A DNA stretch of 64,000 bases from Geobacter sp. DSM 9736. Lineage in GTDB: Bacteria > Desulfobacterota > Desulfuromonadia > Geobacterales > Geobacteraceae. The notes under the pieces are model-generated. The model was not told the origin of the DNA. It ran no database searches and worked only from the letters and a program-made list of their open reading frames with translations. Positions 1 through 64,000 of this stretch are shown here, piece by piece (position 1 is the first letter of the stretch; each line of letters opens with the position of its first letter). Position numbers and translations under genes: made by a program. The stretch is taken from the NCBI RefSeq assembly GCF_900187405.1, contig NZ_LT896716.1:1488001-1552000 (forward strand), given 5' to 3'.

Positions 1-1
1 T

Positions 2-1807
2 TTCGTTCTGGAAAAGTGCGAACATCTTCGTGACCCCTCCGGAAAGATAGTCAGGTCGGTGGGTATGGCTCACGACATCACGGAACGGAAAGAGGCGGAG
101 GATGCCCTGCTCGCCATCTCGGCACGTCTGAACCTGCTGGCGGAAACAGCCGGGGAGCTCCTGCGGACCGAATCGCCCCAGCAGATGGTGGAGTCCCTCT
201 GCCGCAACGTAATGTCCTTCCTTGATTGCGACGTCTTCTTCAATTTCCTTGTGGATGAGGAGCAGGGGCGCCTGCATCTCAACGCCTGTGCCGGAATCCC
301 CGAGGAGGACGCGAAGAAGATCGAATGGCTCGATTACGGCGTTGCCGTCTGCGGCTGTGCGGCACGCGATGCATGCCGCATCGTAGCTGAGGACATTCCG
401 AACACATCCGACCAGCGGACGGATCTGGTAAGGTCATACGGGGTAAAGGCCTACGCCTGCCACCCCCTGTTGGCGGAGGGGCGCGCCCTGGGCACCCTAT
501 CCTTCGGCACCCGCTCCAGAACGAAGTTCAGCTATGAAGATCTTGCCCTGATGAAAGCGGTTGCCGACCAGGTGGCGGTCGCAATGGTGAAGATACGGAA
601 CCAGCAGGCGCTGGAAAAAGCGCGGGCATCCGCCGAAGCCGCAAACCAGGCGAAAAGCCAGTTCCTGGCCAACATGAGCCACGAGCTCCGCACTCCCATG
701 AACGGTGTTCTCGGAATGCTTCAGCTGACCCTGGCGGGGACGCTGGAAGACAAACAGCGGGAATTCCTGGAGATGGCGGAGCACTCCGCGTCGTCACTGC
801 TCAGGATAATCAACGATATACTGGATTTTTCCAAGATCGAAGCAGGGAAGGTCTCCATCGAGGAGAAACCGTTCCCGCTCCACGAGTGCATCACGGAAGC
901 ACTGGATATCTTCTGCTACGAAGCTCGCCACAAGGGACTCGGCTGCAGCCTTGCCATTTCGGATGAAGTACCGGCGGGCGTAGTTGGAGACTATGTACGG
1001 CTCCGTCAGGTTCTCATCAATCTCATCGGCAATGCCGTCAAGTACACCGTGCAGGGAGAAGTATCGGTTTTCGTCACACCCACCGGAACGACTCCGGACG
1101 GTAAAACGGAGATCACGTTCAGCGTCCGGGACACCGGCATAGGCATTCCGCAAGACAAGATGCACCTTCTCTTCCGCTCCTTCAGCCAGGTTGACGATTC
1201 CAACACCCGCAGTTACGGAGGAACCGGCCTAGGGCTTGCCATCTCACGGCTCATTGTCGAGATGATGGGTGGAGAAATTTCGGTGGAGAGCGAAGAGGAG
1301 AAAGGGAGCACCTTCTCCTTTACGCTCCCGTTCCGTAAATCGGAGATAACGACTGCCTCCACCCCAGTAAAAACCCTCATTCCGGGAGCATTTGACGCCA
1401 ATGACGGGAACCCCCGAAAACCGCGCATCCTTGCGGCTGAAGATGATCCGCTGGCGGGGGAGTTCCTGAAAAACGCGCTTGAGCTTTTCGGTCTCGATAT
1501 GGATCTCGCGCTTACCGGCCTGGAGGCAGTCGAGATGTGGGAAAGAGGGGGATACGACCTCATAATCATGGACGTGCAGATGCCGCGGATGGATGGCCTT
1601 ACAGCAACCAAAATCATAAGGGAGAAGGAACAGGCGACAGGTAACCACATACCCATCCTGGCGATGACGGCGCACGCATTTCGAGAAGACGAGGAACGTT
1701 GCCTGGCGGCGGGAATGGACGCATACCTGACGAAACCCCTCAACCTGAACCAGGGGATGGATCTGATCACTAAACTGCTGGATAAGGATGGATCATCGGG
1801 CTCGTGA
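2..1807 (+). CDS. Hybrid sensor histidine kinase/response regulator (5' end outside window)
   Basis: The reading frame is open to the left edge, so the gene starts before the window. The first residues end in a typical PAC signature ([13 protein letters not shown]), so a PAS domain precedes. A GAF domain follows (about residues 25-180 counted from the GTG at 59). Next come a HisKA domain with the phospho-acceptor His in [14 protein letters not shown] (about residue 208) and a HATPase domain with N, G1 (DTGIGIP) and G2 (GTGLGLA) boxes. A C-terminal receiver domain carries the acidic pair EDD and phospho-Asp in IIMDVQMP (about residue 505). No transmembrane segment is visible in the part present. 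It is a phosphorelay kinase; the signal and output are unknown. The next gene is convergent, and a strong hairpin follows the stop codon. Confidence 0.93.
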
Positions 1808-1838
1808 ACCTGCTGCTTGACTATCCGAGACCGAAAAT

Positions 1839-1872
1839 GGCTGACCGGTCCCGATTCCCGGGACCGTCAGCC
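1839..1872. terminator. Bidirectional hairpin terminator between convergent genes
   Basis: A near-perfect inverted repeat (GGCTGAC..GGTCCCG against CGGGACCGTCAGCC) lies between the kinase stop and the lipoprotein stop. Its right arm overlaps the minus-strand stop codon. On the minus strand the stem is followed by ATTTTC. It probably serves both converging transcripts. Confidence 0.6.
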
Positions 1873-3027
1873 CCCTTCGGGACGAACCGGCCCCCCATAC
1901 CCCGTCAACTCGACATAACCGTATCCTCCCGGTGAAGCACCCCTCCCCTTCACTGCCACAGCTCCCTCCCAGTACCTGAAGGTCATCCGCAGCTCCTGAT
2001 CGGGAAGCAGAGGCAGTATCTCCAAATCGAGCCCTTCCCCCGGAATCCGCAGACGCCAGCGGGCAGGATATCGCACATCTGTGGCGGAGCTTCGCCAGGA
2101 CCCGAGTATGTCGAGGTTCACCTCATCCGCCGAGAGTGACCGCGCGGAACCGTCGGCAAGGGTAAGGGTGCCGCTGCTGACGGGATCGATGCTGCCGTCC
2201 CTTTTCCGCAGGCGGTAGAGCATCACGCTTCTCCCGTCCTCCAGGTGAAGGGCGAACCAGTCCCAGCCGACCTGGTTCTTCTCAAGCGCACTGGTGCTCC
2301 ATTCCCTGTCGAACCAGGATAAGCCGCTCACGCGGTACGCCCTGCCTCCGGCCCTGATGGTCCCGGCAGTCTCCATCCTGGGAATAGAGTAGTAATACGA
2401 GGCGTTACCCTCCAGTGAGCTTTTGCGGCTCAGCCCCCCCTCTCCATTCAGAACCGGAGGGACGACGCTTCGCACGCGAAGATCGATGGAAGTTCCGTCC
2501 ATGCCGGCGGATAGTCGCATCCCCCAGGGCTTTTCCCCGGTGACCCGCGCCTCCCAGTCTTCCACCCATACCCTCAGGGGAACCCCACCGGCGCCGGCCA
2601 GTCCAAGCGCCTCACGACTGAAGCGCTCGGCGGCATGGAAACGCTTTCCGGAGACGTCGGTGAGGGCAAAATGCGCCATGTACACCTCGGAAGCACCCCA
2701 CCTGGACTGGCGGGGACGCGGATTGGGAGAAAGGGAGGTACGGAAAAAGGTAAGCTGATAGCCGAAGCGGCGGCCATCATCGGCAGAGAGGTTCCCGGTG
2801 AAATACCACCATTCGTTGCGAAAACCGGGATGGGGCCCGTGGTCTGCAGGAAAGTCGAATTTCCTGGGGGCAAGTGCGCGTGCATAACCTTCAGCCGGCA
2901 CGCCGGAGAGTATCTCAGCCACGGTAAGGGGAGTTTTTTCAGGAGGAGCCCGCCGACAGGAAGGAAGCAAGAGGAGCAGGACAGCCGGCAGGACAATACA
3001 GGAGAGGCACCTGAGAACAGGGTTCAT
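1867..3027 (-). CDS. AttH/CrtC-like secreted lipoprotein (lipocalin-type, ABC transporter partner)
   Basis: This 386-aa protein has a lipoprotein signal peptide with lipobox LLPSC (Cys24). The mature part has the marks of the AttH / hydroxyneurosporene-synthase-like family: FPADHGPHPGFRNEWWYFTGNL near residues 58-80, GYQLTFFR, and W-F-DREWS near 235. In AttEFGH-type systems such a two-lipocalin secreted protein is encoded with an FtsX permease and an ATPase, exactly the arrangement here. It starts right after the permease stop codon, so the three genes form one operon. It may bind or hydrolyse an unknown lipophilic compound; the substrate cannot be read from sequence. Confidence 0.85.
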   Translation of the reverse strand: MNPVLRCLSCIVLPAVLLLLLPSCRRAPPEKTPLTVAEILSGVPAEGYARALAPRKFDFPADHGPHPGFRNEWWYFTGNLSADDGRRFGYQLTFFRTSLSPNPRPRQSRWGASEVYMAHFALTDVSGKRFHAAERFSREALGLAGAGGVPLRVWVEDWEARVTGEKPWGMRLSAGMDGTSIDLRVRSVVPPVLNGEGGLSRKSSLEGNASYYYSIPRMETAGTIRAGGRAYRVSGLSWFDREWSTSALEKNQVGWDWFALHLEDGRSVMLYRLRKRDGSIDPVSSGTLTLADGSARSLSADEVNLDILGSWRSSATDVRYPARWRLRIPGEGLDLEILPLLPDQELRMTFRYWEGAVAVKGRGASPGGYGYVELTGYGGPVRPEGG

Positions 3028-5628
3028 CTACTCCTCCTTCAGCGCCAGGGCCGGTGAGGTTCCTGCCAGTGTCCGGGCAGGATAGATCCCCGCCAGAAGC
3101 GCCGCCGCCATCGACAGGATGAGTGCCTCCGCTACGAGATGATATCCGAAGGAGAACTGCATGGTCCAGCCGAAGGATCGGCGGTTGATGACGTAGACCA
3201 GCGCCAGAGCCTGCAGCATGCCGAGAGGGATGGAAAGAAGGCCGGCGATGATGCCGATGAGCCCGGTCTCCCCGAAGATCATCCCCCATGCCTGCCGCGG
3301 CGTCATGCCCACCGCACGCAGAACAGCCAGCTCCCTGGACCGCTCAAGCTGGATTGCCATCAGCGCCGAAAGAATCCCCACGAAAGCTACGGTGACGGTG
3401 AGAAGGCGAAGGACTCCGGTAATGGCGAATGTCCTGTCGAAGATGTTCAGCGTGGCCTTCCGCAGCTCACGGTTTTCCACCACCATCACCCGCCTCGATC
3501 CGGGGGATTCCCTCAACCGCTTCGCCAGCTCTCCCGCAGCCACACCTTCGAGTAGTGTCGAAAGCCGGTTTGGCTGCCTCAACCGCTTCGCCAGCTCTCC
3601 CGCAGCCACACCCTCCTCGGCATAAAACCCCATACCGTCGACGCTCGGGTCTTTCCAGAAACGAATGTAGGCGGCGCGGCTGATAAGGACGACCCCTGCA
3701 TCGGACCCGTAATCGTAGAATACTCCCGCCACAGGGAACCGCCGCACCCCTTCAGCCGTCCGCAACGAGATACTTTCACCCACCCTGAGCCGGTGCCGGT
3801 AGGCGTACGGCTCCGACACCATAACGACCTCGCCGCGGCTGAACGCCCCCCAGGTATTCCAGCCCCCCCCTTCCCGGAAATGGTAGGAGGCATACGTCTC
3901 CTTCGGCACCTCCATGGCAAGGACCTCCGTCGGCCCTTGGGAGCCCTCTATGCTGATTCTCCTGGTCAGACTGACGGCAGAAGCGCCGGAAACTCTGCCG
4001 AGCAGCTCCACTGACTCTGGATCGAGCGGCGGCTTGTTCCTTCCCGTCCCGGTTCCTGCGGTGGTCACATATACGTCCGCCCGAAGCCAGCTGTCGAGCC
4101 ATCCGACGACAGTGCTCCGGAAACTGTCTACCATCGCACCGATACCGAGTGTGGCCGACACAGCAACAACCAGGGCCGCGGTGGCGACCCCTGTTCGGGA
4201 AATGGACGCCACTACGCCACGAGCCGCCATTTTCCCGACAACCCCCATCATCGACGAGATGAACGGTCTGAACAGCCGTGAGAGGGTAACCGTCGCTGCC
4301 GGGACGAGAAGAGCATACCCGACTATAATGAAAAAGAGGCCTGTGAAGCCGCCGATTACGCCACTGCGCTCCACCAGCAGAAAGCAGCTTCCAGCACCCA
4401 TGAACAGCAATCCGGCGAGACCGGAAAAAGGGACGAGACGCATCATGCGAGTCTCAAGGGTAATTCTGGAAACAACCGTCCGGGGAGGGGTGGTCGTAGC
4501 CTCCAGGGCCGGGGGGAATGCCGCGAGCATAGTGGCTCCTACCCCTAGGAAGGATGCTTTTAAGAACGTTCCCGGCAACGGAGTCACCGATACGACCTCC
4601 AGAGAAAAATACAAATCATTGATCGTGCGGGTCACGAGGCGTGTCAACTCCGTGCCGAGCAGTGTCCCCAAGAGTATCCCCGACATGGTGCCCAGAATCC
4701 CGATAACAAGCGCCTCGCCGCAGAGCATGGTGAAGATCTCTCGACGTGTCACTCCCACCGCGCGCAGCAGCCCTATGAAACGCCGACGGCGGACCACGGA
4801 GAAGGTCATCGTGTTGTAGATGAGAAACATCCCCACCACCAGTGCGAGAAGGCTCAGTGCGGTGAGGTTGAGACGGAAGGCCCTGGTCATCTGCTGGAGG
4901 TTTCCAAGTCTTGAAGCTGCAGGAATGATCTCCGCGCCGGGAGGGAGCAGGCTGCGAATCTGCTCCATTTTCTGCTCCCCTTCCCTCCCCTCCGGCATTA
5001 TCAGATCGATCCGGGAAAGGCGCCCGACCATGCCGAGAAGCTCCTGGGCAGTGGCAATGTCCGTAACGACCACCGATTGAAGCCCCTGCTTGGCGACCTC
5101 GTTCTCAGGCTCCAGAAAACCGGTTACAAGCAGCCTGTGTCGCTCCCCTCCCGACTCCACGGTGAAGGAGTCCCCTTGCCGCACCTTCAGGCGGACCGCC
5201 GTCTCGTAGAGCAGCAGCCCTGTGGCAGGCCTGGTAAGGAAGGAAGCTATGTCGGCCGCACGGGGAAAGCGCAACCCGAAGGATCGAAACGGGGTCTCGG
5301 CAAAGGGATCGATACCGACGATACGCAAGGTCCCTGCCCCGGGCACCTGCAACTGCCCCTCGACCACAGGTGCGCTTCGCCGAATCCCACGGCGCAGCCG
5401 CAAATCGACATACAGCTGGTCGGGCAGACCCTGCGGAGTTCCCGAGATGAAGTGGGTTGCCTTGCCGCCGATGGTCTGGGCAGCGAAACGGAAGGCACGT
5501 TGAGCGCTTTCGTTTGCAAGGTCCACCGCCGTTACGACACCGACTCCGAGCGCAACCCCCACTAAAGCAAGCAACGCCTGCCATGGATGCCGCGTTAATT
5601 GGCGAAGACCCGCCATGGCGAGGATCAT
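3028..5628 (-). CDS. ABC transporter permease, duplicated FtsX/MacB type
   Basis: This 866-aa inner-membrane protein has an N-terminal transmembrane segment (about 15-35), a MacB-type periplasmic domain, a first FtsX membrane block (about 255-380), further helices near 400-450, a second periplasmic domain (about 510-735) and a C-terminal FtsX block (about 740-860). This is the layout of large LolCE/YbbP-like permeases. The start ATG overlaps the stop of the ATPase gene (ATGA), indicating translational coupling. Oddity: a 36-bp direct repeat (3511-3546 and 3577-3612, 66 bp apart) gives an in-frame 22-codon duplication, GVAAGELAKRLR occurring twice, in the second periplasmic domain. The operon probably moves a lipid or lipoprotein-like substrate with the AttH-like protein. 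Confidence 0.9.
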   Translation of the reverse strand: MILAMAGLRQLTRHPWQALLALVGVALGVGVVTAVDLANESAQRAFRFAAQTIGGKATHFISGTPQGLPDQLYVDLRLRRGIRRSAPVVEGQLQVPGAGTLRIVGIDPFAETPFRSFGLRFPRAADIASFLTRPATGLLLYETAVRLKVRQGDSFTVESGGERHRLLVTGFLEPENEVAKQGLQSVVVTDIATAQELLGMVGRLSRIDLIMPEGREGEQKMEQIRSLLPPGAEIIPAASRLGNLQQMTRAFRLNLTALSLLALVVGMFLIYNTMTFSVVRRRRFIGLLRAVGVTRREIFTMLCGEALVIGILGTMSGILLGTLLGTELTRLVTRTINDLYFSLEVVSVTPLPGTFLKASFLGVGATMLAAFPPALEATTTPPRTVVSRITLETRMMRLVPFSGLAGLLFMGAGSCFLLVERSGVIGGFTGLFFIIVGYALLVPAATVTLSRLFRPFISSMMGVVGKMAARGVVASISRTGVATAALVVAVSATLGIGAMVDSFRSTVVGWLDSWLRADVYVTTAGTGTGRNKPPLDPESVELLGRVSGASAVSLTRRISIEGSQGPTEVLAMEVPKETYASYHFREGGGWNTWGAFSRGEVVMVSEPYAYRHRLRVGESISLRTAEGVRRFPVAGVFYDYGSDAGVVLISRAAYIRFWKDPSVDGMGFYAEEGVAAGELAKRLRQPNRLSTLLEGVAAGELAKRLRESPGSRRVMVVENRELRKATLNIFDRTFAITGVLRLLTVTVAFVGILSALMAIQLERSRELAVLRAVGMTPRQAWGMIFGETGLIGIIAGLLSIPLGMLQALALVYVINRRSFGWTMQFSFGYHLVAEALILSMAAALLAGIYPARTLAGTSPALALKEE
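3511..3612. repeat. 36-bp direct repeat causing in-frame duplication in the permease
   Basis: Identical 36-bp copies start at 3511 and 3577. The 66-bp period equals 22 codons, so the frame is kept and the peptide GVAAGELAKRLR is doubled. Confidence 0.9.
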
Positions 5629-6332
5629 GGCGCCTTCTCTCCGAGCCAGGGCTCGATTCCTCCGCCGCCGACGAGTAGCGTCCTGTCGGAAAAACGGGTG
5701 AGTTCGGTACTGTGTGTGACGAGAATTACGGTAACCCCTGCCGGTCTAGCCAGCGCGCCGAAAAGGTCGATCACCTGCCCTCCCGTCTCCTTGTCCAGGT
5801 TTCCCGTCGGCTCGTCGGCCAGGATCAGTTGGGGAGAGTTGGCGAGAGCCCGGACAACCGCTACACGCTGCTGTTCACCTCCGGAAAGCAGCTCGGGGTA
5901 GGCACTCCTGCGGTCGGCAAGCCCCACCCGTTCAAGGAGTTCCTCCCCCCGGCGGCGATGAACGGGATCTGCACGTCCTGCGAGTTCCAGGGGGAGAAGA
6001 ACGTTTTCGATGACGGTAAGGGTTGGGACGAGGTTGTAGAACTGGAAGACGAATCCAATCCTTTCCCGGCGGAAGAGTGTTCGTTCTCTTTCGGAGAGCC
6101 GGTTGAGGCGAACTCCCGCCACCTCCACCTCCCCCTTGTCCGGAAGATCGATCCCGCTTATGAGGTTGAGGAGCGTAGACTTGCCCGAACCGCTTCGCCC
6201 CAGAAGGATAAGCCACTCCCCCGGCGCCACGGCCAGAGACACGTCACGCAGTACTATCCTGTCGCGCTCCCCTTCGCGAAAACCTTTCCATATCTTGGAC
6301 AGGTGTACATGAGGCCCGGACATTGGCGGCAT
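5625..6332 (-). CDS. ABC transporter ATP-binding protein (LolD/MacB type)
   Basis: This 235-aa nucleotide-binding domain has Walker A GRSGSGKS (near residue 45), a Q-loop in FVFQFYNL, signature LSGGEQQR, Walker B LILADE and an H-loop His in LVTHS. Its length is typical for the LolD/MacB-N family that energises FtsX-type permeases. The first ATG is preferred over the Met at codon 4 because GGAG sits 7 nt before it. It is the first gene of the three-gene operon with the permease and AttH-like lipoprotein. Confidence 0.93.
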   Translation of the reverse strand: MPPMSGPHVHLSKIWKGFREGERDRIVLRDVSLAVAPGEWLILLGRSGSGKSTLLNLISGIDLPDKGEVEVAGVRLNRLSERERTLFRRERIGFVFQFYNLVPTLTVIENVLLPLELAGRADPVHRRRGEELLERVGLADRRSAYPELLSGGEQQRVAVVRALANSPQLILADEPTGNLDKETGGQVIDLFGALARPAGVTVILVTHSTELTRFSDRTLLVGGGGIEPWLGEKAP

Positions 6333-6349
6333 TGGATCACTCCGGATTT

Positions 6350-6378
6350 TTATAAAAGCTTAGCAGGAAAAATGTCGA
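6350..6378 (-). promoter_or_regulatory. Candidate sigma-70 promoter of the ABC operon
   Basis: On the minus strand TCGACA is followed after 17 nt by TTATAA, ending 18 nt before the ATPase start. This is a motif match by eye only. Confidence 0.4.
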
Positions 6379-6454
6379 CAGGGAGGTATGAATGCGACGA
6401 TGAGCTGAAAGAGCCGGAGAATAGGTTTATTCAAGAAGGGACATATTGCTGGGA

Positions 6455-6486
6455 GCGCGCCCTCCAGGGACTCCTGAAGGGCACGC
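6455..6486 (-). terminator. Strong hairpin after the Gly/Ser-rich lipoprotein
   Basis: A 14-bp stem with one wobble pair and loop AGTC lies 8 bp past the stop codon. It lacks a clear T-tract, so it could be a terminator or an mRNA-stabilising stem. Confidence 0.5.
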
Positions 6487-6493
6487 AGGTGAA

Positions 6494-6853
6494 TCAGCGT
6501 GACCCGCCGGAACTGCCGTTCATGCTGCCCGAACTGCCGCCTGTGCTGCCGTTCATGCTGCCGGAACTTCCACCAGTGCTGCCGCCCATGCCGCTCGACC
6601 CCCCGCTGGTGCTTCCGCTAAAGCTTCCGCCCGTCTCCCCACCGGAGGTTCCACCCATGCTGCCCGAGCTTCCACCTGTCGCTCCACCCGAACTTCCGCC
6701 GCTGCCGCTGCTGGTGCCTGTATCCGAGCCGCTGCTGCCGCCTGTGCCCGAACCACCGCCACCGCCTCCTTTAGTACATCCTGCATTAAATGCAAGCCCG
6801 GAGAGGGCGAGCATTGCTGCTGCCGTAAGAAGTGATTTTCTGAAGCTTGCCAT
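6494..6853 (-). CDS. Glycine/serine-rich putative lipoprotein
   Basis: The start at 6853 is chosen because AAGAGGAGGAAGAG directly precedes it; the frame is open further upstream but without coding character. The N-terminus MASFRKSLLTAAAMLALSG is a signal peptide, followed by a lipobox-like LAFNAGC. About 85 residues of almost pure Gly/Ser/Thr/Met repeats follow (units such as GGSSGSMNGST). The repeats are also visible in the DNA as tandem CTGCCG-type units. No catalytic domain is present. It may be a flexible surface linker or a fast-evolving repeat protein; its function is unknown. Confidence 0.7.
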   Translation of the reverse strand: MASFRKSLLTAAAMLALSGLAFNAGCTKGGGGGGSGTGGSSGSDTGTSSGSGGSSGGATGGSSGSMGGTSGGETGGSFSGSTSGGSSGMGGSTGGSSGSMNGSTGGSSGSMNGSSGGSR

Positions 6854-6987
6854 CTCTTCCTCCTCTTGTTTGTTGTTTTGTGTGCACTCCCGGAGAAGCG
6901 CCCGGCTGCTCCCGTCGCAACCGACAGGACCGGATTTCACCCACCTGCCGCAGGGAATTCAGATTCCACGGCAGCGGGAACAAGAGC

Positions 6988-7356
6988 TCATGCAAAAAAT
7001 TGCTTCATATCCGCCGGGAGTTGGGAAAGTATGTCGTCCCATTCCCCGTCGCTCACAGCCTTGTGCAACACTCCGATCACACCTTTTACGTGGGATTTGG
7101 CTACATTCGGTTCCGTCCCTTCCCGACGCGCCACCCGCTCTACGAACTCGTCGAGGCCGAATTCGTAGCGTCGATCGCTCTGCTTCAGGTATTGTCCCAG
7201 TTCGCGGGGAAGCTGTGATGCCACATCCTTTTTCTCCCCTTCGTCGAGACGCTCCCCAAGTGTCTGCAGCGTAGCCTGGGTAGCGATGAGAGCAGCGTCC
7301 TTTGACCCGAAGCCGATCTTCATCTGCACCTCTTTGATAAACTGGTCATATTTCAT
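6988..7356 (-). CDS. DUF2267 family protein
   Basis: This acidic 122-aa helical protein resembles the DUF2267 family (MKYDQFIKEV..., TLGERLDEGEKKDVASQLPREL, DDILSQLPADMKQFF). The ATG at 7356 is preferred over a GTG three codons upstream because GGGTGA lies just before it. No signal peptide, metal site or membrane segment is seen. The family has no established biochemical role. The Gly/Ser-rich lipoprotein follows 134 bp downstream and may share the promoter at 7405-7432. Confidence 0.85.
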   Translation of the reverse strand: MKYDQFIKEVQMKIGFGSKDAALIATQATLQTLGERLDEGEKKDVASQLPRELGQYLKQSDRRYEFGLDEFVERVARREGTEPNVAKSHVKGVIGVLHKAVSDGEWDDILSQLPADMKQFFA

Positions 7357-7404
7357 GGCTTTCACCCTTTTTGTTCAACTGATTTATAAACTATTCTAAT
7401 AGAG

Positions 7405-7432
7405 ATTCTAACAGCAGGGGTGGGGCTGTCAA
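7405..7432 (-). promoter_or_regulatory. Candidate sigma-70 promoter of the DUF2267 gene
   Basis: TTGACA, a 16-nt spacer and TAGAAT are found on the minus strand, about 49 nt before the DUF2267 start codon. The -35 box is a perfect consensus match. Confidence 0.55.
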
Positions 7433-7578
7433 CCGACAGGGCCTGACGCAGCGCGGCCGGAAGCCGAAACGAAGAGCAACCGGAATGGGGCGGAAGTTAT
7501 TAAAGCGTCGGCACCGACTCAAACCCGGTACTAATGAAAGGAGGTGAGATTAAAGATTAATGCGAGTTGTTTCCGGTC

Positions 7579-7616
7579 TGAAAAAAAGAAAGACACCGTA
7601 CCTGCGGCACGGTGTC
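7579..7616 (-). terminator. Intrinsic terminator of HPC peptide gene 1
   Basis: The stem GACACCGT/ACGGTGTC (7592-7616, 9-nt loop) is followed on the minus strand by TTTCTTTTTTTC. It begins 27 bp past the stop codon of the 19-codon gene. This is a textbook rho-independent terminator. Confidence 0.85.
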
Positions 7617-7642
7617 CCATTGCATCCACATCTCATGCCGGC

Positions 7643-7702
7643 TCAGCAGGGGTGAACGACTGCAGCGCCGACAACTTTCGGAGTAACGTACTTCTTCTTC
7701 AT
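7643..7702 (-). CDS. HPC micropeptide 1, 19 codons (candidate RiPP-type precursor)
   Basis: The product is MKKKYVTPKVVGAAVVHPC followed by TGA. Support for a real gene: AAGGAGG lies 5 nt before the ATG, a textbook terminator follows, and the gene lies in the same orientation 183 bp behind the 23-heme cytochrome gene. A second 19-codon gene at 31306-31365 matches at 10 of 19 positions with the same ending. A small inverted repeat (CTAGC gtt GCTAG) lies about 30 bp upstream of the start. The YxxPxV pattern recalls the YxxPxL leader motif bound by PqqD-like RRE domains in lasso and other RiPP systems, but only nine residues follow it, and no maturase is encoded in the window. The function is unknown; a maturation enzyme acting in trans is an inference. 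Confidence 0.72.
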   Translation of the reverse strand: MKKKYVTPKVVGAAVVHPC

Positions 7703-7885
7703 GTTAGCCTCCTTCCCCTGCGGGTTCTAGCAACGCTAGTGTACTTATTTTTGCAAAAAACTCCATTAAAAAATGAATATTAACTAAGAAAATAGATCAG
7801 TAGCCGCGATCTACTCTGCAGCTACCGGTCCCCACAAGTGCGAGGGAACCGGATGGCAGTAGAGTCTCTTTCGACTCACGCCTGC

Positions 7886-10714
7886 TTACAGAGAGCTGTG
7901 ACAGCTTTCGCAATCGACGGCAGTATCGTTCCAGTTGACCTGTTTGCCCATATGGCAGGCGATATTTGAGCAGCTGCCTGCATTCCACATGGGATTCGAC
8001 AGAGCCAGCTTCGAGGTATCGAATGACGTGGCGCCGGCTTTGTAGTTCCCCCCGTTCCGCGTCCAGTATCCGCCGGCTGCGGTATAACTTGCGAAGGAAG
8101 CGGGCCTGAGCTGCGCCTTGGACACCACCGTGGTCCCGGGGAAAGCGATATCGACCCTGCCGTTTACATGGGTTCCACGGTTGGCGATCTGGGCAAAATC
8201 GGATCCGGCACTGTGACAGCTGTTGCAGGCCGTATTCCTGTCGTTGCGCGAATAGGTAACCGTAGCATTGTGGCAGGTGTTGCAGTTAATGGTAGTGGCT
8301 TGCGCAGCGACACCGTGGCTTACGTTGCCGCCGCTTCCGGCTGAGAGTTTGCCGATCCCGCCGCTGAAGATGTCACCTGCATGAATACCGACCACGTGGG
8401 CGGAATGCGCAGCAGACCCGGCAATCGTGCCGTTCGGGGAGTTGCCGTGGCAATTCGAGCAGCGGTCGCCGGTGAAGCTCCCCTCGTACCATTCAGGTGT
8501 GACCGCATATACCGGGGTACCTGCATAGCCGTTACTGTGGCAATAGACATTGAGACAGACTACCCTGCTACCAGGTACGGAAGTAGGATCGGTCCCCCCG
8601 GCTACTCCGGCAACACCAAAGGTTGTGATGGTGGACCTGTTCTTGCTGCGCAGCAGGCTCACGGACTGGCCGGGAACTGTCGGCCGGAAATCGAGCAGCA
8701 CCTGACCTCTGGCATGGTTGGCATTTACGAGCGGGTGGCAGTTTGAGCAGCCGAACTGGTACTTTCCGGTTGCGTCGCTGCCGTACGAATGGTTCCCCGT
8801 ATAGGTGTAGAATCGGGGCATCGCTCCTGAGAGGTGCTTGTTGTGCGCCCCCTTGAGGCTGGAGGCGGGGTGGCAAAGATCGCAATTACCCGGCTGTCCC
8901 CACTGGGCGGAGCGGCCGGCATGGCAGGAGATATTGTTGCAGGTTTTTCCGGCTGCCCACTCGGCGGTGCCTCCGGTCTTGGCGGGGTTGAAACTGACGT
9001 CGATGGTTCCGTCGATGTGCCGAGTGGAGCCGCTGGCGATGCCGATTCCGGTCGTGGTGGTCAGCGTGTGGCAGGCATCGCAGGAGGATGCCCCTGCACT
9101 CCCCACATGTTTCCGGTGGCTGTTGGCCGTGGGTGTCCCGGCATTTCCGGTAACATAGTTAGGCTCACCGGCAACGCTGTCGAAATCAGCCCCCTGGGCA
9201 ACGGTCTTCGCACCGTGGCACCCCTTGCAATCATTTATGGCTGCACCTGAAATCCAGCTCCCCGGATTGGCGGCAGTACCTTTACCGTCGCTGTGGCAGT
9301 ACACATTGGAGCAATCCTTCCCGTTCCGGCCCGCCTTCGCGCCGGAGTAATCAGCGAAGCGGTTTATATGTTTTGTGCGGACAGTAACAACAGTGTCGCT
9401 GGCGGCTCCGACAGTTTTGGCGTGGCAGTCGCCACACTTGAAGTTGCTGCCCAGATAGGAGCCGTTGTTAACGTGCTGATCGTGCTTACCGGAAAGCGTA
9501 CCTGTCAGTGCCCCGCCGTGACAGCCGGTACAGTCGGCCGGCATGGGGCCACTACCCCAGACTACCGACCGATAGGTCGGAGGGGCCTGGCCGTCACTGT
9601 GGCAGTAAACGTTGAGGCAGGCGCCTGGCGCAGTACCGGCAGCCTTCTTGTATGTAGTCCCCGAGGCGGCCGCACCGTTGTATGTACCCCCCACGGCTGT
9701 GGTGGAATTCTTGAACCTTATGGTCACGAACCTGTCCACATGGTCCGGGCGGCTCTTGATGGACGTATTGTTGGAGACGGTGGCAGCATGGCATGTGGCA
9801 CAGGCTATGTCGTTGCTGATTGTCGAACTGAGATGCCGGGCGTGGCCGTATCCGCCTGCCGGTGAGTTCATCGGATTTCCGGATGCCGCATCACTCTTGT
9901 GGCAACCGGTGCAGTTAAGGGAGCCGTTCCCCCATGTTGCCGTCTGAACCGGTGCATTGTATGGTGCAGCACCTTTGTCGCCGGGGCTGTGGCAGTAGAG
10001 ATTGGTACAGGACCCGAATACACGGGAAGCGCTCTGGCTGGGCAGGAAGTTGAGTCCGCTCCCCGAGTAGTTCCCTTCCGACGTAACCTTTATTCCACGG
10101 CTGCCGGCCGAAGTTGCATGGGAGAACTGGAGTGCGGAATGGTCGGGATGGCACTTGGCGCAACCTCCGAGAGCGGGATAGTAGAGGTTGTGCTTGCCGT
10201 GGCCGAGAGAAGAACCGGGTATCGTATGGCAGCCGGAACAGTCGGCGGTTGTATCGTACGGAGTGCGCCCCCATACCGGGGTCACGCGCTCAAAGTGGCA
10301 GTTGACATTGCTGCAGGTCCCCAGAGTGGGAACTGATGTCTGGTTCTTGAAGGAAACGGCACCGGAGCCGATTTTGTATTGGCCGGTAGCCGGGGAATTA
10401 TTTATCGAGGCGCGGAAGCCGATGCCGCCATCCATATGGCTCGTGGTAAAGCCGTTTACGACATGGCATCGGGCGCAGTCTGAGACGGTAGCAGAACCCG
10501 CCGGCTCATGGGTTTGATGGTTTCCGGAAAAACCGCCGGTCATCGGGTTGCGGTCCGGTGAGTCGATCGGCGACATCCCATGGCAGGAACTGCAGGTCAT
10601 GTTGTACTGGGGCCCCGCTTCGGCCAGGCTGCAGAAAACGAACGTCAGCGCCACCGGTAAAAACCAGAGGGTAACAAGAGGCTTCAGACGTCCCACCCTG
10701 TATGCCTTTTCCAT
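7886..10714 (-). CDS. Multiheme c-type cytochrome, about 23 hemes (CxxxxCH/CxxCH repeat type)
   Basis: The 942-aa protein starts at the ATG at 10714 (AGGGAG six nt before it; a TTG two codons earlier is less likely). It has a Sec signal peptide ending near LAEAG. By hand count there are 16 CxxCH and 7 CxxxxCH motifs (such as CSNVNCH, CLNVYCH, CNNISCH), the alternation typical of the Geobacter repeat of TIGR01904. The N-terminal region (TGGFSGNHQTHE..., CSNVNCHFE..P.WG) closely resembles that of the 1710-aa cytochrome at 43546 and not the other four. It is probably exported and involved in periplasmic or outer-surface electron transfer. The gene is preceded by a structured 129-bp spacer and followed by HPC peptide gene 1. 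Confidence 0.93.
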   Translation of the reverse strand: MEKAYRVGRLKPLVTLWFLPVALTFVFCSLAEAGPQYNMTCSSCHGMSPIDSPDRNPMTGGFSGNHQTHEPAGSATVSDCARCHVVNGFTTSHMDGGIGFRASINNSPATGQYKIGSGAVSFKNQTSVPTLGTCSNVNCHFERVTPVWGRTPYDTTADCSGCHTIPGSSLGHGKHNLYYPALGGCAKCHPDHSALQFSHATSAGSRGIKVTSEGNYSGSGLNFLPSQSASRVFGSCTNLYCHSPGDKGAAPYNAPVQTATWGNGSLNCTGCHKSDAASGNPMNSPAGGYGHARHLSSTISNDIACATCHAATVSNNTSIKSRPDHVDRFVTIRFKNSTTAVGGTYNGAAASGTTYKKAAGTAPGACLNVYCHSDGQAPPTYRSVVWGSGPMPADCTGCHGGALTGTLSGKHDQHVNNGSYLGSNFKCGDCHAKTVGAASDTVVTVRTKHINRFADYSGAKAGRNGKDCSNVYCHSDGKGTAANPGSWISGAAINDCKGCHGAKTVAQGADFDSVAGEPNYVTGNAGTPTANSHRKHVGSAGASSCDACHTLTTTTGIGIASGSTRHIDGTIDVSFNPAKTGGTAEWAAGKTCNNISCHAGRSAQWGQPGNCDLCHPASSLKGAHNKHLSGAMPRFYTYTGNHSYGSDATGKYQFGCSNCHPLVNANHARGQVLLDFRPTVPGQSVSLLRSKNRSTITTFGVAGVAGGTDPTSVPGSRVVCLNVYCHSNGYAGTPVYAVTPEWYEGSFTGDRCSNCHGNSPNGTIAGSAAHSAHVVGIHAGDIFSGGIGKLSAGSGGNVSHGVAAQATTINCNTCHNATVTYSRNDRNTACNSCHSAGSDFAQIANRGTHVNGRVDIAFPGTTVVSKAQLRPASFASYTAAGGYWTRNGGNYKAGATSFDTSKLALSNPMWNAGSCSNIACHMGKQVNWNDTAVDCESCHSSL

Positions 10715-10733
10715 TGTCAACTCCCTTTAAACG

Positions 10734-10819
10734 GGGACTCCATGAGTCCCACATCCAGAATTTCATATCACTTCAAGCTCTTTCGAGCGTCCAGGGGTCC
10801 CCTGCCCTCCCGGGCAGGG
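10734..10819 (-). promoter_or_regulatory. Structured spacer between two cytochrome genes
   Basis: Three perfect stem-loops lie in 86 bp (minus-strand order): CCCTGCCC-GGGA-GGGCAGGG (10800-10819), GCTC-GAAA-GAGC (10777-10788) and GGGACTC-ATG-GAGTCCC (10734-10750). CAGGGG-A-CCCCTG can form as an alternative to the first. None has a T-tract. It may be a processing or stability element, or a leader that adjusts expression of the downstream 23-heme cytochrome. Confidence 0.5.
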
Positions 10820-10843
10820 CTTGCTCATCCCCAATTATCTGCG

Positions 10844-13800
10844 TCAGAAGGTGCCGCCCACCGTGTAGCTTCTGGAACCCTGATTACAGTTGATCGGAGA
10901 GCCGCTCGCCATGTTGCAGTTGGGCGAATAGGTCGAGCTGCCGATCATTCTCGGCTGGTGGTTGGTCAGTACCTGCGTGTTCCGGATGAAGGCGTAAGGT
11001 CTGGCATTGACGACCGCCGGAGTACCCTGAGCCGTGCCTGCCCAGCGTGTAGCCTTAGTCAGACCGCCCGACGGCAGCACATCCATACCATGAACGTCCA
11101 TCGCGCGTACCGGCCGCTGAATTGCTGTCGAGTAGCCGCTGGAGTGGCACATGTTGCATCCGTAGCTCATGTAGCTGGTCATGCCGTTGTTGGTGCTGCC
11201 GAGTGCCGAACCGGTACCGTGCGAGGAGGTACCGGTCTGGTAACCGGCATGACATACCTTGCAGAGCGTCACGTCGTTGGTTGAGGAGGGTGTGCTGCCC
11301 GGGGTTGGTATTGTCGCATTCCCACGCACCGTAACGGCGTTGCCGTGTGCGGAGACCGTTCGTAGCGTGAGCGGAGTGGATCCGGTTACGTTGTGGCAAT
11401 CGAAACAGTTGATGACTACACCCTGGCTGCGGGTGCCGGTGGTCCCCCTGGTGCCGGTCGGTTTATAGGGGTCGGTGAGCCTTGCAGCCGTCGGGTAGTC
11501 GCGGTTGAGTGGGCCGAGGACCGGGTGCCGTGAGGAGTTGGTCGTGGCGAGCTGCGACTTGACGTTCACGAGACCGTTGGCTGCAGCGGCGCCGTTGGTC
11601 ACCGTGTAGTTTGCTCCCAGGCTTACGCCGCCGAACGGCATCGTCTGAGTACCCCCGGCAGTGCGTGCCGTGGTGTTTCTTGCGCCGTCGCTGTCGTGGC
11701 ATGCCAGGCAGAATTTCTGGGTGATCACGTTGTCGATGGTGTCGAGGTTGTGTCCATTGGAAGTCCTTGTCCCGGCCCTGTAGGAGGTGGAGAAGCGCTG
11801 GAACAGGAATATCTCGCTATTACTGACTTTGGTAATGGGGGTTTCACCAGAACCATCAGGGTCACGAAGATCTATGTTCCCGTCTTTATGATAGGTAGCC
11901 GATGTTCTGCCCGTTGCATATTCACCTTCCAGGTGGCAGACGATGCAGTCGGCGTCGGTGACGGCGCCGCGGACGTTCTTCTTGTGACCCCATGCGAGGC
12001 CGAATTCCGCTACCGCATTAGCAAGAACTTTACCCGGACGACCCATTGTACGGGTAATGGTCTTGGCATGACAGGTCACGCACTTCGGTCCTTCGATGCT
12101 GCCGTTGACATGGAGACGTGCGTTGGCCAGAGTGCCGTTGGTATTGAAGTGACCGTGACACTCGTTGCACGACGTGGTCGGCTGTGACACGTACGGCGCG
12201 TGAGTTGCCGCGGATGGCCCGGAGGTCGGCGGATTGCCGTGGCAGGTACCGCAGGTATCGGCGCTCTTGGCGGCTGTCCAGGTGACAGACTCGCTGGGCG
12301 CACCTCCCCTGCCGTCATTGTGGCAGGCGTTGGTGCCGCATGTCCCGCCCATTGTGTAGGTGTAGCCCTTGGCATCGGTGGTGGTGCTGCCGCCCGGAGT
12401 ATACGCGACGGACGGAAGCACGTCGGCTACTCCGTCACCCTCATCATGCTGTGTGGTGGGGTGGCAGTTCTTGCAGGCGAAGCCGTAAGCGGTGGCGCTC
12501 GTCTTGTTGCTGCCGGTCACGTTGTTGAAGACGGTGGCCAGGTTGTAATGTATGGCATGGCCGGCGGTGGTCCCTGCGGAGAGGTCGCCGTTGTTGTTGC
12601 CGCCGTGGCAGCTGTTACACGGCCCGTTGCTCCCCCGGTAGGCGTTCCCGTTGTAAGCCGTATCGGCACTGTGGACGTGGCAGGTTGTACAGACGGTGGT
12701 GTTGTTATGCCCGTCGGAAGCGGTTGCCGTGTAGTGGATCATCTTGTTCGGGTCCGTCGCCTTGTAGGTATGGCAGACGTTGCAGACACCGTTGAATGGA
12801 GCGGTCGACCGCGCCCAGTCTCCTGCGGTGGCCTTGGCGACAAACCGGACCGTAGTCACGGTGAAGAAGGTAGGCACGCCGGTCAGGGCATTCGATTCAC
12901 GTGCAGGCTTCTTGTGGATCATGGCAATGGGGCGCCCGTCAGTAGCACTTGCCCGGTCACCGTGGGAATCGTGGCAGTCCCAGCAGAGCTGGCCGCCGTT
13001 CAGAGTGGAAGAGTGCTTGCTGCCGAAGTGGTACTTGTTAACCTTGCGTGTAGCCGTCTTCGTGGTGTAGCCGGTTCCGGGAGTTACGCCGGTAGCTCCG
13101 ACGCTGGCGTGGCAGACGAGACAGACGCCGTTTCTCCCCCAGGAGGCGTGATTGAAGTTGCGCAGGCGCAGCGGGTTATCGACGTCGCCGTGTGGAACAG
13201 AATCGTACTCGTGACAGTAGAGGCACGGATCGCCGCTGCCCCCTGCGGTTGCGGCCGCCGACGAGAAGCCGGCGAAGGGGGCCCCCGTTACATCATAGGT
13301 GCCCGTGGTCTTTCCGTGGCCGGAGTAGCGCCATTCGGTCCTCGAAATAACTGCCATGGTGCTGTTCTTGAAGCCGTAATTCACTACGTCGGCAGTGGCA
13401 AAATGGCAGTCGCCGCACTTGTTCTTGCCACCCCAGGTGAACCGCGTGGTCGTGTTGCCGCCATGGCAGCTTACGTTGGTGCAGGTGGTTTTCACAACAG
13501 GCGGGTTGGTGGTGGCCGTAGCCGTGAAGGTATTGTTTCGGCCGATGAACACTTTGGTGCCGTTGGCCGCAACGTTGTAGTTCTTGTTGACGTGGTTCCT
13601 CACGTTGGTGATGGTATTCCCGGTGGTTGTCGTCAGGTTGTGGCACCAGTCGCAGGTGAAGCCCCAGAACTGGGCGTGTTTCGGATGGCTGTTGGCCTTC
13701 CCCTTGTACCCGTTCTCATAGTTGGGACCGATCGGATAGCTGGAGTGGCAGCTGCCGCAGCCGACGGTCTGGGAGAGGTCCCATTTGATCCAGGGGGTTG

Positions 13801-16570
13801 AGTAGTCGGTAAAGGAGTAAGCGTTGCTGTGGCAGTAGCCGTTCTTGCAGCTGTTGTTGCCAGCGTTCCAGCGGAACGCAGCCGAGCCGACGGCAGTGCT
13901 TGCGGAGATGTTTCGGAAGCCGTTGGGGTGCTTGGCACGCTGACCGGAAAGTAGCGCCGTATTGCTGGAAGCGGTCGAAGCATGACAGGCGGCGCAGGTG
14001 ACGAACGTGTTGTTGGTCGTCGTGTTGTTGGAGCCGATGGTTCCGCCGTTGCCGTAGGTGTTGGAGTGCTTGTTATGCGGCGCTGACCAGGTTGTGGTTG
14101 CCGGATTGTTGCTCGCCTGGTCGTGGCAGTTCCCGCAGCTCGCCGTGGAGGTAGACCAGGAGAGGGTTACTTTCGGTGGACCGCCGCGCCCGTCGGAGTG
14201 GCAGTAGGTGTCGCAGGTGGTCCCGGAGGAATACAGATAGCCGCGCCCGTCGCGAAGAATCGGTGCAGTTCCGCGGGTGATCGTCTCCGGACGCCCGGCA
14301 CCCTGAGGCGTAGTGAACGGAAGCCTGAGCGCAAGCTGGGCAGCAGTGCCGTTTGCCGCGGCAGGCCCGTTGATGTGGCTCTCCGTAGGGTTGCCGGGGT
14401 GGCAGACACCGCACATGAAGACGTTGTTGGTGGCTGAGAGATTGGTATTTGCCCAGCCGGCCTCCGTGGTGTTGGAGGGGCGTGTCGTCGTGTTGTAATG
14501 CCTGCGGTGTGCGGCGGAGAGGGTCGCAGTCGAGGTCGTGGTATTGTTCGCTTCGTGGCAGCTGCCGCAGGTGTTCAGGGTCGTTGTGGTCCAGGTCGTA
14601 GATGTGTTGGCGTGGCAGTAGGTGCTGGCACAGCGACGGGTGCCGACTGTCCACGACCCGGAGAAATTCCCCATCTTTATGAACGAGACGTCGAGGGTGC
14701 GGTTGATGTGCTTCACGTCGGTGCCGTTGTAGACCGACACGCCGTCTGCGCCTACGGTGTTGGAGTGGCACCAGTTGCAGGGGGTCGGACGGTGGGGGAG
14801 CGGGCCGCTGCCGATGTGGTTCGTATGACGGTTGCTGGATACCGGCGCAGCGTTGCTCGCGAGACCGCCGTGGCAGTAATCGCACTCGATGGTCCCCTGC
14901 TGTCCGTCGGCGATGTTATTCCAGGTAGTCGGCGGAGCCTTGTACGTGCCCTGTCCGTTACTGTGGCAGTAGATCTGCGTGCAACCGCTGGTGCCGTAAG
15001 CGGCGCCGCCGGTTGATTTCGGTCCCCATGCCACCTCGGCGGTTCTGTTGATATGGGTTGTGGGGCCGATGATCGCACGGTCGGTGGAATCAACGGTTGT
15101 ATTGTGGCACTCCTGGCAGCGGAAGTTGAAATTGCCGAACCTATCGCTGGTGTTGTTCACGTGCGCTTTGTGCCCGTTGCTCCCTATCGGGTTGACGGTG
15201 CCGGAAGCGTTGCCGTGGCAGCCGACGCAGTTGGCGGGGAGTGAATCACCCCATGTCGGGCTAGCGACATATGCAGCCCCCCCCTTCCCGTCGGAGTGGC
15301 AGTAGAGTCCCGAACACTGCCCGAACTGGGAACTGGGTGCAAGCTGCCCGGTGGCACCTGAAACTTCGGCGGCAGGGGCACCTGCAGGCTGGTATTTCGC
15401 CGTGGCACCGATTCGCGGATTTGCAGTATCGAATGCCCATCTGACGCTTCCCTGGACATGGGTTACGTCGATGGCCGGGTGACAGCTGTCGCAGGTGAAG
15501 CTGTAGCCGGTGGCCGAACCGGCATGCTTTACGTGTCCGCCGGTGGTGACCGGATTGGCAGGAGTCGTACCGTGGCAGCTGCCGCAGGTGGCCTGACCTG
15601 TTCCGTCCCAACGCGGGGACTGGTTGGTGCCGCCGGTGAGTGGCTGCCTTACGACGGAACCGCCATCGGTGGCTCCCCCGCCATGGCAGTAGACGTTGGA
15701 GCAGCGGTTGGCTTCCGCGTAGGTGCTGGCCGCCGCAGCTATGGTGGAGTTGGGTGTTCCCGATGCGAAGCGGTACCCGCGGGTAGCGGACGTGTAGGGA
15801 GTGTATGTGCCGCTCGTCACCTTGCCGCCGAAACCGAAGAAGCCGATATCGATAGTGTTGCTCAGGTTCGGCATCTTGATGGTACCGTTATTGATGTAAT
15901 GACAGGTATCGCACACCATATCGCGGGTCTGCGTATGAACCACGTGAGCTCCGACCTGTCCCGGCTCCATGGCGTTGGATGCGCGGGGGGTACCGATAAG
16001 GCCGGTATCGCCGCCTAAAACTGCTTCCGAAGGGGGGTTGCCGTGGCAGCCGCCGCAGGCAGCCTTGAAGCCGGTGTTGTGCTTATGGCAGGAGGTACAG
16101 ACGGCCTTCGGGTTTGGGTGATCGAGTCCGGCGGTGTTGTTAGCGGTGTCGGCGTTATGGAAACGGTTCTGGCTGTGGCAGACCTCGCAGATGCGGCTGG
16201 AGGTCGCATGGCCACCGGCGTCTTCCCCCATGCTCGTGACGTTGCGGAATTCGACGGTTACATTGGGGGAACCACCGGGCCAGTTCTCGCCGTTCATGGT
16301 GGTGATGGTCCGACGGACGTTCTTTATGTTCGGCTTCCTGTTCGGTTCGTGGCAGGTGGCGCAGGTGAACTGGCCATACTTGCCGCCGGCCACACCCCAT
16401 CCACCCTGGCTCTGCCACTTGGTGGAGGCGGTGTCGGCGCTGTTGTGGAGGAGGTCCACAGCGCCGCAGGTAGCCGGGGAGAGCAGGCCGATGCTTCCGG
16501 CCACCATCAGTGCCAGCGCCCCGCTCAGCATCGCATGCAACCGATTGTATGATCTGCTCCGTCTCGTCAT
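10844..16570 (-). CDS. Giant multiheme c-type cytochrome, about 41 hemes
   Basis: The start at 16570 is chosen because AAGGGTGATGATACG precedes that ATG; the open frame upstream overlaps the previous gene. The 1908-aa product has a signal peptide (MTRRSRSYNRL..., ending near SPATCGA). I count 33 CxxCH, 7 CxxxxCH and one CxxxCH (CDTYCH) motif. The first third matches the N-termini of the 1425- and 1256-aa cytochromes, with shared CDTCHYINNGTIKMPN and IDIGFFGFGGK. The middle has CWDCHDSHGD-type motifs like the 1710-aa protein. The last 80 or so residues carry no heme motif and end in a Tyr/Gly-rich tail with two lone Cys. It is the fourth and last gene of a tight same-strand run of cytochromes (spacers 57-62 bp). 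Confidence 0.93.
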   Translation of the reverse strand: MTRRSRSYNRLHAMLSGALALMVAGSIGLLSPATCGAVDLLHNSADTASTKWQSQGGWGVAGGKYGQFTCATCHEPNRKPNIKNVRRTITTMNGENWPGGSPNVTVEFRNVTSMGEDAGGHATSSRICEVCHSQNRFHNADTANNTAGLDHPNPKAVCTSCHKHNTGFKAACGGCHGNPPSEAVLGGDTGLIGTPRASNAMEPGQVGAHVVHTQTRDMVCDTCHYINNGTIKMPNLSNTIDIGFFGFGGKVTSGTYTPYTSATRGYRFASGTPNSTIAAAASTYAEANRCSNVYCHGGGATDGGSVVRQPLTGGTNQSPRWDGTGQATCGSCHGTTPANPVTTGGHVKHAGSATGYSFTCDSCHPAIDVTHVQGSVRWAFDTANPRIGATAKYQPAGAPAAEVSGATGQLAPSSQFGQCSGLYCHSDGKGGAAYVASPTWGDSLPANCVGCHGNASGTVNPIGSNGHKAHVNNTSDRFGNFNFRCQECHNTTVDSTDRAIIGPTTHINRTAEVAWGPKSTGGAAYGTSGCTQIYCHSNGQGTYKAPPTTWNNIADGQQGTIECDYCHGGLASNAAPVSSNRHTNHIGSGPLPHRPTPCNWCHSNTVGADGVSVYNGTDVKHINRTLDVSFIKMGNFSGSWTVGTRRCASTYCHANTSTTWTTTTLNTCGSCHEANNTTTSTATLSAAHRRHYNTTTRPSNTTEAGWANTNLSATNNVFMCGVCHPGNPTESHINGPAAANGTAAQLALRLPFTTPQGAGRPETITRGTAPILRDGRGYLYSSGTTCDTYCHSDGRGGPPKVTLSWSTSTASCGNCHDQASNNPATTTWSAPHNKHSNTYGNGGTIGSNNTTTNNTFVTCAACHASTASSNTALLSGQRAKHPNGFRNISASTAVGSAAFRWNAGNNSCKNGYCHSNAYSFTDYSTPWIKWDLSQTVGCGSCHSSYPIGPNYENGYKGKANSHPKHAQFWGFTCDWCHNLTTTTGNTITNVRNHVNKNYNVAANGTKVFIGRNNTFTATATTNPPVVKTTCTNVSCHGGNTTTRFTWGGKNKCGDCHFATADVVNYGFKNSTMAVISRTEWRYSGHGKTTGTYDVTGAPFAGFSSAAATAGGSGDPCLYCHEYDSVPHGDVDNPLRLRNFNHASWGRNGVCLVCHASVGATGVTPGTGYTTKTATRKVNKYHFGSKHSSTLNGGQLCWDCHDSHGDRASATDGRPIAMIHKKPARESNALTGVPTFFTVTTVRFVAKATAGDWARSTAPFNGVCNVCHTYKATDPNKMIHYTATASDGHNNTTVCTTCHVHSADTAYNGNAYRGSNGPCNSCHGGNNNGDLSAGTTAGHAIHYNLATVFNNVTGSNKTSATAYGFACKNCHPTTQHDEGDGVADVLPSVAYTPGGSTTTDAKGYTYTMGGTCGTNACHNDGRGGAPSESVTWTAAKSADTCGTCHGNPPTSGPSAATHAPYVSQPTTSCNECHGHFNTNGTLANARLHVNGSIEGPKCVTCHAKTITRTMGRPGKVLANAVAEFGLAWGHKKNVRGAVTDADCIVCHLEGEYATGRTSATYHKDGNIDLRDPDGSGETPITKVSNSEIFLFQRFSTSYRAGTRTSNGHNLDTIDNVITQKFCLACHDSDGARNTTARTAGGTQTMPFGGVSLGANYTVTNGAAAANGLVNVKSQLATTNSSRHPVLGPLNRDYPTAARLTDPYKPTGTRGTTGTRSQGVVINCFDCHNVTGSTPLTLRTVSAHGNAVTVRGNATIPTPGSTPSSTNDVTLCKVCHAGYQTGTSSHGTGSALGSTNNGMTSYMSYGCNMCHSSGYSTAIQRPVRAMDVHGMDVLPSGGLTKATRWAGTAQGTPAVVNARPYAFIRNTQVLTNHQPRMIGSSTYSPNCNMASGSPINCNQGSRSYTVGGTF

Positions 16571-16632
16571 CGTATCATCACCCTTCATAATGGTTCTCGT
16601 TGTTCGGTAGCTGCCGTTCATCGCACCCTCCA

Positions 16633-19600
16633 TCACTGGTTCACATGGCAGCTCACGCAGGTGAGCTGTGCGCCCCATGTGATGCCGGGCTGGTTGACGT
16701 GGCATGCGGTAAGACATGTCTTGGTGTCCGGATTCCAGGTCGAAAGACTCAGGTCCGTGCTGTCGTAGGAGTTGGGCTGTTTATAAGTTCCGTTACGCGA
16801 CCAGCCAAGGGCGTTTGCCACGTTGGAAAGCTGAGCCTTCGTCTTGAACGTAACCGGTGCGAAGGCAACGTCCTTGGTCCCGTTGACGTGAAGTCGGGCG
16901 TTGGCGATCTCGCCGGGCTGGAGCGGTGTCCTGCTCGAAGAGGTGTGGCATGCATCGCAGCGGAATTCGCTGGAGGTGCCGGACATGGCGTAGGTATCGA
17001 CCTTTGTGCTGCTGACGATGCCGCTGTGGCATGTCGCGCAGCCGATGGTGGTTGCGAGGGCAGGGTTGCCGTGAGCCATGTTGCCGCTGGAGGAGTAGCC
17101 GAGGTAGCCGTTGCCGTTGTTTCCGACATAGGTATTCATGAAGTGGATTCCCACCATATGCCCCGTTTCTGCATAGGGGGGTGTTCCGTTGTTGCCGAGG
17201 CTCGACTCCGCCACGTAATGCGACTGGCCCGCGTAGCGCGGCGGATTGTCGTGGCAGCCGCCGCAGCGGTTGGCCCCGAAGCTGCCGCCGTACCAGTCCG
17301 GAGTCTGGCGGTAGTCGCCGGGAAGGAGTGAAAGCGTCCGTCCGTTGGAATGGCAGTAAACGGTTTCACAAGTGACGCTGGTACCCGGATTTCGTGTATA
17401 ACCAGCTGTATCAGTAGTGTTCAGGTTGTTGAGGGTGACGATGCTGCCTGCCCCGGCCTTGTTCCGGTTCAGGGTCAGATCGACCTGCCCGTTGCGGTGT
17501 TTGGATTTGTCTGTGGGGTGGCATGTCGCGCATCCGAACCTGTAGATCGTCCCGGAAGAGCGGTTACTGGTGAATGCGTAGAAGCTGGCGATGCCGCCGG
17601 AAACAAGGTCACCTACGTGAACGCTGTGGCGGCTGCTGAGGCTCCCGTGGCAGGCGAGGCAGCCAGCACTGGCGGTATCACCCCAGCGGGGGCTTCCGCC
17701 GTTGTGGCAGGAGATGTTGCTGCATGTGCGCGTGCCGTAGTCGTATCCGGAAGAAGCCCCTGCCTGTGCGGTGTTGAAGTCGACATTGACGCCACGGTTG
17801 ATGTGGAGCCCGGTTCCCTGGATGGCAGTACCGTCCGGAGTAACCGTATTGAAGTGACATGTCTGGCAGGTAGCTGCAGACGTTGCATGGCTTCTGTGAT
17901 TGTTGGCGCGAAGCTGCCCGATGCCGGTGTTGGCGTAGTTCGGCTCGCCCGCCTGGCTTGCGAAGTCGGGGGAGGCATCGACACCGTGACAGCCGGTACA
18001 GTTGGAAATTGCGGGACCGGTGGTCCAGCTGACGGCCGTGCCGGCAGCTCCCTTGCCGTCACTATGGCAGTAGGAAGTGGCGCAGGAAGCGACGTTGCTG
18101 CCGGCATCAGCGCCGGAATAGTTGACGAACTGGTCGCCGTGATTTGCCTGGCTTCCAACGATCCTGTCGGCATTGACAGTCTGTGCGTGACACTCAACGC
18201 ATGCGTACGCTTCACCGTTGAGAGCTGCCTGGCTTATGTGCTGTGCATGCATCCCTGTCGCGATGGCAGTAGCACTTCCGCTGTTACCGCCGTGGCAACC
18301 GGTGCAGTCCGCAGGCATGGAGGAACCCCAGAATGCCTTGGGAGAACCGGCACCATGGCAGCTGATGCTGGCGCACGACTTTTCGCCCGGTTCGAACAGG
18401 AAGCTTTTCGTGCCGCCAGGATCGACGGCGATAAACGTATCTATGTGCTTGAGCGATCCGTTGAGAGCGCCGGAGGCCTGTACCGTCGCACCATGGCAGT
18501 AAACGCAGGTAGTGGCGCCTGATGTCCCGACGTGCTTCCTGTGGCTGTTGGAGCGAAGCTGCGTGGCCCCGGCTGAGGCATAGTTCGGCTCGCCGGCGAG
18601 ACTGGTGAAATCTGCGGGGGAAGCCGCGCCATGGCAACCGATGCAATTGTCGATGGCGGGTCCTGCGGTCCAGCTTACAGCGATCCCAGCCCCACCTTTT
18701 CCGTCGCTGTGACAGTAGGCTGTATTGCAGTTAGTGGCGCTCACGCCCGCCTTAGCGCCGGAGTAGTTCACCATCTGGTTGATATGCAGCGGCTTGTTTG
18801 AGAATGTGCGATCTCCGCTCACGACCTGGGCGTGACACTCGGCGCAGCCGTAATTCTCGCCGTTGACCGAAAGCTGGTTTACGTGCTGCAGGTGCTTGCC
18901 GGTCCTGATGTCGTTCGGGGCGGAGGAGGCATTACCGCCGTGACACCCGATACAGTCGGTATTGGCGGCAGCGCCCCACGCAACTGCTGGTGAACCCGCA
19001 CCATGGCAGCTGATGTTAGAACAGTTCTTGCTTCCCGCCAGGTAGGAGAAAGTCTTGTCGCCACCCTGCAGGACCTGGATGTTCCTGTCCAGGTGCTTTC
19101 CGGAGGCGTTGACGGCTCCGGCCGGAGTGACGGTCTCGCTGTGGCAGTAGACGCAGGAAGCGGACCCGTCCGCCACATGTACGTCGTGGCTGTTGGCTCG
19201 GGGGAGTCCTCCGCCTGTGCTGGCGTAGTTGGGCTCTCCGGCGACGCTGGTGAAAGCGGCAGGAGAAGCTGCGCCATGGCAGCCGATACAGTTGGAGATG
19301 GCCGGACCCGCCGTCCAGCTTACCGCGATACCTGCGGCGCCTTTGCCGTCTGAGTGGCAGTAAGCGACGTTACAGGTTGCGATGTTCTTTCCTGCCTTGG
19401 CTCCGGAGAAGTTCACGAACTGATTGTTGTGGTTCGCGCGGTTGGCGATGGTTCGGTCGGCAGAGACGGTCTTCGCGTGGCAATCGGCGCAGCCGAGGTT
19501 GAGACCGTTGACGTCCGCCTGGTTTACATGCTGGGTGTGCATCCCGGTATTCATCGGCCCGCTGCTGGCCGCGTTGCCGCCATGACAGCCTGCGCACTCG

Positions 19601-20910
19601 GAATTGAAGGAAGGATCACCCCAGGTAGCCTCGACGCGGGGAGCCCCCCCCTTGCCGTCCGTATGGCAGGCTACGTTGGAGCATTGGCCGTAGCTGTTGC
19701 TGGGCGCCATGTCGCCGGTCGATCCGACGGCTGCCCCTTTGTAAACCGCGTTTGCCCCTACCCTCGGGTCGGCAGTCTTCATGGACCAGCGGACATTCCC
19801 CTGCACGTGCGTATTATCTCCCGAGACGGGATGGCATAAGTCGCACGAATAACTGTAGCCGCCGGTGGAAGCTGAGTGCTTGACGTGACTCCCCATAGTG
19901 GGGGGATTAGCCGAGTCCTTTCCGTGGCAGCTTCCGCAGTACGCCTGATTCTGCCCGTCCCACCGCGGGTTGGGGTTAGTCCCTCCCGTCAGCGGCTCTT
20001 TTACCTGTGTCCCGCCGACCTTGACGCCGCCACCGTGACAGTAAACGTTGGAGCATTTGTTGGCGTTGGCAAAGGTGTTCACCGCAGCGGCGATGGTGGT
20101 ATTGGCAGTGCCGGAGGCTATGCGATAACCCCGTGTGGCCGAGGTATAGGGTATGTAGGTGCCGCTCGTCACCTTGCCGCCGAAGCCGAAGAAGCCGATA
20201 TCGATGGTGTTGCTCAGGTTCGGCATCTTGATGGTACCGTTGTTGATGTAGTGGCAGGTATCGCACACCATATCGCGGGTCTGGGTGTGGGTGGCATGAG
20301 CGCCGACTTCACCCGGCGTCATTATGTTTGAGGGCCGCGGCGTGCCGATCAGTCCGTAATCTCCACCCAGGGAGGCAGTTGTGGGAGGATTGCCGTGACA
20401 CCCGCCGCAGGCTGCCTTGAACCCGGTATTGTGCTTGTGGCAGGATGTACAGACGGCTTGTGGAGTCGGGTGAAGAAGGCCGCCGGTATTGTTGGCGGTG
20501 TTGGCATTGTGGAACTGCACCCTGCTGTGGCAGACCTCGCATATCCTGCTGGAGGATGCATGCCCGCCCCGATCCTGGCCCATGCTGGTGGTATTGAGGA
20601 AGTTGACGGAGACCGAAGGGGAACCGGAGGCCCAGTTTTCCCCGTTCATGGTGCTGATGGTTCTCCGGATGTTCTTGATGTTGTCCGCATCGGGCTCATG
20701 GCAGGTCTCGCAGGAGAATTTGCCGTACTTCCCACCCTCGACCCCCCACCCCTGTGGCCACTTGTTCGAGCCCGTGTCGGCGCTGTTGTGCATCAGATCA
20801 AGAGCCAGGGCCGTTCCAGGAGCGAACGCCATTTGGAGCGCGAGCAACACGAGCAGGGCAACAAGCCCCCTGCCCGCCAATCTGTTCAGAACCTCCATCC
20901 GCTTCTCCAT
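16633..20910 (-). CDS. Giant multiheme c-type cytochrome, about 35 hemes
   Basis: The start ATG at 20910 is placed by homology of its upstream sequence (AAAGGTAATGATGGA) with the next cytochrome gene (AAGGGTGATGATACG); a longer frame upstream overlaps the preceding gene. The 1425-aa protein has a signal peptide (LAGRGLVALLVLLALQM... ending ALA). I count 25 CxxCH, 9 CxxxxCH and one CxxxCH (CLTACH near the C-terminus). Inside are repeated modules of about 150 residues, with recurring SVAGEPNYA, CHSDGKG and CIGCHGA segments. The N-terminus matches the 1908- and 1256-aa proteins; the C-terminus (AQLSNVANALGW, CLTACHVNQPGITWG) matches the 1256- and 2000-aa proteins. Confidence 0.93.
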   Translation of the reverse strand: MEKRMEVLNRLAGRGLVALLVLLALQMAFAPGTALALDLMHNSADTGSNKWPQGWGVEGGKYGKFSCETCHEPDADNIKNIRRTISTMNGENWASGSPSVSVNFLNTTSMGQDRGGHASSSRICEVCHSRVQFHNANTANNTGGLLHPTPQAVCTSCHKHNTGFKAACGGCHGNPPTTASLGGDYGLIGTPRPSNIMTPGEVGAHATHTQTRDMVCDTCHYINNGTIKMPNLSNTIDIGFFGFGGKVTSGTYIPYTSATRGYRIASGTANTTIAAAVNTFANANKCSNVYCHGGGVKVGGTQVKEPLTGGTNPNPRWDGQNQAYCGSCHGKDSANPPTMGSHVKHSASTGGYSYSCDLCHPVSGDNTHVQGNVRWSMKTADPRVGANAVYKGAAVGSTGDMAPSNSYGQCSNVACHTDGKGGAPRVEATWGDPSFNSECAGCHGGNAASSGPMNTGMHTQHVNQADVNGLNLGCADCHAKTVSADRTIANRANHNNQFVNFSGAKAGKNIATCNVAYCHSDGKGAAGIAVSWTAGPAISNCIGCHGAASPAAFTSVAGEPNYASTGGGLPRANSHDVHVADGSASCVYCHSETVTPAGAVNASGKHLDRNIQVLQGGDKTFSYLAGSKNCSNISCHGAGSPAVAWGAAANTDCIGCHGGNASSAPNDIRTGKHLQHVNQLSVNGENYGCAECHAQVVSGDRTFSNKPLHINQMVNYSGAKAGVSATNCNTAYCHSDGKGGAGIAVSWTAGPAIDNCIGCHGAASPADFTSLAGEPNYASAGATQLRSNSHRKHVGTSGATTCVYCHGATVQASGALNGSLKHIDTFIAVDPGGTKSFLFEPGEKSCASISCHGAGSPKAFWGSSMPADCTGCHGGNSGSATAIATGMHAQHISQAALNGEAYACVECHAQTVNADRIVGSQANHGDQFVNYSGADAGSNVASCATSYCHSDGKGAAGTAVSWTTGPAISNCTGCHGVDASPDFASQAGEPNYANTGIGQLRANNHRSHATSAATCQTCHFNTVTPDGTAIQGTGLHINRGVNVDFNTAQAGASSGYDYGTRTCSNISCHNGGSPRWGDTASAGCLACHGSLSSRHSVHVGDLVSGGIASFYAFTSNRSSGTIYRFGCATCHPTDKSKHRNGQVDLTLNRNKAGAGSIVTLNNLNTTDTAGYTRNPGTSVTCETVYCHSNGRTLSLLPGDYRQTPDWYGGSFGANRCGGCHDNPPRYAGQSHYVAESSLGNNGTPPYAETGHMVGIHFMNTYVGNNGNGYLGYSSSGNMAHGNPALATTIGCATCHSGIVSSTKVDTYAMSGTSSEFRCDACHTSSSRTPLQPGEIANARLHVNGTKDVAFAPVTFKTKAQLSNVANALGWSRNGTYKQPNSYDSTDLSLSTWNPDTKTCLTACHVNQPGITWGAQLTCVSCHVNQ

Positions 20911-20968
20911 TCCATCATTACCTTTTATGCAAGTCTGAAGAGTCATCATACCTATCCCCCGTCTGCCG

Positions 20969-23900
20969 CTACTGGTTGGCATGGCAGCTGACACACTTGA
21001 GCGCCCCACCCCAGGTTATGCCGGGCTGGTTGACGTGGCAGGCGGTCAGACAGGTCTTGGTGGCAGGATCCCAGGTCGAAGTCCCCAGGTCCATGCTGTC
21101 ATAGGAGCCGGCTGTCTTGTACGAACCATTTCTCGTCCAGCCGAGAGCGTTGGCGACGTTGGAGAGCTGTGCCTTCGTCTTGAACGTGAGGGCCGGGAAC
21201 GCAACATCCTTCTTCCCGTTGATATGCCGTGCGGTATCAGTGATCAGCCCCGGCTGTAAGGGTGTGCGTGTCGAAGCGGTATGGCACCTGCTGCAGTCGA
21301 ACTTGCCGCCACTTCCGTGCATGGCATATGTATCGACCTGGGTAGAGCTCACGATGCCGCTGTGACAGATGTAGCAGCCGACGGTGGTGGCGTAAGCGGG
21401 GTTGCCGTGGGCCATGTCGCCGGACGAGGAATAGCCGAGGAAGCCGTTCTGCCCGCTCCCCCTGTATGTGTTCCGGTAGTGAATACCGACCATGTGACCC
21501 GAGTCGCGGACCGGGAGCGTGCCGTTGTCCCCCATCGTGCTGGCAGCTACGTAGTGCGACTGACCCGCATACTGGGGCGGGTTGTCGTGGCACATTCCGC
21601 AACGGTTGGCCGGCGGCGTACCGTACCAGTCGGGAGATGCCTTGAAGTCGGGAGCTGCAAGCGCCGTTGATTTCCCGCTGCTGTGGCAGTAGGAGAGGAG
21701 ACAGTTCACGTTGGCACCGGTGGTTCCGGCGATGCCGCTCCCGGCAACGCCGATGCCGTCGGCAGTGGCCAGGTTGAGGGTCGTTATGTAGCTTGCCCCT
21801 GCCTTGCTCCGGTTGATGGTGAGGTCCACGGTGCCGTTGCGGTGTTTCCCGAGATCGGTCGGATGGCAGTTGGCGCAGCCGATTCTGACCGCTGAACCGG
21901 CGGACCTGATGGCAGTGAAGTTGTAGAAGGTAACCGACCGCGAACTGATGAGGTCGCCGATATGCTTGGCATGGGTGGCTGACAGGCTTGCGTGGCAGAC
22001 GTTACAGCCGGCGGAAGAAGGATCCCCCCACGCGGCGTTGGCCCCTCCGTGGCAAGAGATGTTGTTACACGTTCTGGTGAGAGCATCCCAGCTTGCGGTG
22101 GCTTTGGCGGTATTGAAGTTGACGTCGATGAAGCGGTCGAGATGGAGGCCACCACTCTTTATAGCTGTCCCGGTAGTCGTGACGGTATTGGTATGGCAGG
22201 TGTCGCAGGTCGAAGCCCCGGCGGCGCTGTGGGTCCTGTGGCTGTTGGAGCGGAGAGCGTTGCCGCCAGCTGTGGCGTAGTTAGGCTCACCTGCGACAGA
22301 AACGAATGCGGGCGCCGCATCTGAGCCGTGACATCCTGTGCAGTTCAGGGTGGTAGAAGAGAACCAGCCGGCAGAGGTGAGCGATTTGAACACACCCTTG
22401 CCGTCGGAGTGACAGAAGACGGTAGAGCACACCCCGGTGGCAACATTCAGGTTTGCCTGGCCCCCTGCCTTTGTCCCGGAGTAATTGATGAAGCGGTCGG
22501 CATGCTTGTTCCGATCGTTCCACCCGGTGCTCGTGCGTGTCTGTGCATGACATTCGTAACAGGAGATTCCCGTCCCGATGGAGGGGTTGATGGTAGCGCT
22601 TACGTGGACCCCGTGCTTGCCGGAGAGCCCTGCCGAATTGCTCGAATAATTGTGGCATCCGGTACAACCGAGAGAGCCGGAGGTGCCGTACCACGTTTTC
22701 GATCCGGTGAGGTTGCGGAAGCGCAGGGTGGTCCCGGCCTGCCCGCCGGTCTGGGCGTTACTGTGGCAGTAGACGTTGGCGCAGGTTCTCGTAGCATCGA
22801 CACCCGGGGCATGACCGCTGGAAGGATACGTGCCGCCGTACGTCGGGGCGAAAGCTACCTCGATCTGGTAGTTGATGTGGTTGCCGGGATTGGTGACGGT
22901 GGTGTTACCCGATACTGTCGTGTTGTGACAGTCGGAACATGAGTAGCTGTAGTAGGTATTGGCAGCGGCGAAGCTAGTCCCGCGCATGTGCTTCTGGTGG
23001 CGCCCGGTAGACATCACCCTGAACCGGCTGCTGGTGGCACCTGCGCCGCCGTGGCACCCTGTGCAGTTTGCGGGAAGCGTGCCGCTCCAGGTAGCAGTCG
23101 ACATCACCCTGAAGGGTGCCGTGGCTGCCGTTCCGAAGCTGTGACAGTACACGTTGGAACAGGTCTCGCCACTGTAGATGGTGGATGAATTGAAGGAGTT
23201 ATACGTTACCTCCGTAGTCCCGTTGACGTGGTACTGGGTGCCGGTGGCAGGATTGAGAGTGTTGTCCCCCGCCGGGTTCATCGTATTGATATGACACCTT
23301 TCGCAGGTGTAATTGCCTTTGGTTCCTTCGATGTGCGCGTAATGAGCACCGGTAGCTATCCGGTTGCCGCCGCTCGTCCCGCCATGACAGGCGGAGCAGT
23401 CGGAAGGGAGAGATGCGCCCCAAGTCGGAGTGATTCTGCCGGCTCCCCCCTTGCCGTCCGAGTGACAGGTTACGTTGGAGCACTGGCGATATGAGGCACT
23501 GGGAGCCAGGTCCCCGGTCGAGCCTGAGGCGAGCCCGTCGTAGGCCGCCTCGTTGCCGATCCTGGGATCGGTGGTCTTCATTGCCCAGCGTACGTTCCCC
23601 TGCACGTGCGAGTTGTCTCCCGAGACGGGGTGACATAGGTCGCAGGAGAAGCCGTACCCACCGGTGGATGCCGAGTGCTTCACGTGGCTCCCCATGGTCG
23701 GCGGATTGGCGGAAGTCGTGCCGTGGCAGCTGCCGCAGGAATTCTGGTTGGCGGCATCCCAGCGGGGAGCAGTATTGGTCCCGCCGGTGAGCGGAGCCTT
23801 TATCTCGGTGGATCCCTCGTATACCCCACCGCCGTGGCAGTATACGTTGGAGCATATATTGGAATTGCCGTACACGTTAACGGCTGCCGCGACTGTCGTG

Positions 23901-24739
23901 TTGACGGTGCCCGAGGAGAAGCGGTAGCCGCGGTTGGAGGAGGAATAGGGAATATAGGTGCCGTGGGTGATCTTGCCGCCGAAACCGAAGAACCCGATGT
24001 CGATAGTGTTGCTGAGGTTCGGCATCTTCACCGTACCATTGCTGATGTAGTGGCAGGTGTCGCACACCATGGCGCGGGCCTGGGTATGGGTGGCATGCGC
24101 GCCTACCAGCCCCGGAGCCATTGCATTGGAAGGACGGGGAGTCCCGATGAGACCGTAGTCACCTCCCACCTCGGCGGTAGTAGGGGGATTTCCGTGGCAT
24201 CCGCCGCAGGCAGCTTTGAAGCCGGTGTTGTGATAGTGGCAGGAGGTACACTTCGCCTGAGGAGTCGGGTGCTCGAGCCCTCCAGTGTTGTTGGCGGTAT
24301 CAGAGTTGTGGAACTGGACTTTGCTGTGACAGACCTCGCAGATCCTGTTGGAGTCGGCGTGCCCCCCCCGGTCCTGCCCCATGCTGCTGGTGTTCAGGAA
24401 GCTGACGGTGACCGAGGAAGCGCCGTTCGGCCAGTTCTCGCCGTTGGGGGTCCTGATGGTACCGCGGACATTCTTGATGTTGGGTGCACCCGGCTGATGG
24501 CAGGTCTGGCAGGTGAACTCGCCGTATTTACCTCCCGGGACCCCCCAACCCTGCGGCCATTTGGTGGAGCCGGTATCAGCGCTGTTGTGCAGGAGATCCA
24601 CCGCTCCGGCGGTTCCATCCCAGGTCGCAACAAGCGTAAGCAGTGCGATCAGAACCGTTATCATCGCTGCAGGCGACGATCCCTTTCGGGCCTGCGCAGT
24701 GCAAACCGTCACGAAGGCTTTGGAAATACTTTCCTTCAT
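20969..24739 (-). CDS. Giant multiheme c-type cytochrome, about 29 hemes
   Basis: Two starts are possible: ATG at 24739 (AAAGGTGAG just before it, as in sister genes) or ATG at 24775 (GGGAG before it). The former is used. The 1256-aa product has a signal peptide ending near GTAGA. I count 21 CxxCH, 7 CxxxxCH and the C-terminal CLTACH. The first 330 residues are close to those of the 1425- and 1908-aa cytochromes, and the last 300 to the 2000-aa one (AGQSHYVAAS, CYICHSGIVSSTQVDTYAMHG). It is the second gene of the four-cytochrome run, so co-expression is likely. It is predicted to be exported and to carry a heme chain. Confidence 0.93.
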   Translation of the reverse strand: MKESISKAFVTVCTAQARKGSSPAAMITVLIALLTLVATWDGTAGAVDLLHNSADTGSTKWPQGWGVPGGKYGEFTCQTCHQPGAPNIKNVRGTIRTPNGENWPNGASSVTVSFLNTSSMGQDRGGHADSNRICEVCHSKVQFHNSDTANNTGGLEHPTPQAKCTSCHYHNTGFKAACGGCHGNPPTTAEVGGDYGLIGTPRPSNAMAPGLVGAHATHTQARAMVCDTCHYISNGTVKMPNLSNTIDIGFFGFGGKITHGTYIPYSSSNRGYRFSSGTVNTTVAAAVNVYGNSNICSNVYCHGGGVYEGSTEIKAPLTGGTNTAPRWDAANQNSCGSCHGTTSANPPTMGSHVKHSASTGGYGFSCDLCHPVSGDNSHVQGNVRWAMKTTDPRIGNEAAYDGLASGSTGDLAPSASYRQCSNVTCHSDGKGGAGRITPTWGASLPSDCSACHGGTSGGNRIATGAHYAHIEGTKGNYTCERCHINTMNPAGDNTLNPATGTQYHVNGTTEVTYNSFNSSTIYSGETCSNVYCHSFGTAATAPFRVMSTATWSGTLPANCTGCHGGAGATSSRFRVMSTGRHQKHMRGTSFAAANTYYSYSCSDCHNTTVSGNTTVTNPGNHINYQIEVAFAPTYGGTYPSSGHAPGVDATRTCANVYCHSNAQTGGQAGTTLRFRNLTGSKTWYGTSGSLGCTGCHNYSSNSAGLSGKHGVHVSATINPSIGTGISCYECHAQTRTSTGWNDRNKHADRFINYSGTKAGGQANLNVATGVCSTVFCHSDGKGVFKSLTSAGWFSSTTLNCTGCHGSDAAPAFVSVAGEPNYATAGGNALRSNSHRTHSAAGASTCDTCHTNTVTTTGTAIKSGGLHLDRFIDVNFNTAKATASWDALTRTCNNISCHGGANAAWGDPSSAGCNVCHASLSATHAKHIGDLISSRSVTFYNFTAIRSAGSAVRIGCANCHPTDLGKHRNGTVDLTINRSKAGASYITTLNLATADGIGVAGSGIAGTTGANVNCLLSYCHSSGKSTALAAPDFKASPDWYGTPPANRCGMCHDNPPQYAGQSHYVAASTMGDNGTLPVRDSGHMVGIHYRNTYRGSGQNGFLGYSSSGDMAHGNPAYATTVGCYICHSGIVSSTQVDTYAMHGSGGKFDCSRCHTASTRTPLQPGLITDTARHINGKKDVAFPALTFKTKAQLSNVANALGWTRNGSYKTAGSYDSMDLGTSTWDPATKTCLTACHVNQPGITWGGALKCVSCHANQ

Positions 24740-24796
24740 CTTCTCACCTTTATGTCCAGTGTGTTTGAAAGTCATTCCATCTCCCGTCCGACCGGC

Positions 24797-27700
24797 CTAT
24801 TGATTTGCATGGCAGCTGAAGCACCTGAGCGAGGCGCCCCAGGTGATGTTGGGCTGGTTGACGTGGCATGCGGTCAAACATGTCTTCGTCGCCGGATCCC
24901 AGGTGGAAGTCCCGAGATTCATGCTGTCGTACGAACCGGCGTTCTTGTACGAGCCGTTGCGGGACCAGCCAAGTGCATTGGCCACATTGGAAAGCTGCGC
25001 CTTGGTCTTGAAGGTCAGCGACGGGAAGGCGACATCCTTCTTACCGTTGATGTGGCGGGCGGTATCGGTGATCAGGCCTGGCTGCAGCGGCGTTCTTGTA
25101 CTTGCATTGTGGCAGTTGCTGCAGCTGTACCTGCTGCCGGTGCCGTGCATTGCGTAGGTGTCGATCTGTGTGGAGCTCACGACGCCGCTGTGGCAGATAT
25201 AGCAGCCGATTGTGGTGGCGACGGCAGGATTCCCGTGGGCCTTGTCGCCACCGGACGAATAGCCGAGGAAGCCGTTCGCTCCATCACCCTTGTAGACGTT
25301 ATCGAAATGAATACCGACCATGTGGCCTGCATCCATGTATGGCGGGCGGCCGTCGTCTCCCAGGCTGCTGGCGGCGACATAGTGCGACTGGCCTGCATAC
25401 TGTGGCGGATTGTCGTGGCACATCCCGCAGCGGTTTGCAGGCGCAGGGCCGTACCAGTTCGGGGACGCTTTAAAATCGCCAGCGGTAAGCGCCGTGGACT
25501 TCCCGTTGCTGTGACAATAAGAGAGTGCGCAGCTTACGTTGGAACCGGAGGTTCCGGTAATTCCGCTGCTGGCGATGTTGATGCCGTCGGCACTTGCAAG
25601 ATTGAGAGAGTTCAGGTAGCTGCCGCCGCTCTTGCCGCGGTTGATGGAGAGATCGACGGTACCGTTGCGGTGCTTTGCTGAATCGGTCGGGTGGCAGTTG
25701 GCACAACCGATGCGGATTCCCTGGCCGCTGGAGCGGATGGCTGTGAAGTTGTAGAAGGTGACGGCGTCGGAGCTGATGAGGTTGCCGATGTGCTTGGAGT
25801 GTGCTGCCGAGAGATTTCCGTGGCACACTTTGCAACCGGCGGAAGAAGCGTCACCCCACACGGCGCTGGACCCGGAATGACACGAAATGTTGTTACAGGT
25901 TCTCGACAGCTGGTTCCATGTGGCCGTTGCCTTGGCAGAATTGAAATTGACGTCGATGTTCCGGTCGAGATGCAGGCTTCCGGGTTTGATGGCGGTACCT
26001 GCCGCAGTAACCGTGGCATTGTGACATGTGTCGCATGTCGAAGCTCCTGCGGTAGTGTGGCTCCTGTGACTGTTGGAGCGCAGTACATTGCCGCCGGCGC
26101 TGGCATAGTTCGGCTCTCCGGCGACACCGGCGAAGGCGGGAGCCGGATCGTTGCCATGACAGCCTATGCAGTTCGTGTAGGTGACTGCTGAATTCCACCC
26201 ATTGGCGGCAGTGAAGGCGACGTTCTGCTGTCCCTTGCCGTCGGTGTGGCAATAGCTTGCGGAGCACCCTCCTGCGGCCGGCGCATGACTGCCCGCCCTG
26301 GTCCCGGAGTAGTTGATAAAGCCGTTGCCGTGCAGATCGCGGCTAGAGAAGGTTCGCTCATCTGAGTTGATGGTTTTGGCGTGACACTCGGAACAGTTGA
26401 AATTTCCGCCGAGATCGGGATTGTTCACGTGGGCTGTATGCTTGCCGGACGAAATCACCCCGGAGCTGGAAGCGTTGTTGCCGTGACAACCGGTACAGTC
26501 GGCGGATACGGAAGCACCCCAGGTCTGTGTATATGAACCGACTCCGCCGTGGCAGCTGATGTTGCTGCAGGTTTTGTCGGCTGCCCAGGTAAACGTCTTA
26601 CCGCCACCGGCGACGACATCAATGGAGCGGTTAAGAATATGGGTGGCGCTGTCCTGAATAATAGCACCTTCCCCGGTAACCGTCGTGCCGTGGCAATAGA
26701 CGCAGCTGGCCGCACCGCTGTCTACGTGGTTCCTGTGGCTGTTGGCGCGTGCAGTGCCCGACCCGGTGCTTGCGTAGTTCGGTTCCCCAGCGTTGCTCAC
26801 GAAATCAGCGGCAGTACTGTTGCCGTGACACCCCTTACAGTCGAGGGTTGCTGCTGATTTCCAGCCGTTGCCGGCATCGAAGGGAACATTCTGTTGCCCC
26901 TTGCCGTCAGAGTGGCAGTAGGATGCAGAGCACACGCCCGTGGCAAGTGTGTAGCTGTTCCTGCTGCCAGCCAAGCCTCCCGTGTAATTCTTGAACCCAT
27001 TTCCGTGGACCGACGTGTCGTAGATCGAACGGTCGTCGGGGTTTGAGGTAAGGGCGTGGCAGACGTTGCAGCTGTAATTGCTGCCGAGGACAGATTTATT
27101 GTTGATGTGGACTGCGTGTTTTCCGCTGGCCATAGGATTGGCGCTGGCAATATTATTGCCGTGACAGCCGGTACAGTCGGACGGGAATGACTGTCCCCAC
27201 TGGGCAGGGCTCGAGCCTGTGCCGTGGCAGTTGATGTTGGAGCAGGTCTTGTCGGCACCCCAGGTGAACGTCTTGCCACCGCCGGGAGCTACCTCGATAA
27301 GCCGGTTGGTATGCAGGTCGCCGCTGATGAGGGTTCCGGCGGGGTTAACCACATTGCTGTGGCAGTATACGCAGGTCCCGGCGCCTACCCCACCCATGTG
27401 CCGCTGGTGGCTGTTGGCCCTGGGTTGTCCCGCACCGGCATTGGGATAGTTCGGCTCACCGGCGACGCTGGTGTTATGGCCGAAGACGGGATCGTTGCCG
27501 TGACATCCCTTGCACCCCATGGTGGCGGACGAGTTCCAGCCGTTGGCCGCAGTGAAAGCAACATTCTGCCGGCCTTTCCCGTCGGTATGACAATAGCTTG
27601 CGCTGCACCCTCCGGCAGCGGCGGCGTAGCTGCCTGCCCTGGTGCCCGAATAGTTGAAGAAGCCGTTGCCGTGGAGAGAGCGGTCGGCAAAGGTGCGTTC

Positions 27701-30700
27701 ATCCGCATTTATCGTCTTGGCATGGCACTCGGCGCAGTTGTAGTTCACACCGAGGCCGGGGTTGTTGATATGGGCGGCATGCTTGCCCGATGCGATCGGC
27801 GCGGAACTCGCAGCGTTGTTGCCATGGCAGCCGGTACAATCGGCGGAGACGGGAGCACCCCAGACCTGGTCGTACGACCCTTTCCCACCGTGACAGCTGA
27901 TGTTGGAGCAAGTCTTGCCGGCAGCATAGGTGAAGGTCTTCCCGCCACCGGCAACAACGTCGATGCTGCGGTTGAGGATATGGGTGGTGCTTTCGGAGAT
28001 GATGCCGCCTGCTCCGGTAACAGTCGTGCCATGGCAGTAGACGCATGTTGCGACACCATCGTCGACGTGATTCCTATGGCTGTTTGCGCGGGGGGTGCCT
28101 GCGCCGGTGCTTGCATAGTTCGGCTCCCCGGCGACGCTCACGAAATCGGAACCGCTACTGTTGCCATGGCACCCTTTACAGTCCAGAGCAGCGGCGGATT
28201 TCCAGCCGTTAGCGGCATCAAACGGCACGTTCTGCGTTCCTTTGCCGTCGGAGTGGCAGTAGGCGGCGGAGCAAACGCCGGTGGCGGTGGTGTAGCTTCC
28301 GCGACCGCCGGCTAGCCTGCCGGTGTAATTCTTGAAGCCGTTGCCATGAAATGCTGGATCGGCGATTGTCCTGTCGTCACTGACCGTAAGGGCATGGCAG
28401 ACGACACAGGCATAATTCGTCCCGAGAACAGCTGCGTTATTCATGTGGGCGGCATGTTTGCCGGTGGTCTGGGGAGTGGCACTGGTCAGGTTCCCGCCAT
28501 GGCAGCCGGTACAGTCGACTGGAAGTGTTGCCCCCCACTTGATGGGTGCCGGACCGCCATGACAGCTGATGTTGGAACAGGTCTTGGTAGCGAGTTCGTA
28601 ATCGAACGTCTTGCCGCCGCCGGCGCGTACCTCCCGGATGCTGTTGGTGTGAGTGGAACTTCCAGCAATGATGGTGCCTGCGGAGGTCACGGTCGAACTG
28701 TGGCAATAGACGCAGGTCTCTGAACCTACCCCGCCCATATGGCGCTGATGGTTGTTGGCTTTCAGCGTATCGGCGCCGGTATTGGCATAGTTGGGTTCGC
28801 CGGCGGCCGAAGCGAACGTGGGAGCACTATCGGCGCCGTGGCAGCCGATGCAGTTGGTAAGCGCGGGGCCGGAGGTCCAGCTGACGGCGATACCGGGGGT
28901 TCCTTTTCCGTCACTGTGACAGTAGGCATTGTTGCAGGCTGCGCGATCCCTTCCCGCCTTTGCGCCGGAATAATCCCTCAGCTTGTTTACATGAAGTGCC
29001 GTGGAACTGATCGTTTCGTTGCCGCTGACGGTGTTTGCGTGGCACTCTGCACACCCGTAGTTACTTCCGATCCTGGCGTTGTCCACATGCTGGCGATGCG
29101 CGCCTGTTACGACCGGTGTCCCGCTGGCAGCATCACCACCGTGGCACCCCAGACAGGAAAGGGTACCGCCCCAGGTGGCACTTTTGGTCGTACCATTTCC
29201 GTCACTGTGACAGTAGTTTGCGGAGCAGGAACCGTAGCCGTTGGCAGGGGGGTTGACTTCCTGGTCATAACTGCCGCCGTAGGAGGCCGGCATCGCAACT
29301 TCTATGTTCTGATTCCCGTGCTTGGCCGGGAGGTCAGATCCGGAATTCGTGTGGCAGTCAGCGCAGTCGTAGGCGTAGGTCGAGATATGCTTGCCATGGT
29401 TGCCGGAATCTATGGGAGCTGCATCGCTCTTCTTGCCGCCATGACACCCGTCACAATTGAGAAGGCCTCCTCCCCACCGGACAGTGCTGTAAACGGTCGC
29501 CCCCCCAGTCCCATTCGCGCCGCTCTGCACGTTGCTGTGGCAATATACGTTGGAGCAGTCTCCGTATGCTTCAGTGGTTGCAAGGGTAGTCGTTGAATGG
29601 ATATTGAAGCCCCGATAGGTGGCCGCGGGTGATAGAGCGGAGAGGTTCCACTTGACGTGGCCGTTCACCATGTGAGGGTTCGGGTAGTCATCATGGCACT
29701 TTGTGCAGGAATACTCCAGGTTGCCTACATGCTTGCCGTGGGCGCCGGTGGCTACCGACGGTGTTGGCGGATTGGCAGGGGTGGTTCCGTGGCAGACGGC
29801 GTTGCTGCAATCCCCGAGGGGGCCGTTGGTCCATGAGATAGGCTCAACAGGGGCCCTTCCGGAGGGAATGGCCCAGTTGTCGCCGTGACAGTATACGCTG
29901 CAGGTAACCACCTCGTGCTTTTCTGCGACAGGCGGCTGTTTTATGAGGCTAGTTCCAGGGTTTCCTGGCGCCAGAACAACATCATTGTTGAAGTCAGGGT
30001 ATGGCGTGACAGTTATTGTTCCTCCGGAAATGACCCCCGTGAAGGGTGGCCAGGTGCTGCTGTAGATCTTGAAGCCGAATTCGATGACATCGTTTCCGAG
30101 AAGGCCGTGCCCGTAGTTGTTGTGACAGGAGGCGCAGGCCATCCGCAGATCCCCGCGGTGCTGACGGTGCGCTCCAGCATCAGCGGGAGGATAGCTACCG
30201 TAGATATTTGACGACAATTCGGCCGGGGTGAGAGGCGGGTCACCATGACAGTCGGTACAGGACCCGGCCTTCGGCGGACGGAATCCGAGCTTGTGGGAGT
30301 GGCACTTCATGCAGTCCCTGCGATTGCTCTTGTGTTCCGCATGAGTGCTGCTCGAAAGCTTGGATGCGCTGTAGTTATGGTAGATGGTCCTGTGGTGGCA
30401 GACTTCGCAGACGTTGCGCGAACCTTGACGATAGACGGTGCGCTCGTCGTTGCCGAAGACACCGGTGACGTCGTTGCGGGACGATGTGATCCTGTCGAAT
30501 ATGACGGGCCTGCTTCCTATGGAGGTGGGAATGGAAGGGCTGACCTTCTTGATGTTGGGCGTAGGTCCTTTGCTGTGGCAGGTTGCGCAGGTATAGGATG
30601 CCCCCCAGGTGCCGTATTTTCCGGAGGCGGTATTCTCACTGTTATGCATGAGCGGACTGGCGGCCTCACTGCTCACGGAGCCGAGGGTTACCAGCAACAC

Positions 30701-30799
30701 CGTCAGGCATAGTGCCCTGATAAGGAAGGTCACGTCCGTGATGGCCGATCGGGCACTGCCGGAATGACCGGCACCGGGTCCCGCTTTCAGGTGTGTCAT
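24797..30799 (-). CDS. Giant multiheme c-type cytochrome, about 50 hemes
   Basis: The start at 30799 is set by GGGGGAGAA five nt upstream; the open frame reaches 31006 but that part holds a terminator hairpin and no ribosome binding site. The 2000-aa product has a signal peptide (IRALCLTVLLVTLGSVSSEA). I count 34 CxxCH, 14 CxxxxCH and 2 CxxxCH motifs (CSVYCH, CLTACH). The centre is built from highly similar modules; markers such as HILNRSIDVVAGGGKTFT recur with a period of 1341 bp (447 residues). The C-terminal 300 residues are shared with the 1256- and 1425-aa neighbours. It is the first gene of the four-cytochrome run and has a long leader with a candidate RpoN promoter and a terminator-like hairpin. 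Confidence 0.93.
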   Translation of the reverse strand: MTHLKAGPGAGHSGSARSAITDVTFLIRALCLTVLLVTLGSVSSEAASPLMHNSENTASGKYGTWGASYTCATCHSKGPTPNIKKVSPSIPTSIGSRPVIFDRITSSRNDVTGVFGNDERTVYRQGSRNVCEVCHHRTIYHNYSASKLSSSTHAEHKSNRRDCMKCHSHKLGFRPPKAGSCTDCHGDPPLTPAELSSNIYGSYPPADAGAHRQHRGDLRMACASCHNNYGHGLLGNDVIEFGFKIYSSTWPPFTGVISGGTITVTPYPDFNNDVVLAPGNPGTSLIKQPPVAEKHEVVTCSVYCHGDNWAIPSGRAPVEPISWTNGPLGDCSNAVCHGTTPANPPTPSVATGAHGKHVGNLEYSCTKCHDDYPNPHMVNGHVKWNLSALSPAATYRGFNIHSTTTLATTEAYGDCSNVYCHSNVQSGANGTGGATVYSTVRWGGGLLNCDGCHGGKKSDAAPIDSGNHGKHISTYAYDCADCHTNSGSDLPAKHGNQNIEVAMPASYGGSYDQEVNPPANGYGSCSANYCHSDGNGTTKSATWGGTLSCLGCHGGDAASGTPVVTGAHRQHVDNARIGSNYGCAECHANTVSGNETISSTALHVNKLRDYSGAKAGRDRAACNNAYCHSDGKGTPGIAVSWTSGPALTNCIGCHGADSAPTFASAAGEPNYANTGADTLKANNHQRHMGGVGSETCVYCHSSTVTSAGTIIAGSSTHTNSIREVRAGGGKTFDYELATKTCSNISCHGGPAPIKWGATLPVDCTGCHGGNLTSATPQTTGKHAAHMNNAAVLGTNYACVVCHALTVSDDRTIADPAFHGNGFKNYTGRLAGGRGSYTTATGVCSAAYCHSDGKGTQNVPFDAANGWKSAAALDCKGCHGNSSGSDFVSVAGEPNYASTGAGTPRANSHRNHVDDGVATCVYCHGTTVTGAGGIISESTTHILNRSIDVVAGGGKTFTYAAGKTCSNISCHGGKGSYDQVWGAPVSADCTGCHGNNAASSAPIASGKHAAHINNPGLGVNYNCAECHAKTINADERTFADRSLHGNGFFNYSGTRAGSYAAAAGGCSASYCHTDGKGRQNVAFTAANGWNSSATMGCKGCHGNDPVFGHNTSVAGEPNYPNAGAGQPRANSHQRHMGGVGAGTCVYCHSNVVNPAGTLISGDLHTNRLIEVAPGGGKTFTWGADKTCSNINCHGTGSSPAQWGQSFPSDCTGCHGNNIASANPMASGKHAVHINNKSVLGSNYSCNVCHALTSNPDDRSIYDTSVHGNGFKNYTGGLAGSRNSYTLATGVCSASYCHSDGKGQQNVPFDAGNGWKSAATLDCKGCHGNSTAADFVSNAGEPNYASTGSGTARANSHRNHVDSGAASCVYCHGTTVTGEGAIIQDSATHILNRSIDVVAGGGKTFTWAADKTCSNISCHGGVGSYTQTWGASVSADCTGCHGNNASSSGVISSGKHTAHVNNPDLGGNFNCSECHAKTINSDERTFSSRDLHGNGFINYSGTRAGSHAPAAGGCSASYCHTDGKGQQNVAFTAANGWNSAVTYTNCIGCHGNDPAPAFAGVAGEPNYASAGGNVLRSNSHRSHTTAGASTCDTCHNATVTAAGTAIKPGSLHLDRNIDVNFNSAKATATWNQLSRTCNNISCHSGSSAVWGDASSAGCKVCHGNLSAAHSKHIGNLISSDAVTFYNFTAIRSSGQGIRIGCANCHPTDSAKHRNGTVDLSINRGKSGGSYLNSLNLASADGINIASSGITGTSGSNVSCALSYCHSNGKSTALTAGDFKASPNWYGPAPANRCGMCHDNPPQYAGQSHYVAASSLGDDGRPPYMDAGHMVGIHFDNVYKGDGANGFLGYSSGGDKAHGNPAVATTIGCYICHSGVVSSTQIDTYAMHGTGSRYSCSNCHNASTRTPLQPGLITDTARHINGKKDVAFPSLTFKTKAQLSNVANALGWSRNGSYKNAGSYDSMNLGTSTWDPATKTCLTACHVNQPNITWGASLRCFSCHANQ
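26627..29300. repeat. About 1.34-kb internal super-repeat in the 50-heme cytochrome gene
   Basis: The marker gcggtt(g/a)(a)gatatgggtgg occurs at 26627 and 27968 (1341 bp apart). A second marker (gttggt near 27305 and 28643) repeats at about 1338 bp. The period is about 447 codons and carries about a dozen heme motifs. The right boundary is approximate. Confidence 0.65.
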
Positions 30800-30918
30800 A
30801 CTGTTTCTCCCCCTGCACATGAATCGGAAATGCACACAGGCCACCTGCCCCCTCTGCCTGAAGGAGAAAAGCGGCCGGACCGTTGAGACATGAAACTGCG
30901 CGCGCCTCGACGATCTAT

Positions 30919-30953
30919 TAAAAAACCTGAACCGTCCGACAGGACGGAACAGG
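30919..30953 (-). terminator. Terminator-like hairpin inside the cytochrome leader (possible attenuator)
   Basis: CCTG-TT-CCGTCC pairs with GGACGG-TT-CAGG and is followed on the minus strand by six T. It sits 120 nt before the start codon of the 50-heme cytochrome and just downstream of a candidate RpoN promoter. This suggests attenuation, or protection from read-through. Confidence 0.6.
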
Positions 30954-30976
30954 GTATACTCGGGCTGCGATTTACT

Positions 30977-30993
30977 AGCATCATCGGTGCCAG
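30977..30993 (-). promoter_or_regulatory. Candidate RpoN (sigma-54) promoter of the four-cytochrome run
   Basis: The minus strand reads CTGGCACCGATGATGCT: a perfect TGGCAC -24 element and a TGC -12 element with GG-N10-GC spacing. It differs from consensus at two positions. Transcription would begin near 30965. Confidence 0.5.
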
Positions 30994-31192
30994 AGCGCCC
31001 TTCCACTAGTAGCGGCAGATCATTATTTTTCTCAAATACAACTAGCCAGGATGTGTATTACGCAATTCATGGTTAACCTCTTGTAACTTCTGCACATGCA
31101 AATAAAATAAGACAATAGGTTAATTAACTAAAAACAATGTTTCCCGCTAACGCTAAGGACTTATTCATGCCCTGGACAGGTATTGATAAAGC

Positions 31193-31219
31193 GGCATATT
31201 TTTATCTGGTAATATGCCG
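31193..31219. terminator. Hairpin with T-rich flank
   Basis: A perfect 9-bp stem CGGCATATT/AATATGCCG is followed on the plus strand by TTTTATAT and on the minus strand by CTTTAT. It may back up the terminator at 31266-31293. Confidence 0.45.
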
Positions 31220-31263
31220 TTTTATATCAGCGTATTGACGTGCCTGGGAACGACCAGAGAAAC

Positions 31264-31293
31264 GAAAGGCATCGACTGAACATTCGATGCCTT
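31264..31293 (-). terminator. Terminator-like hairpin of HPC peptide gene 2
   Basis: A perfect 10-bp stem AAGGCATCGA/TCGATGCCTT is followed on the minus strand by TCGTTTCTCT, 13 bp past the peptide stop codon. The T-tract is imperfect. Confidence 0.65.
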
Positions 31294-31305
31294 CCAGGTG
31301 TCGGA

Positions 31306-31365
31306 TCAGCAGGGATGTAAGGAGGTACTCTCCGTGACCTTCGGCCTGCTGTATTTCCTCTTCAT
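31306..31365 (-). CDS. HPC micropeptide 2, 19 codons (candidate RiPP-type precursor)
   Basis: The product is MKRKYSRPKVTESTSLHPC followed by TGA. The start has GGGAGGGGGGG four nt upstream. The stop is followed after 13 bp by a 10-bp terminator-like stem. It starts 65 bp behind the stop of the 4019-aa secreted protein gene, so it may be cotranscribed with the 36-heme cytochrome and that protein. It matches micropeptide 1 at residues M1, K2, K4, Y5, P8, K9, V10, H17, P18 and C19, with the same length and stop codon. Two such genes 24 kb apart, each behind a cytochrome unit, make chance unlikely. No signal peptide is present. The function is unknown. Confidence 0.72.
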   Translation of the reverse strand: MKRKYSRPKVTESTSLHPC

Positions 31366-31430
31366 CCGGCCCCCCCTCCCTAAAATTCCAGCTTTCGGAG
31401 CTGACGAAATGCTGCTCTTTACATGGAACG

Positions 31431-34400
31431 CTATGGTACCGCGCATACCCCGTTTACTAGTATCTTTCCCGTGTCGCAGGGGCACGTGCTCTTGTCTCCA
31501 CCAGTGAATGAAGGCGTTGTGGATATGGTTCCCCCTCCCGGATAGGTGTATGTGACCGCGGCCTCGTTGCCGGGGGGGGATATCTCTGCCCCCCGGAACG
31601 CCCTCACCCTGTAAACATACTTCTTCAGGGGCTCGATGGCGATGGTATCGATGAACTTCATCAGGTTGTGCTCACCCTGGATTCCGGAAATCTTTTTCAG
31701 AGGCACCCATCGACCATTCCATATCTTCGTCTCGACGATGAAGCCCTCCTCGTTGTTCGATTCATCGTACCAATTCAGCTGAACCTTGAACGGATTGAGG
31801 GCGGTGGCAGTCAGGTTCCCTGCCCGTTCCGAATAGGTCACGGGGAACTTCGGCTGCCCCGTTCCGGGATCCGCCATGATGCTCGTGTAGTCCGAGATGA
31901 TCCCATGTTCGGCATTGCAGTATTCGGTAGCGCGCCATCCTGCGACATGATAGGCGTACGTTGTCTCGGGAATCAGCCCGGTGCTGCTGTAGGATGTCAC
32001 GTTCGGGATAGTCACCGGATCGCCGCACTCCTGCTGCGTGCAAGCATCAGCTGGATTCACGCAGATGCATTTCTTAAGCACGAAGGCGGTCTGGTCCTTC
32101 CGTGCGTTCGCCTGCCAGGCAAGGTCTGCCTGAACATCGGAAACAGGGGTAGCCAGCAGGTTTACAGGCGGCTCGAAATGCGGTGTCATCTCCCCCCTCG
32201 GGTCGCTTGCCGGCCCCTGCCATTCCCCCTGCTTTACCGCGGAGACGCGATAGTTGTACCAGGTATCGGGGCAGAGCCTGTTATCGGTAAATGTCACCAG
32301 GGAGGGGTCGTCGCTGCTGTTGTAGATGCTGAAGTTCTTGATCAGGATGTCGGCCCAACTGGGTCCGAACTCGAGCATGGCCTGTCCGGCCGTCTTGACC
32401 GCAGGAACGCTGTTGATGTCGGCGACCTTTCTGTCATCTACATAGATCCTGAAGTTGCTCCCGCTCTTGACTCCGCGGATACGGTACCATGTGCCGACGG
32501 TAAAGGGAGTCCCACCATCGGCATCGACCCCTATGTTGACCCCCTTGTTGCCGGGATCGTAACGCCAGAAGATGCGGTTTCCTCCTGATAACCATATACC
32601 GGGGCTGCGGTCACTGCCTCCGGCATTGAACCCGAATATCTTGTAAGTGCAGGTGCTGCAAACCGTAGAGCGGAATTTGATATCGAATTCGATTGTATGG
32701 GTATCCGTATTGAGGATGTCGGTCGTCTGGCTCTGGAGGTTGTAAACGGAGTTCCTCACCAGGGCCCCGTCCTCGTAGGTGGGGGTATAGTTGTGCAGCG
32801 ACGAGAGGCTGAGGCCGCTGCCGGAAGAATCGTTCAGGTTGCCGTTGAAGGGGAATCGGGCCTTGAGCTTCGAATCGATAAGCCGTGACGGAGAGACATT
32901 GGAATATTCGAGCACGTAGTTCTCACAATTACTGTTCGTACAGCGCTCGATATTGAATCCCGTTTCGTTGCTCGTCGTCCTGTTCCAGAGAAGCTGCAGC
33001 GACGTCGCCGTCGAAGGCAGGACAGTGACCGTGGGTGCTATCTGGGTAGTGGTAGCGTAGGCAGTGTTGCTTGCCGGGCTTTCCCAGGGACAGCCCGGTA
33101 CCGACTTGTAAGCGGCTATTTTATATCTGTAGGTTTGCCCGACGGATAGACCGGTGTCGCGATAGGTAACGCCCGACACCTGTTTGTATGGTGTAGTCCC
33201 GAAAGTACACTCGCTGCCGCTATCCATGCAGCGGTATATATTGAAGCCGGTCTTGTCGGTGAAGAGATCGTTCCAACCGAGGTCGATGGAGGACTCGGAG
33301 AATCTCGTTGCGGTCAGGAGAACAGGGGGACTCGGCACAAGCTGGATGGCATCAAACCAGGCAGTCTGGGTTCCCGCCGTAGTTGTGGAAACTCCGCATT
33401 CCAGATTGAGCTGCGAAATGCTGCCCCCCCCGGGTGCGGTCAGCGGAAGGTCGATCTCCTGGGAGAACCCTATCCACCCCTGGTTGTTTTTGGATGCGTC
33501 TGAAGCCAATATCTGAAACTGGGTCGTATCGCTCCCCCAGTTCACGCTCGTCGCCCAGTTGGCGAGGCCGCACCAGGCCCTTCCGCCGCCGGCGAGCGCT
33601 GCCTTCATGTAACCGGTCAGTATGTACTTTCCTCCCGGCTTCAGATTGCTCAGAGACTGGTATATGTTACGCGAGGTATTGGCCGCCAGGTTCTTTGACT
33701 GTTTCAGGCTCGCCCTGCCGCTTACATAGACAGCTGCGTCGGAGGAGAGGCCTGTCGAGTCGGGCCAACCGGTCCAACCGGTCCAAGTACTCTCGAAATC
33801 GGAGTTTGCCACGAGGTTTCCCGGAACAGGCGTTACAACGGTTGCCGACGCCGATGGGCCCGCAGCCCCAGTGCCGGTCCTGGCACCGATCGCTACGGCG
33901 GGGAGCGCTGCGGCATAACGGGCGGCTATTTCAGCATTTGTCAGAGCCCTCGAATAGAAGCGGACTTCGTCGAAGATCCCCTTGAGAGGATTCCAGTTCC
34001 CCGTGTTGTTGCCTCTCCCCCCCATGTAGAAATGGCCGTTGTTCACCACGATCTTCGGCTTGGAGGATACGGTAACGGAACCGTATTCGACACCGTTTAC
34101 GAATAGCGAAATGTTCCCGGTGGACGAATCGTACCTGCCCACCAGATGGTACCACTGTCCCGGAGTCAACCGGGGCCCGGTACTTGTCTGGTAGTAAGGG
34201 GCTGTCGTTGTTACCGGTGGCGAATCGACCGAACCGATACCGAAATATACCCGCTGTTGAGGATTGGTCGGGGTAGCATCCGTGGAGTTATCAAGCCAGA
34301 TGCCGAACATCTCCCACGGCTGTCCCCCATCAGTGGTGGTCTTGGAGACCAGCCGTGCCCAGTCGGGGCTCTTCTGGTACTGATACCACAGCTCGATGGA

Positions 34401-37400
34401 AACCTGATCCGTCACATCGAAAACGGAACCTGTGGTATCGGCGACATAAGCGCCGTCATTGACACCATCGGTTTTCAAACCGTTGCCGAACCGACCCGTG
34501 GAGACAATGCCATTGCCCGACCCGAAACCGTAGAGAGTGGCATTCTTCCCGCTGCCGCTCCTGTCTGCAGTGGAGCCGCTCAAGGTCCCGGCGTTCTCTT
34601 CAAAAGGCCAGTACCCTGAGAGACCTGTCCCGAAGACGGCGTCCTTGTTGCTGGCACTGGTAGCGGAAGGGTTCCCGTAATAGAGGTCTACGTTGGAGCC
34701 GCCACCAGTCCTGAACCAGACTATTGCCGTGGCGCTGCTCCCCGTGCCGGTCGTGGACTGAATCCAGTACGGGAGTTCGACGCCGTTGTCACGGTCAAGG
34801 AAACGGATGTCACGGAAATCATCCTGCATATCTTTGTCGGCCCCTTTTGTGATGCGGACCTGGGTAAGGAAATTTGGCTGGAAATCGGTGATCACAAGGG
34901 AAGACTTGCTCCTCCACACCTGTCCTCCGGAGTTCCCGAAGGGCATGGATGGGTGCTCCACGGGCGCCAGGAGATAGGCATAGGTCGTGCCGGAGCAGGC
35001 GGAAACGTCGCTGTAGGAGACGGCTCCGGCATTTGTCGTAGCAACGTCTACATAAGCGGTGGAGCACGCGGGAGCACCGACCGGGAGACTGGGGCAGCGC
35101 TTGATGGCGAAACCGGATTCGGCAATGGTGGTATCGTTCCATGCCAGGTCTACCTGGGTGGTGTTCGAAGCCGTAGCGGAAAAGGATGCGGGAGGATTGA
35201 CCGTCGCCGTTGCATGGTCGGGGCCGTTGGGAGGGGGGGCCGAATTGGGAAGGCTGGGTGCGCTGGTAATGGTGCCGCACCCGCCTGTCGTGTACGACTT
35301 GATCATGTACCGGTATGTAGTGCCTGGCACGAGGAAGTAGTTGTCGTTGTACGTAACGGTACCGCCGGTGCCCCCCAGCGGTGCGACGCTAACGGGCAGT
35401 TTTGCGAAGGTGGTGCAGTCGGCCGCTCCGGAGCAGCGCCAGACCTCGAATCCGGCCTCATCCGGAGTCGTATCTTTCCATGTAACCTGGATCTGCTGTT
35501 CCGAGATGCGCGTCGCTACTACATTCAGCGGAGCAGTCGGCAGCCCGGTGGAAACCGTTTCGCCCGTAACGACCGTAGGGCCGAGCACCCATGAGGTGCC
35601 GTCGGGATTGTTTTTGTAGGCGCTTATCCGGTAGCGGTAGATGCCGGAACAGAGGTTCGTGTCGGAGTAGCCGGCAGTGGTAGAAAGGGCGTTATCGTTG
35701 GGCGGAACCAGTATGACCGCCGTAACCCCGGTATCGTCAAGACTGCAGGCAGTGCTTTCATCAGGATCCTTGCACCGCTCCACTTTAAACCCTGTTTCTC
35801 CTACGGTATTGTCGGTCCAGGACAGTGCTACCTGGGAGGTGCCTGGCACAGCCGTGAAAGCCGCCGGTGCGGCCTGTTGCGTGGTCGTGAGGCACACGGT
35901 GTCGCTGTAGCCCGTCCCACCCTCCGGCCAGGATGGATTCAGTGCTTTCACCCTGTAGCAGTACCTTACCGGAGTCGCAGGCGAATCGAGCTGAAGATCC
36001 CTGTCCACGTAGCTCACCGACTGACCGACACCGGGATTGGGCGCAATGCTCGCCGGCAAGAGGGTGAAACTGCCGCAGGGTTCACCCGTACACCTTTCGA
36101 TGGCGAAGCCGGTCTCCGTGGAAGTGGTATCTGTCCAGGTGATGGTATTCCTGTCTGTGGCCAGTGACGTGGTATCCGCCACGATATCCAACTGGTACCC
36201 GGATAGCGCTGGGTTCCCGGTGGGATAGGTAACGGTAACCGGTCTGCGGAAGCGCCATGATCCGGGTTCACCCGAAAGCGTGTAGGGTGCTCCGGCTGGT
36301 TCTATTTCACCGAGCGCGGCGGCAGGAGACATGGCGGCATGCTTTCTGACCCGCAGCCATTCCCACTCGGCCGAGTAAGTCTGGTTGTTATAGCTGTCGC
36401 TGTCGTAACGACGGCCGAGCACGATCGGCCGCGCGTTGATGCCCGTCCCGGTTTTAGTGAGGTCCAAGGGGCCCCAGTAGGTGATGCTGCGATTCTGCTC
36501 GATGTCGTTTACGAGCATTCCGGCAGTAGTTGTGCTTTTCAAAACCACGTCGAAGATCATGGCGTCGGTCAGTGCTGTGCCCGCAGGGGGCGTTGTCGTA
36601 TCGGCCATCCTGGTATACGCGTTGTTGTTTGAATAATGCAGCGAACCCGGTGCAATGAGCCACCCGGTATTCTCGTACCAGTAGTTCAATACTCCGAGGG
36701 GAACGAAGCCGTTGGTGGGAAGCAATGCTGTCTTGACCCGTGCCTGAAGCCTGTACCCGGGGCCGAAGGAGGATTTAGAGGTAAGCCTGCCTGTGGTATT
36801 GGTGCCGCGAAGCTTGCTTCCCGCCACGCTGAAGCCGGTCCCGTCGGTAACCGTCCATTTGCCCTGGTCTATGGAGCTGTTATCGAAGTCGTCGAAGAAG
36901 TCGAAGATGTTTGAGCCTGTTGTCGCCGAAGAGGAAGCCATCAGGTTACCGTAGTAGAGTTTGAGGTTTTTGCCACCGGCCGGGATGTCGAGTTTTACGG
37001 TAAACTTGGTGGCGGTCCTGTTGCACTGTGAGAGAGTGTCGTCCTTGCCGGCTATGTAGTAATTGAGTTTCGTGCTCCCATCGCTGTCTACTATGCGGAC
37101 ATCCTCGCAGGCGGTCGTGATGCGGGAAAAGGTTTTTGCGGGGTCTGTCGACGCAGCGGGTGCCGTCAAATCGGTAGTGGCGCTCAGGATTCCGCTGGAC
37201 GCCGTCTCCCAGAAACCCTTGCCACCGTTGCACGCAGCGTTTTCCGCTCGGTATGCCCTCACCCGGTACCAGTAGGTAGTATTGAAGGCAAGTCCACTGT
37301 CGGTATACTTCCATGTCCCGGCGGTGGCGGTGGCGACATCCGCATTGGCGGCAGTAAGAGTGACGAACGACGCACACTCGGCATCGGTGCAGCGATCGAC

Positions 37401-40400
37401 CTTGAATCCCTCCTGATCCTTACCGGTGGGGAATGTCCAGGCGACCTCTATCTCTGCCTCCGACCGCCTTGATACGGAGGTGAGGGCTGGGGCTGCCGGT
37501 AGAGCCGCCGTTGTCACCTGCGTCGGTGCCGGCTGGGCAGCTCCCGCGGCAGGCTTGCTCCAGAGGCCGTCCCAGGTGAAATCGAAAGCGAATCCGGCAT
37601 CGTTGCTGTCGGCAGGAGCGGGCGTCCCGAGAGTGGCTACAGGCTCCACCTGTGCATATCTTCGTGCAAAGACCCAGTCGACGCTGATCTTTCCGTTGCC
37701 CCCTCCGCCGTCCCCTTCCGAGAAATGGATCGCTGTGGGGGTCCCGGTATAGGCCGTCGAGTAGATCTGGGTGCCATCCTCCTTGTGAATACTCCAGGTA
37801 TTGGCAGTGCCTCCCAGATGGTCGGCTCTTACTCTGACATACTGGTCGGCGGGCACCTGTTTCGTGGTGCCGCTCGCATTATAGGCCTGAAGGTAATTTC
37901 CACCGACATCGAAAATACCTGTATCGGTGCCGATGCCCGAGGTAAGCATGCGATTGCGGATGAGGCCCTGCCCCAGGTACGCCGAAGTGTTGTTGATGCG
38001 CGCTTCCACCCGGTAGGGGGGCGTCATCGCCTTAGAAATGGTGAGGTAGCTGGTCTTGGCCGGATTGGCGGTACTGTCGAGAGTCACAACTCCACCGGAC
38101 ACTACTGCCGTAGCTGCCCCGTTAATCGACACACTCCACTGGCCGAGGCTGGATCCGTTGAAATCATCGAAGAAGTCGAAAACGGATGAACCGGAACCAT
38201 TGGGCGCAGCAGCACTTGAATTGCCGTAATAGAGATAGATGGAATCCCCGATACTGGGCATTTTGAACCATATCGTTGCGGAACCTGAAGCCCCCGGCGA
38301 CATGCTTTCCACCCAGTATGGGACCTCCACCTTCAACGTCTCGTTATACAGACGGATGTCGGAAAAATCGGTGTTCATTCCCGTTTGGTACGGTACCACC
38401 AGCTTCGTCTGATGGTTCGCCAACGGATTGGCAACGCTGACCGGAATCCTTCGCGTCCAGCGGCCGTCACCGTCCATCGAAAGCCCTTCATTCACGGCTT
38501 TCACCCAGTAGTTGTAGGTCGTGCCGTTGCAGGCCGTAGTGTCGGCATAGGCGGTTGAGTTGAAGATTAACGAGCGGGGAAATCCCGGATCGAGTGGGGT
38601 CATGTTGCACGTGCTTCCCGTGCACCGGACGACCTGGAACTCTGTTTCAGTGAGAGTCGGGTCAGTCCAGGAGAGGCTCACATGGGTGGTACCCGGCGCC
38701 GAGGCGGTCAACACCGGAGAAGAGGTGGTCGTCGAGGCGAAGGCTGTATTGGAAAAGGCTCCGTCCCATCCGGGCGTACCGCTGCAAACCTGCGAAAATG
38801 TTTTATAGGGGCGTATCCTGTAGCGGAACGTGGTTCCAGGAGCAAGGCCGCCGTCACGGTACGACGTGACATTCGCGCCGACAGTCGTCACCTGGACAAA
38901 ATTCCCGCAAGGGGTATTCCCCTCGGAATCGGCGCACCTCTCGATTTTGTACCCGGTCTCATCGAATGCACTGTCCACCCATGCGATATCGATACGCGCT
39001 TCAGATACGCGGGTCGCTGTGAGGTCATACACAGGGCTCAGTTGCAGGTCGTCCAGGTATCCCTGGGCGCCTGCAAGAGCGAAGCACCGGAGACGGGATC
39101 CGGTAACGGGAACGCTGGTGGTGACGGCGAGGCTCTGGGTCACCTCTTCCCACCCTGTGGTCGTACCGGAATTGGCGATGGAAAAACTGGAGCCGTCCAG
39201 CGAATCGCACTTAACCTTCCCTGCAGCAGCTGCGGATTTCATCCAGGCAGAGAGACGGTACTTTCCACCCGGCGCAAACAGAACGTACTGCTTTATCCCA
39301 GACTGGGATGCCGTTCCTACTGCATCGATGCCAAGGCTCCTGGCGCCGCCATGGTAAACGGCAGGGTCAAAGGTTATGTCCGTGGCCACCGAACCTCCGA
39401 CGTAGGTCCAACCTATACCCTGGCCTGCAGCGAAAGGGTCCGGCGCCTCGAATCCCGGATCGCCCACGATATTGTCCACCGTCGGCGGGACGGCACCGAC
39501 AGTCTCCGAAAAGAGTGAAGTCCACCCGGGGCCGGTCGTGCGCACCTTGTAACGGTAGGTAGATCCGGGGCAGACAGACTCATCATCGTAAACCGCAGCC
39601 GTGCCGGAAACCGCCTGGAGCAGCGTAAAATCGGAACAGGCGGCGGATGGAGAGGAATCCATGCAACGCCAGATTTCGAACCCGGTGTGGCCGGTAGCTG
39701 CGGGAGTCCATACCAAGGTTACCTTTGCAGTTCCCGAAGCCGCAGCAGTGACCGGGGTCGGAGCAGGCGGAGTAGCTGTCACGACTGTTGTCCGGACCCA
39801 CGGCGAGAGCACGCCGCCGTTGTCATGGCGTATCGAGTAACAGTACGCAGTCTGCTGGCGAAGCACCGGGTCGGTATCGGCGTAGCTGGTGACAGAACCG
39901 GCCTGATCCGGAAGCGCGGTCGGTAAATTCACATTGTTCTCGCACGCTCCCTCCTGCCGCTGGAGGTGGTAAATCCCACCTTTCGTTACGGCAACGGGGG
40001 GCCAGGACAGGGTGACCGAGGCATAGCCGGGAACAGCTTCCAACGGATACGGGCCTACGACGGCGTCCCCTGCAATTTTTACTACGACATAATCGGCATT
40101 CGAAAGACCGTTACGGGTAATTCCGGCGACGAAAGCTTCTCCCAGGTAGTTGGTCGTCACGTCGTAAGACTTGTCTTCTCGGCCGACCGTCTTGAACATC
40201 GTGCCGTCACCGAGTAGGGTCCCGGATCGATCGATCTTGACGGTGAGGATTTCGGTATCGCTCCCGCCGCTCGTGGTTGTGCCGGTAACAAAGACGCTTC
40301 CGGAGCCGTCGATGGCCATTTCGATCATGTCATCGTCGGAGGTGTTGCGAAGTACCGGCCTCGCCCAGACCATCGAACCGGCCGGCGAATATCTCACCAC

Positions 40401-43400
40401 ATGGAAATCGTTGTTGCCCGGATCGGTCAACCTGTTGCCGCCGACAACTACCTCGCCGTTGCCCGGGTCCACCTTGACGGTAACCGCCTCGTCGTCTCCT
40501 CCGGCCGGACCGTCATACGGAAGATCCCACTGTTTCACGCCGGAAGCGTCATATTTGACAGTTATGTAGTCCCAGTTCCCGTCGGCGTTTGTCCTGTAGC
40601 CGGTTACGTAGATGTTTCCAGCTTCGTCTGCCGCCACGTCGTTGGCCTGATCGTCCCGGTTTAGCAGGCCCCCGATTCCACCATCTTCACGGCCGTCGTA
40701 CATAGCCTCCCAGATAAGATCCCCCGGGTTTTTTCCCTGGGGGCAGCCCGATGAGATGCTTCCGCAGAACTTGGCAGTGTAGATGTCGTAGTCGCTGCGG
40801 GTGCCCGTGCGTTTCATGAACCCGGTGATGATCACGTTTCCTGCCGGATCGAAGGTCACAGCGGTCGGCTCGTCGTTTTCTCCCTTGTCTATGGGTAGCG
40901 CGGTCCAGAATCCCGCCGCCGCAGGACCGCCTGCCGGATAATGGATCAGGTAAATGTCGTGACCGAGAGAGAAATTGGTACTGGAATGCATGCCGAATCC
41001 GACCACCGCTACGGCGCCGGACAGGCTGGTGGCTGAAGCGATGGAGACTGGACGGTCGTCGGTTGCGCCGGGACCATTGTACTGGTGGGACCATTCATCG
41101 ATAAGGTCGGGGTCTATCTCAGGCTCTGGCGCAGCGTCGGCCTTGTACTTGATGGTATAGATGGAGTTCATGTACTTGCCGGCTGCAGCATTATTCATGT
41201 AGGCATAGCCGGAGACGATGATCTGGTTGTTCCTGTCCACCGCCAGACACATTGCCGCATCTTCCTGGCTCTGTGAATCATCGTATCGCTGACTCCAAAG
41301 TTTGTTTCTCAGGTCCTCCCGGCTAAGCTTCAGGGTGTAGTAATCGACTCCGCCCGGGTCGAAGAAACTCTTGCCGGTCACTACGGGATTGCCGTCCGGC
41401 CCCGTTGCCACCGAAAGAGCATAATCATCATTTTCCGCGATGCCGGCGTACGTGAATACTTCGGAGGCACCGGGCGTACGCAGGTTCAGGTACTGCGTGA
41501 CCGCATGTGCGGTATTGCTGGGGTGGGTTTCTCCGTTGGCATCGTAAGCCTTCACACGGTAATAGTAGTAACGGCCGGGTATCAGTCCTCCGTCGGTCTT
41601 GGTCGTGACGTTCCCCACATCCAGAACCAGAGTTTTGTCCGGGTTGTCGAAATCGCACCCGGTCAGGTGGTCCGCCCCCTCTGTACACCGCTCCACCCGA
41701 AACGAAGGAGCAGTTGCGTTATTGTCCTGCCAGGTCAGCGATATTTCCGTGTTGGATGCAGGGGTAGCGCTGAGAAGGGTAGGAGCGTTGAGTGCTCCTT
41801 TCGCGTAGGTGACCACATGGAAATCCAGGTCGTCGTTGTCATAGATGTAGTAACCGTCGCCGGCAGCTATATCGAAGTCGAAGGGGTAGGCGACGGTAAG
41901 GCTCGTCGCATCGTTACCGAGGATGGGGCGGAACGATCCCTCGTTGGCTCCGCTCGTCATCATCACGTAATAGTTGGTCCACCTGTTGACGGACCACATT
42001 CTAGTGCCGTCAACGACTCTCTTCTCCGCTTTGGCCGTCCCGGCCGAAACAGCGGAAAGCCCCTCCAGCGGGGTCGTTTCGTCGGCATATCCCGTGACAT
42101 AAAATCGCTCCGGGTTAACGGGGTCCGAAGCGACGCCCACTGCCCTGTCGTCACGGGCGGCCGTGCCGCTGAAAGTGCGCGTCCACAGCTGCGCACCGTT
42201 GCTCTTGCGGTACTTTATTATCCGGAAGTCGGAGTTGGCGGAAGCATCTTCGGTGTACCCGACCACGAACAGAGCATCGCTTTCGTCGACCGCCATGGCA
42301 GTCGGGATGTCCGTGTTGTCATCCCCGGAGCTGAAAAGAACCCCGCCCCCCTCCCATGCTGTCTGGGGATTCGAAGGAGCCGAGCGGTAGCGAACGGTAT
42401 GGGCATGAAAGCGGCCGGTATCGCTACGATAGGTGCGGCCGGTGACGAAGACGTCATCCGTAGTGGAATCTATCGCCAATGCTGCGGGTTCGTCTTCCGA
42501 ACCGCCGTCGAAGGTATGGGACCAGAGAATATCGCCGGGGTTCTTCCCCGTGCACGGAGGGAGGGAGCTTGCGCAGTATTTCACCGTATGCATGTCCTGG
42601 TCGGCACCGTTGGCCACAGATCCGGCGACAACTGCATGCCCCAGCGAATCGAGTTTTATGAAGAGGCCGGAGTCATCGCGCTGGAATTCTCCCGGAGCCT
42701 GGACCGACGTCTGCCACAGCACAGCCTGTCCTGCTGCATCGTACATCACCGTTTTCAGATGAAGGTCGTTTCCGCTCCAGGTCTGCCCCGTCACCGCGAC
42801 CCCACCCGTACCTGCCGCCAGCGACGATACTTTGCCCACCGTGACCGTTCCAGCGTTCGGTATCTGCCATGACAGAGTCCCGTTCTTGCCGTATTTGAGG
42901 ACGAGGAAGCTTTCGGACCCGTTGTACCGGCTGGAACCCCCAACGAAGAGAGAGTCCCCATGAACGGCAATTGAAGAGGCCGAATCCATGATGCCCCCGT
43001 CGAATATCTTCGTCCAGGCGGCTACGGCATCCTGTGTGTTCTGCACCGCGTCATACCGGATGGTGACGACGTCGGTGTTGTTGGCTCCTACCGTCGTTCC
43101 GGTGACGTAGACATTGTTTTCGCTGTCGAGGGCGAGCGCCACGGCGCGTGCCTTGAACCCGGATCTTGCATAGGTCCCGCGCCACGCGATGGTCCCGTCG
43201 GGGCGCACCTTGATAGTGTAGAACTCCTCGTCACTCCCCCCGGGAGAAAGGTGAAAGCCCGTAACGATGACATTGCCTCCGGAATCGACGGCGGAGGCGG
43301 CCGGATGCTGCTTTCCGGCCTTTCGGTCGCGTACCTTCCAGACCTCGTCCCCCCCGTTGAGAGCGGCCGCCGGAAGTGCCCCGGCAAGGATCAGCGCCGC

Positions 43401-43490
43401 CGCAAGAAGCAGGTACAAAACCGACTTCCAATCCCGGTATCCACACTTCCTGATGCTGCCGACTATGGTAGCAGGGGTTATTCCCGTCAT
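31431..43490 (-). CDS. Giant secreted beta-propeller/FN3/DUF2341/LamG protein, 4019 aa
   Basis: The start ATG at 43490 follows GGTGGAG and gives a standard signal peptide (VLYLLLAAALILAGALPAAA); an in-frame ATG at 43535 with GGAG is also possible. Approximate order, in residues from 43535: SBBP-type beta-propeller (50-560), FN3, second propeller (700-1170), FN3s, a jelly-roll carbohydrate-binding-like domain (1355-1490), DUF2341 (about 1705), FN3s, second DUF2341 (2145-2400), FN3s, third DUF2341 plus LamG (2880-3210), a second jelly roll, a second LamG-like domain (3550-3735), more FN3s and a short Cys-containing tail. Many FN3s carry the motif (F/Y)x(V/I)(E/W)RC. It is probably a surface or extracellular adhesin/scaffold. 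It starts within 60 bp of the 36-heme cytochrome stop, implying one operon. Confidence 0.88.
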   Translation of the reverse strand: MTGITPATIVGSIRKCGYRDWKSVLYLLLAAALILAGALPAAALNGGDEVWKVRDRKAGKQHPAASAVDSGGNVIVTGFHLSPGGSDEEFYTIKVRPDGTIAWRGTYARSGFKARAVALALDSENNVYVTGTTVGANNTDVVTIRYDAVQNTQDAVAAWTKIFDGGIMDSASSIAVHGDSLFVGGSSRYNGSESFLVLKYGKNGTLSWQIPNAGTVTVGKVSSLAAGTGGVAVTGQTWSGNDLHLKTVMYDAAGQAVLWQTSVQAPGEFQRDDSGLFIKLDSLGHAVVAGSVANGADQDMHTVKYCASSLPPCTGKNPGDILWSHTFDGGSEDEPAALAIDSTTDDVFVTGRTYRSDTGRFHAHTVRYRSAPSNPQTAWEGGGVLFSSGDDNTDIPTAMAVDESDALFVVGYTEDASANSDFRIIKYRKSNGAQLWTRTFSGTAARDDRAVGVASDPVNPERFYVTGYADETTPLEGLSAVSAGTAKAEKRVVDGTRMWSVNRWTNYYVMMTSGANEGSFRPILGNDATSLTVAYPFDFDIAAGDGYYIYDNDDLDFHVVTYAKGALNAPTLLSATPASNTEISLTWQDNNATAPSFRVERCTEGADHLTGCDFDNPDKTLVLDVGNVTTKTDGGLIPGRYYYYRVKAYDANGETHPSNTAHAVTQYLNLRTPGASEVFTYAGIAENDDYALSVATGPDGNPVVTGKSFFDPGGVDYYTLKLSREDLRNKLWSQRYDDSQSQEDAAMCLAVDRNNQIIVSGYAYMNNAAAGKYMNSIYTIKYKADAAPEPEIDPDLIDEWSHQYNGPGATDDRPVSIASATSLSGAVAVVGFGMHSSTNFSLGHDIYLIHYPAGGPAAAGFWTALPIDKGENDEPTAVTFDPAGNVIITGFMKRTGTRSDYDIYTAKFCGSISSGCPQGKNPGDLIWEAMYDGREDGGIGGLLNRDDQANDVAADEAGNIYVTGYRTNADGNWDYITVKYDASGVKQWDLPYDGPAGGDDEAVTVKVDPGNGEVVVGGNRLTDPGNNDFHVVRYSPAGSMVWARPVLRNTSDDDMIEMAIDGSGSVFVTGTTTSGGSDTEILTVKIDRSGTLLGDGTMFKTVGREDKSYDVTTNYLGEAFVAGITRNGLSNADYVVVKIAGDAVVGPYPLEAVPGYASVTLSWPPVAVTKGGIYHLQRQEGACENNVNLPTALPDQAGSVTSYADTDPVLRQQTAYCYSIRHDNGGVLSPWVRTTVVTATPPAPTPVTAAASGTAKVTLVWTPAATGHTGFEIWRCMDSSPSAACSDFTLLQAVSGTAAVYDDESVCPGSTYRYKVRTTGPGWTSLFSETVGAVPPTVDNIVGDPGFEAPDPFAAGQGIGWTYVGGSVATDITFDPAVYHGGARSLGIDAVGTASQSGIKQYVLFAPGGKYRLSAWMKSAAAAGKVKCDSLDGSSFSIANSGTTTGWEEVTQSLAVTTSVPVTGSRLRCFALAGAQGYLDDLQLSPVYDLTATRVSEARIDIAWVDSAFDETGYKIERCADSEGNTPCGNFVQVTTVGANVTSYRDGGLAPGTTFRYRIRPYKTFSQVCSGTPGWDGAFSNTAFASTTTSSPVLTASAPGTTHVSLSWTDPTLTETEFQVVRCTGSTCNMTPLDPGFPRSLIFNSTAYADTTACNGTTYNYWVKAVNEGLSMDGDGRWTRRIPVSVANPLANHQTKLVVPYQTGMNTDFSDIRLYNETLKVEVPYWVESMSPGASGSATIWFKMPSIGDSIYLYYGNSSAAAPNGSGSSVFDFFDDFNGSSLGQWSVSINGAATAVVSGGVVTLDSTANPAKTSYLTISKAMTPPYRVEARINNTSAYLGQGLIRNRMLTSGIGTDTGIFDVGGNYLQAYNASGTTKQVPADQYVRVRADHLGGTANTWSIHKEDGTQIYSTAYTGTPTAIHFSEGDGGGGNGKISVDWVFARRYAQVEPVATLGTPAPADSNDAGFAFDFTWDGLWSKPAAGAAQPAPTQVTTAALPAAPALTSVSRRSEAEIEVAWTFPTGKDQEGFKVDRCTDAECASFVTLTAANADVATATAGTWKYTDSGLAFNTTYWYRVRAYRAENAACNGGKGFWETASSGILSATTDLTAPAASTDPAKTFSRITTACEDVRIVDSDGSTKLNYYIAGKDDTLSQCNRTATKFTVKLDIPAGGKNLKLYYGNLMASSSATTGSNIFDFFDDFDNSSIDQGKWTVTDGTGFSVAGSKLRGTNTTGRLTSKSSFGPGYRLQARVKTALLPTNGFVPLGVLNYWYENTGWLIAPGSLHYSNNNAYTRMADTTTPPAGTALTDAMIFDVVLKSTTTAGMLVNDIEQNRSITYWGPLDLTKTGTGINARPIVLGRRYDSDSYNNQTYSAEWEWLRVRKHAAMSPAAALGEIEPAGAPYTLSGEPGSWRFRRPVTVTYPTGNPALSGYQLDIVADTTSLATDRNTITWTDTTSTETGFAIERCTGEPCGSFTLLPASIAPNPGVGQSVSYVDRDLQLDSPATPVRYCYRVKALNPSWPEGGTGYSDTVCLTTTQQAAPAAFTAVPGTSQVALSWTDNTVGETGFKVERCKDPDESTACSLDDTGVTAVILVPPNDNALSTTAGYSDTNLCSGIYRYRISAYKNNPDGTSWVLGPTVVTGETVSTGLPTAPLNVVATRISEQQIQVTWKDTTPDEAGFEVWRCSGAADCTTFAKLPVSVAPLGGTGGTVTYNDNYFLVPGTTYRYMIKSYTTGGCGTITSAPSLPNSAPPPNGPDHATATVNPPASFSATASNTTQVDLAWNDTTIAESGFAIKRCPSLPVGAPACSTAYVDVATTNAGAVSYSDVSACSGTTYAYLLAPVEHPSMPFGNSGGQVWRSKSSLVITDFQPNFLTQVRITKGADKDMQDDFRDIRFLDRDNGVELPYWIQSTTGTGSSATAIVWFRTGGGSNVDLYYGNPSATSASNKDAVFGTGLSGYWPFEENAGTLSGSTADRSGSGKNATLYGFGSGNGIVSTGRFGNGLKTDGVNDGAYVADTTGSVFDVTDQVSIELWYQYQKSPDWARLVSKTTTDGGQPWEMFGIWLDNSTDATPTNPQQRVYFGIGSVDSPPVTTTAPYYQTSTGPRLTPGQWYHLVGRYDSSTGNISLFVNGVEYGSVTVSSKPKIVVNNGHFYMGGRGNNTGNWNPLKGIFDEVRFYSRALTNAEIAARYAAALPAVAIGARTGTGAAGPSASATVVTPVPGNLVANSDFESTWTGWTGWPDSTGLSSDAAVYVSGRASLKQSKNLAANTSRNIYQSLSNLKPGGKYILTGYMKAALAGGGRAWCGLANWATSVNWGSDTTQFQILASDASKNNQGWIGFSQEIDLPLTAPGGGSISQLNLECGVSTTTAGTQTAWFDAIQLVPSPPVLLTATRFSESSIDLGWNDLFTDKTGFNIYRCMDSGSECTFGTTPYKQVSGVTYRDTGLSVGQTYRYKIAAYKSVPGCPWESPASNTAYATTTQIAPTVTVLPSTATSLQLLWNRTTSNETGFNIERCTNSNCENYVLEYSNVSPSRLIDSKLKARFPFNGNLNDSSGSGLSLSSLHNYTPTYEDGALVRNSVYNLQSQTTDILNTDTHTIEFDIKFRSTVCSTCTYKIFGFNAGGSDRSPGIWLSGGNRIFWRYDPGNKGVNIGVDADGGTPFTVGTWYRIRGVKSGSNFRIYVDDRKVADINSVPAVKTAGQAMLEFGPSWADILIKNFSIYNSSDDPSLVTFTDNRLCPDTWYNYRVSAVKQGEWQGPASDPRGEMTPHFEPPVNLLATPVSDVQADLAWQANARKDQTAFVLKKCICVNPADACTQQECGDPVTIPNVTSYSSTGLIPETTYAYHVAGWRATEYCNAEHGIISDYTSIMADPGTGQPKFPVTYSERAGNLTATALNPFKVQLNWYDESNNEEGFIVETKIWNGRWVPLKKISGIQGEHNLMKFIDTIAIEPLKKYVYRVRAFRGAEISPPGNEAAVTYTYPGGGTISTTPSFTGGDKSTCPCDTGKILVNGVCAVP

Positions 43491-43545
43491 TTTCTCGCTC
43501 CACCTCTCATATTTTCCATCTGGAAACCGGAACATATCGAAGCTC

Positions 43546-46500
43546 CTATTGTGGTGGCGGTGTAGGCCATGGCGTCACATTGTTCCAGTAGTTCTCGTTG
43601 GGCCATTGCGTCGGGACCGGAGAAGCCGGCACACCGTCGGAATCGGGAGCGCCGATGCTGAAGGGCAGATTGAACCTGCTCACATGACAGCTGATGGAAG
43701 CCTCGGGAGACGTCGATTGCTTCCCGAGGACGGAGCCGATCGGATACCCACGGAGCTGGGTTCGGGAAGAGCTGTCGTTTATGTCGCGATAGTAGAGCCA
43801 TCCATTGGAGCTCAGCGCCTTCAGCGATGACCATGCTATCCCGTCGCTCGCCTTATCGCCGCGGTGTCTGTAGTCGAGGCAGTTGGTCTGCATCAACCTA
43901 GGAAGGCTCGAATTGTGTGGCTGGTGGCACTTGGAGCAGGGATTTGCGTGTTCCTTGTTTGTCCCCCACCCTTTTACCGCCGCATGAACCCGCTCCACGC
44001 TTTTCCACTCGGCCTTGTTCGCCCCCGTTGCGGTTCCGGCAGCCCCGGTGTAGTTGCCGAGGAGGGCGGTGCGGGGATGGCACCGGAGACAGAGTCCAGC
44101 GAAGGCCTGGTCATCCTCGACCATTTTCTTCGGTGTACCCGCCGTGGTTCCGAAGGTGTTCCGGTCGAGGCTGTATTTAACTTCCGGATCGGGGTTCGGG
44201 TATTTGCGGCCTTGATACTTCGGCGTCCCCCACGACTTTTCGGCGATGGAATTCGTTCCGCGGGGATTGGGTGCCGGGTAGTCCTCCTTGTACGGAGAGG
44301 AGAGCCACGTATCCTTGAGAAGCGGAACCGCATAGCTCTGCAGTCCCTCAAGAGTGGGGCTCACCCCGTGAGGGTCGTGGCACGGCGTGCAGAGACCTTC
44401 GATGGCGCCCATGACAGGTTTCTTCAGGCCTCCGTTAGTGGCCTTGAAATGTCCCCCCATTATCGGCTTTGCTGTCTTCAGCGGCATACCCAGTTTGTAA
44501 GGGTCGCTGTTCCGGTCGCCGAAGCGATAGCCGTCCCGGTACCCCTTGATCGGCTGTGTAGCTCCAAATGTGGAGTTGTAGCCCCACGGCGTGCCGGTGC
44601 TGTTATCGTCGCCCTTCTTCTCGGTCATATGGCAATCGAAACATTGGCCCGCAGCCGTTGTGTAGGGATTGACAACTCCGTCGCCGGCAGCCTTGCCTTT
44701 GGCGAAATAGGTCACTTTGTAACCGCCTTTGCCTGCGGTGACTTCCTTGAGGTTGCCGCCGTTTCGCAGACCGCTGTAGCTGACGTAGCTGGAGGTGACT
44801 CCGATGGCCTTCGTATTGCCGTGGGAGTTGTGGCAGTCGAAGCACTGAACCCCCTGCCGTGCGCTGCTCATTCCCGGAAATCCCTTCCGGGTGTCGGAAA
44901 GCCCCGAATCAGTGCCTGTCGAGGAGTTCCAGCCACCCTGATTGGCGGCTGCATTGCCGTGGGCGGAGAAAGCCTTGGTCAATTTGAACTTGGCGTTGAC
45001 GCTTGTCGATGAATACTTGCCCCATCTCGTCACCTGCTTCTGTGCGTATCGGGCCGCGATGCTCTGACGGTCCCACGCGTACTGGCGAGGTGTCTTGCAA
45101 TCGTCGAAGGGAGTCGTGTCGTTATTCTCATCGCTGTGGCAGCCGAGGCAGGTATTGGTTATCTTCGCCACTTCCTTCCTCTCCACGTATATGTCCGGGC
45201 TGCTCACTTTGGACGCAGTGAACTGGACCGCCGAGGCACGTCCTTCCGAGGAGGAGTAGAGCCGGTACGACTGCGGACGTACCTTCGGACCGTAGATGAC
45301 GAGGTCCACTTTCGCATCCCGCACGGTTGTGTAGTTCTTGTAGTTGTACCCTTCGTGATACTGGATATCTATGAGACCGAGCTCCGTTGCCTCCCAGTGA
45401 CACTCGTAGCAGTGCTTGTTGTTGGCCGGGATGCCCTGAACGTGGTGGGACTTCCCTCGGAATTGCCCCATCACATCCACGCGTGCGTTGAGATCCCCTG
45501 CATGGCACTTCGTGCAATCACGGGGAAGGCCGAAGCCGGAGTGGCGGGGTACCGGCTTGCTCTTATGGCAGGTCCCGCAGGTGCTTCCCCGGCCTCCGTG
45601 GCTGTCGGTGAACTTGTGCTCGTGGCATCGGGTGCACACATAGCTGCTGTTATGGCCGTCCCCGCCGTCCTGGCGATAGTGCTGGCTCCCCGTCTGGTGG
45701 CAGACGTTGCAGATGCCGTCGATTGTCCCGTTGGACTTTGCATAGTCGGCTCCGGTATTCTTCTGGACGAAGACGACCTTCTTCCTTTTCCCCGGGCTGG
45801 GTATCCCGTGCCGGCCGTCGGTTTCGGTCGCAACGTAATCCTGAATCATGTAGAGGTTCGTGTCGCCGTGGGGGTCATGGCAGTCCCAGCAGAATTTCCC
45901 ACCTTTCCAAATGCCTCGCACCTTGCCGTTGGCGTCCTTCTCCCATCCACCGGAAGCAAGAAATCCCTTGTAATGTTTGTAACCGAAATGAACGGAAGAA
46001 GCCTTCGCCTTTACCGGCTTGCGGTACCCGGTGCCGGGGTCGAAACCGAGCCGGTATTTCGGGTTCGAACCGTCATGGCAGCCGTTGCACTTGTCGTTGC
46101 TGTCGTCATCATGACACTGGAGACAGACCCCCATCATCATGTACTGGTTTTTCACATCCTCCTTCTGCTCCGCAGTCCAGGTTCCGGCGTTCGTCTTGTG
46201 CTGTGTGGCGTCGGTGCCGTGGCAGACGAGCACGCAGGAGGTGGCGCCGTTCGTATATGAGGTATGTGGATGAGACGCTGTAGTTATGTTCAGCAACTGG
46301 GGAGCAAGAGATCCAGCATTGTTGTGGCACCCCATGCATTCGCCGTCGTTGCCGGTCATGTGGCAAAAGACGCACTCTTTATCGAAACGGTTGCTGAACT
46401 GGTTATGGAGCCTGAGACGGAAAGGATTTCCGCCGTCATTGTGAAGGATTCTGTTGTCGTGGCAGTACCAGCAGGGGTTGAGGGGGAAGTTCGCCGGTGG

Positions 46501-48678
46501 GTTTCCGGAGGAGTAGTTGCTCATGGTCCGTCCGTGGCCGGTACGCTTCCATTCGCTCAGGTTGATCTGGGCCTTCAGCTTGTTCACATTTCCGAAGTCG
46601 TCGAAATCCCGGGCTGTATAGGTGCCGTGGCACGAGAGGCATATGACCTCGCTCTTGACCGAAGCGCCCCATGCCGGATCGGCTCCGGTATGGCAGGCGG
46701 TGCCGGAACAGGTCTTGTTTCCCTGGTTGTAGGTACCGTTCTTGCCGGCGGGACCGCTCTGCTTGAAGGTCACGTCCCGCAGCTTGTTGACATGGAACAG
46801 GGGGTTGAGGTGCGACACCTCCCCCATGGAGCCTGAGAGCGCCTGGTGACATGCCTTGCAGTCACCCCCATAGGCGATTGTAGTGCGATGGCATTCATCG
46901 CAGCTGAAGTCGGTGGCGAGGTGCCTGGAGTGGGAATTGGCGCGGGGCCTGCCTGTTCCCTCGTTTGCGAACATAGGCATCGCCGACTTCCACTCCTCAC
47001 CCTTCTCCCAATCTACCTGTACCGAAAGAACAGTGGATCGGTTGTCGAGAATGAACTTTCGGCGCCCGTCGTGGCAGTCGGCGCACGAACCGCGGGCATG
47101 GCCGTGACAGCTGTTGCATTCGGTGGCTATGCGTGATCCGTCTGCTTTGCGCCAGTTCCAGGGAAAATCCCTCGTCGGCTCGGGATCGGTCGTACCGTCA
47201 CTGTGGCAGTATACGTTGTCGCAGACCTTGGTGGAGGTGTTGTAGGTGGGAGGGGCGTAGCTTTTGCGGTCACCGGTTATTTTCCAGAAGTCGTTGATCA
47301 AGACGTCCCGCGCCCCGTTGACGTGCCTGCTGGAACTGTAGGAACCGTTGACGTGACGGCCCGGGACAATCCCGCCGTCTACTGGGGGTTTTCCTGAAAC
47401 GGGAATCGACGCAACAGTTCCCGCATGACAATAGGTGCATGGATACTTACGGATCCATTGGGAGCCCACCAGGCGGCTGTGCCCATTGGAGGTCATGGGA
47501 CGGAAGTTGGCGCTGGTCCCCCGGTGACAGCCGTCGCACTGAAGCGGGGTCGTATCGGACCATTTTACCTCCACTGCAGGAGGACGATTCATGGCATCGC
47601 TATGGCAGTAAAGGTTGGTACAGGTACGGTCCTGTCCGTAATTTCCGCCACCCTTCAGGGCCACATCCTTCGCCTCGTTCACGTGCAATGTTCTGTCATT
47701 TATGGCGCTGCTGCCTGATGCCGTTTCATTGTGGCACCTGTCGCAGGAGAAAGCATAGGTTGCGCCGCCGGCATGTTTGCCGTGTCTGCCGCTCAGTTCG
47801 TCGGTACTGTCAGAGTTGCCGTGGCAGCCGTTACAGCCGAGTTCGCCCGAGCCCCACAGGACTGTCCGGTACTTATTCTCTTTGTCGAAAGGAGCACCGC
47901 TGCTGTGACAGTAGATGTCGGAGCAGTTTCCGAAAGCCCGGCTTTCGCTCTGGCTCGGAAGATAATTATCGCCGGAACCGGAATAAGATCCCTCCGGTAT
48001 ACCCTCAGGGCTCCTGGGCCGGACCTGGATGCCGCGGCTGCCCGCACTCGTAGCGTGGGCAAATGGGCTCTCGGCGGCGGCATGGTCTGAATGGCATTTC
48101 CCGCATCCCCCGGCGAAGTAGCTCTCGTGCTTCTCATGACTCCCGGCGGTTCCTCCCCCTCCCCCAGCTGGAGGAAAACCGTGGCAGGTCATGCAGGTTT
48201 CCGACGAAGGCGCACCGAGTGGCGCGCCCCCCCATGCCGGCGAGGTGGTTTCGAAGTGACAGTTCACGTTCGAGCAGGTGCCGAATTCATAGCCCCTGGA
48301 GCGTACAGAACTCTGCGTGAACTGTACCGCTCCACCCCTGTAGCTACCGATGGCGGGGGAAGAGTTGATGCTGAATGCAAGACTGATGACACCGTCGCGG
48401 TGGCCGGCGGTGTACGCGGCGCTGCCTGGGTGGCATTTTTCGCATTCCGACGGAGAAGAAGGGGGGGAGAGATGCGAGCGGTGATTTCCGGGAAAACCGC
48501 CCGTCGACGTATCACGAGAGGAGGCATCAAGGGGACGGTAGTCACCGGAGGATGGCGAGATCCTGGTGCCGTGGCAATCATAGCATTCCAGTGCAAAGCC
48601 GACTCCAGCAGACAGTAACAGGACCGCAAGCACAAAGAGCCAGAGGCGGCTTTTCAGCCAGTAGCGCAAGATTTTCAC
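43546..48678 (-). CDS. Giant multiheme c-type cytochrome, about 36 hemes
   Basis: The 1710-aa protein starts at a GTG at 48678 preceded by GGGGAGGAAATAA. The signal peptide is WLFVLAVLLLSAGVGFA. I count 30 CxxCH, 5 CxxxxCH and one CxxxCH (CVLVCH). The first 180 residues (TGGFPGNHRSH, CSNVNCHFE) match the 942-aa cytochrome at 7886. The second half is richer in conventional CxxCH sites with His-rich surroundings (CWDCHDPHGD, CTRCHEHKF). The C-terminus (SCHVSRFNLPFS... PWPTPPPQ) is heme-free. It is the first gene of the unit that continues into the 4019-aa secreted protein and probably HPC peptide 2. It is probably an exported electron-transfer protein. Confidence 0.93.
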   Translation of the reverse strand: MKILRYWLKSRLWLFVLAVLLLSAGVGFALECYDCHGTRISPSSGDYRPLDASSRDTSTGGFPGNHRSHLSPPSSPSECEKCHPGSAAYTAGHRDGVISLAFSINSSPAIGSYRGGAVQFTQSSVRSRGYEFGTCSNVNCHFETTSPAWGGAPLGAPSSETCMTCHGFPPAGGGGGTAGSHEKHESYFAGGCGKCHSDHAAAESPFAHATSAGSRGIQVRPRSPEGIPEGSYSGSGDNYLPSQSESRAFGNCSDIYCHSSGAPFDKENKYRTVLWGSGELGCNGCHGNSDSTDELSGRHGKHAGGATYAFSCDRCHNETASGSSAINDRTLHVNEAKDVALKGGGNYGQDRTCTNLYCHSDAMNRPPAVEVKWSDTTPLQCDGCHRGTSANFRPMTSNGHSRLVGSQWIRKYPCTYCHAGTVASIPVSGKPPVDGGIVPGRHVNGSYSSSRHVNGARDVLINDFWKITGDRKSYAPPTYNTSTKVCDNVYCHSDGTTDPEPTRDFPWNWRKADGSRIATECNSCHGHARGSCADCHDGRRKFILDNRSTVLSVQVDWEKGEEWKSAMPMFANEGTGRPRANSHSRHLATDFSCDECHRTTIAYGGDCKACHQALSGSMGEVSHLNPLFHVNKLRDVTFKQSGPAGKNGTYNQGNKTCSGTACHTGADPAWGASVKSEVICLSCHGTYTARDFDDFGNVNKLKAQINLSEWKRTGHGRTMSNYSSGNPPANFPLNPCWYCHDNRILHNDGGNPFRLRLHNQFSNRFDKECVFCHMTGNDGECMGCHNNAGSLAPQLLNITTASHPHTSYTNGATSCVLVCHGTDATQHKTNAGTWTAEQKEDVKNQYMMMGVCLQCHDDDSNDKCNGCHDGSNPKYRLGFDPGTGYRKPVKAKASSVHFGYKHYKGFLASGGWEKDANGKVRGIWKGGKFCWDCHDPHGDTNLYMIQDYVATETDGRHGIPSPGKRKKVVFVQKNTGADYAKSNGTIDGICNVCHQTGSQHYRQDGGDGHNSSYVCTRCHEHKFTDSHGGRGSTCGTCHKSKPVPRHSGFGLPRDCTKCHAGDLNARVDVMGQFRGKSHHVQGIPANNKHCYECHWEATELGLIDIQYHEGYNYKNYTTVRDAKVDLVIYGPKVRPQSYRLYSSSEGRASAVQFTASKVSSPDIYVERKEVAKITNTCLGCHSDENNDTTPFDDCKTPRQYAWDRQSIAARYAQKQVTRWGKYSSTSVNAKFKLTKAFSAHGNAAANQGGWNSSTGTDSGLSDTRKGFPGMSSARQGVQCFDCHNSHGNTKAIGVTSSYVSYSGLRNGGNLKEVTAGKGGYKVTYFAKGKAAGDGVVNPYTTAAGQCFDCHMTEKKGDDNSTGTPWGYNSTFGATQPIKGYRDGYRFGDRNSDPYKLGMPLKTAKPIMGGHFKATNGGLKKPVMGAIEGLCTPCHDPHGVSPTLEGLQSYAVPLLKDTWLSSPYKEDYPAPNPRGTNSIAEKSWGTPKYQGRKYPNPDPEVKYSLDRNTFGTTAGTPKKMVEDDQAFAGLCLRCHPRTALLGNYTGAAGTATGANKAEWKSVERVHAAVKGWGTNKEHANPCSKCHQPHNSSLPRLMQTNCLDYRHRGDKASDGIAWSSLKALSSNGWLYYRDINDSSSRTQLRGYPIGSVLGKQSTSPEASISCHVSRFNLPFSIGAPDSDGVPASPVPTQWPNENYWNNVTPWPTPPPQ

Positions 48679-49054
48679 TTATTTCCTCCCCGCATGAGTC
48701 AACAAAGACTGGAGACGATGTCATCAAGAATTTTGGTGCACGGCGGGGAACGGAGGGAGGCCGTGTTTTAACACTGAAACAATGGTGAATACTGCTAAAA
48801 GGCGCAATTGAAGAGCTGATCTGGCAGGCAGCAAACCGGAATAATCACAGCTTCAGGTAGATTATTCGGTCACAATGGCTTTTTATTAATTATTTGGCAT
48901 ATTGTAAAAAGCAATTAGAAGACCATTTTAATTAGTTAGGTTGGTGGAGTGGTTGTGAGTGCTTCAGGAGGGAAGAGACGGAAGCGCTCCGGCGAACCCG
49001 TGTAAAATGGTTACCCGGCGCTGGACGTACGGGAAACAGCAGGGAATTGGGAAG
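48679..49054. other. 376-bp intergenic region
   Basis: No gene was seen. The AT-rich middle contains a weak minus-strand promoter candidate (TTTACA, 17 nt, TAAAAA at 48880-48908). An imperfect stem CACGGC...GCCGTG (48739-48765) lies in the putative leader of the 36-heme cytochrome. No small peptide, RNA gene or riboswitch was recognised. Confidence 0.5.
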
Positions 49055-49522
49055 TTACTCGGTGAGGGTATTCAGTGGATACCCGGCTGAAGGGGGAACT
49101 ACTGTGAGGGGATCGGAAGGCCTGACCACGCCCCCCGCAAGAACGCGCGCGAAAATGCCTTCTCGTGGCATGACGCAATCACCTGCCTGGTAATAGATGG
49201 CACAGCGGGCATGGCATTCCTTGCCGATTCGGGTTACCTGGAGAAGAGCTTCCCCTACCTGAAGAAGTGTGCCGACCTGAAGTCCTGGCAGGTCTAACCC
49301 TTCGGTCGTAATATTTTCCGCGAAATCGCCCGAGGAGACTTCCAGGCCCAGACACCGCATCTTGTCGATGCTCTCGCTGGCGAGAAGGCTTACCTGGCGA
49401 TCACCCGGCCCGGCGTGAGCATCGCCCACTATCCCGTGGTCTTCCTGCAAAACTACCTCTGCGACGGGGTGCTTGCGCTCCCCCTTCCGCTCGCTTACCG
49501 ATACCGCTACGACTTGTGCCAC
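49055..49522 (-). CDS. MOSC domain protein
   Basis: The GTG at 49522 is taken as start because AGGAGA lies five nt upstream; upstream sequence in the same frame overlaps moaA. The 155-aa product is a single MOSC domain: GDAHAGPGDRQVSLLASESI, then SSGDFAENITTEGLDL, then the conserved Cys region KECHARCAIYY. MOSC proteins bind or transfer sulfur or molybdenum cofactor. As the last gene of the formate dehydrogenase/Moco operon, with only 11 bp after the moaA stop, it probably supports cofactor handling for FdnG. Confidence 0.88.
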   Translation of the reverse strand: MAQVVAVSVSERKGERKHPVAEVVLQEDHGIVGDAHAGPGDRQVSLLASESIDKMRCLGLEVSSGDFAENITTEGLDLPGLQVGTLLQVGEALLQVTRIGKECHARCAIYYQAGDCVMPREGIFARVLAGGVVRPSDPLTVVPPSAGYPLNTLTE

Positions 49523-49533
49523 AAAAATCTCCT

Positions 49534-50511
49534 TTATCCCCCGATACCGGACATCGCAAAGGGAGAATGACTGATTGCGTCGCTGCCGATACAGTGGCCC
49601 CGACCTTTGATGCTGACGAGGCGGCGGAGGGCGCCATCGAGCCCGCACCGGTCCTCCGCATGCAGGAACGGCTTGAGGTCGACGGAATCGGTGCCGAACA
49701 GGCAGCTTCGGGCAACGCCGGCGGAAGTTACCCTGATCCGATTGCAATCGTCGCAGAAATGGCGGGAGATGGGGGTAATAATACCGAGGGCTCCGCGCCC
49801 CCCCTTTATCCGAAATTCACGGGCAGGCCCGCCCAGGTCTCCCCGCTCCACCGGCTCAAGGGAAAATCGCGAGGAGAGCTCTGCCAGAATCCTGTCTCCG
49901 GGTAACAGAAGAGAACCGACATTGTCTGTCCGCGCCGCCGGCATGTATTCGATGAACCTGACGGTACAGGGACGCTCCAACGTCAGCGCGGCAAAGTCAG
50001 CCAACTCTCCGTCATTCACACCCCGCATGACCACCATGTTGATCTTCAGGGGAAAACCGGCCCGCCCGGCGGCAGAGATACCGGCCAGGACACGGGACAG
50101 ATCCCCTCCCCTGGTGATATGGGCAAAGACCTCGGGGCGGAGCGAATCAAGGCTGATATTGAGCCTCTGCACCCCTGCCTCCTTCAAGTCCCCCGCCATC
50201 TCCTCCAGAAGAAGCCCGTTTGTTGTTAGCACCAACTGCCGCAGACCCTCGATACGGGACAGCTTGGAAAGGAAGCTGCAAACTCCGCGACGCACGAGGG
50301 GCTCACCCCCGGTTACACGGATCTTTTCGATGCCGATGGCCACAGCAGCTTCAGCCACGGAAACCAGCTCCTCGTAGCTGAGTATGTCCGAGTGGAAAAG
50401 CTTGGTCACGCCGCCGGCAGGCATGCAGTATGTGCAGCGAAGGTTGCAGCGGTCGGTTATCGAAAGACGCAGATAATTGATCTTTCTCCCGCAGTTATCA
50501 CGGAGACTCAA
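49534..50511 (-). CDS. moaA: GTP 3',8-cyclase MoaA (radical SAM, molybdopterin synthesis)
   Basis: The protein has a radical-SAM motif CNLRCTYC (Cys22, 26 and 29 from the TTG start), GGEPLVR, and a C-terminal second [4Fe-4S] site FCDDCNRIR...SCLFG, ending in GIGG as is usual for the activity-essential GG tail. It converts GTP to the 3',8-cyclo intermediate of molybdenum cofactor synthesis. The TTG at 50511 fits homologous N-termini (SLRDN.GRKINYLRLS) and has GGGGGGAG upstream; a GTG at 50535 is an alternative. It overlaps the fdhD-mobA gene by 14 bp, consistent with coupling. Confidence 0.92.
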   Translation of the reverse strand: MSLRDNCGRKINYLRLSITDRCNLRCTYCMPAGGVTKLFHSDILSYEELVSVAEAAVAIGIEKIRVTGGEPLVRRGVCSFLSKLSRIEGLRQLVLTTNGLLLEEMAGDLKEAGVQRLNISLDSLRPEVFAHITRGGDLSRVLAGISAAGRAGFPLKINMVVMRGVNDGELADFAALTLERPCTVRFIEYMPAARTDNVGSLLLPGDRILAELSSRFSLEPVERGDLGGPAREFRIKGGRGALGIITPISRHFCDDCNRIRVTSAGVARSCLFGTDSVDLKPFLHAEDRCGLDGALRRLVSIKGRGHCIGSDAISHSPFAMSGIGG

Positions 50512-51901
50512 TGGCTCCCCCCTCACCCTGCCCACATGCCTCTACGAGCCTGGAATATTCCTCCGGCGTGTTGATGTTGAGAAAAGAGCGGTATGCCGGA
50601 TCGAAACGGGCGACATCTTCGGAAGAAACCAGACTGGTGTTCAGCAGGCCGATAACCTCCATCATTTTTCTGGGTCCGGATACCAGGAATTCTTCGAGTT
50701 TCTTGACAGCCGCACGGGTATAGAGGGCATGCAGCGGTTCGCAGCCGGTGGCTGAGCAAGGAATGACGGCATCCCGCGATCCCGCCATCGATACCATGTG
50801 CCGGATGAGATGTGGATTGAGAAACGGCATGTCGCAAGCAACGACGAAGACCTTGTCGCAGGAGGCCTGTACTGCCCCGGCGTGTATGCCGGCGAGTACT
50901 CCCCTTTCGGCAGACAGGTCGGGCACCTTGCGACACGGCAGGAAAGCGTACTCTTCGGGAGAATTCGTCACAACGATCACCTCGTCGAATAGGCGGTCGA
51001 GTTGCCGGTGAAGGGTCTCGATAAGAGTTGCATTGCCGTAAGGCAGAAGTGCCTTGTTACTCCCCATGCGCGAAGAGGAGCCTCCCGCCAGAATGACTCC
51101 CGTGACTCCCGGTATCCGCTGGCATGCTGCATCGTCTACAGCAGGCGCTCCGAGGACCAGGCGTTCACAACCCGCATAGACAGTGTATTTCCCCCCCCTT
51201 ACATACCCGACAAGGGTAATTCCGGCCTGCTCGCAGAGCTGCACGGCCTTGTCAGTAGGCGAGGTACGGGAGGCGATGAGGAGGAGTCCGAGAAGAGAAG
51301 CCTTGGCGGCCATTTCGGAGGAGATCCTCCCCGATGTGACGAGCAGCTTCCCCCGCAGGTCGATCTTCTTCAGAAGCGCCTCGCCGGCGATCCTGTCCAG
51401 GGTGTTGTGCCGTCCGATATCCTCCGCGAACAGGACCAGGGTTCCGTCTTTCTCTCCCACCGCCGCCGAGTGTATTCCTCCGTGGGCCCGGTACCCCTCG
51501 GTCCGCTTGGCCAGTGCATCGGCAAGAATGAACACAGCTTCCGGATCGACTGAAGCAGTGCCGTCAACGGCAAACTGAGCGGCGGCAGGAAGGTTGAAGG
51601 TGATCCCGGTGCCGCAACCGCTCGTCAGCACGGGCTTCAGCCGCTCGGGGATCTCCCCCCGTATCCGGACATTCGCCACGCCAACATCCTCACAGACAGA
51701 CAGCACGTGGAAGTCCTCGACCCGCTCAACGAAACCCTGTAGCCGAAGAAATCCGGCGACAAGGAAGCGGAGGTCATGGGGGGAAGCGATAAGGGTGGCC
51801 ATCTCGCGGCCGTTAACGTGGAGCACGAGGGGAAATTCCTCCACCACCGGCCGCTCGTGCCGCTCGAATGCCCCGTTATGGTATGTATGGCAAATTGTCA
51901 T
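50498..51901 (-). CDS. FdhD-MobA fusion protein (Fdh sulfurtransferase plus Mo-cofactor guanylyltransferase)
   Basis: Residues 1-260 are FdhD, which sulfurates the molybdenum cofactor for formate dehydrogenase (motifs HGGIHSAA, AEDIGRHNTLDRI, TSGRISSEM). Residues 262-467 are MobA (VTGVILAGGSSSRMGSNKALLPYG, VVACDMPFLNP), which makes the guanine-dinucleotide cofactor. The frame is continuous. Oddity: the usual FdhD CxxC loop reads SGCGTG, keeping only the first Cys. No strong ribosome binding site is visible before the ATG. A separate mobA lies just upstream, so MobA is encoded twice in the operon. Confidence 0.92.
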   Translation of the reverse strand: MTICHTYHNGAFERHERPVVEEFPLVLHVNGREMATLIASPHDLRFLVAGFLRLQGFVERVEDFHVLSVCEDVGVANVRIRGEIPERLKPVLTSGCGTGITFNLPAAAQFAVDGTASVDPEAVFILADALAKRTEGYRAHGGIHSAAVGEKDGTLVLFAEDIGRHNTLDRIAGEALLKKIDLRGKLLVTSGRISSEMAAKASLLGLLLIASRTSPTDKAVQLCEQAGITLVGYVRGGKYTVYAGCERLVLGAPAVDDAACQRIPGVTGVILAGGSSSRMGSNKALLPYGNATLIETLHRQLDRLFDEVIVVTNSPEEYAFLPCRKVPDLSAERGVLAGIHAGAVQASCDKVFVVACDMPFLNPHLIRHMVSMAGSRDAVIPCSATGCEPLHALYTRAAVKKLEEFLVSGPRKMMEVIGLLNTSLVSSEDVARFDPAYRSFLNINTPEEYSRLVEACGQGEGGAIESP

Positions 51902-51961
51902 TTATCGCTTGGAAGGTGAGTGCGGCATTCACGGTAGGGCGGATGCCAGCTGGATATAGAG

Positions 51962-51986
51962 TTTCTGCTATTATGCAGAAATAGCC
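51962..51986 (-). promoter_or_regulatory. Alternative hairpins between mobA and fdhD-mobA
   Basis: TTTCTGC/GCAGAAA (7 bp) and GCTATT/AATAGC (6 bp) are overlapping, mutually exclusive inverted repeats in the 139-bp spacer. This could be an operator or an RNA element; no known motif was recognised. Confidence 0.35.
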
Positions 51987-52040
51987 GTATTCTTCAACAA
52001 CAATATCCCCAGCTCAAGCGGACGCAACTGCATTGTCGCT

Positions 52041-52670
52041 TCACATCCGGGCAGAGGCAGGCATTGCGATTTCCGCCCGCTCCGCCTGCCTCAACCGGTA
52101 ATACTCCTCGGGAGTATTGATGTTGCTGAAGGAGAGGAAATCCGGATCGAAACGGGCAACTTCCGCCCTGGGCACCGTCCGTACCTTTAATCCGGTAAAG
52201 AAGGAAACGATGCGGCGTCTGCCCGAGAGGAGGGCTGAATCCATAGCTTCCAGGCAGTTCTTGCCGTAGATGGCATGGAGCGGCTCTACACCGTGGGGGC
52301 TTTCTGCGACCACCACGTCCGCCTCCCCGGTAAGCCCCGCCATGTGCCTTACCAGGTTCGGGTTGAGATACGGCATGTCGCAGGCGACGACAAAAGCGGC
52401 AGAAGCTGCGGCATGGAAGAGCCCCGCATGGACGCCCGCCAGCGCCCCTCCTCCAGTATGGAGATCTGCAACTTTCCTGCACGGAAGAAAATCGTACTGC
52501 TCCGGCGAGTTGGTCACTACGAGAACCTCGGGGAATATCTCGCAGAACTGCCTATAAATGGCTTCTATGAAGCGCCCCCCCCGGTACGGGAGGAGCGCTT
52601 TGTTGCTACCCATCCGGGAGGAACGCCCCCCCGCGAGAATGACGCCGGCTGTGGAAGACGGATTCGCCAT
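52041..52670 (-). CDS. mobA: Molybdenum cofactor guanylyltransferase MobA
   Basis: This 209-aa protein has the nucleotidyltransferase signature GVILAGGRSSRMGSNKALLPY, Mg-binding VVACDMPYLNPNLV and the family C-terminus FSNINTPEEYYRL. It is closely similar throughout to the MobA half of the downstream FdhD-MobA fusion, so the two probably arose by duplication. It attaches GMP to molybdopterin for bis-MGD enzymes such as FdnG. It begins one base after the NrfD-like gene stop codon. Confidence 0.92.
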   Translation of the reverse strand: MANPSSTAGVILAGGRSSRMGSNKALLPYRGGRFIEAIYRQFCEIFPEVLVVTNSPEQYDFLPCRKVADLHTGGGALAGVHAGLFHAAASAAFVVACDMPYLNPNLVRHMAGLTGEADVVVAESPHGVEPLHAIYGKNCLEAMDSALLSGRRRIVSFFTGLKVRTVPRAEVARFDPDFLSFSNINTPEEYYRLRQAERAEIAMPASARM

Positions 52671-52671
52671 A

Positions 52672-53880
52672 TCAGACCTCGTTCGCTACGCCGTTTGTCC
52701 CTTTGTCGATCTTTCTGAACGTATCCGGGATCGAGTAATCCACTGTCTCCGGATGGTGCTCGAACACCGGGAAATATTTCGCGATCAGTACGAAGAAGAG
52801 GACGTGGGCCGCGATGATCCCTATGGTGACGAGCGATTCGAGGAGAGAGGGAAAGTAGATCTGCTGATCCGGCTGGATCATCCCGAACATGGAGACGTTG
52901 AAGCGGTTGAGAATGAGCCCGCATATGACCAGCGTAGCGGCGCGAAGCTGGAGTCGGCTGTCGGTGCGGCACCGCTCCAGGGTGAAAAGAATCATCGGCA
53001 GCACAACTCCCCCGAGAACCTCCACGAGAAAGAGGGTCGTCAGAACCGGCCGGTCGAAAAGCCTGCCGTGGCTCAGGAACGCCAGGGCGTAGAGCTTGAC
53101 CGCCAGGTAGACGCCGAGAACCCACGGGATGATCTTTGTGAGGGTCTTGAGGAGCTCCGTCTCGTCCGGCTGGTTCATGTACCGGTGCACCATGGTGGCC
53201 TCGAAGATGATGATGGAGAGCCCGGTGAAAATCGCGGAGAGCCAGAACTGGAGCGGCAGGAGCGGGTTGTACCAGAGATTGTGGAGCTTATCGACGGCGA
53301 TAAGGAAGAAGGTTCCCAGAGACGACTGGTGCAGGGTTGAAATGGAGGCGGCCAGCACCGCGAAGGGGACTTCCAGGTTGCGGAGCAGCCTCAGCGGTAT
53401 GTGCCACCCGAACCTCTCCGACACCGGGTGCAGAAACTCCAGGAAAAGGACGGTGGTGTACGCCATCACGCACATGGATACCTCGAACATCGGGGAGTGA
53501 ACGTTCCAGTAGACGAGGGTGTGCCAACCCTTGTGCGGCTGCCCGAGATCGAGGAGAAGGCCGATGCAGACAAGGGAGTAGCCGAGAAAGCCGGTGATGA
53601 TGGCAGGGCGGACCAGCGGCTCCAGGCGCTTGATGTGGAAGACATGGGCGACTACGCCGATGGTGAATGCACCCGCCGCCAGGGGAACTGCCGTGACGAC
53701 GTCGAAGGATATCCAAAGTCCCCACGGGTAGGTGTCATTGAGGTTGGTGGTGGCGCCGAGGCCGAAGATGAAGCGGACGGCGGAGGCCAACGCTCCCAGC
53801 ACCACCAGGAAGATCATGAACTTCAGGAAGCGGTGGTACCCTTTTATTTCGTTGATGATAACTCGTGCAGCTGCTGTCAT
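52672..53880 (-). CDS. NrfD/HybB-type membrane quinone-reactive subunit
   Basis: The ATG at 53880 follows a perfect GGAGGA. This 402-aa polytopic protein has about ten hydrophobic segments and NrfD/PsrC-family features (WGLWISFDV, GLLLDLGQPHK, YWNVHSPMFEVS). Such subunits have no heme and exchange electrons between an iron-sulfur partner and the quinone pool. Here it probably replaces the cytochrome b FdnI subunit and anchors FdnGH. It is separated from fdnH by 434 bp containing a foldback element, so its transcription as part of the operon is inferred, not certain. Confidence 0.9.
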   Translation of the reverse strand: MTAAARVIINEIKGYHRFLKFMIFLVVLGALASAVRFIFGLGATTNLNDTYPWGLWISFDVVTAVPLAAGAFTIGVVAHVFHIKRLEPLVRPAIITGFLGYSLVCIGLLLDLGQPHKGWHTLVYWNVHSPMFEVSMCVMAYTTVLFLEFLHPVSERFGWHIPLRLLRNLEVPFAVLAASISTLHQSSLGTFFLIAVDKLHNLWYNPLLPLQFWLSAIFTGLSIIIFEATMVHRYMNQPDETELLKTLTKIIPWVLGVYLAVKLYALAFLSHGRLFDRPVLTTLFLVEVLGGVVLPMILFTLERCRTDSRLQLRAATLVICGLILNRFNVSMFGMIQPDQQIYFPSLLESLVTIGIIAAHVLFFVLIAKYFPVFEHHPETVDYSIPDTFRKIDKGTNGVANEV

Positions 53881-54314
53881 GGAGATTCCTCCTGATACGT
53901 CTGATAATAGAACACGTGGGTGCGGAAGCTGCCGGGACACCTCCGCCGCTCAGACGAGAAATTTCTGCTGCTCTATGGCTCATTCGCGGCAGCCGTCTGG
54001 CTGCCTGAGCTCATTTCGCAGAGAGCAGCGACGAAATTTCCCGAATTCGCTCTGTCGGCATCCCGGCAACTTCCGGACGGACGGCACAAGAAAGCCTTAG
54101 AACTGGAAATTGAAGGTTGCTCAAAAACAGCCAGATCGTCGCACCTGTTTGACTGCCCCAGCGGCGTCAGATTCGCGATGATTCCGTTGTCGGCGCCGAC
54201 CGATGGCCCGCAGGCGTAGCAGCGCTACGTCGAGGAGCCTGAGGAGAAGCCGACGGCGGAAGGGCGCGAATATGACGCCGCCTGCGAAGAGGACGGCGGC
54301 GAGATGGCTGTGCT
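53881..54314. other. 434-bp spacer between fdnH and the NrfD-like gene
   Basis: No gene was supported. The right third is a long imperfect palindrome (54161-54281). The left part has no recognisable signal apart from the NrfD-like gene's ribosome binding site. A 99-codon plus-strand frame is judged a shadow. Confidence 0.6.
54161..54281. repeat. About 120-bp imperfect palindrome (REP/MITE-like foldback element)
   Basis: The arms GCGGCGTCA-ATTCGCG and their inverse at the other end are nearly symmetric about a central GTAGC-AGC-GCTAC. The arrangement resembles dispersed intergenic foldback elements; copy number cannot be seen from one window. Confidence 0.55.
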
Positions 54315-55130
54315 TCAGCGACCGTCCTCCTCTTCTTCGCGCCGGATGCGCTCCTTCCGGTGGCTGAACCAGGAGATCAGCGAAAGCCCTCCGCCGACGG
54401 TCAGGAAGACGCCGGGGACAAGCCGCAGCGCATCCCAGGTATAGGACGGCAGCGGGCGCTTGGTTACCGGCTTGAATCCGAGCTCGTCGAGAGGCTGGTG
54501 GGTCAGATAAAGAACGCTAGTCCCGCCGGCCTCTTCCCTCCCGTAGATGGTGGGGAAGTAGCGCTTAGGCCTGTTGCGCAGGCGTTTCTCCGCCTCCTTA
54601 ATCATCTCTGCGCGGGTACCATAGGATATGGCAGTCGGACAGGCGGTTACGCAAGCAGGCTGGAGCCCGTTCCTGACACGGCTGTAGCAGCCGGTGCATT
54701 TCTTCACGAGTGGAAACGCCTTGCTCCACTCGTACTTGGGAATGCCGAACGGGCAAGCCACCATGCAGAAACGGCAGCCGATGCACTTATCGGCAAGGTA
54801 GACAACCGGGCCTTCGGCGGTCTTGCGGAAGGCCCCGACGGGGCAGACGGAAGCGCATGCAGGCTCGTTGCAATGCATGCACATCTCCTTGTAGAACGCG
54901 AACTCGTTCTGTCCCTGCTTCTGGTAATCCTTGAACTTCACCCGGGTGAATGTATGTTCCGACATCTGGGGAGGGTTCTGATATCCCTCCCCGCTGAAGA
55001 AGGTTGTCTTCTCCCCCTTCAGCTGGTTCCACTGCTTGCACGCCACCTGACATCCTCGGCATCCGGTGCACTTTGTGGTGTCTATGAGAAATGTATTTGT
55101 CTTGTTGAAGTCGATGGTGCCGGAGCTCAT
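54315..55130 (-). CDS. fdnH: Formate dehydrogenase iron-sulfur subunit (FdnH type)
   Basis: The ATG at 55130 has GGGAGGAAAGG upstream and overlaps the fdnG stop (ATGA). This 271-aa protein has sixteen Cys in four ferredoxin-like groups: CTGCRGCQVAC, CMHCNEPACASVCP, CIGCRFCMVACP and CTGC...CVTACP. These hold four [4Fe-4S] clusters that carry electrons from FdnG to the membrane. A single C-terminal hydrophobic segment (about LRLVPGVFLTVGGGLSLISW) anchors it. The partner is the NrfD-like subunit. Confidence 0.93.
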   Translation of the reverse strand: MSSGTIDFNKTNTFLIDTTKCTGCRGCQVACKQWNQLKGEKTTFFSGEGYQNPPQMSEHTFTRVKFKDYQKQGQNEFAFYKEMCMHCNEPACASVCPVGAFRKTAEGPVVYLADKCIGCRFCMVACPFGIPKYEWSKAFPLVKKCTGCYSRVRNGLQPACVTACPTAISYGTRAEMIKEAEKRLRNRPKRYFPTIYGREEAGGTSVLYLTHQPLDELGFKPVTKRPLPSYTWDALRLVPGVFLTVGGGLSLISWFSHRKERIRREEEEDGR

Positions 55131-58100
55131 CCTTTCCTCCCCCCCTTCTCGATGTTGCACAGAAACGCCTTGAATTCGGGGATGCCTGTGTTGGCGCACC
55201 CTACCGACGGGGTAAGGACATTGCCGCTGTCACCGGTCGCAAGGCCGGCATACCCGAAATGCCACGGCATACCCACCTGCTCCACCAGGTTGCCGTCCAC
55301 CTCGAAGGGTTTAAGGCGGGAGGTAACGAGGGCCACCGCTTCGATACTTCCCCGCTCGGTGGATACCCGCACCTTGTCCCCCTGCCGTATTCCCTTCTTC
55401 TTCGCGAGGGTTTCAGACAGCTCGACGAACATATCCGGAACCAGCTCCACGAGCCATGGCAGGCTGCGGGTCATGGCCCCCGCCTGCCAGTGTTCGGTGA
55501 CGCGGTAGGTGCTTCCGATGTAGGGAAACTTGCTCGTATCGCTGGAGACATCCTTGGGGAGTTTCACAACAGGATTTGTCTGCACCCTCGATAGAAGGTT
55601 CCGTGCAGGGCTCTCCACCGGCTCGTAATGCTCCGGGAATGGTCCGTCCTTCATGTCGAGGGCGTAGAGCCTGCCGTGCCCCTCGGGAATCATGATGAAG
55701 GGGTACTTTCCTTCCTTGTCGTCCGCCATCGGGGGCCACGGGCCGTCGGGCACATCCCCCTGCCACTTCTTCTCCAGCCCGTTCCATGCAAGGAGCGGGC
55801 GGTTCGGGTTGAACGGCTCCCCTTTCGGGTTGACCGAAGCCCTGTTGTAGATGATGCGCCGGTTCACCGGCCAGCACCAGGACCACTTGGGGAACAAACC
55901 GAGACCGGTCGGGTCCGACTGGTCGCGGCGGGCCATCTGGTTCCCATCGTTGGTGTAGGACCCGCAGTAGATCCAGCAGCCGCTTGTCGTGGAGCCGTCA
56001 TCCTGCAGGTACTTGAACATGGGGACCTGGTCACCCTTCCTGAACGAAAGGATCTTGTCCTTCTCCTTGATCTCAATGTCGCGGGTGAAGTAACCGTTGA
56101 TCTCCTTCGCCACCAGGTGTACGTCCGGCTCGTGACCGTTGCCGTAGCTCCAGGAAAGCCGGGTGATCGGCTCAGGGAAGGCTCCGCCCTGCCTGGTGTA
56201 GAGAGCCTTCAGCCGCCTGTGGAATTGGTCTATGATCCAGAGATCGCTTTTGGAATCGCCAAGGGGATGCACGGCAGCATACCGCCACTGGGCCCAGCGG
56301 CCGGAGTTGGAAATTGAACCTTCCTTCTCTACAGAGGAGCACGCAGGAAGCATGAAGACCTCGGTCTGTATCGACTTCGGGTCGACCCCAGGGCGCTTCC
56401 AGAAGATGGATGTCTCCGTCTCCCAGAGATCGGCGGTAACGAGCCACTTGAGCTTGCCGAGCGCCTCTCGTGCCTTGACGGAATCGGGTCCTCCGACCGC
56501 GGGGTTCATCCCCATGCAGACCAGCCCCTCGATCTCCCCCTTCCCCATCTTCTCCATGACCTTCACGTAATTGTAGTTTCCCATCCGCTTCGGGAGGTAT
56601 TCATAGCAGAAGCCGTTTTCGGGGGTGGCGTCGTCGCCGTACCATGCCTTGAGAAGGCTGGTTATGTACTTTGGAGTGTTTCCCCACCAGTTGGCGCTCT
56701 TGGGGTCTTTGGTCTTGGGGGTCCACTTCTCGACATAGGTCTTCAGGTCGGTGTTGTCGAATTCAGGCGACTTCAGGTATCCGGGAAGAATGTGGAAAAG
56801 AAGCCCGTAGTCGGTGGAACCCTGGACGTTGCTCTCGCCGCGGAGGGCGTTGACCCCGCCGCCGGCGATGCCGATATTCCCGAGAAGCATCTGCAGGAGC
56901 GCTACCGCACGTACATTCTGGCTTCCGTGGGTCGACTGGGTGATTCCCATGGCATAGAGGATGGTGCCCGACTTGTCGGCGCGGCCGGTACCGCAGAAGG
57001 CGCGGGCGACCTTGAGGTAATCCTCCATTCTCGTGCCGGTAGTAGAGCAGACAGTCTCGATGTCGTACCGGCTGTAGTGTTTCTTCATGAGCTGGTAGAC
57101 ACAGTTCTGGTCCCGAAGGCTCGGGTCGCGGCGCGGCTTTCCGGTACCATCGAGGGCATAGCCCCACGACTTCGGATCGTAGCTTTTCTCAGCGTCGTCG
57201 AAAGAGCAGAACATGCCGTCCTGGAAGCTGTATGTGTCATTTACGATGAAGCTCGCGTTGGTGTACTCCCTGACATACTCCTCGTGGATCATCCCCTTTT
57301 CGAGAGCGTAGTTTATCAGCCCCCCGAGAAAGGCGATGTCGGTGCCCGGGCGGACCTGGGCGTAGATGTCAGCTTTGGACGAAGTCCTAGTGTAGCGTGG
57401 ATCGACGGAAATGAGACTGGCTCCGTTGTCCATCGCCTCCTCGATCCATTTGAACGATATGGGGTGATTCTCCGCGGGATTGCAGCCGATGGCGAGGATC
57501 ACGTCGGAGTTCTTCAGGTCTATCCAATGGTTGGTCATGGCACCACGACCGAATGAAGCCGCCAGACCGGCGACTGTAGAGGAGTGTCAAAGTCGGGCCT
57601 GGTGCTCCAGCTGCCCCACCCCAAAGGAGCGGGAAAACTTGGACCAGAGGTAGCACTCTTCGTTGTCGAGGCCTGCACCGCCGAAGAAAGCCATCCCGTC
57701 GGTGCGGTTGACGACGTATTCCTTGTTGTCCTTCTTGTTTACCTCCGTCTTTTTGAAGGTGCGGTCGCGTGTATCCTTCATCCGCAGGGCGATCCTGTCG
57801 AGAGCCCAGTCCCAGCTCTTCTCTTCCCAGCGGTCGGAGCCGGGGGCCCGGTACATGACCTTCTGAAGACGGCGCTCGTTGTTGGCTATCTGAAACAGCG
57901 CCCCCCCCCTTGGGACAGAGGGAGCCACGGTTGATGGGGTGCTCCGGATCTCCCTCGGTATTTACAACCTTTCCGTCTTTCGTATGAACGATGAGGCCGC
58001 ACCCGACCGAACAAAAAGGACAGACAGTAGTAGTTGTTTTCAATCCCTTGGTGCGAAGGTCGGGAGCGTCGACGCTCGCCTCCCCCGGCTTGCCCGATAC

Positions 58101-58160
58101 GGCGAGTCCTGCAGCCGCCAGCGCCCCTCCTTGCAGAAACTGCCTGCGTGAAATACCCAT
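55127..58160 (-). CDS. fdnG: Selenocysteine formate dehydrogenase catalytic subunit FdnG, with apparent frameshift
   Basis: Three frame segments together give a product of about 1010 aa, the expected FdnG length. The N-terminus MGISRRQFLQ is a twin-arginine signal, with GGAGG 8 nt before the ATG. A [4Fe-4S] site (CPFCSVGCG...NRGSLCPKG) follows. Immediately after CPKG a run of nine G (57901-57909) shifts the frame; eight G would restore CPKGGALFQIANN. At 57587-57589 an in-frame TGA sits in EHQARL-TGA-HSSTVAG, the selenocysteine position of this family, followed by a SECIS hairpin. The rest binds bis-MGD and ends at 55127. The gene heads an RpoN-controlled operon. The frameshift may be a sequencing error, a phase-variable tract or a true mutation. 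Confidence 0.9.
57558..57574 (-). promoter_or_regulatory. SECIS element of fdnG
   Basis: GTCGCC-GGTCT-GGCGGC begins 12 nt after the TGA codon. The 6-bp stem and GGTCT loop match the bacterial SelB-binding stem-loop of E. coli fdhF/fdnG. Confidence 0.8.
57901..57909. repeat. G9/C9 homopolymer at the fdnG frameshift
   Basis: Nine C on the plus strand (nine G in the coding sense) lie directly after the CPK codons. Removing one base joins the two coding frames. Confidence 0.9.
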
Positions 58161-58182
58161 AACATCAACCTCCTGTATGATG

Positions 58183-58198
58183 CGGGCCTTTCGGCCCG
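58183..58198 (-). promoter_or_regulatory. Hairpin in the fdnG 5' untranslated region
   Basis: CGGGCC pairs with GGCCCG around a 4-nt loop, between the RpoN promoter and the fdnG ribosome binding site. No T-tract follows. Confidence 0.4.
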
Positions 58199-58224
58199 GT
58201 TCTTGTTAAATGTCGGGTAAAAGC

Positions 58225-58240
58225 GCAAGCGTTGTGCCAA
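58225..58240 (-). promoter_or_regulatory. RpoN (sigma-54) promoter of the formate dehydrogenase operon
   Basis: The minus strand reads TTGGCACAACGCTTGC: perfect TGGCAC (-24) and TTGC (-12) elements with GG-N10-GC spacing, about 65 nt before the fdnG start. A sigma-54 activator gene is divergently adjacent. Confidence 0.85.
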
Positions 58241-58352
58241 CCTGTTTACACGTAGACAAAACAGGGTTAGGCTGCGCAACGCATCGAAATCTGTAGCTTT
58301 GGGAACCGGAGGAACGAGGTGGGGCCTCTATGAAAGATTCTTTTCTTGTGGA

Positions 58353-58390
58353 ATTTTGTCCGTCTTTGTATCATTTTGTCCCGGACAAAA
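58353..58390. promoter_or_regulatory. Candidate upstream activator site for the adjacent NtrC-type regulator
   Basis: A perfect palindrome TTTTGTCCCGGACAAAA lies at 58374-58390. Its left half (ATTTTGTCC) is also present 20 bp earlier at 58353, two helical turns away. It is about 140 bp from the RpoN promoter, a normal enhancer distance, and about 40 bp before the regulator start, so autoregulation is possible. Confidence 0.6.
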
Positions 58391-58431
58391 AGTCGCTTTC
58401 GGCGCCGAATGAACTTCAGAGAGATGCCGCC

Positions 58432-59817
58432 ATGACAACTGCCATACTGATATGTGACGATGAAGAAGGAATCAGGAAGTACCTTGCGAAGATGCTGAAG
58501 GGTCAAGGACTGGGGGTCGAAACATTCGCCGACGGCAAGAGCCTGCTCTCCCGCCTCGAAAGCGGTGCCGGGGACGATGCGGACCTGCTGATACAGGACG
58601 TGCGGATGCCCGACCTGGACGGCATTCAGGTGTTGAAGCAGGTGAAGAAGCTGCGACCCTCCCTTCCGGTTGTGGTAATGACCGCCTTCGGCACCATCGA
58701 CTCGGCGGTGGAGGCGATCCGCCTGGGCGCTTCGGACTACGTGACGAAGCCTTTCCCTAAGGAGAAGATACTCGGGGTCATCGGCAACATCCTTGAAAAA
58801 GAGCAGCTCCGGCAGGAAAACAGGGTACTGCGCGAAGAACTGTCACGCCCGGGAACCGGGGGTTCCATCATCTTCGCGAGCCACCGGTTCAGGAAGGTCT
58901 ACGATCTTACCCTTCAGGTGGCGGCAAGCGACGCAAACATCATGATCCTGGGTGAGTCAGGAACCGGGAAGGAGCTGATCGCAGGAGCGGTACATGACAA
59001 CAGCCCGCGGCGCAGCAAACGGTTTCTTTCTATAAACTGCGCTGCCCTTACCGAGACTCTCCTCGAAAGCCAGCTCTTCGGCCATGTCCGCGGCGCATTC
59101 ACTGGTGCGGTAACCGCGCAGAAGGGGCTTCTGGAAGAGGCGGATGGGGGAACCCTTTTCCTCGACGAGATCGGCGATGTGAGCCCGGCGGTGCAGGCAA
59201 AACTGCTGCGGGTGATCCAGGAGCGTGATTTTATCCCGGTCGGAGCCCTGAAGCCGAAGAGCGTGGATATCCGGTTCGTGGCAGCCACCAACAAGGACCT
59301 GGAAAAGGAAGTGCGGGAAGGCAGATTCCGGGAGGACCTCTACTACCGTCTCAACGTGATCACCATCAACCTCCCGCCGCTGCGGGAGCGTCCCGAGGAC
59401 ATAGAGCCCCTTGCCATCCATTTTCTGCGGAAGTATGCGCGCCGGGCGGGGAAGGAACTGCGCGGTATATCTCCCGACGCTCTTGAGATCATGAACGGCT
59501 ACCGCTGGCCGGGGAATGTACGGGAACTGGAAAACGTCATGGAACGGGCTGCAATTCTTGCCCGCGGAGATGTCATCACCACGGATGTCATTCCCCTGCG
59601 AGGGGCGTCAGCTGTCGAGGAGCCCCCGGCAAACCGGCTGGCCTCCCTTGAGGTAGTCGAGCGGGAGCATATCGAGCTGATCCTGAAGCGTACCGGCTAC
59701 CACAAAAGCCGCTCCGCGGAAATCCTAGGCATTTCCCGCAAGACCCTCGACCGCAAAATACTCGAATATGAAATTTCTGTCCCGAGCAGCGGCAATCTTT
59801 CACCGGAAACGCCATGA
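58432..59817 (+). CDS. Sigma-54-dependent response regulator (NtrC family)
   Basis: The start at 58432 gives a standard receiver N-terminus (TTAILICDDEEGIRKYL); the frame extends upstream over the putative activator site but without a ribosome binding site. The receiver has phospho-Asp56 and YVTKPF. The central AAA+ domain has GESGTGKE (about 174), the sigma-54-contacting GAFTGA (about 220) and Walker B LFLDEIGD. A Fis-type helix-turn-helix (HKSRSAEILGISRKTLDRKI) ends the 461-aa protein. It overlaps the downstream kinase gene (ATGA), so the two form a two-component pair. Its divergent position next to the RpoN promoter of fdnG suggests it activates that operon. Confidence 0.95.
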   Translation: MTTAILICDDEEGIRKYLAKMLKGQGLGVETFADGKSLLSRLESGAGDDADLLIQDVRMPDLDGIQVLKQVKKLRPSLPVVVMTAFGTIDSAVEAIRLGASDYVTKPFPKEKILGVIGNILEKEQLRQENRVLREELSRPGTGGSIIFASHRFRKVYDLTLQVAASDANIMILGESGTGKELIAGAVHDNSPRRSKRFLSINCAALTETLLESQLFGHVRGAFTGAVTAQKGLLEEADGGTLFLDEIGDVSPAVQAKLLRVIQERDFIPVGALKPKSVDIRFVAATNKDLEKEVREGRFREDLYYRLNVITINLPPLRERPEDIEPLAIHFLRKYARRAGKELRGISPDALEIMNGYRWPGNVRELENVMERAAILARGDVITTDVIPLRGASAVEEPPANRLASLEVVEREHIELILKRTGYHKSRSAEILGISRKTLDRKILEYEISVPSSGNLSPETP

Positions 59818-61886
59818 AGCCGCGCCGCTACCCCATCCGGGTGAAGCTCGCCCTTGCCACGCTCCTTCCCCTTACAGCGGCGATCATTGTCTGCTGGCTC
59901 GTCGGCCTGTCCGTCATAAACTCGCGCATTGCCAGCCAGGCCCAGGAAAAGGTTCGCACCGATCTGAACGCAGCCAGGTCCGTATATGGAAGCGAGCTTG
60001 AGCATATCCGTGAGGTAGTGAAGTTCACCGCCGGTAATCCCTTCAACGCGGCCGTCATAGCAAGGAACGACCGGGAGCGGCTGCGCTCCGTGCTCGTTCC
60101 GCTCCTTCATGGGGAGCGGCTCGACGTCTTCAGCGTGATCGACCTGAAGGGTAAGGTGGTGTTCCGGGCACATAACCCTTCGACGCGCGGCGATGACAAG
60201 TCCGGCGATTCTCTTATCAGGAGGGCGCTTCAGGGAGAGGTTGCGGTGGGAACGGACCTCATGTCGCCGGAAGAGACAGCCCGCGAAGGAGCCGATCTGG
60301 CATCCCGGGCGGCCGTCCGGCTCCTGCCGACTCCACGGGCACGGCAGCGTGCCGAGTCGGTGGAAAAGTCGGCGATGTTCCTAATGGCGGCTGCCCCCGT
60401 ACGTGACTCCAACGGCCGCATCATCGGCGCCCTCTACGGTGGAAAGATGCTCAACGGCAACAACTCTCTGGTGGACCGGATCAAGAGCACCGTCTTCGAG
60501 GGGATAAGGTTTGGTGACCGCGATGTGGGCACAGCCACCATATTTCTCGATGACCTGCGGATAGCCACTAATGTCTCCTTCGCCGACGGCACACGCGCGA
60601 TCGGCACACGCCTTTCCGAAGAGGTATATCGGAAAGTCAACCTCCAGCGGGAGAAGTGGATCGGGCGCGCTTTCGTAGTAGATGACTGGTACTTCGCGGC
60701 ATATGACCCGATCTCCGACGTGGACGGCAACATTATCGGGTCCCTCTACGTGGGGATGCTGGAGCGGCCGTACGTGGAGATGCGGCGCGAATTCTCACTC
60801 GTCTCAGCCATCGTCCTCCTCTGCGGCCTCGCAATAGGAATCGTCATATCGGGGCTAGTCAGCTCCAGGCTCGCGCGTCCGGTACGTCAGCTCGAAAACG
60901 TGGCCCGCAGAATCGCAGCCGGGGAGCGGAACCTACCCATCGCAGTGAAGTCCGGAGACGAAATCGGCGATCTGGCAAACGAGTTTTCATACATGACGCG
61001 AACCCTCGCCCAGCGGGAGGAAGACATCCGCCTCCTCAATCACGATCTTGAGCGGAAGGTGCTTGAACGCACCCACGAGCTGGAAGAGAAGAATACCCTC
61101 CTCCTAAAGACGCAGCAGGAACTGGTACGTGCTGGTAAGCTTGCGGCAGTAGGGGAACTGGCTGCCGGCGTCGCACACGAGATCAACAATCCGATGGCGA
61201 TCATTCGAGGGAATGCCGAACTGCTGCAGATGGCTATCCCCGAGGATGAGGAGAACCGGGAAGAGGTCGACACGATCCTGCAACAGGTTGGACGGGTGGA
61301 GAAGATCGTGGGGAATCTTCTTGTCTTCGCACGCCAGGAGCGGAAACACCTGGGAAGAGTAAACATCCCCCCCCTCCTCGACGAAATCGTCAGGCAGGTC
61401 GGCCACCATGTTCCGCTGAAGGGTATTCGCATCGTGACTGATCATGATCCTGATCCCACCGCCATCGAAGGGGACGGCGACCAGTTGCGCCAGGTGTTCA
61501 CCAACCTCATTCTCAACGCCATTCAGGCCATCGAGGGAGGAGGAACCATTACCCTTTCCAGCCGCTGTCGAATCGAGGCAGGGTGGTGCGACGTAACGGT
61601 AGCCGACACAGGAAAAGGAATAAAAGTCGAAGAAAGGGAGAAGATATTCAACCCCTTTTTCACCACCAGACCCGGAGGGACTGGGCTCGGCCTCTCCGTT
61701 TCCTACGGGATTGTCAAGGAGCATGGAGGACGCATCGAGGTAGCAAGCACACCCGGCGCTGGAAGCATTTTTACCGTCAGTCTTCCCCTTTCCCAGAGCA
61801 CCGTACCATCTGACAATATTCCTGACGAACCGAACGGGAGACGCGAATGCGAATCGTCGATACCGCAGACATCATCCGCCTCTTAG
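59814..61886 (+). CDS. Membrane sensor histidine kinase with periplasmic Cache domain
   Basis: This 690-aa protein has transmembrane helix 1 (about 13-35), a large double-Cache-like periplasmic sensor (about 40-325, with YFAAYDPISDVDGNIIGSLYVG), helix 2 (about 330-352), HAMP (about 350-403), a coiled linker, HisKA with His455 in AGVAHEINNPMA, and HATPase with DTGKGI and GTGLGLS boxes. It has no receiver domain. The 4-bp overlap with the NtrC-type gene marks it as the cognate kinase. The Cache domain probably binds a small organic ligand; formate or a related acid is a guess from context only. Confidence 0.94.
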   Translation: MKPRRYPIRVKLALATLLPLTAAIIVCWLVGLSVINSRIASQAQEKVRTDLNAARSVYGSELEHIREVVKFTAGNPFNAAVIARNDRERLRSVLVPLLHGERLDVFSVIDLKGKVVFRAHNPSTRGDDKSGDSLIRRALQGEVAVGTDLMSPEETAREGADLASRAAVRLLPTPRARQRAESVEKSAMFLMAAAPVRDSNGRIIGALYGGKMLNGNNSLVDRIKSTVFEGIRFGDRDVGTATIFLDDLRIATNVSFADGTRAIGTRLSEEVYRKVNLQREKWIGRAFVVDDWYFAAYDPISDVDGNIIGSLYVGMLERPYVEMRREFSLVSAIVLLCGLAIGIVISGLVSSRLARPVRQLENVARRIAAGERNLPIAVKSGDEIGDLANEFSYMTRTLAQREEDIRLLNHDLERKVLERTHELEEKNTLLLKTQQELVRAGKLAAVGELAAGVAHEINNPMAIIRGNAELLQMAIPEDEENREEVDTILQQVGRVEKIVGNLLVFARQERKHLGRVNIPPLLDEIVRQVGHHVPLKGIRIVTDHDPDPTAIEGDGDQLRQVFTNLILNAIQAIEGGGTITLSSRCRIEAGWCDVTVADTGKGIKVEEREKIFNPFFTTRPGGTGLGLSVSYGIVKEHGGRIEVASTPGAGSIFTVSLPLSQSTVPSDNIPDEPNGRRECESSIPQTSSAS

Positions 61887-62887
61887 GCAGGATCTCCGGA
61901 AACAGCGCCCAGGGGACTATCGAAGCACGTCACGACCGGCAGCCCCCCCTGCACCTGGATCCGGGGCAGGAAGTGCGGGGCGAGGTGCTACAGAGGCTTG
62001 CCGGAGGGCGTTTCCTCGTAAAGATCGCGGGTGAAGTTCTCGACATGAATCTTCCATCCACTGTAAAGCCTGGAGAAACGGTGCCGCTCACCTTCATCGG
62101 CGACAAGCCGCGTCTTACCTTCAGTCTCGGCGCGTCGGCCACCAGCGGACAACCCGCCAATGTCAGCGAAACAGCTCGGCTCCTTGCCCTCCTCTCCCGG
62201 ACTCCACCGCAAAACGAGCCTTTATCCACGCTTCCACTCCTGTCGAAACAGGAAGTCTCGTCCGGAGGCGCCACTATGCTTGCGGCCCGATTACGTGAGG
62301 CTCTTGGCGAGAGCGGAGTCTTCTACGAGAGCCACCTGGCGGAATGGGCGGCGGGTAAAAGGGATCTCGAAGAATTGCAGCGGGAGCCGCAGGGAAGACT
62401 TTCCCAAAGAAAGCCCTCCTCGCCTGCGGCACTACCCGATGCCCCGGAGAGGCGCCGTTTGACGGTGATTCACGGAGAAGAACAGCAGAAGCCCCTGGCT
62501 GCACAGGAGAGCCGAAGGACGGAAATTGCCGACCCGCAGACGCTTCCCCTCGTCCGCCAGCAGCTCACCCTTCTCCAGGGAGGATTATTCGCCTGGAACG
62601 GTGAAGCATGGCCCGGTCAGCAGATGGAATGGACGGTGGGAGAACGTGAACCCGAGCCGGAAAAGGAGCAGGTTAAGCAGTGGCAGGCATCGGTTAAACT
62701 GGACCTTCCAGAGCTGGGAAATGTGAAGGCGCACCTCGTTCTGATCGAGGGGAAACTGACGGTGGCGTTGAACGTAGAGAGGCCGGATACGGAAACGCGC
62801 ATGGAACAGCACGAGGGGAAGCTGCGTTCCGAACTCTCTGCAAGGGGAATATGCCTGATGGAAATGGTGGTCAGCCGTGAGGGATGA
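61847..62887 (+). CDS. FliK-like protein (flagellar hook-length control C-terminal domain)
   Basis: This 346-aa protein starts 40 bp inside the kinase gene, with GGGAG seven nt before the ATG. The N-terminal third (PGQEVRGEVLQRLAGGRFLVKIAG) resembles the beta domain seen in FliK-like proteins. The middle is Pro/Gln/Arg-rich and probably disordered. The C-terminal 100 residues (WTVGEREPEP...VKLDLPELGNVKAHLVL...LRSELSARG) fit the hook-length control fold. No signal peptide is present. It overlaps a small FlhB-like gene by 11 bp, the same pairing seen for Bacillus YlqG/YlqH, outside any visible flagellar cluster. Confidence 0.78.
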   Translation: MRIVDTADIIRLLGRISGNSAQGTIEARHDRQPPLHLDPGQEVRGEVLQRLAGGRFLVKIAGEVLDMNLPSTVKPGETVPLTFIGDKPRLTFSLGASATSGQPANVSETARLLALLSRTPPQNEPLSTLPLLSKQEVSSGGATMLAARLREALGESGVFYESHLAEWAAGKRDLEELQREPQGRLSQRKPSSPAALPDAPERRRLTVIHGEEQQKPLAAQESRRTEIADPQTLPLVRQQLTLLQGGLFAWNGEAWPGQQMEWTVGEREPEPEKEQVKQWQASVKLDLPELGNVKAHLVLIEGKLTVALNVERPDTETRMEQHEGKLRSELSARGICLMEMVVSREG

Positions 62888-63182
62888 TTCCGGGAAAGGG
62901 AAGAAAGCGGCGGCTCTCGCTTACAAGAAAGGGGACTATGCCCCACGTGTCGTGGCCAAGGGGCAGGGTGCTACAGCCGAAGCGATGATCGCACTCGCAC
63001 GCGAGAACGGCGTATACGTCCATGAATCTCCGGAGCTCGTAAGCCTGCTCATGCAGGTCGACCTCGATCGATTCATTCCCCCCGAACTCTATGTCGCCGT
63101 TGCAGAGCTTCTGGTCTGGATTTACTGGCTGGAGCACGGAGAGGCCCCGCAGGGAACGGCGCAGGAGGGCACGCTTATCTGA
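62877..63182 (+). CDS. FlhB C-terminal-domain homolog (type III export switch-like)
   Basis: This 101-aa protein matches the cytoplasmic domain of FlhB/YscU downstream of the NPTH cleavage site: AAALAYKKGDYAPRVVAKGQG, then ARENGVYVHESPELVSLL, then IPPELYVAVAELLVWIYWL. The membrane part and the NPTH motif are absent. Such small proteins (FlhX-like) can support or modulate export substrate switching. The start is a GTG overlapping the FliK-like gene, which implies coupled translation. Confidence 0.85.
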   Translation: MRDDSGKGKKAAALAYKKGDYAPRVVAKGQGATAEAMIALARENGVYVHESPELVSLLMQVDLDRFIPPELYVAVAELLVWIYWLEHGEAPQGTAQEGTLI

Positions 63183-63221
63183 AGTGTGCTTCCGAAAGAG
63201 GAGAATCCCGCACCCCAACGT

Positions 63222-63256
63222 AAAAAGGCCACCGGCACTGTACCGGCGGCCTTTCG
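63222..63256. terminator. Bidirectional intrinsic terminator
   Basis: AAAGGCC-a-CCGG pairs with CCGG-c-GGCCTTT, with A/T flanks on both sides. It lies between the FlhB-like gene and the convergent pta gene. Confidence 0.8.
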
Positions 63257-63286
63257 TCTACAAAAATGCCTGAGGTGGTTCTTCGT

Positions 63287-64000
63287 CTACCCCTGTGCCT
63301 GGACAGCGGTAATCGCCGCCACGTTGACGATGTCATCCACCGAACAACCGCGGGAGAGGTCATTCACGGGCTTTGCAAGCCCCTGAATAACCGGACCGAT
63401 CGCCTCCGCCCCGGCCACACGCTCAACAAGCTTGTATGAAATGTTCCCGGCATCAAGATCGGGGAAAATGAGTACATTTGCTTTTCCGGCAACGGGGCTT
63501 CCCGGAGCCTTCTTCTCCCCGACCTTCGGAAGCAGCGCCGCATCGGCCTGCAGTTCGCCGTCGATCTGCAACGAAGGATCGATTCCCTTGGCGATATCCA
63601 TCGCCTTCAGCACCTTGTCAACGTCGCTGTGGCTCGCGCTTCCCTTGGTGGAAAAAGAGAGCATTGCAACACGCGCCGGCACATCGAGGAAGGAGCTGCA
63701 ATTGCGGGCTGTGGCAACGGCGATTTCCGCCAGCGCCTGAGCATCGGGATTGGGGTTGACTGCACAGTCGGCGAAGAGAACGACACCATTCTCCCCGAAT
63801 GTAGGGGTCTTCGTAATCATGAGGAAGAACGACGATACGGTCTTTATGCCCGGAGCGGTGCCGACAGTCTGGAAGGCAGCCTTGAGGACATTGCCGGTTG
63901 TGCTGGTGGCTCCCGCCACCTCCCCGCCTGCATCCCCGAGACGAACCATCATGCCTGCATAATAGAGGTTGTCCTTGGCCGTCAGGAGCTGCTTTGCTTC
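63287..64000 (-). CDS. pta: Phosphate acetyltransferase (N-terminal part outside window)
   Basis: The reading frame is open to the right edge. The visible 237 residues are the C-terminal two thirds of a Pta/phosphate acetyl-butyryl transferase domain ([89 protein letters not shown]). Families of this type are about 330 aa long. It interconverts acetyl-CoA and acetyl phosphate, a core step of acetate metabolism in Geobacter-like organisms. It ends at the bidirectional terminator. Confidence 0.93.

Follow-up and report, generated by a model that had tools for sequence, protein, structure and literature searches.

HPC-ended micropeptides as candidate substrates of the GeoRSP radical SAM system, linked to exported cytochromes in Geobacter and its relatives

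Two micropeptide genes and their neighbours

The window, a stretch of 64,000 nucleotides spanning contig positions 1488001-1552000 of the 3.96-Mb genome of Geobacter sp. DSM 9736, contains two genes for a micropeptide ending in His-Pro-Cys (HPC). Copy 1 (31306..31365, minus strand; profile E 5.3e-9) encodes MKRKYSRPKVTESTSLHPC. The original prediction had placed an open reading frame (ORF) here and named no strand; the ORF is confirmed as real, lying at exactly this position on the minus strand and closing with a stop codon, and the plus strand of the same interval carries an in-frame stop. The strong ribosome-binding site and terminator-like stem claimed for copy 1 were also found: the purine-rich, Shine-Dalgarno-like GGGAGGGGGG (31371..31380, minus strand) lies immediately ahead of the ATG at 31365, and a stem-loop of 13 pairs with a T-rich tail follows on the 3′ side (31296..31263, minus strand). 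This is the sole such stem in its 600-bp stretch, against 0.4 ± 0.6 in shuffled sequence.

Copy 2 (7643..7702, minus strand), located by pattern and profile search, encodes MKKKYVTPKVVGAAVVHPC followed by a stop codon and repeats this anatomy of Shine-Dalgarno sequence, ORF and terminator-like stem, the last at 7590..7618 on the minus strand. Our count of identical residues between the copies, 10 of 19, agrees with the predicted one, and different synonymous codons are used at four of the nine identical non-Met residues.

As predicted, copy 1 sits behind a giant protein gene on the same strand, separated from it by 65 nt. This gene (31431..43535, minus strand) encodes 4034 amino acids with fn3, DUF2341, Laminin_G_3 and SBBP beta-propeller domains and near-terminal cysteines. 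Another 10 nt upstream is a gene for a 1710-amino-acid cytochrome with 30 CxxCH motifs (43546..48678, minus strand), which comes first in an operon-like run of cytochrome, giant and peptide; the same order recurs at three further loci (L025, L072 and L080). Beyond the terminator of copy 1 lies a gene for a 2069-amino-acid cytochrome with 34 CxxCH motifs (24797..31006, minus strand), and directly upstream of copy 2 is one for a 944-amino-acid cytochrome with 16 CxxCH motifs and a GSu_C4xC__C2xCH match (7886..10720, minus strand). Elsewhere in the window, a formate dehydrogenase alpha gene (55127-58160, minus strand) has an in-frame TGA at RL*HSSTVAGL that looks like a selenocysteine site, and its reading frame appears to shift after about 90 codons.

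Searching the genome with the pattern KYxxPKV...HPC and a terminal stop returned two matches, both of them the window copies, and none with a reversed-pattern control. The profile scan suggested alongside the original prediction recovered a large family and, using a broader profile that had both window copies among its input, exactly four full-length copies in this genome (E 1e-9 to 6e-9; next match 0.2), at 1495646 and 1519309 on the minus strand and 3192023 and 3502745 on the plus strand.

A conserved family and its upstream partners

Relaxing the pattern revealed relatives in other genera of the same taxonomic family, and a profile built from ten of these gave matches across the class, with up to seven copies per genome and E values down to 6e-13. 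Carriers among the matches listed (GTDB genomes) include Desulfuromonadales/Geobacteraceae, Nitrospirota (Thermodesulfovibrionia), Deferrisomatales and deltaproteobacterial MAGs. In total, 157 distinct genes were read from loci, encoding peptides of 17-20 amino acids with the consensus M-[KR]-x(0-3)-Y-x-x-P-[KR]-[IV]-V-G-S-x-x-V-H-P-C-stop. The HPC peptide family is widespread and strongly conserved in Desulfuromonadia and Nitrospirota. Genes of 17-20 codons are short enough to be missed by routine annotation, and neither window peptide, padded to 28 amino acids, matched any NCBIfam model.

Y, P, H, P and C were imposed by the family search; G-8 and S-7 were left free, and at V-4 the sole requirement was a T in the second position of the codon. 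Position G-8 is nevertheless Gly in 151 of the 157 genes, spread over the codons GGT, GGC, GGG and GGA (53, 50, 35 and 13, respectively), Ser occupies S-7 in 127 and uses every one of its six codons, and V-4 is Val in 152. Because residues that the search did not fix are held while their codons vary freely, these data support purifying selection on the HPC peptide at the amino-acid level, in line with the original proposal of selection on the peptide as opposed to DNA duplication. A Shine-Dalgarno core is present in 153 of the 157 genes, a count that is not independent, as the gene finder required a Shine-Dalgarno-like stretch. No family member with another ending was found in 2.2 Mb of loci, most of which had been chosen by the pattern; when peptides were instead located by their position behind a GeoRSP radical SAM gene (see below) or by a looser motif free of HPC, all family-like ones ended in HPC and a stop.

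Copy 1 is the most divergent member, its T-9, E-8 and L-4 each being unique among the 157. This alone is no mark of decay, since MKKYSKPRVTASGSIHPC, encoded directly behind a GeoRSP gene, drifts similarly. On four Nitrospirota contigs (L090, L158, L163 and L167), several peptides carry an extra Cys (SVCVHPC) and sit between CarboxypepD_reg-type exported proteins, in a stretch that, as read, is free of cytochromes.

The upstream neighbour lies on the same strand in 122 of 138 peptide genes, mostly within about 150 bp. These 122 neighbours include 39 multihaem cytochromes (≥4 CxxCH), 20 CarboxypepD_reg-like proteins, 17 GeoRSP radical SAM enzymes and about 16 giants. Many of the cytochromes have a common C-terminal domain, CxKCHxPHxxxLPRLxxTNCLD...CH...WNxxTPW, which a profile places at 43549..44022 on the minus strand of the window (contig 1531549-1532022), within the 1710-amino-acid protein. 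In this tail domain, as read in the window and at L067, L107, L138 and L170, a CxxCH is followed by TNCLD, a lone CH lies tens of residues beyond and WNxxTPW forms the terminus. The separated Cys and Cys-His could form an unusual haem or ligand site. We found no family name for the domain, nor a C-terminal sorting tag common to all upstream proteins; instead, there are two separate tail types, the WNxxTPW of the cytochromes and the near-terminal Cys of the giants.

A peptide gene follows on the same strand, no more than 20 kb away, behind at least 54 of 99 cytochrome tails. This figure is a lower bound, with no listed peptide near the other 45, and is partly by construction, as cytochromes next to peptide genes were the input for the profile. 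The confinement of the tail to genomes with GeoRSP does not share this bias: of the 277 genomes, 83 gave a match to the profile and 77 of these carry GeoRSP (p 1e-48), with no match in 19 genomes of genus g6 that are rich in candidate cytochromes, which argues that the confinement is no artefact of the profile.

Linkage and co-occurrence with GeoRSP

GeoRSP is defined by three NCBIfam models, for a PqqD protein (TIGR04302), a radical SAM/SPASM protein (TIGR04303) and a SPASM protein (TIGR04304). Coordinates alone place a peptide gene on the strand of the GeoRSP radical SAM gene, 30-209 bp downstream of it, at 33 of 51 Desulfuromonas-type loci; reading the DNA added 11 more, for a total of 44, and at about six loci no peptide was found behind this gene. 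At fully read loci of this type the peptide stands between the radical SAM and SPASM genes with the PqqD gene upstream, and the full order is beta-helix, beta-helix, PhnD-like, YedE, PqqD, radical SAM, peptide, SPASM and cysteine desulfurase-like.

In Geobacter- and Nitrospirota-type operons the order is beta-helix, CarboxypepD_reg, OpuAC-like, ResB-like, NicO/TPR/beta-helix (this last group sometimes as one fused ORF), PqqD, radical SAM and SPASM, with PhnD-like and YedE genes often present. The peptide heads several of these operons, including that of the home genome at 3.192 Mb. The GeoRSP enzymes of this genome lie at about 3.20 Mb, some 1.7 Mb away from the window. Genomes of the Geobacter type show no linkage between the enzymes and most peptide copies, those in the window included. 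Operons at L207, L208, L232, L242 and L248 contain ResB-like, NicO/DsbD-like, TPR, OpuAC-like, PhnD-like, YedE and NosD-type beta-helix genes, and NikR/CbiM lie near the operon in some genomes. This gene content hints at metal, sulfur or cytochrome-maturation chemistry.

Across the 277 genomes, 86 have both peptide and GeoRSP, 9 the peptide only, 2 the enzymes only and 180 neither (Fisher 2e-58); the genomes are related, so that this p value overstates their independence. The pattern is nonetheless seen in many families. Most of the nine peptide-only genomes are incomplete assemblies. Two genomes with GeoRSP, the single-contig G029 and G226, gave no convincing peptide by profile up to E 10, as did four genus g6 controls without GeoRSP; G029 (L233) and G226 (L211) keep tail-domain cytochromes together with the GeoRSP operon. 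Outside the class, GeoRSP is present in 16 of 18 pattern-bearing genomes, and the two exceptions are a match in Bacillota, which does not satisfy the family tests, and one in Phycisphaerae on a 3.9-kb MAG contig, the latter probably contamination. The Alteribacillus match to the pattern (L109) was rejected, as it did not pass the filter for start and Shine-Dalgarno and comes from a genome without GeoRSP, and a loose-pattern match in G037 without start context was a false positive.

A proposed precursor peptide and its alternatives

To our knowledge, and as the absence of a matching NCBIfam peptide model suggests, GeoRSP appears to be an orphan system: models cover its three proteins and none matched the peptide, whose gene is inside or linked to the operon and co-occurs with it. 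The literature searched names neither GeoRSP nor its TIGR numbers, one unrelated use of the word aside; the survey of peptides targeted by radical SAM enzymes that Haft and Basu published in 2011 lay outside this coverage. The HPC peptide very probably fills the gap as the substrate. Viewed as a RiPP precursor of the radical SAM class, the family offers a short conserved gene with translation signals (157 genes), a position beside the modifying enzymes at 44 of 51 Desulfuromonas-type loci, with most Geobacter-type copies not adjacent, and a leader motif, YxxP[KR][IV], predicted to bind the recognition element (RRE). We identified neither a peptidase dedicated to the leader nor an exporter for the peptide.

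The nearest PDB relatives of the GeoRSP PqqD are TbiB1, a PqqD family protein (9x8z) and a lasso PqqD chaperone (9x90). Lasso RREs bind leaders of the form [Y/W]xxPx[L/V/I/F/A] (PMC13381572), which YxxP[KR][IV] fits. Among PDB entries, the radical SAM enzyme is nearest to the peptide maturases PqqE and SkfB, and it matches the mycofactocin maturase model at E 1.4e-58.

On these grounds we consider it probable that the HPC peptide is a GeoRSP precursor, bound through its leader, modified in its core and made together with an exported giant protein for extracellular electron transfer. The N-terminal M-K-x-K-Y-x-x-P-[KR]-[IV]-V-G would be the leader bound by the PqqD-like RRE, which would present the peptide to the radical SAM/SPASM enzyme and to the partner SPASM protein, and the invariant C-terminal V-H-P-C would be the core that receives the modification. 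In the home genome, the enzymes would act in trans on dispersed copies. Since most copies close an operon-like run encoding a huge exported protein (a multihaem cytochrome and/or an fn3/beta-propeller giant), the modified peptide would be produced together with that protein and would presumably be exported itself; most likely the protein requires it in order to mature or to function. MftC carries out an oxidative decarboxylation at a C-terminal residue (PMC9062424), and by analogy a C-terminal reaction is thinkable on a peptide with a strictly terminal Cys; we make no prediction of the chemistry with any confidence.

The strongest competing explanation, which we regard as possible but clearly the less probable, is that GeoRSP makes a diffusible product, such as a metal-binding compound, redox cofactor or signal, and that the cytochrome linkage reflects co-regulation and gene dose. 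It would account for the transport-like genes of the operon (NicO, PhnD-like and OpuAC binding proteins, YedE) with NikR/CbiM nearby in some genomes, for an invariant HPC beside variable middle residues, as if only the last residues reached the product, and for the good score on the mycofactocin maturase model. However, the near-confinement of the tail domain to GeoRSP genomes, often with peptides directly behind, is more specific than co-regulation. It is unlikely that the peptide stays unmodified and regulates or inhibits GeoRSP by binding the RRE, the true substrate lying elsewhere: the observed YxxP motif, linkage and co-occurrence would fit such a role, whereas the invariant HPC end, the multiple copies and the in-operon position are typical of precursors. 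A leader peptide controlling the following gene by attenuation or translation, as a short ORF before a terminator might suggest, is very improbable and was rejected, because the regular partner is the upstream gene, the downstream gene is of mixed kinds and on the opposite strand in 39 of 143 cases, the peptide has no run of one codon kind and the co-occurrence with GeoRSP would be left unexplained. Finally, we give almost no credence to the reading that the ORF is fortuitous and belongs to a dispersed DNA repeat or copied cassette, rejected despite the several scattered copies per genome, since synonymous sites vary where amino acids are held and the flanks differ between copies.

The HPC peptide is therefore best read as a RiPP-type precursor that most likely serves extracellular electron-transfer assemblies, and it gives a named, apparently orphan radical SAM system a concrete, testable substrate. 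Because HPC peptides are linked with multihaem cytochromes, the data suggest that certain machines for electron export in bacteria require a post-translationally modified peptide; one that travels with the exported giant haem proteins of metal-breathing bacteria points to a new ribosomally made electron-transfer molecule. If true, this would add an ingredient to extracellular electron transfer and define a new family of RiPPs, whose many precursors are dispersed and are acted on by enzymes in trans. A bolder extension, which we regard as speculative and rather doubtful, is that the peptides are precursors of a new, ribosomally made prosthetic group or ligand: GeoRSP would modify the C-terminal HPC, and the product would be delivered to the TNCLD...lone CH...WNxxTPW domain of the giant extracellular cytochromes and to the Cys-ended giants as a working part of a class of extracellular electron conduits in Desulfuromonadia and Nitrospirota.

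Comparison with known systems sets the family apart. Precursors of lasso peptides and LPP (RREs TbiB1, LppB and PbaB1) share the YxxPx[LV] leader motif, and their RREs are the nearest solved structures to the GeoRSP PqqD, but the HPC core has only about seven residues, ending in HPC; a lasso peptide was rejected, as neither a B2 protease nor an asparagine-synthetase-like (C) cyclase is among those GeoRSP operon genes that are annotated, a part of the total. Mycofactocin (MftA/MftB/MftC) and PQQ (PqqA/PqqD/PqqE) likewise combine a very short precursor with invariant C-terminal residues, an RRE and a radical SAM/SPASM enzyme; the HPC family differs in its VHPC core, its many dispersed precursor copies per genome and its linkage to exported cytochromes, in place of nicotinoprotein or quinoprotein dehydrogenases. 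In PqqA, an internal Glu and Tyr are cross-linked to make PQQ, and identity with PqqA was rejected, the family having no conserved Glu and an HPC core. The core of MftA is a C-terminal Val-Tyr (PMC9062424), which excludes MftA for a peptide ending in V-H-P-C. The same genome also encodes a geopeptide maturase (TIGR04280), likewise a radical SAM maturase beside a small Cys-containing peptide; identity with the geopeptide was rejected for want of a sequence match or TIGR04280 adjacency, the neighbouring candidate small ORF having GIMGCCTVGFGRF at its end and being unrelated to HPC in sequence. This maturase gene (L030) lies apart from GeoRSP, at contig 3926399-3927679 (3.93 Mb).
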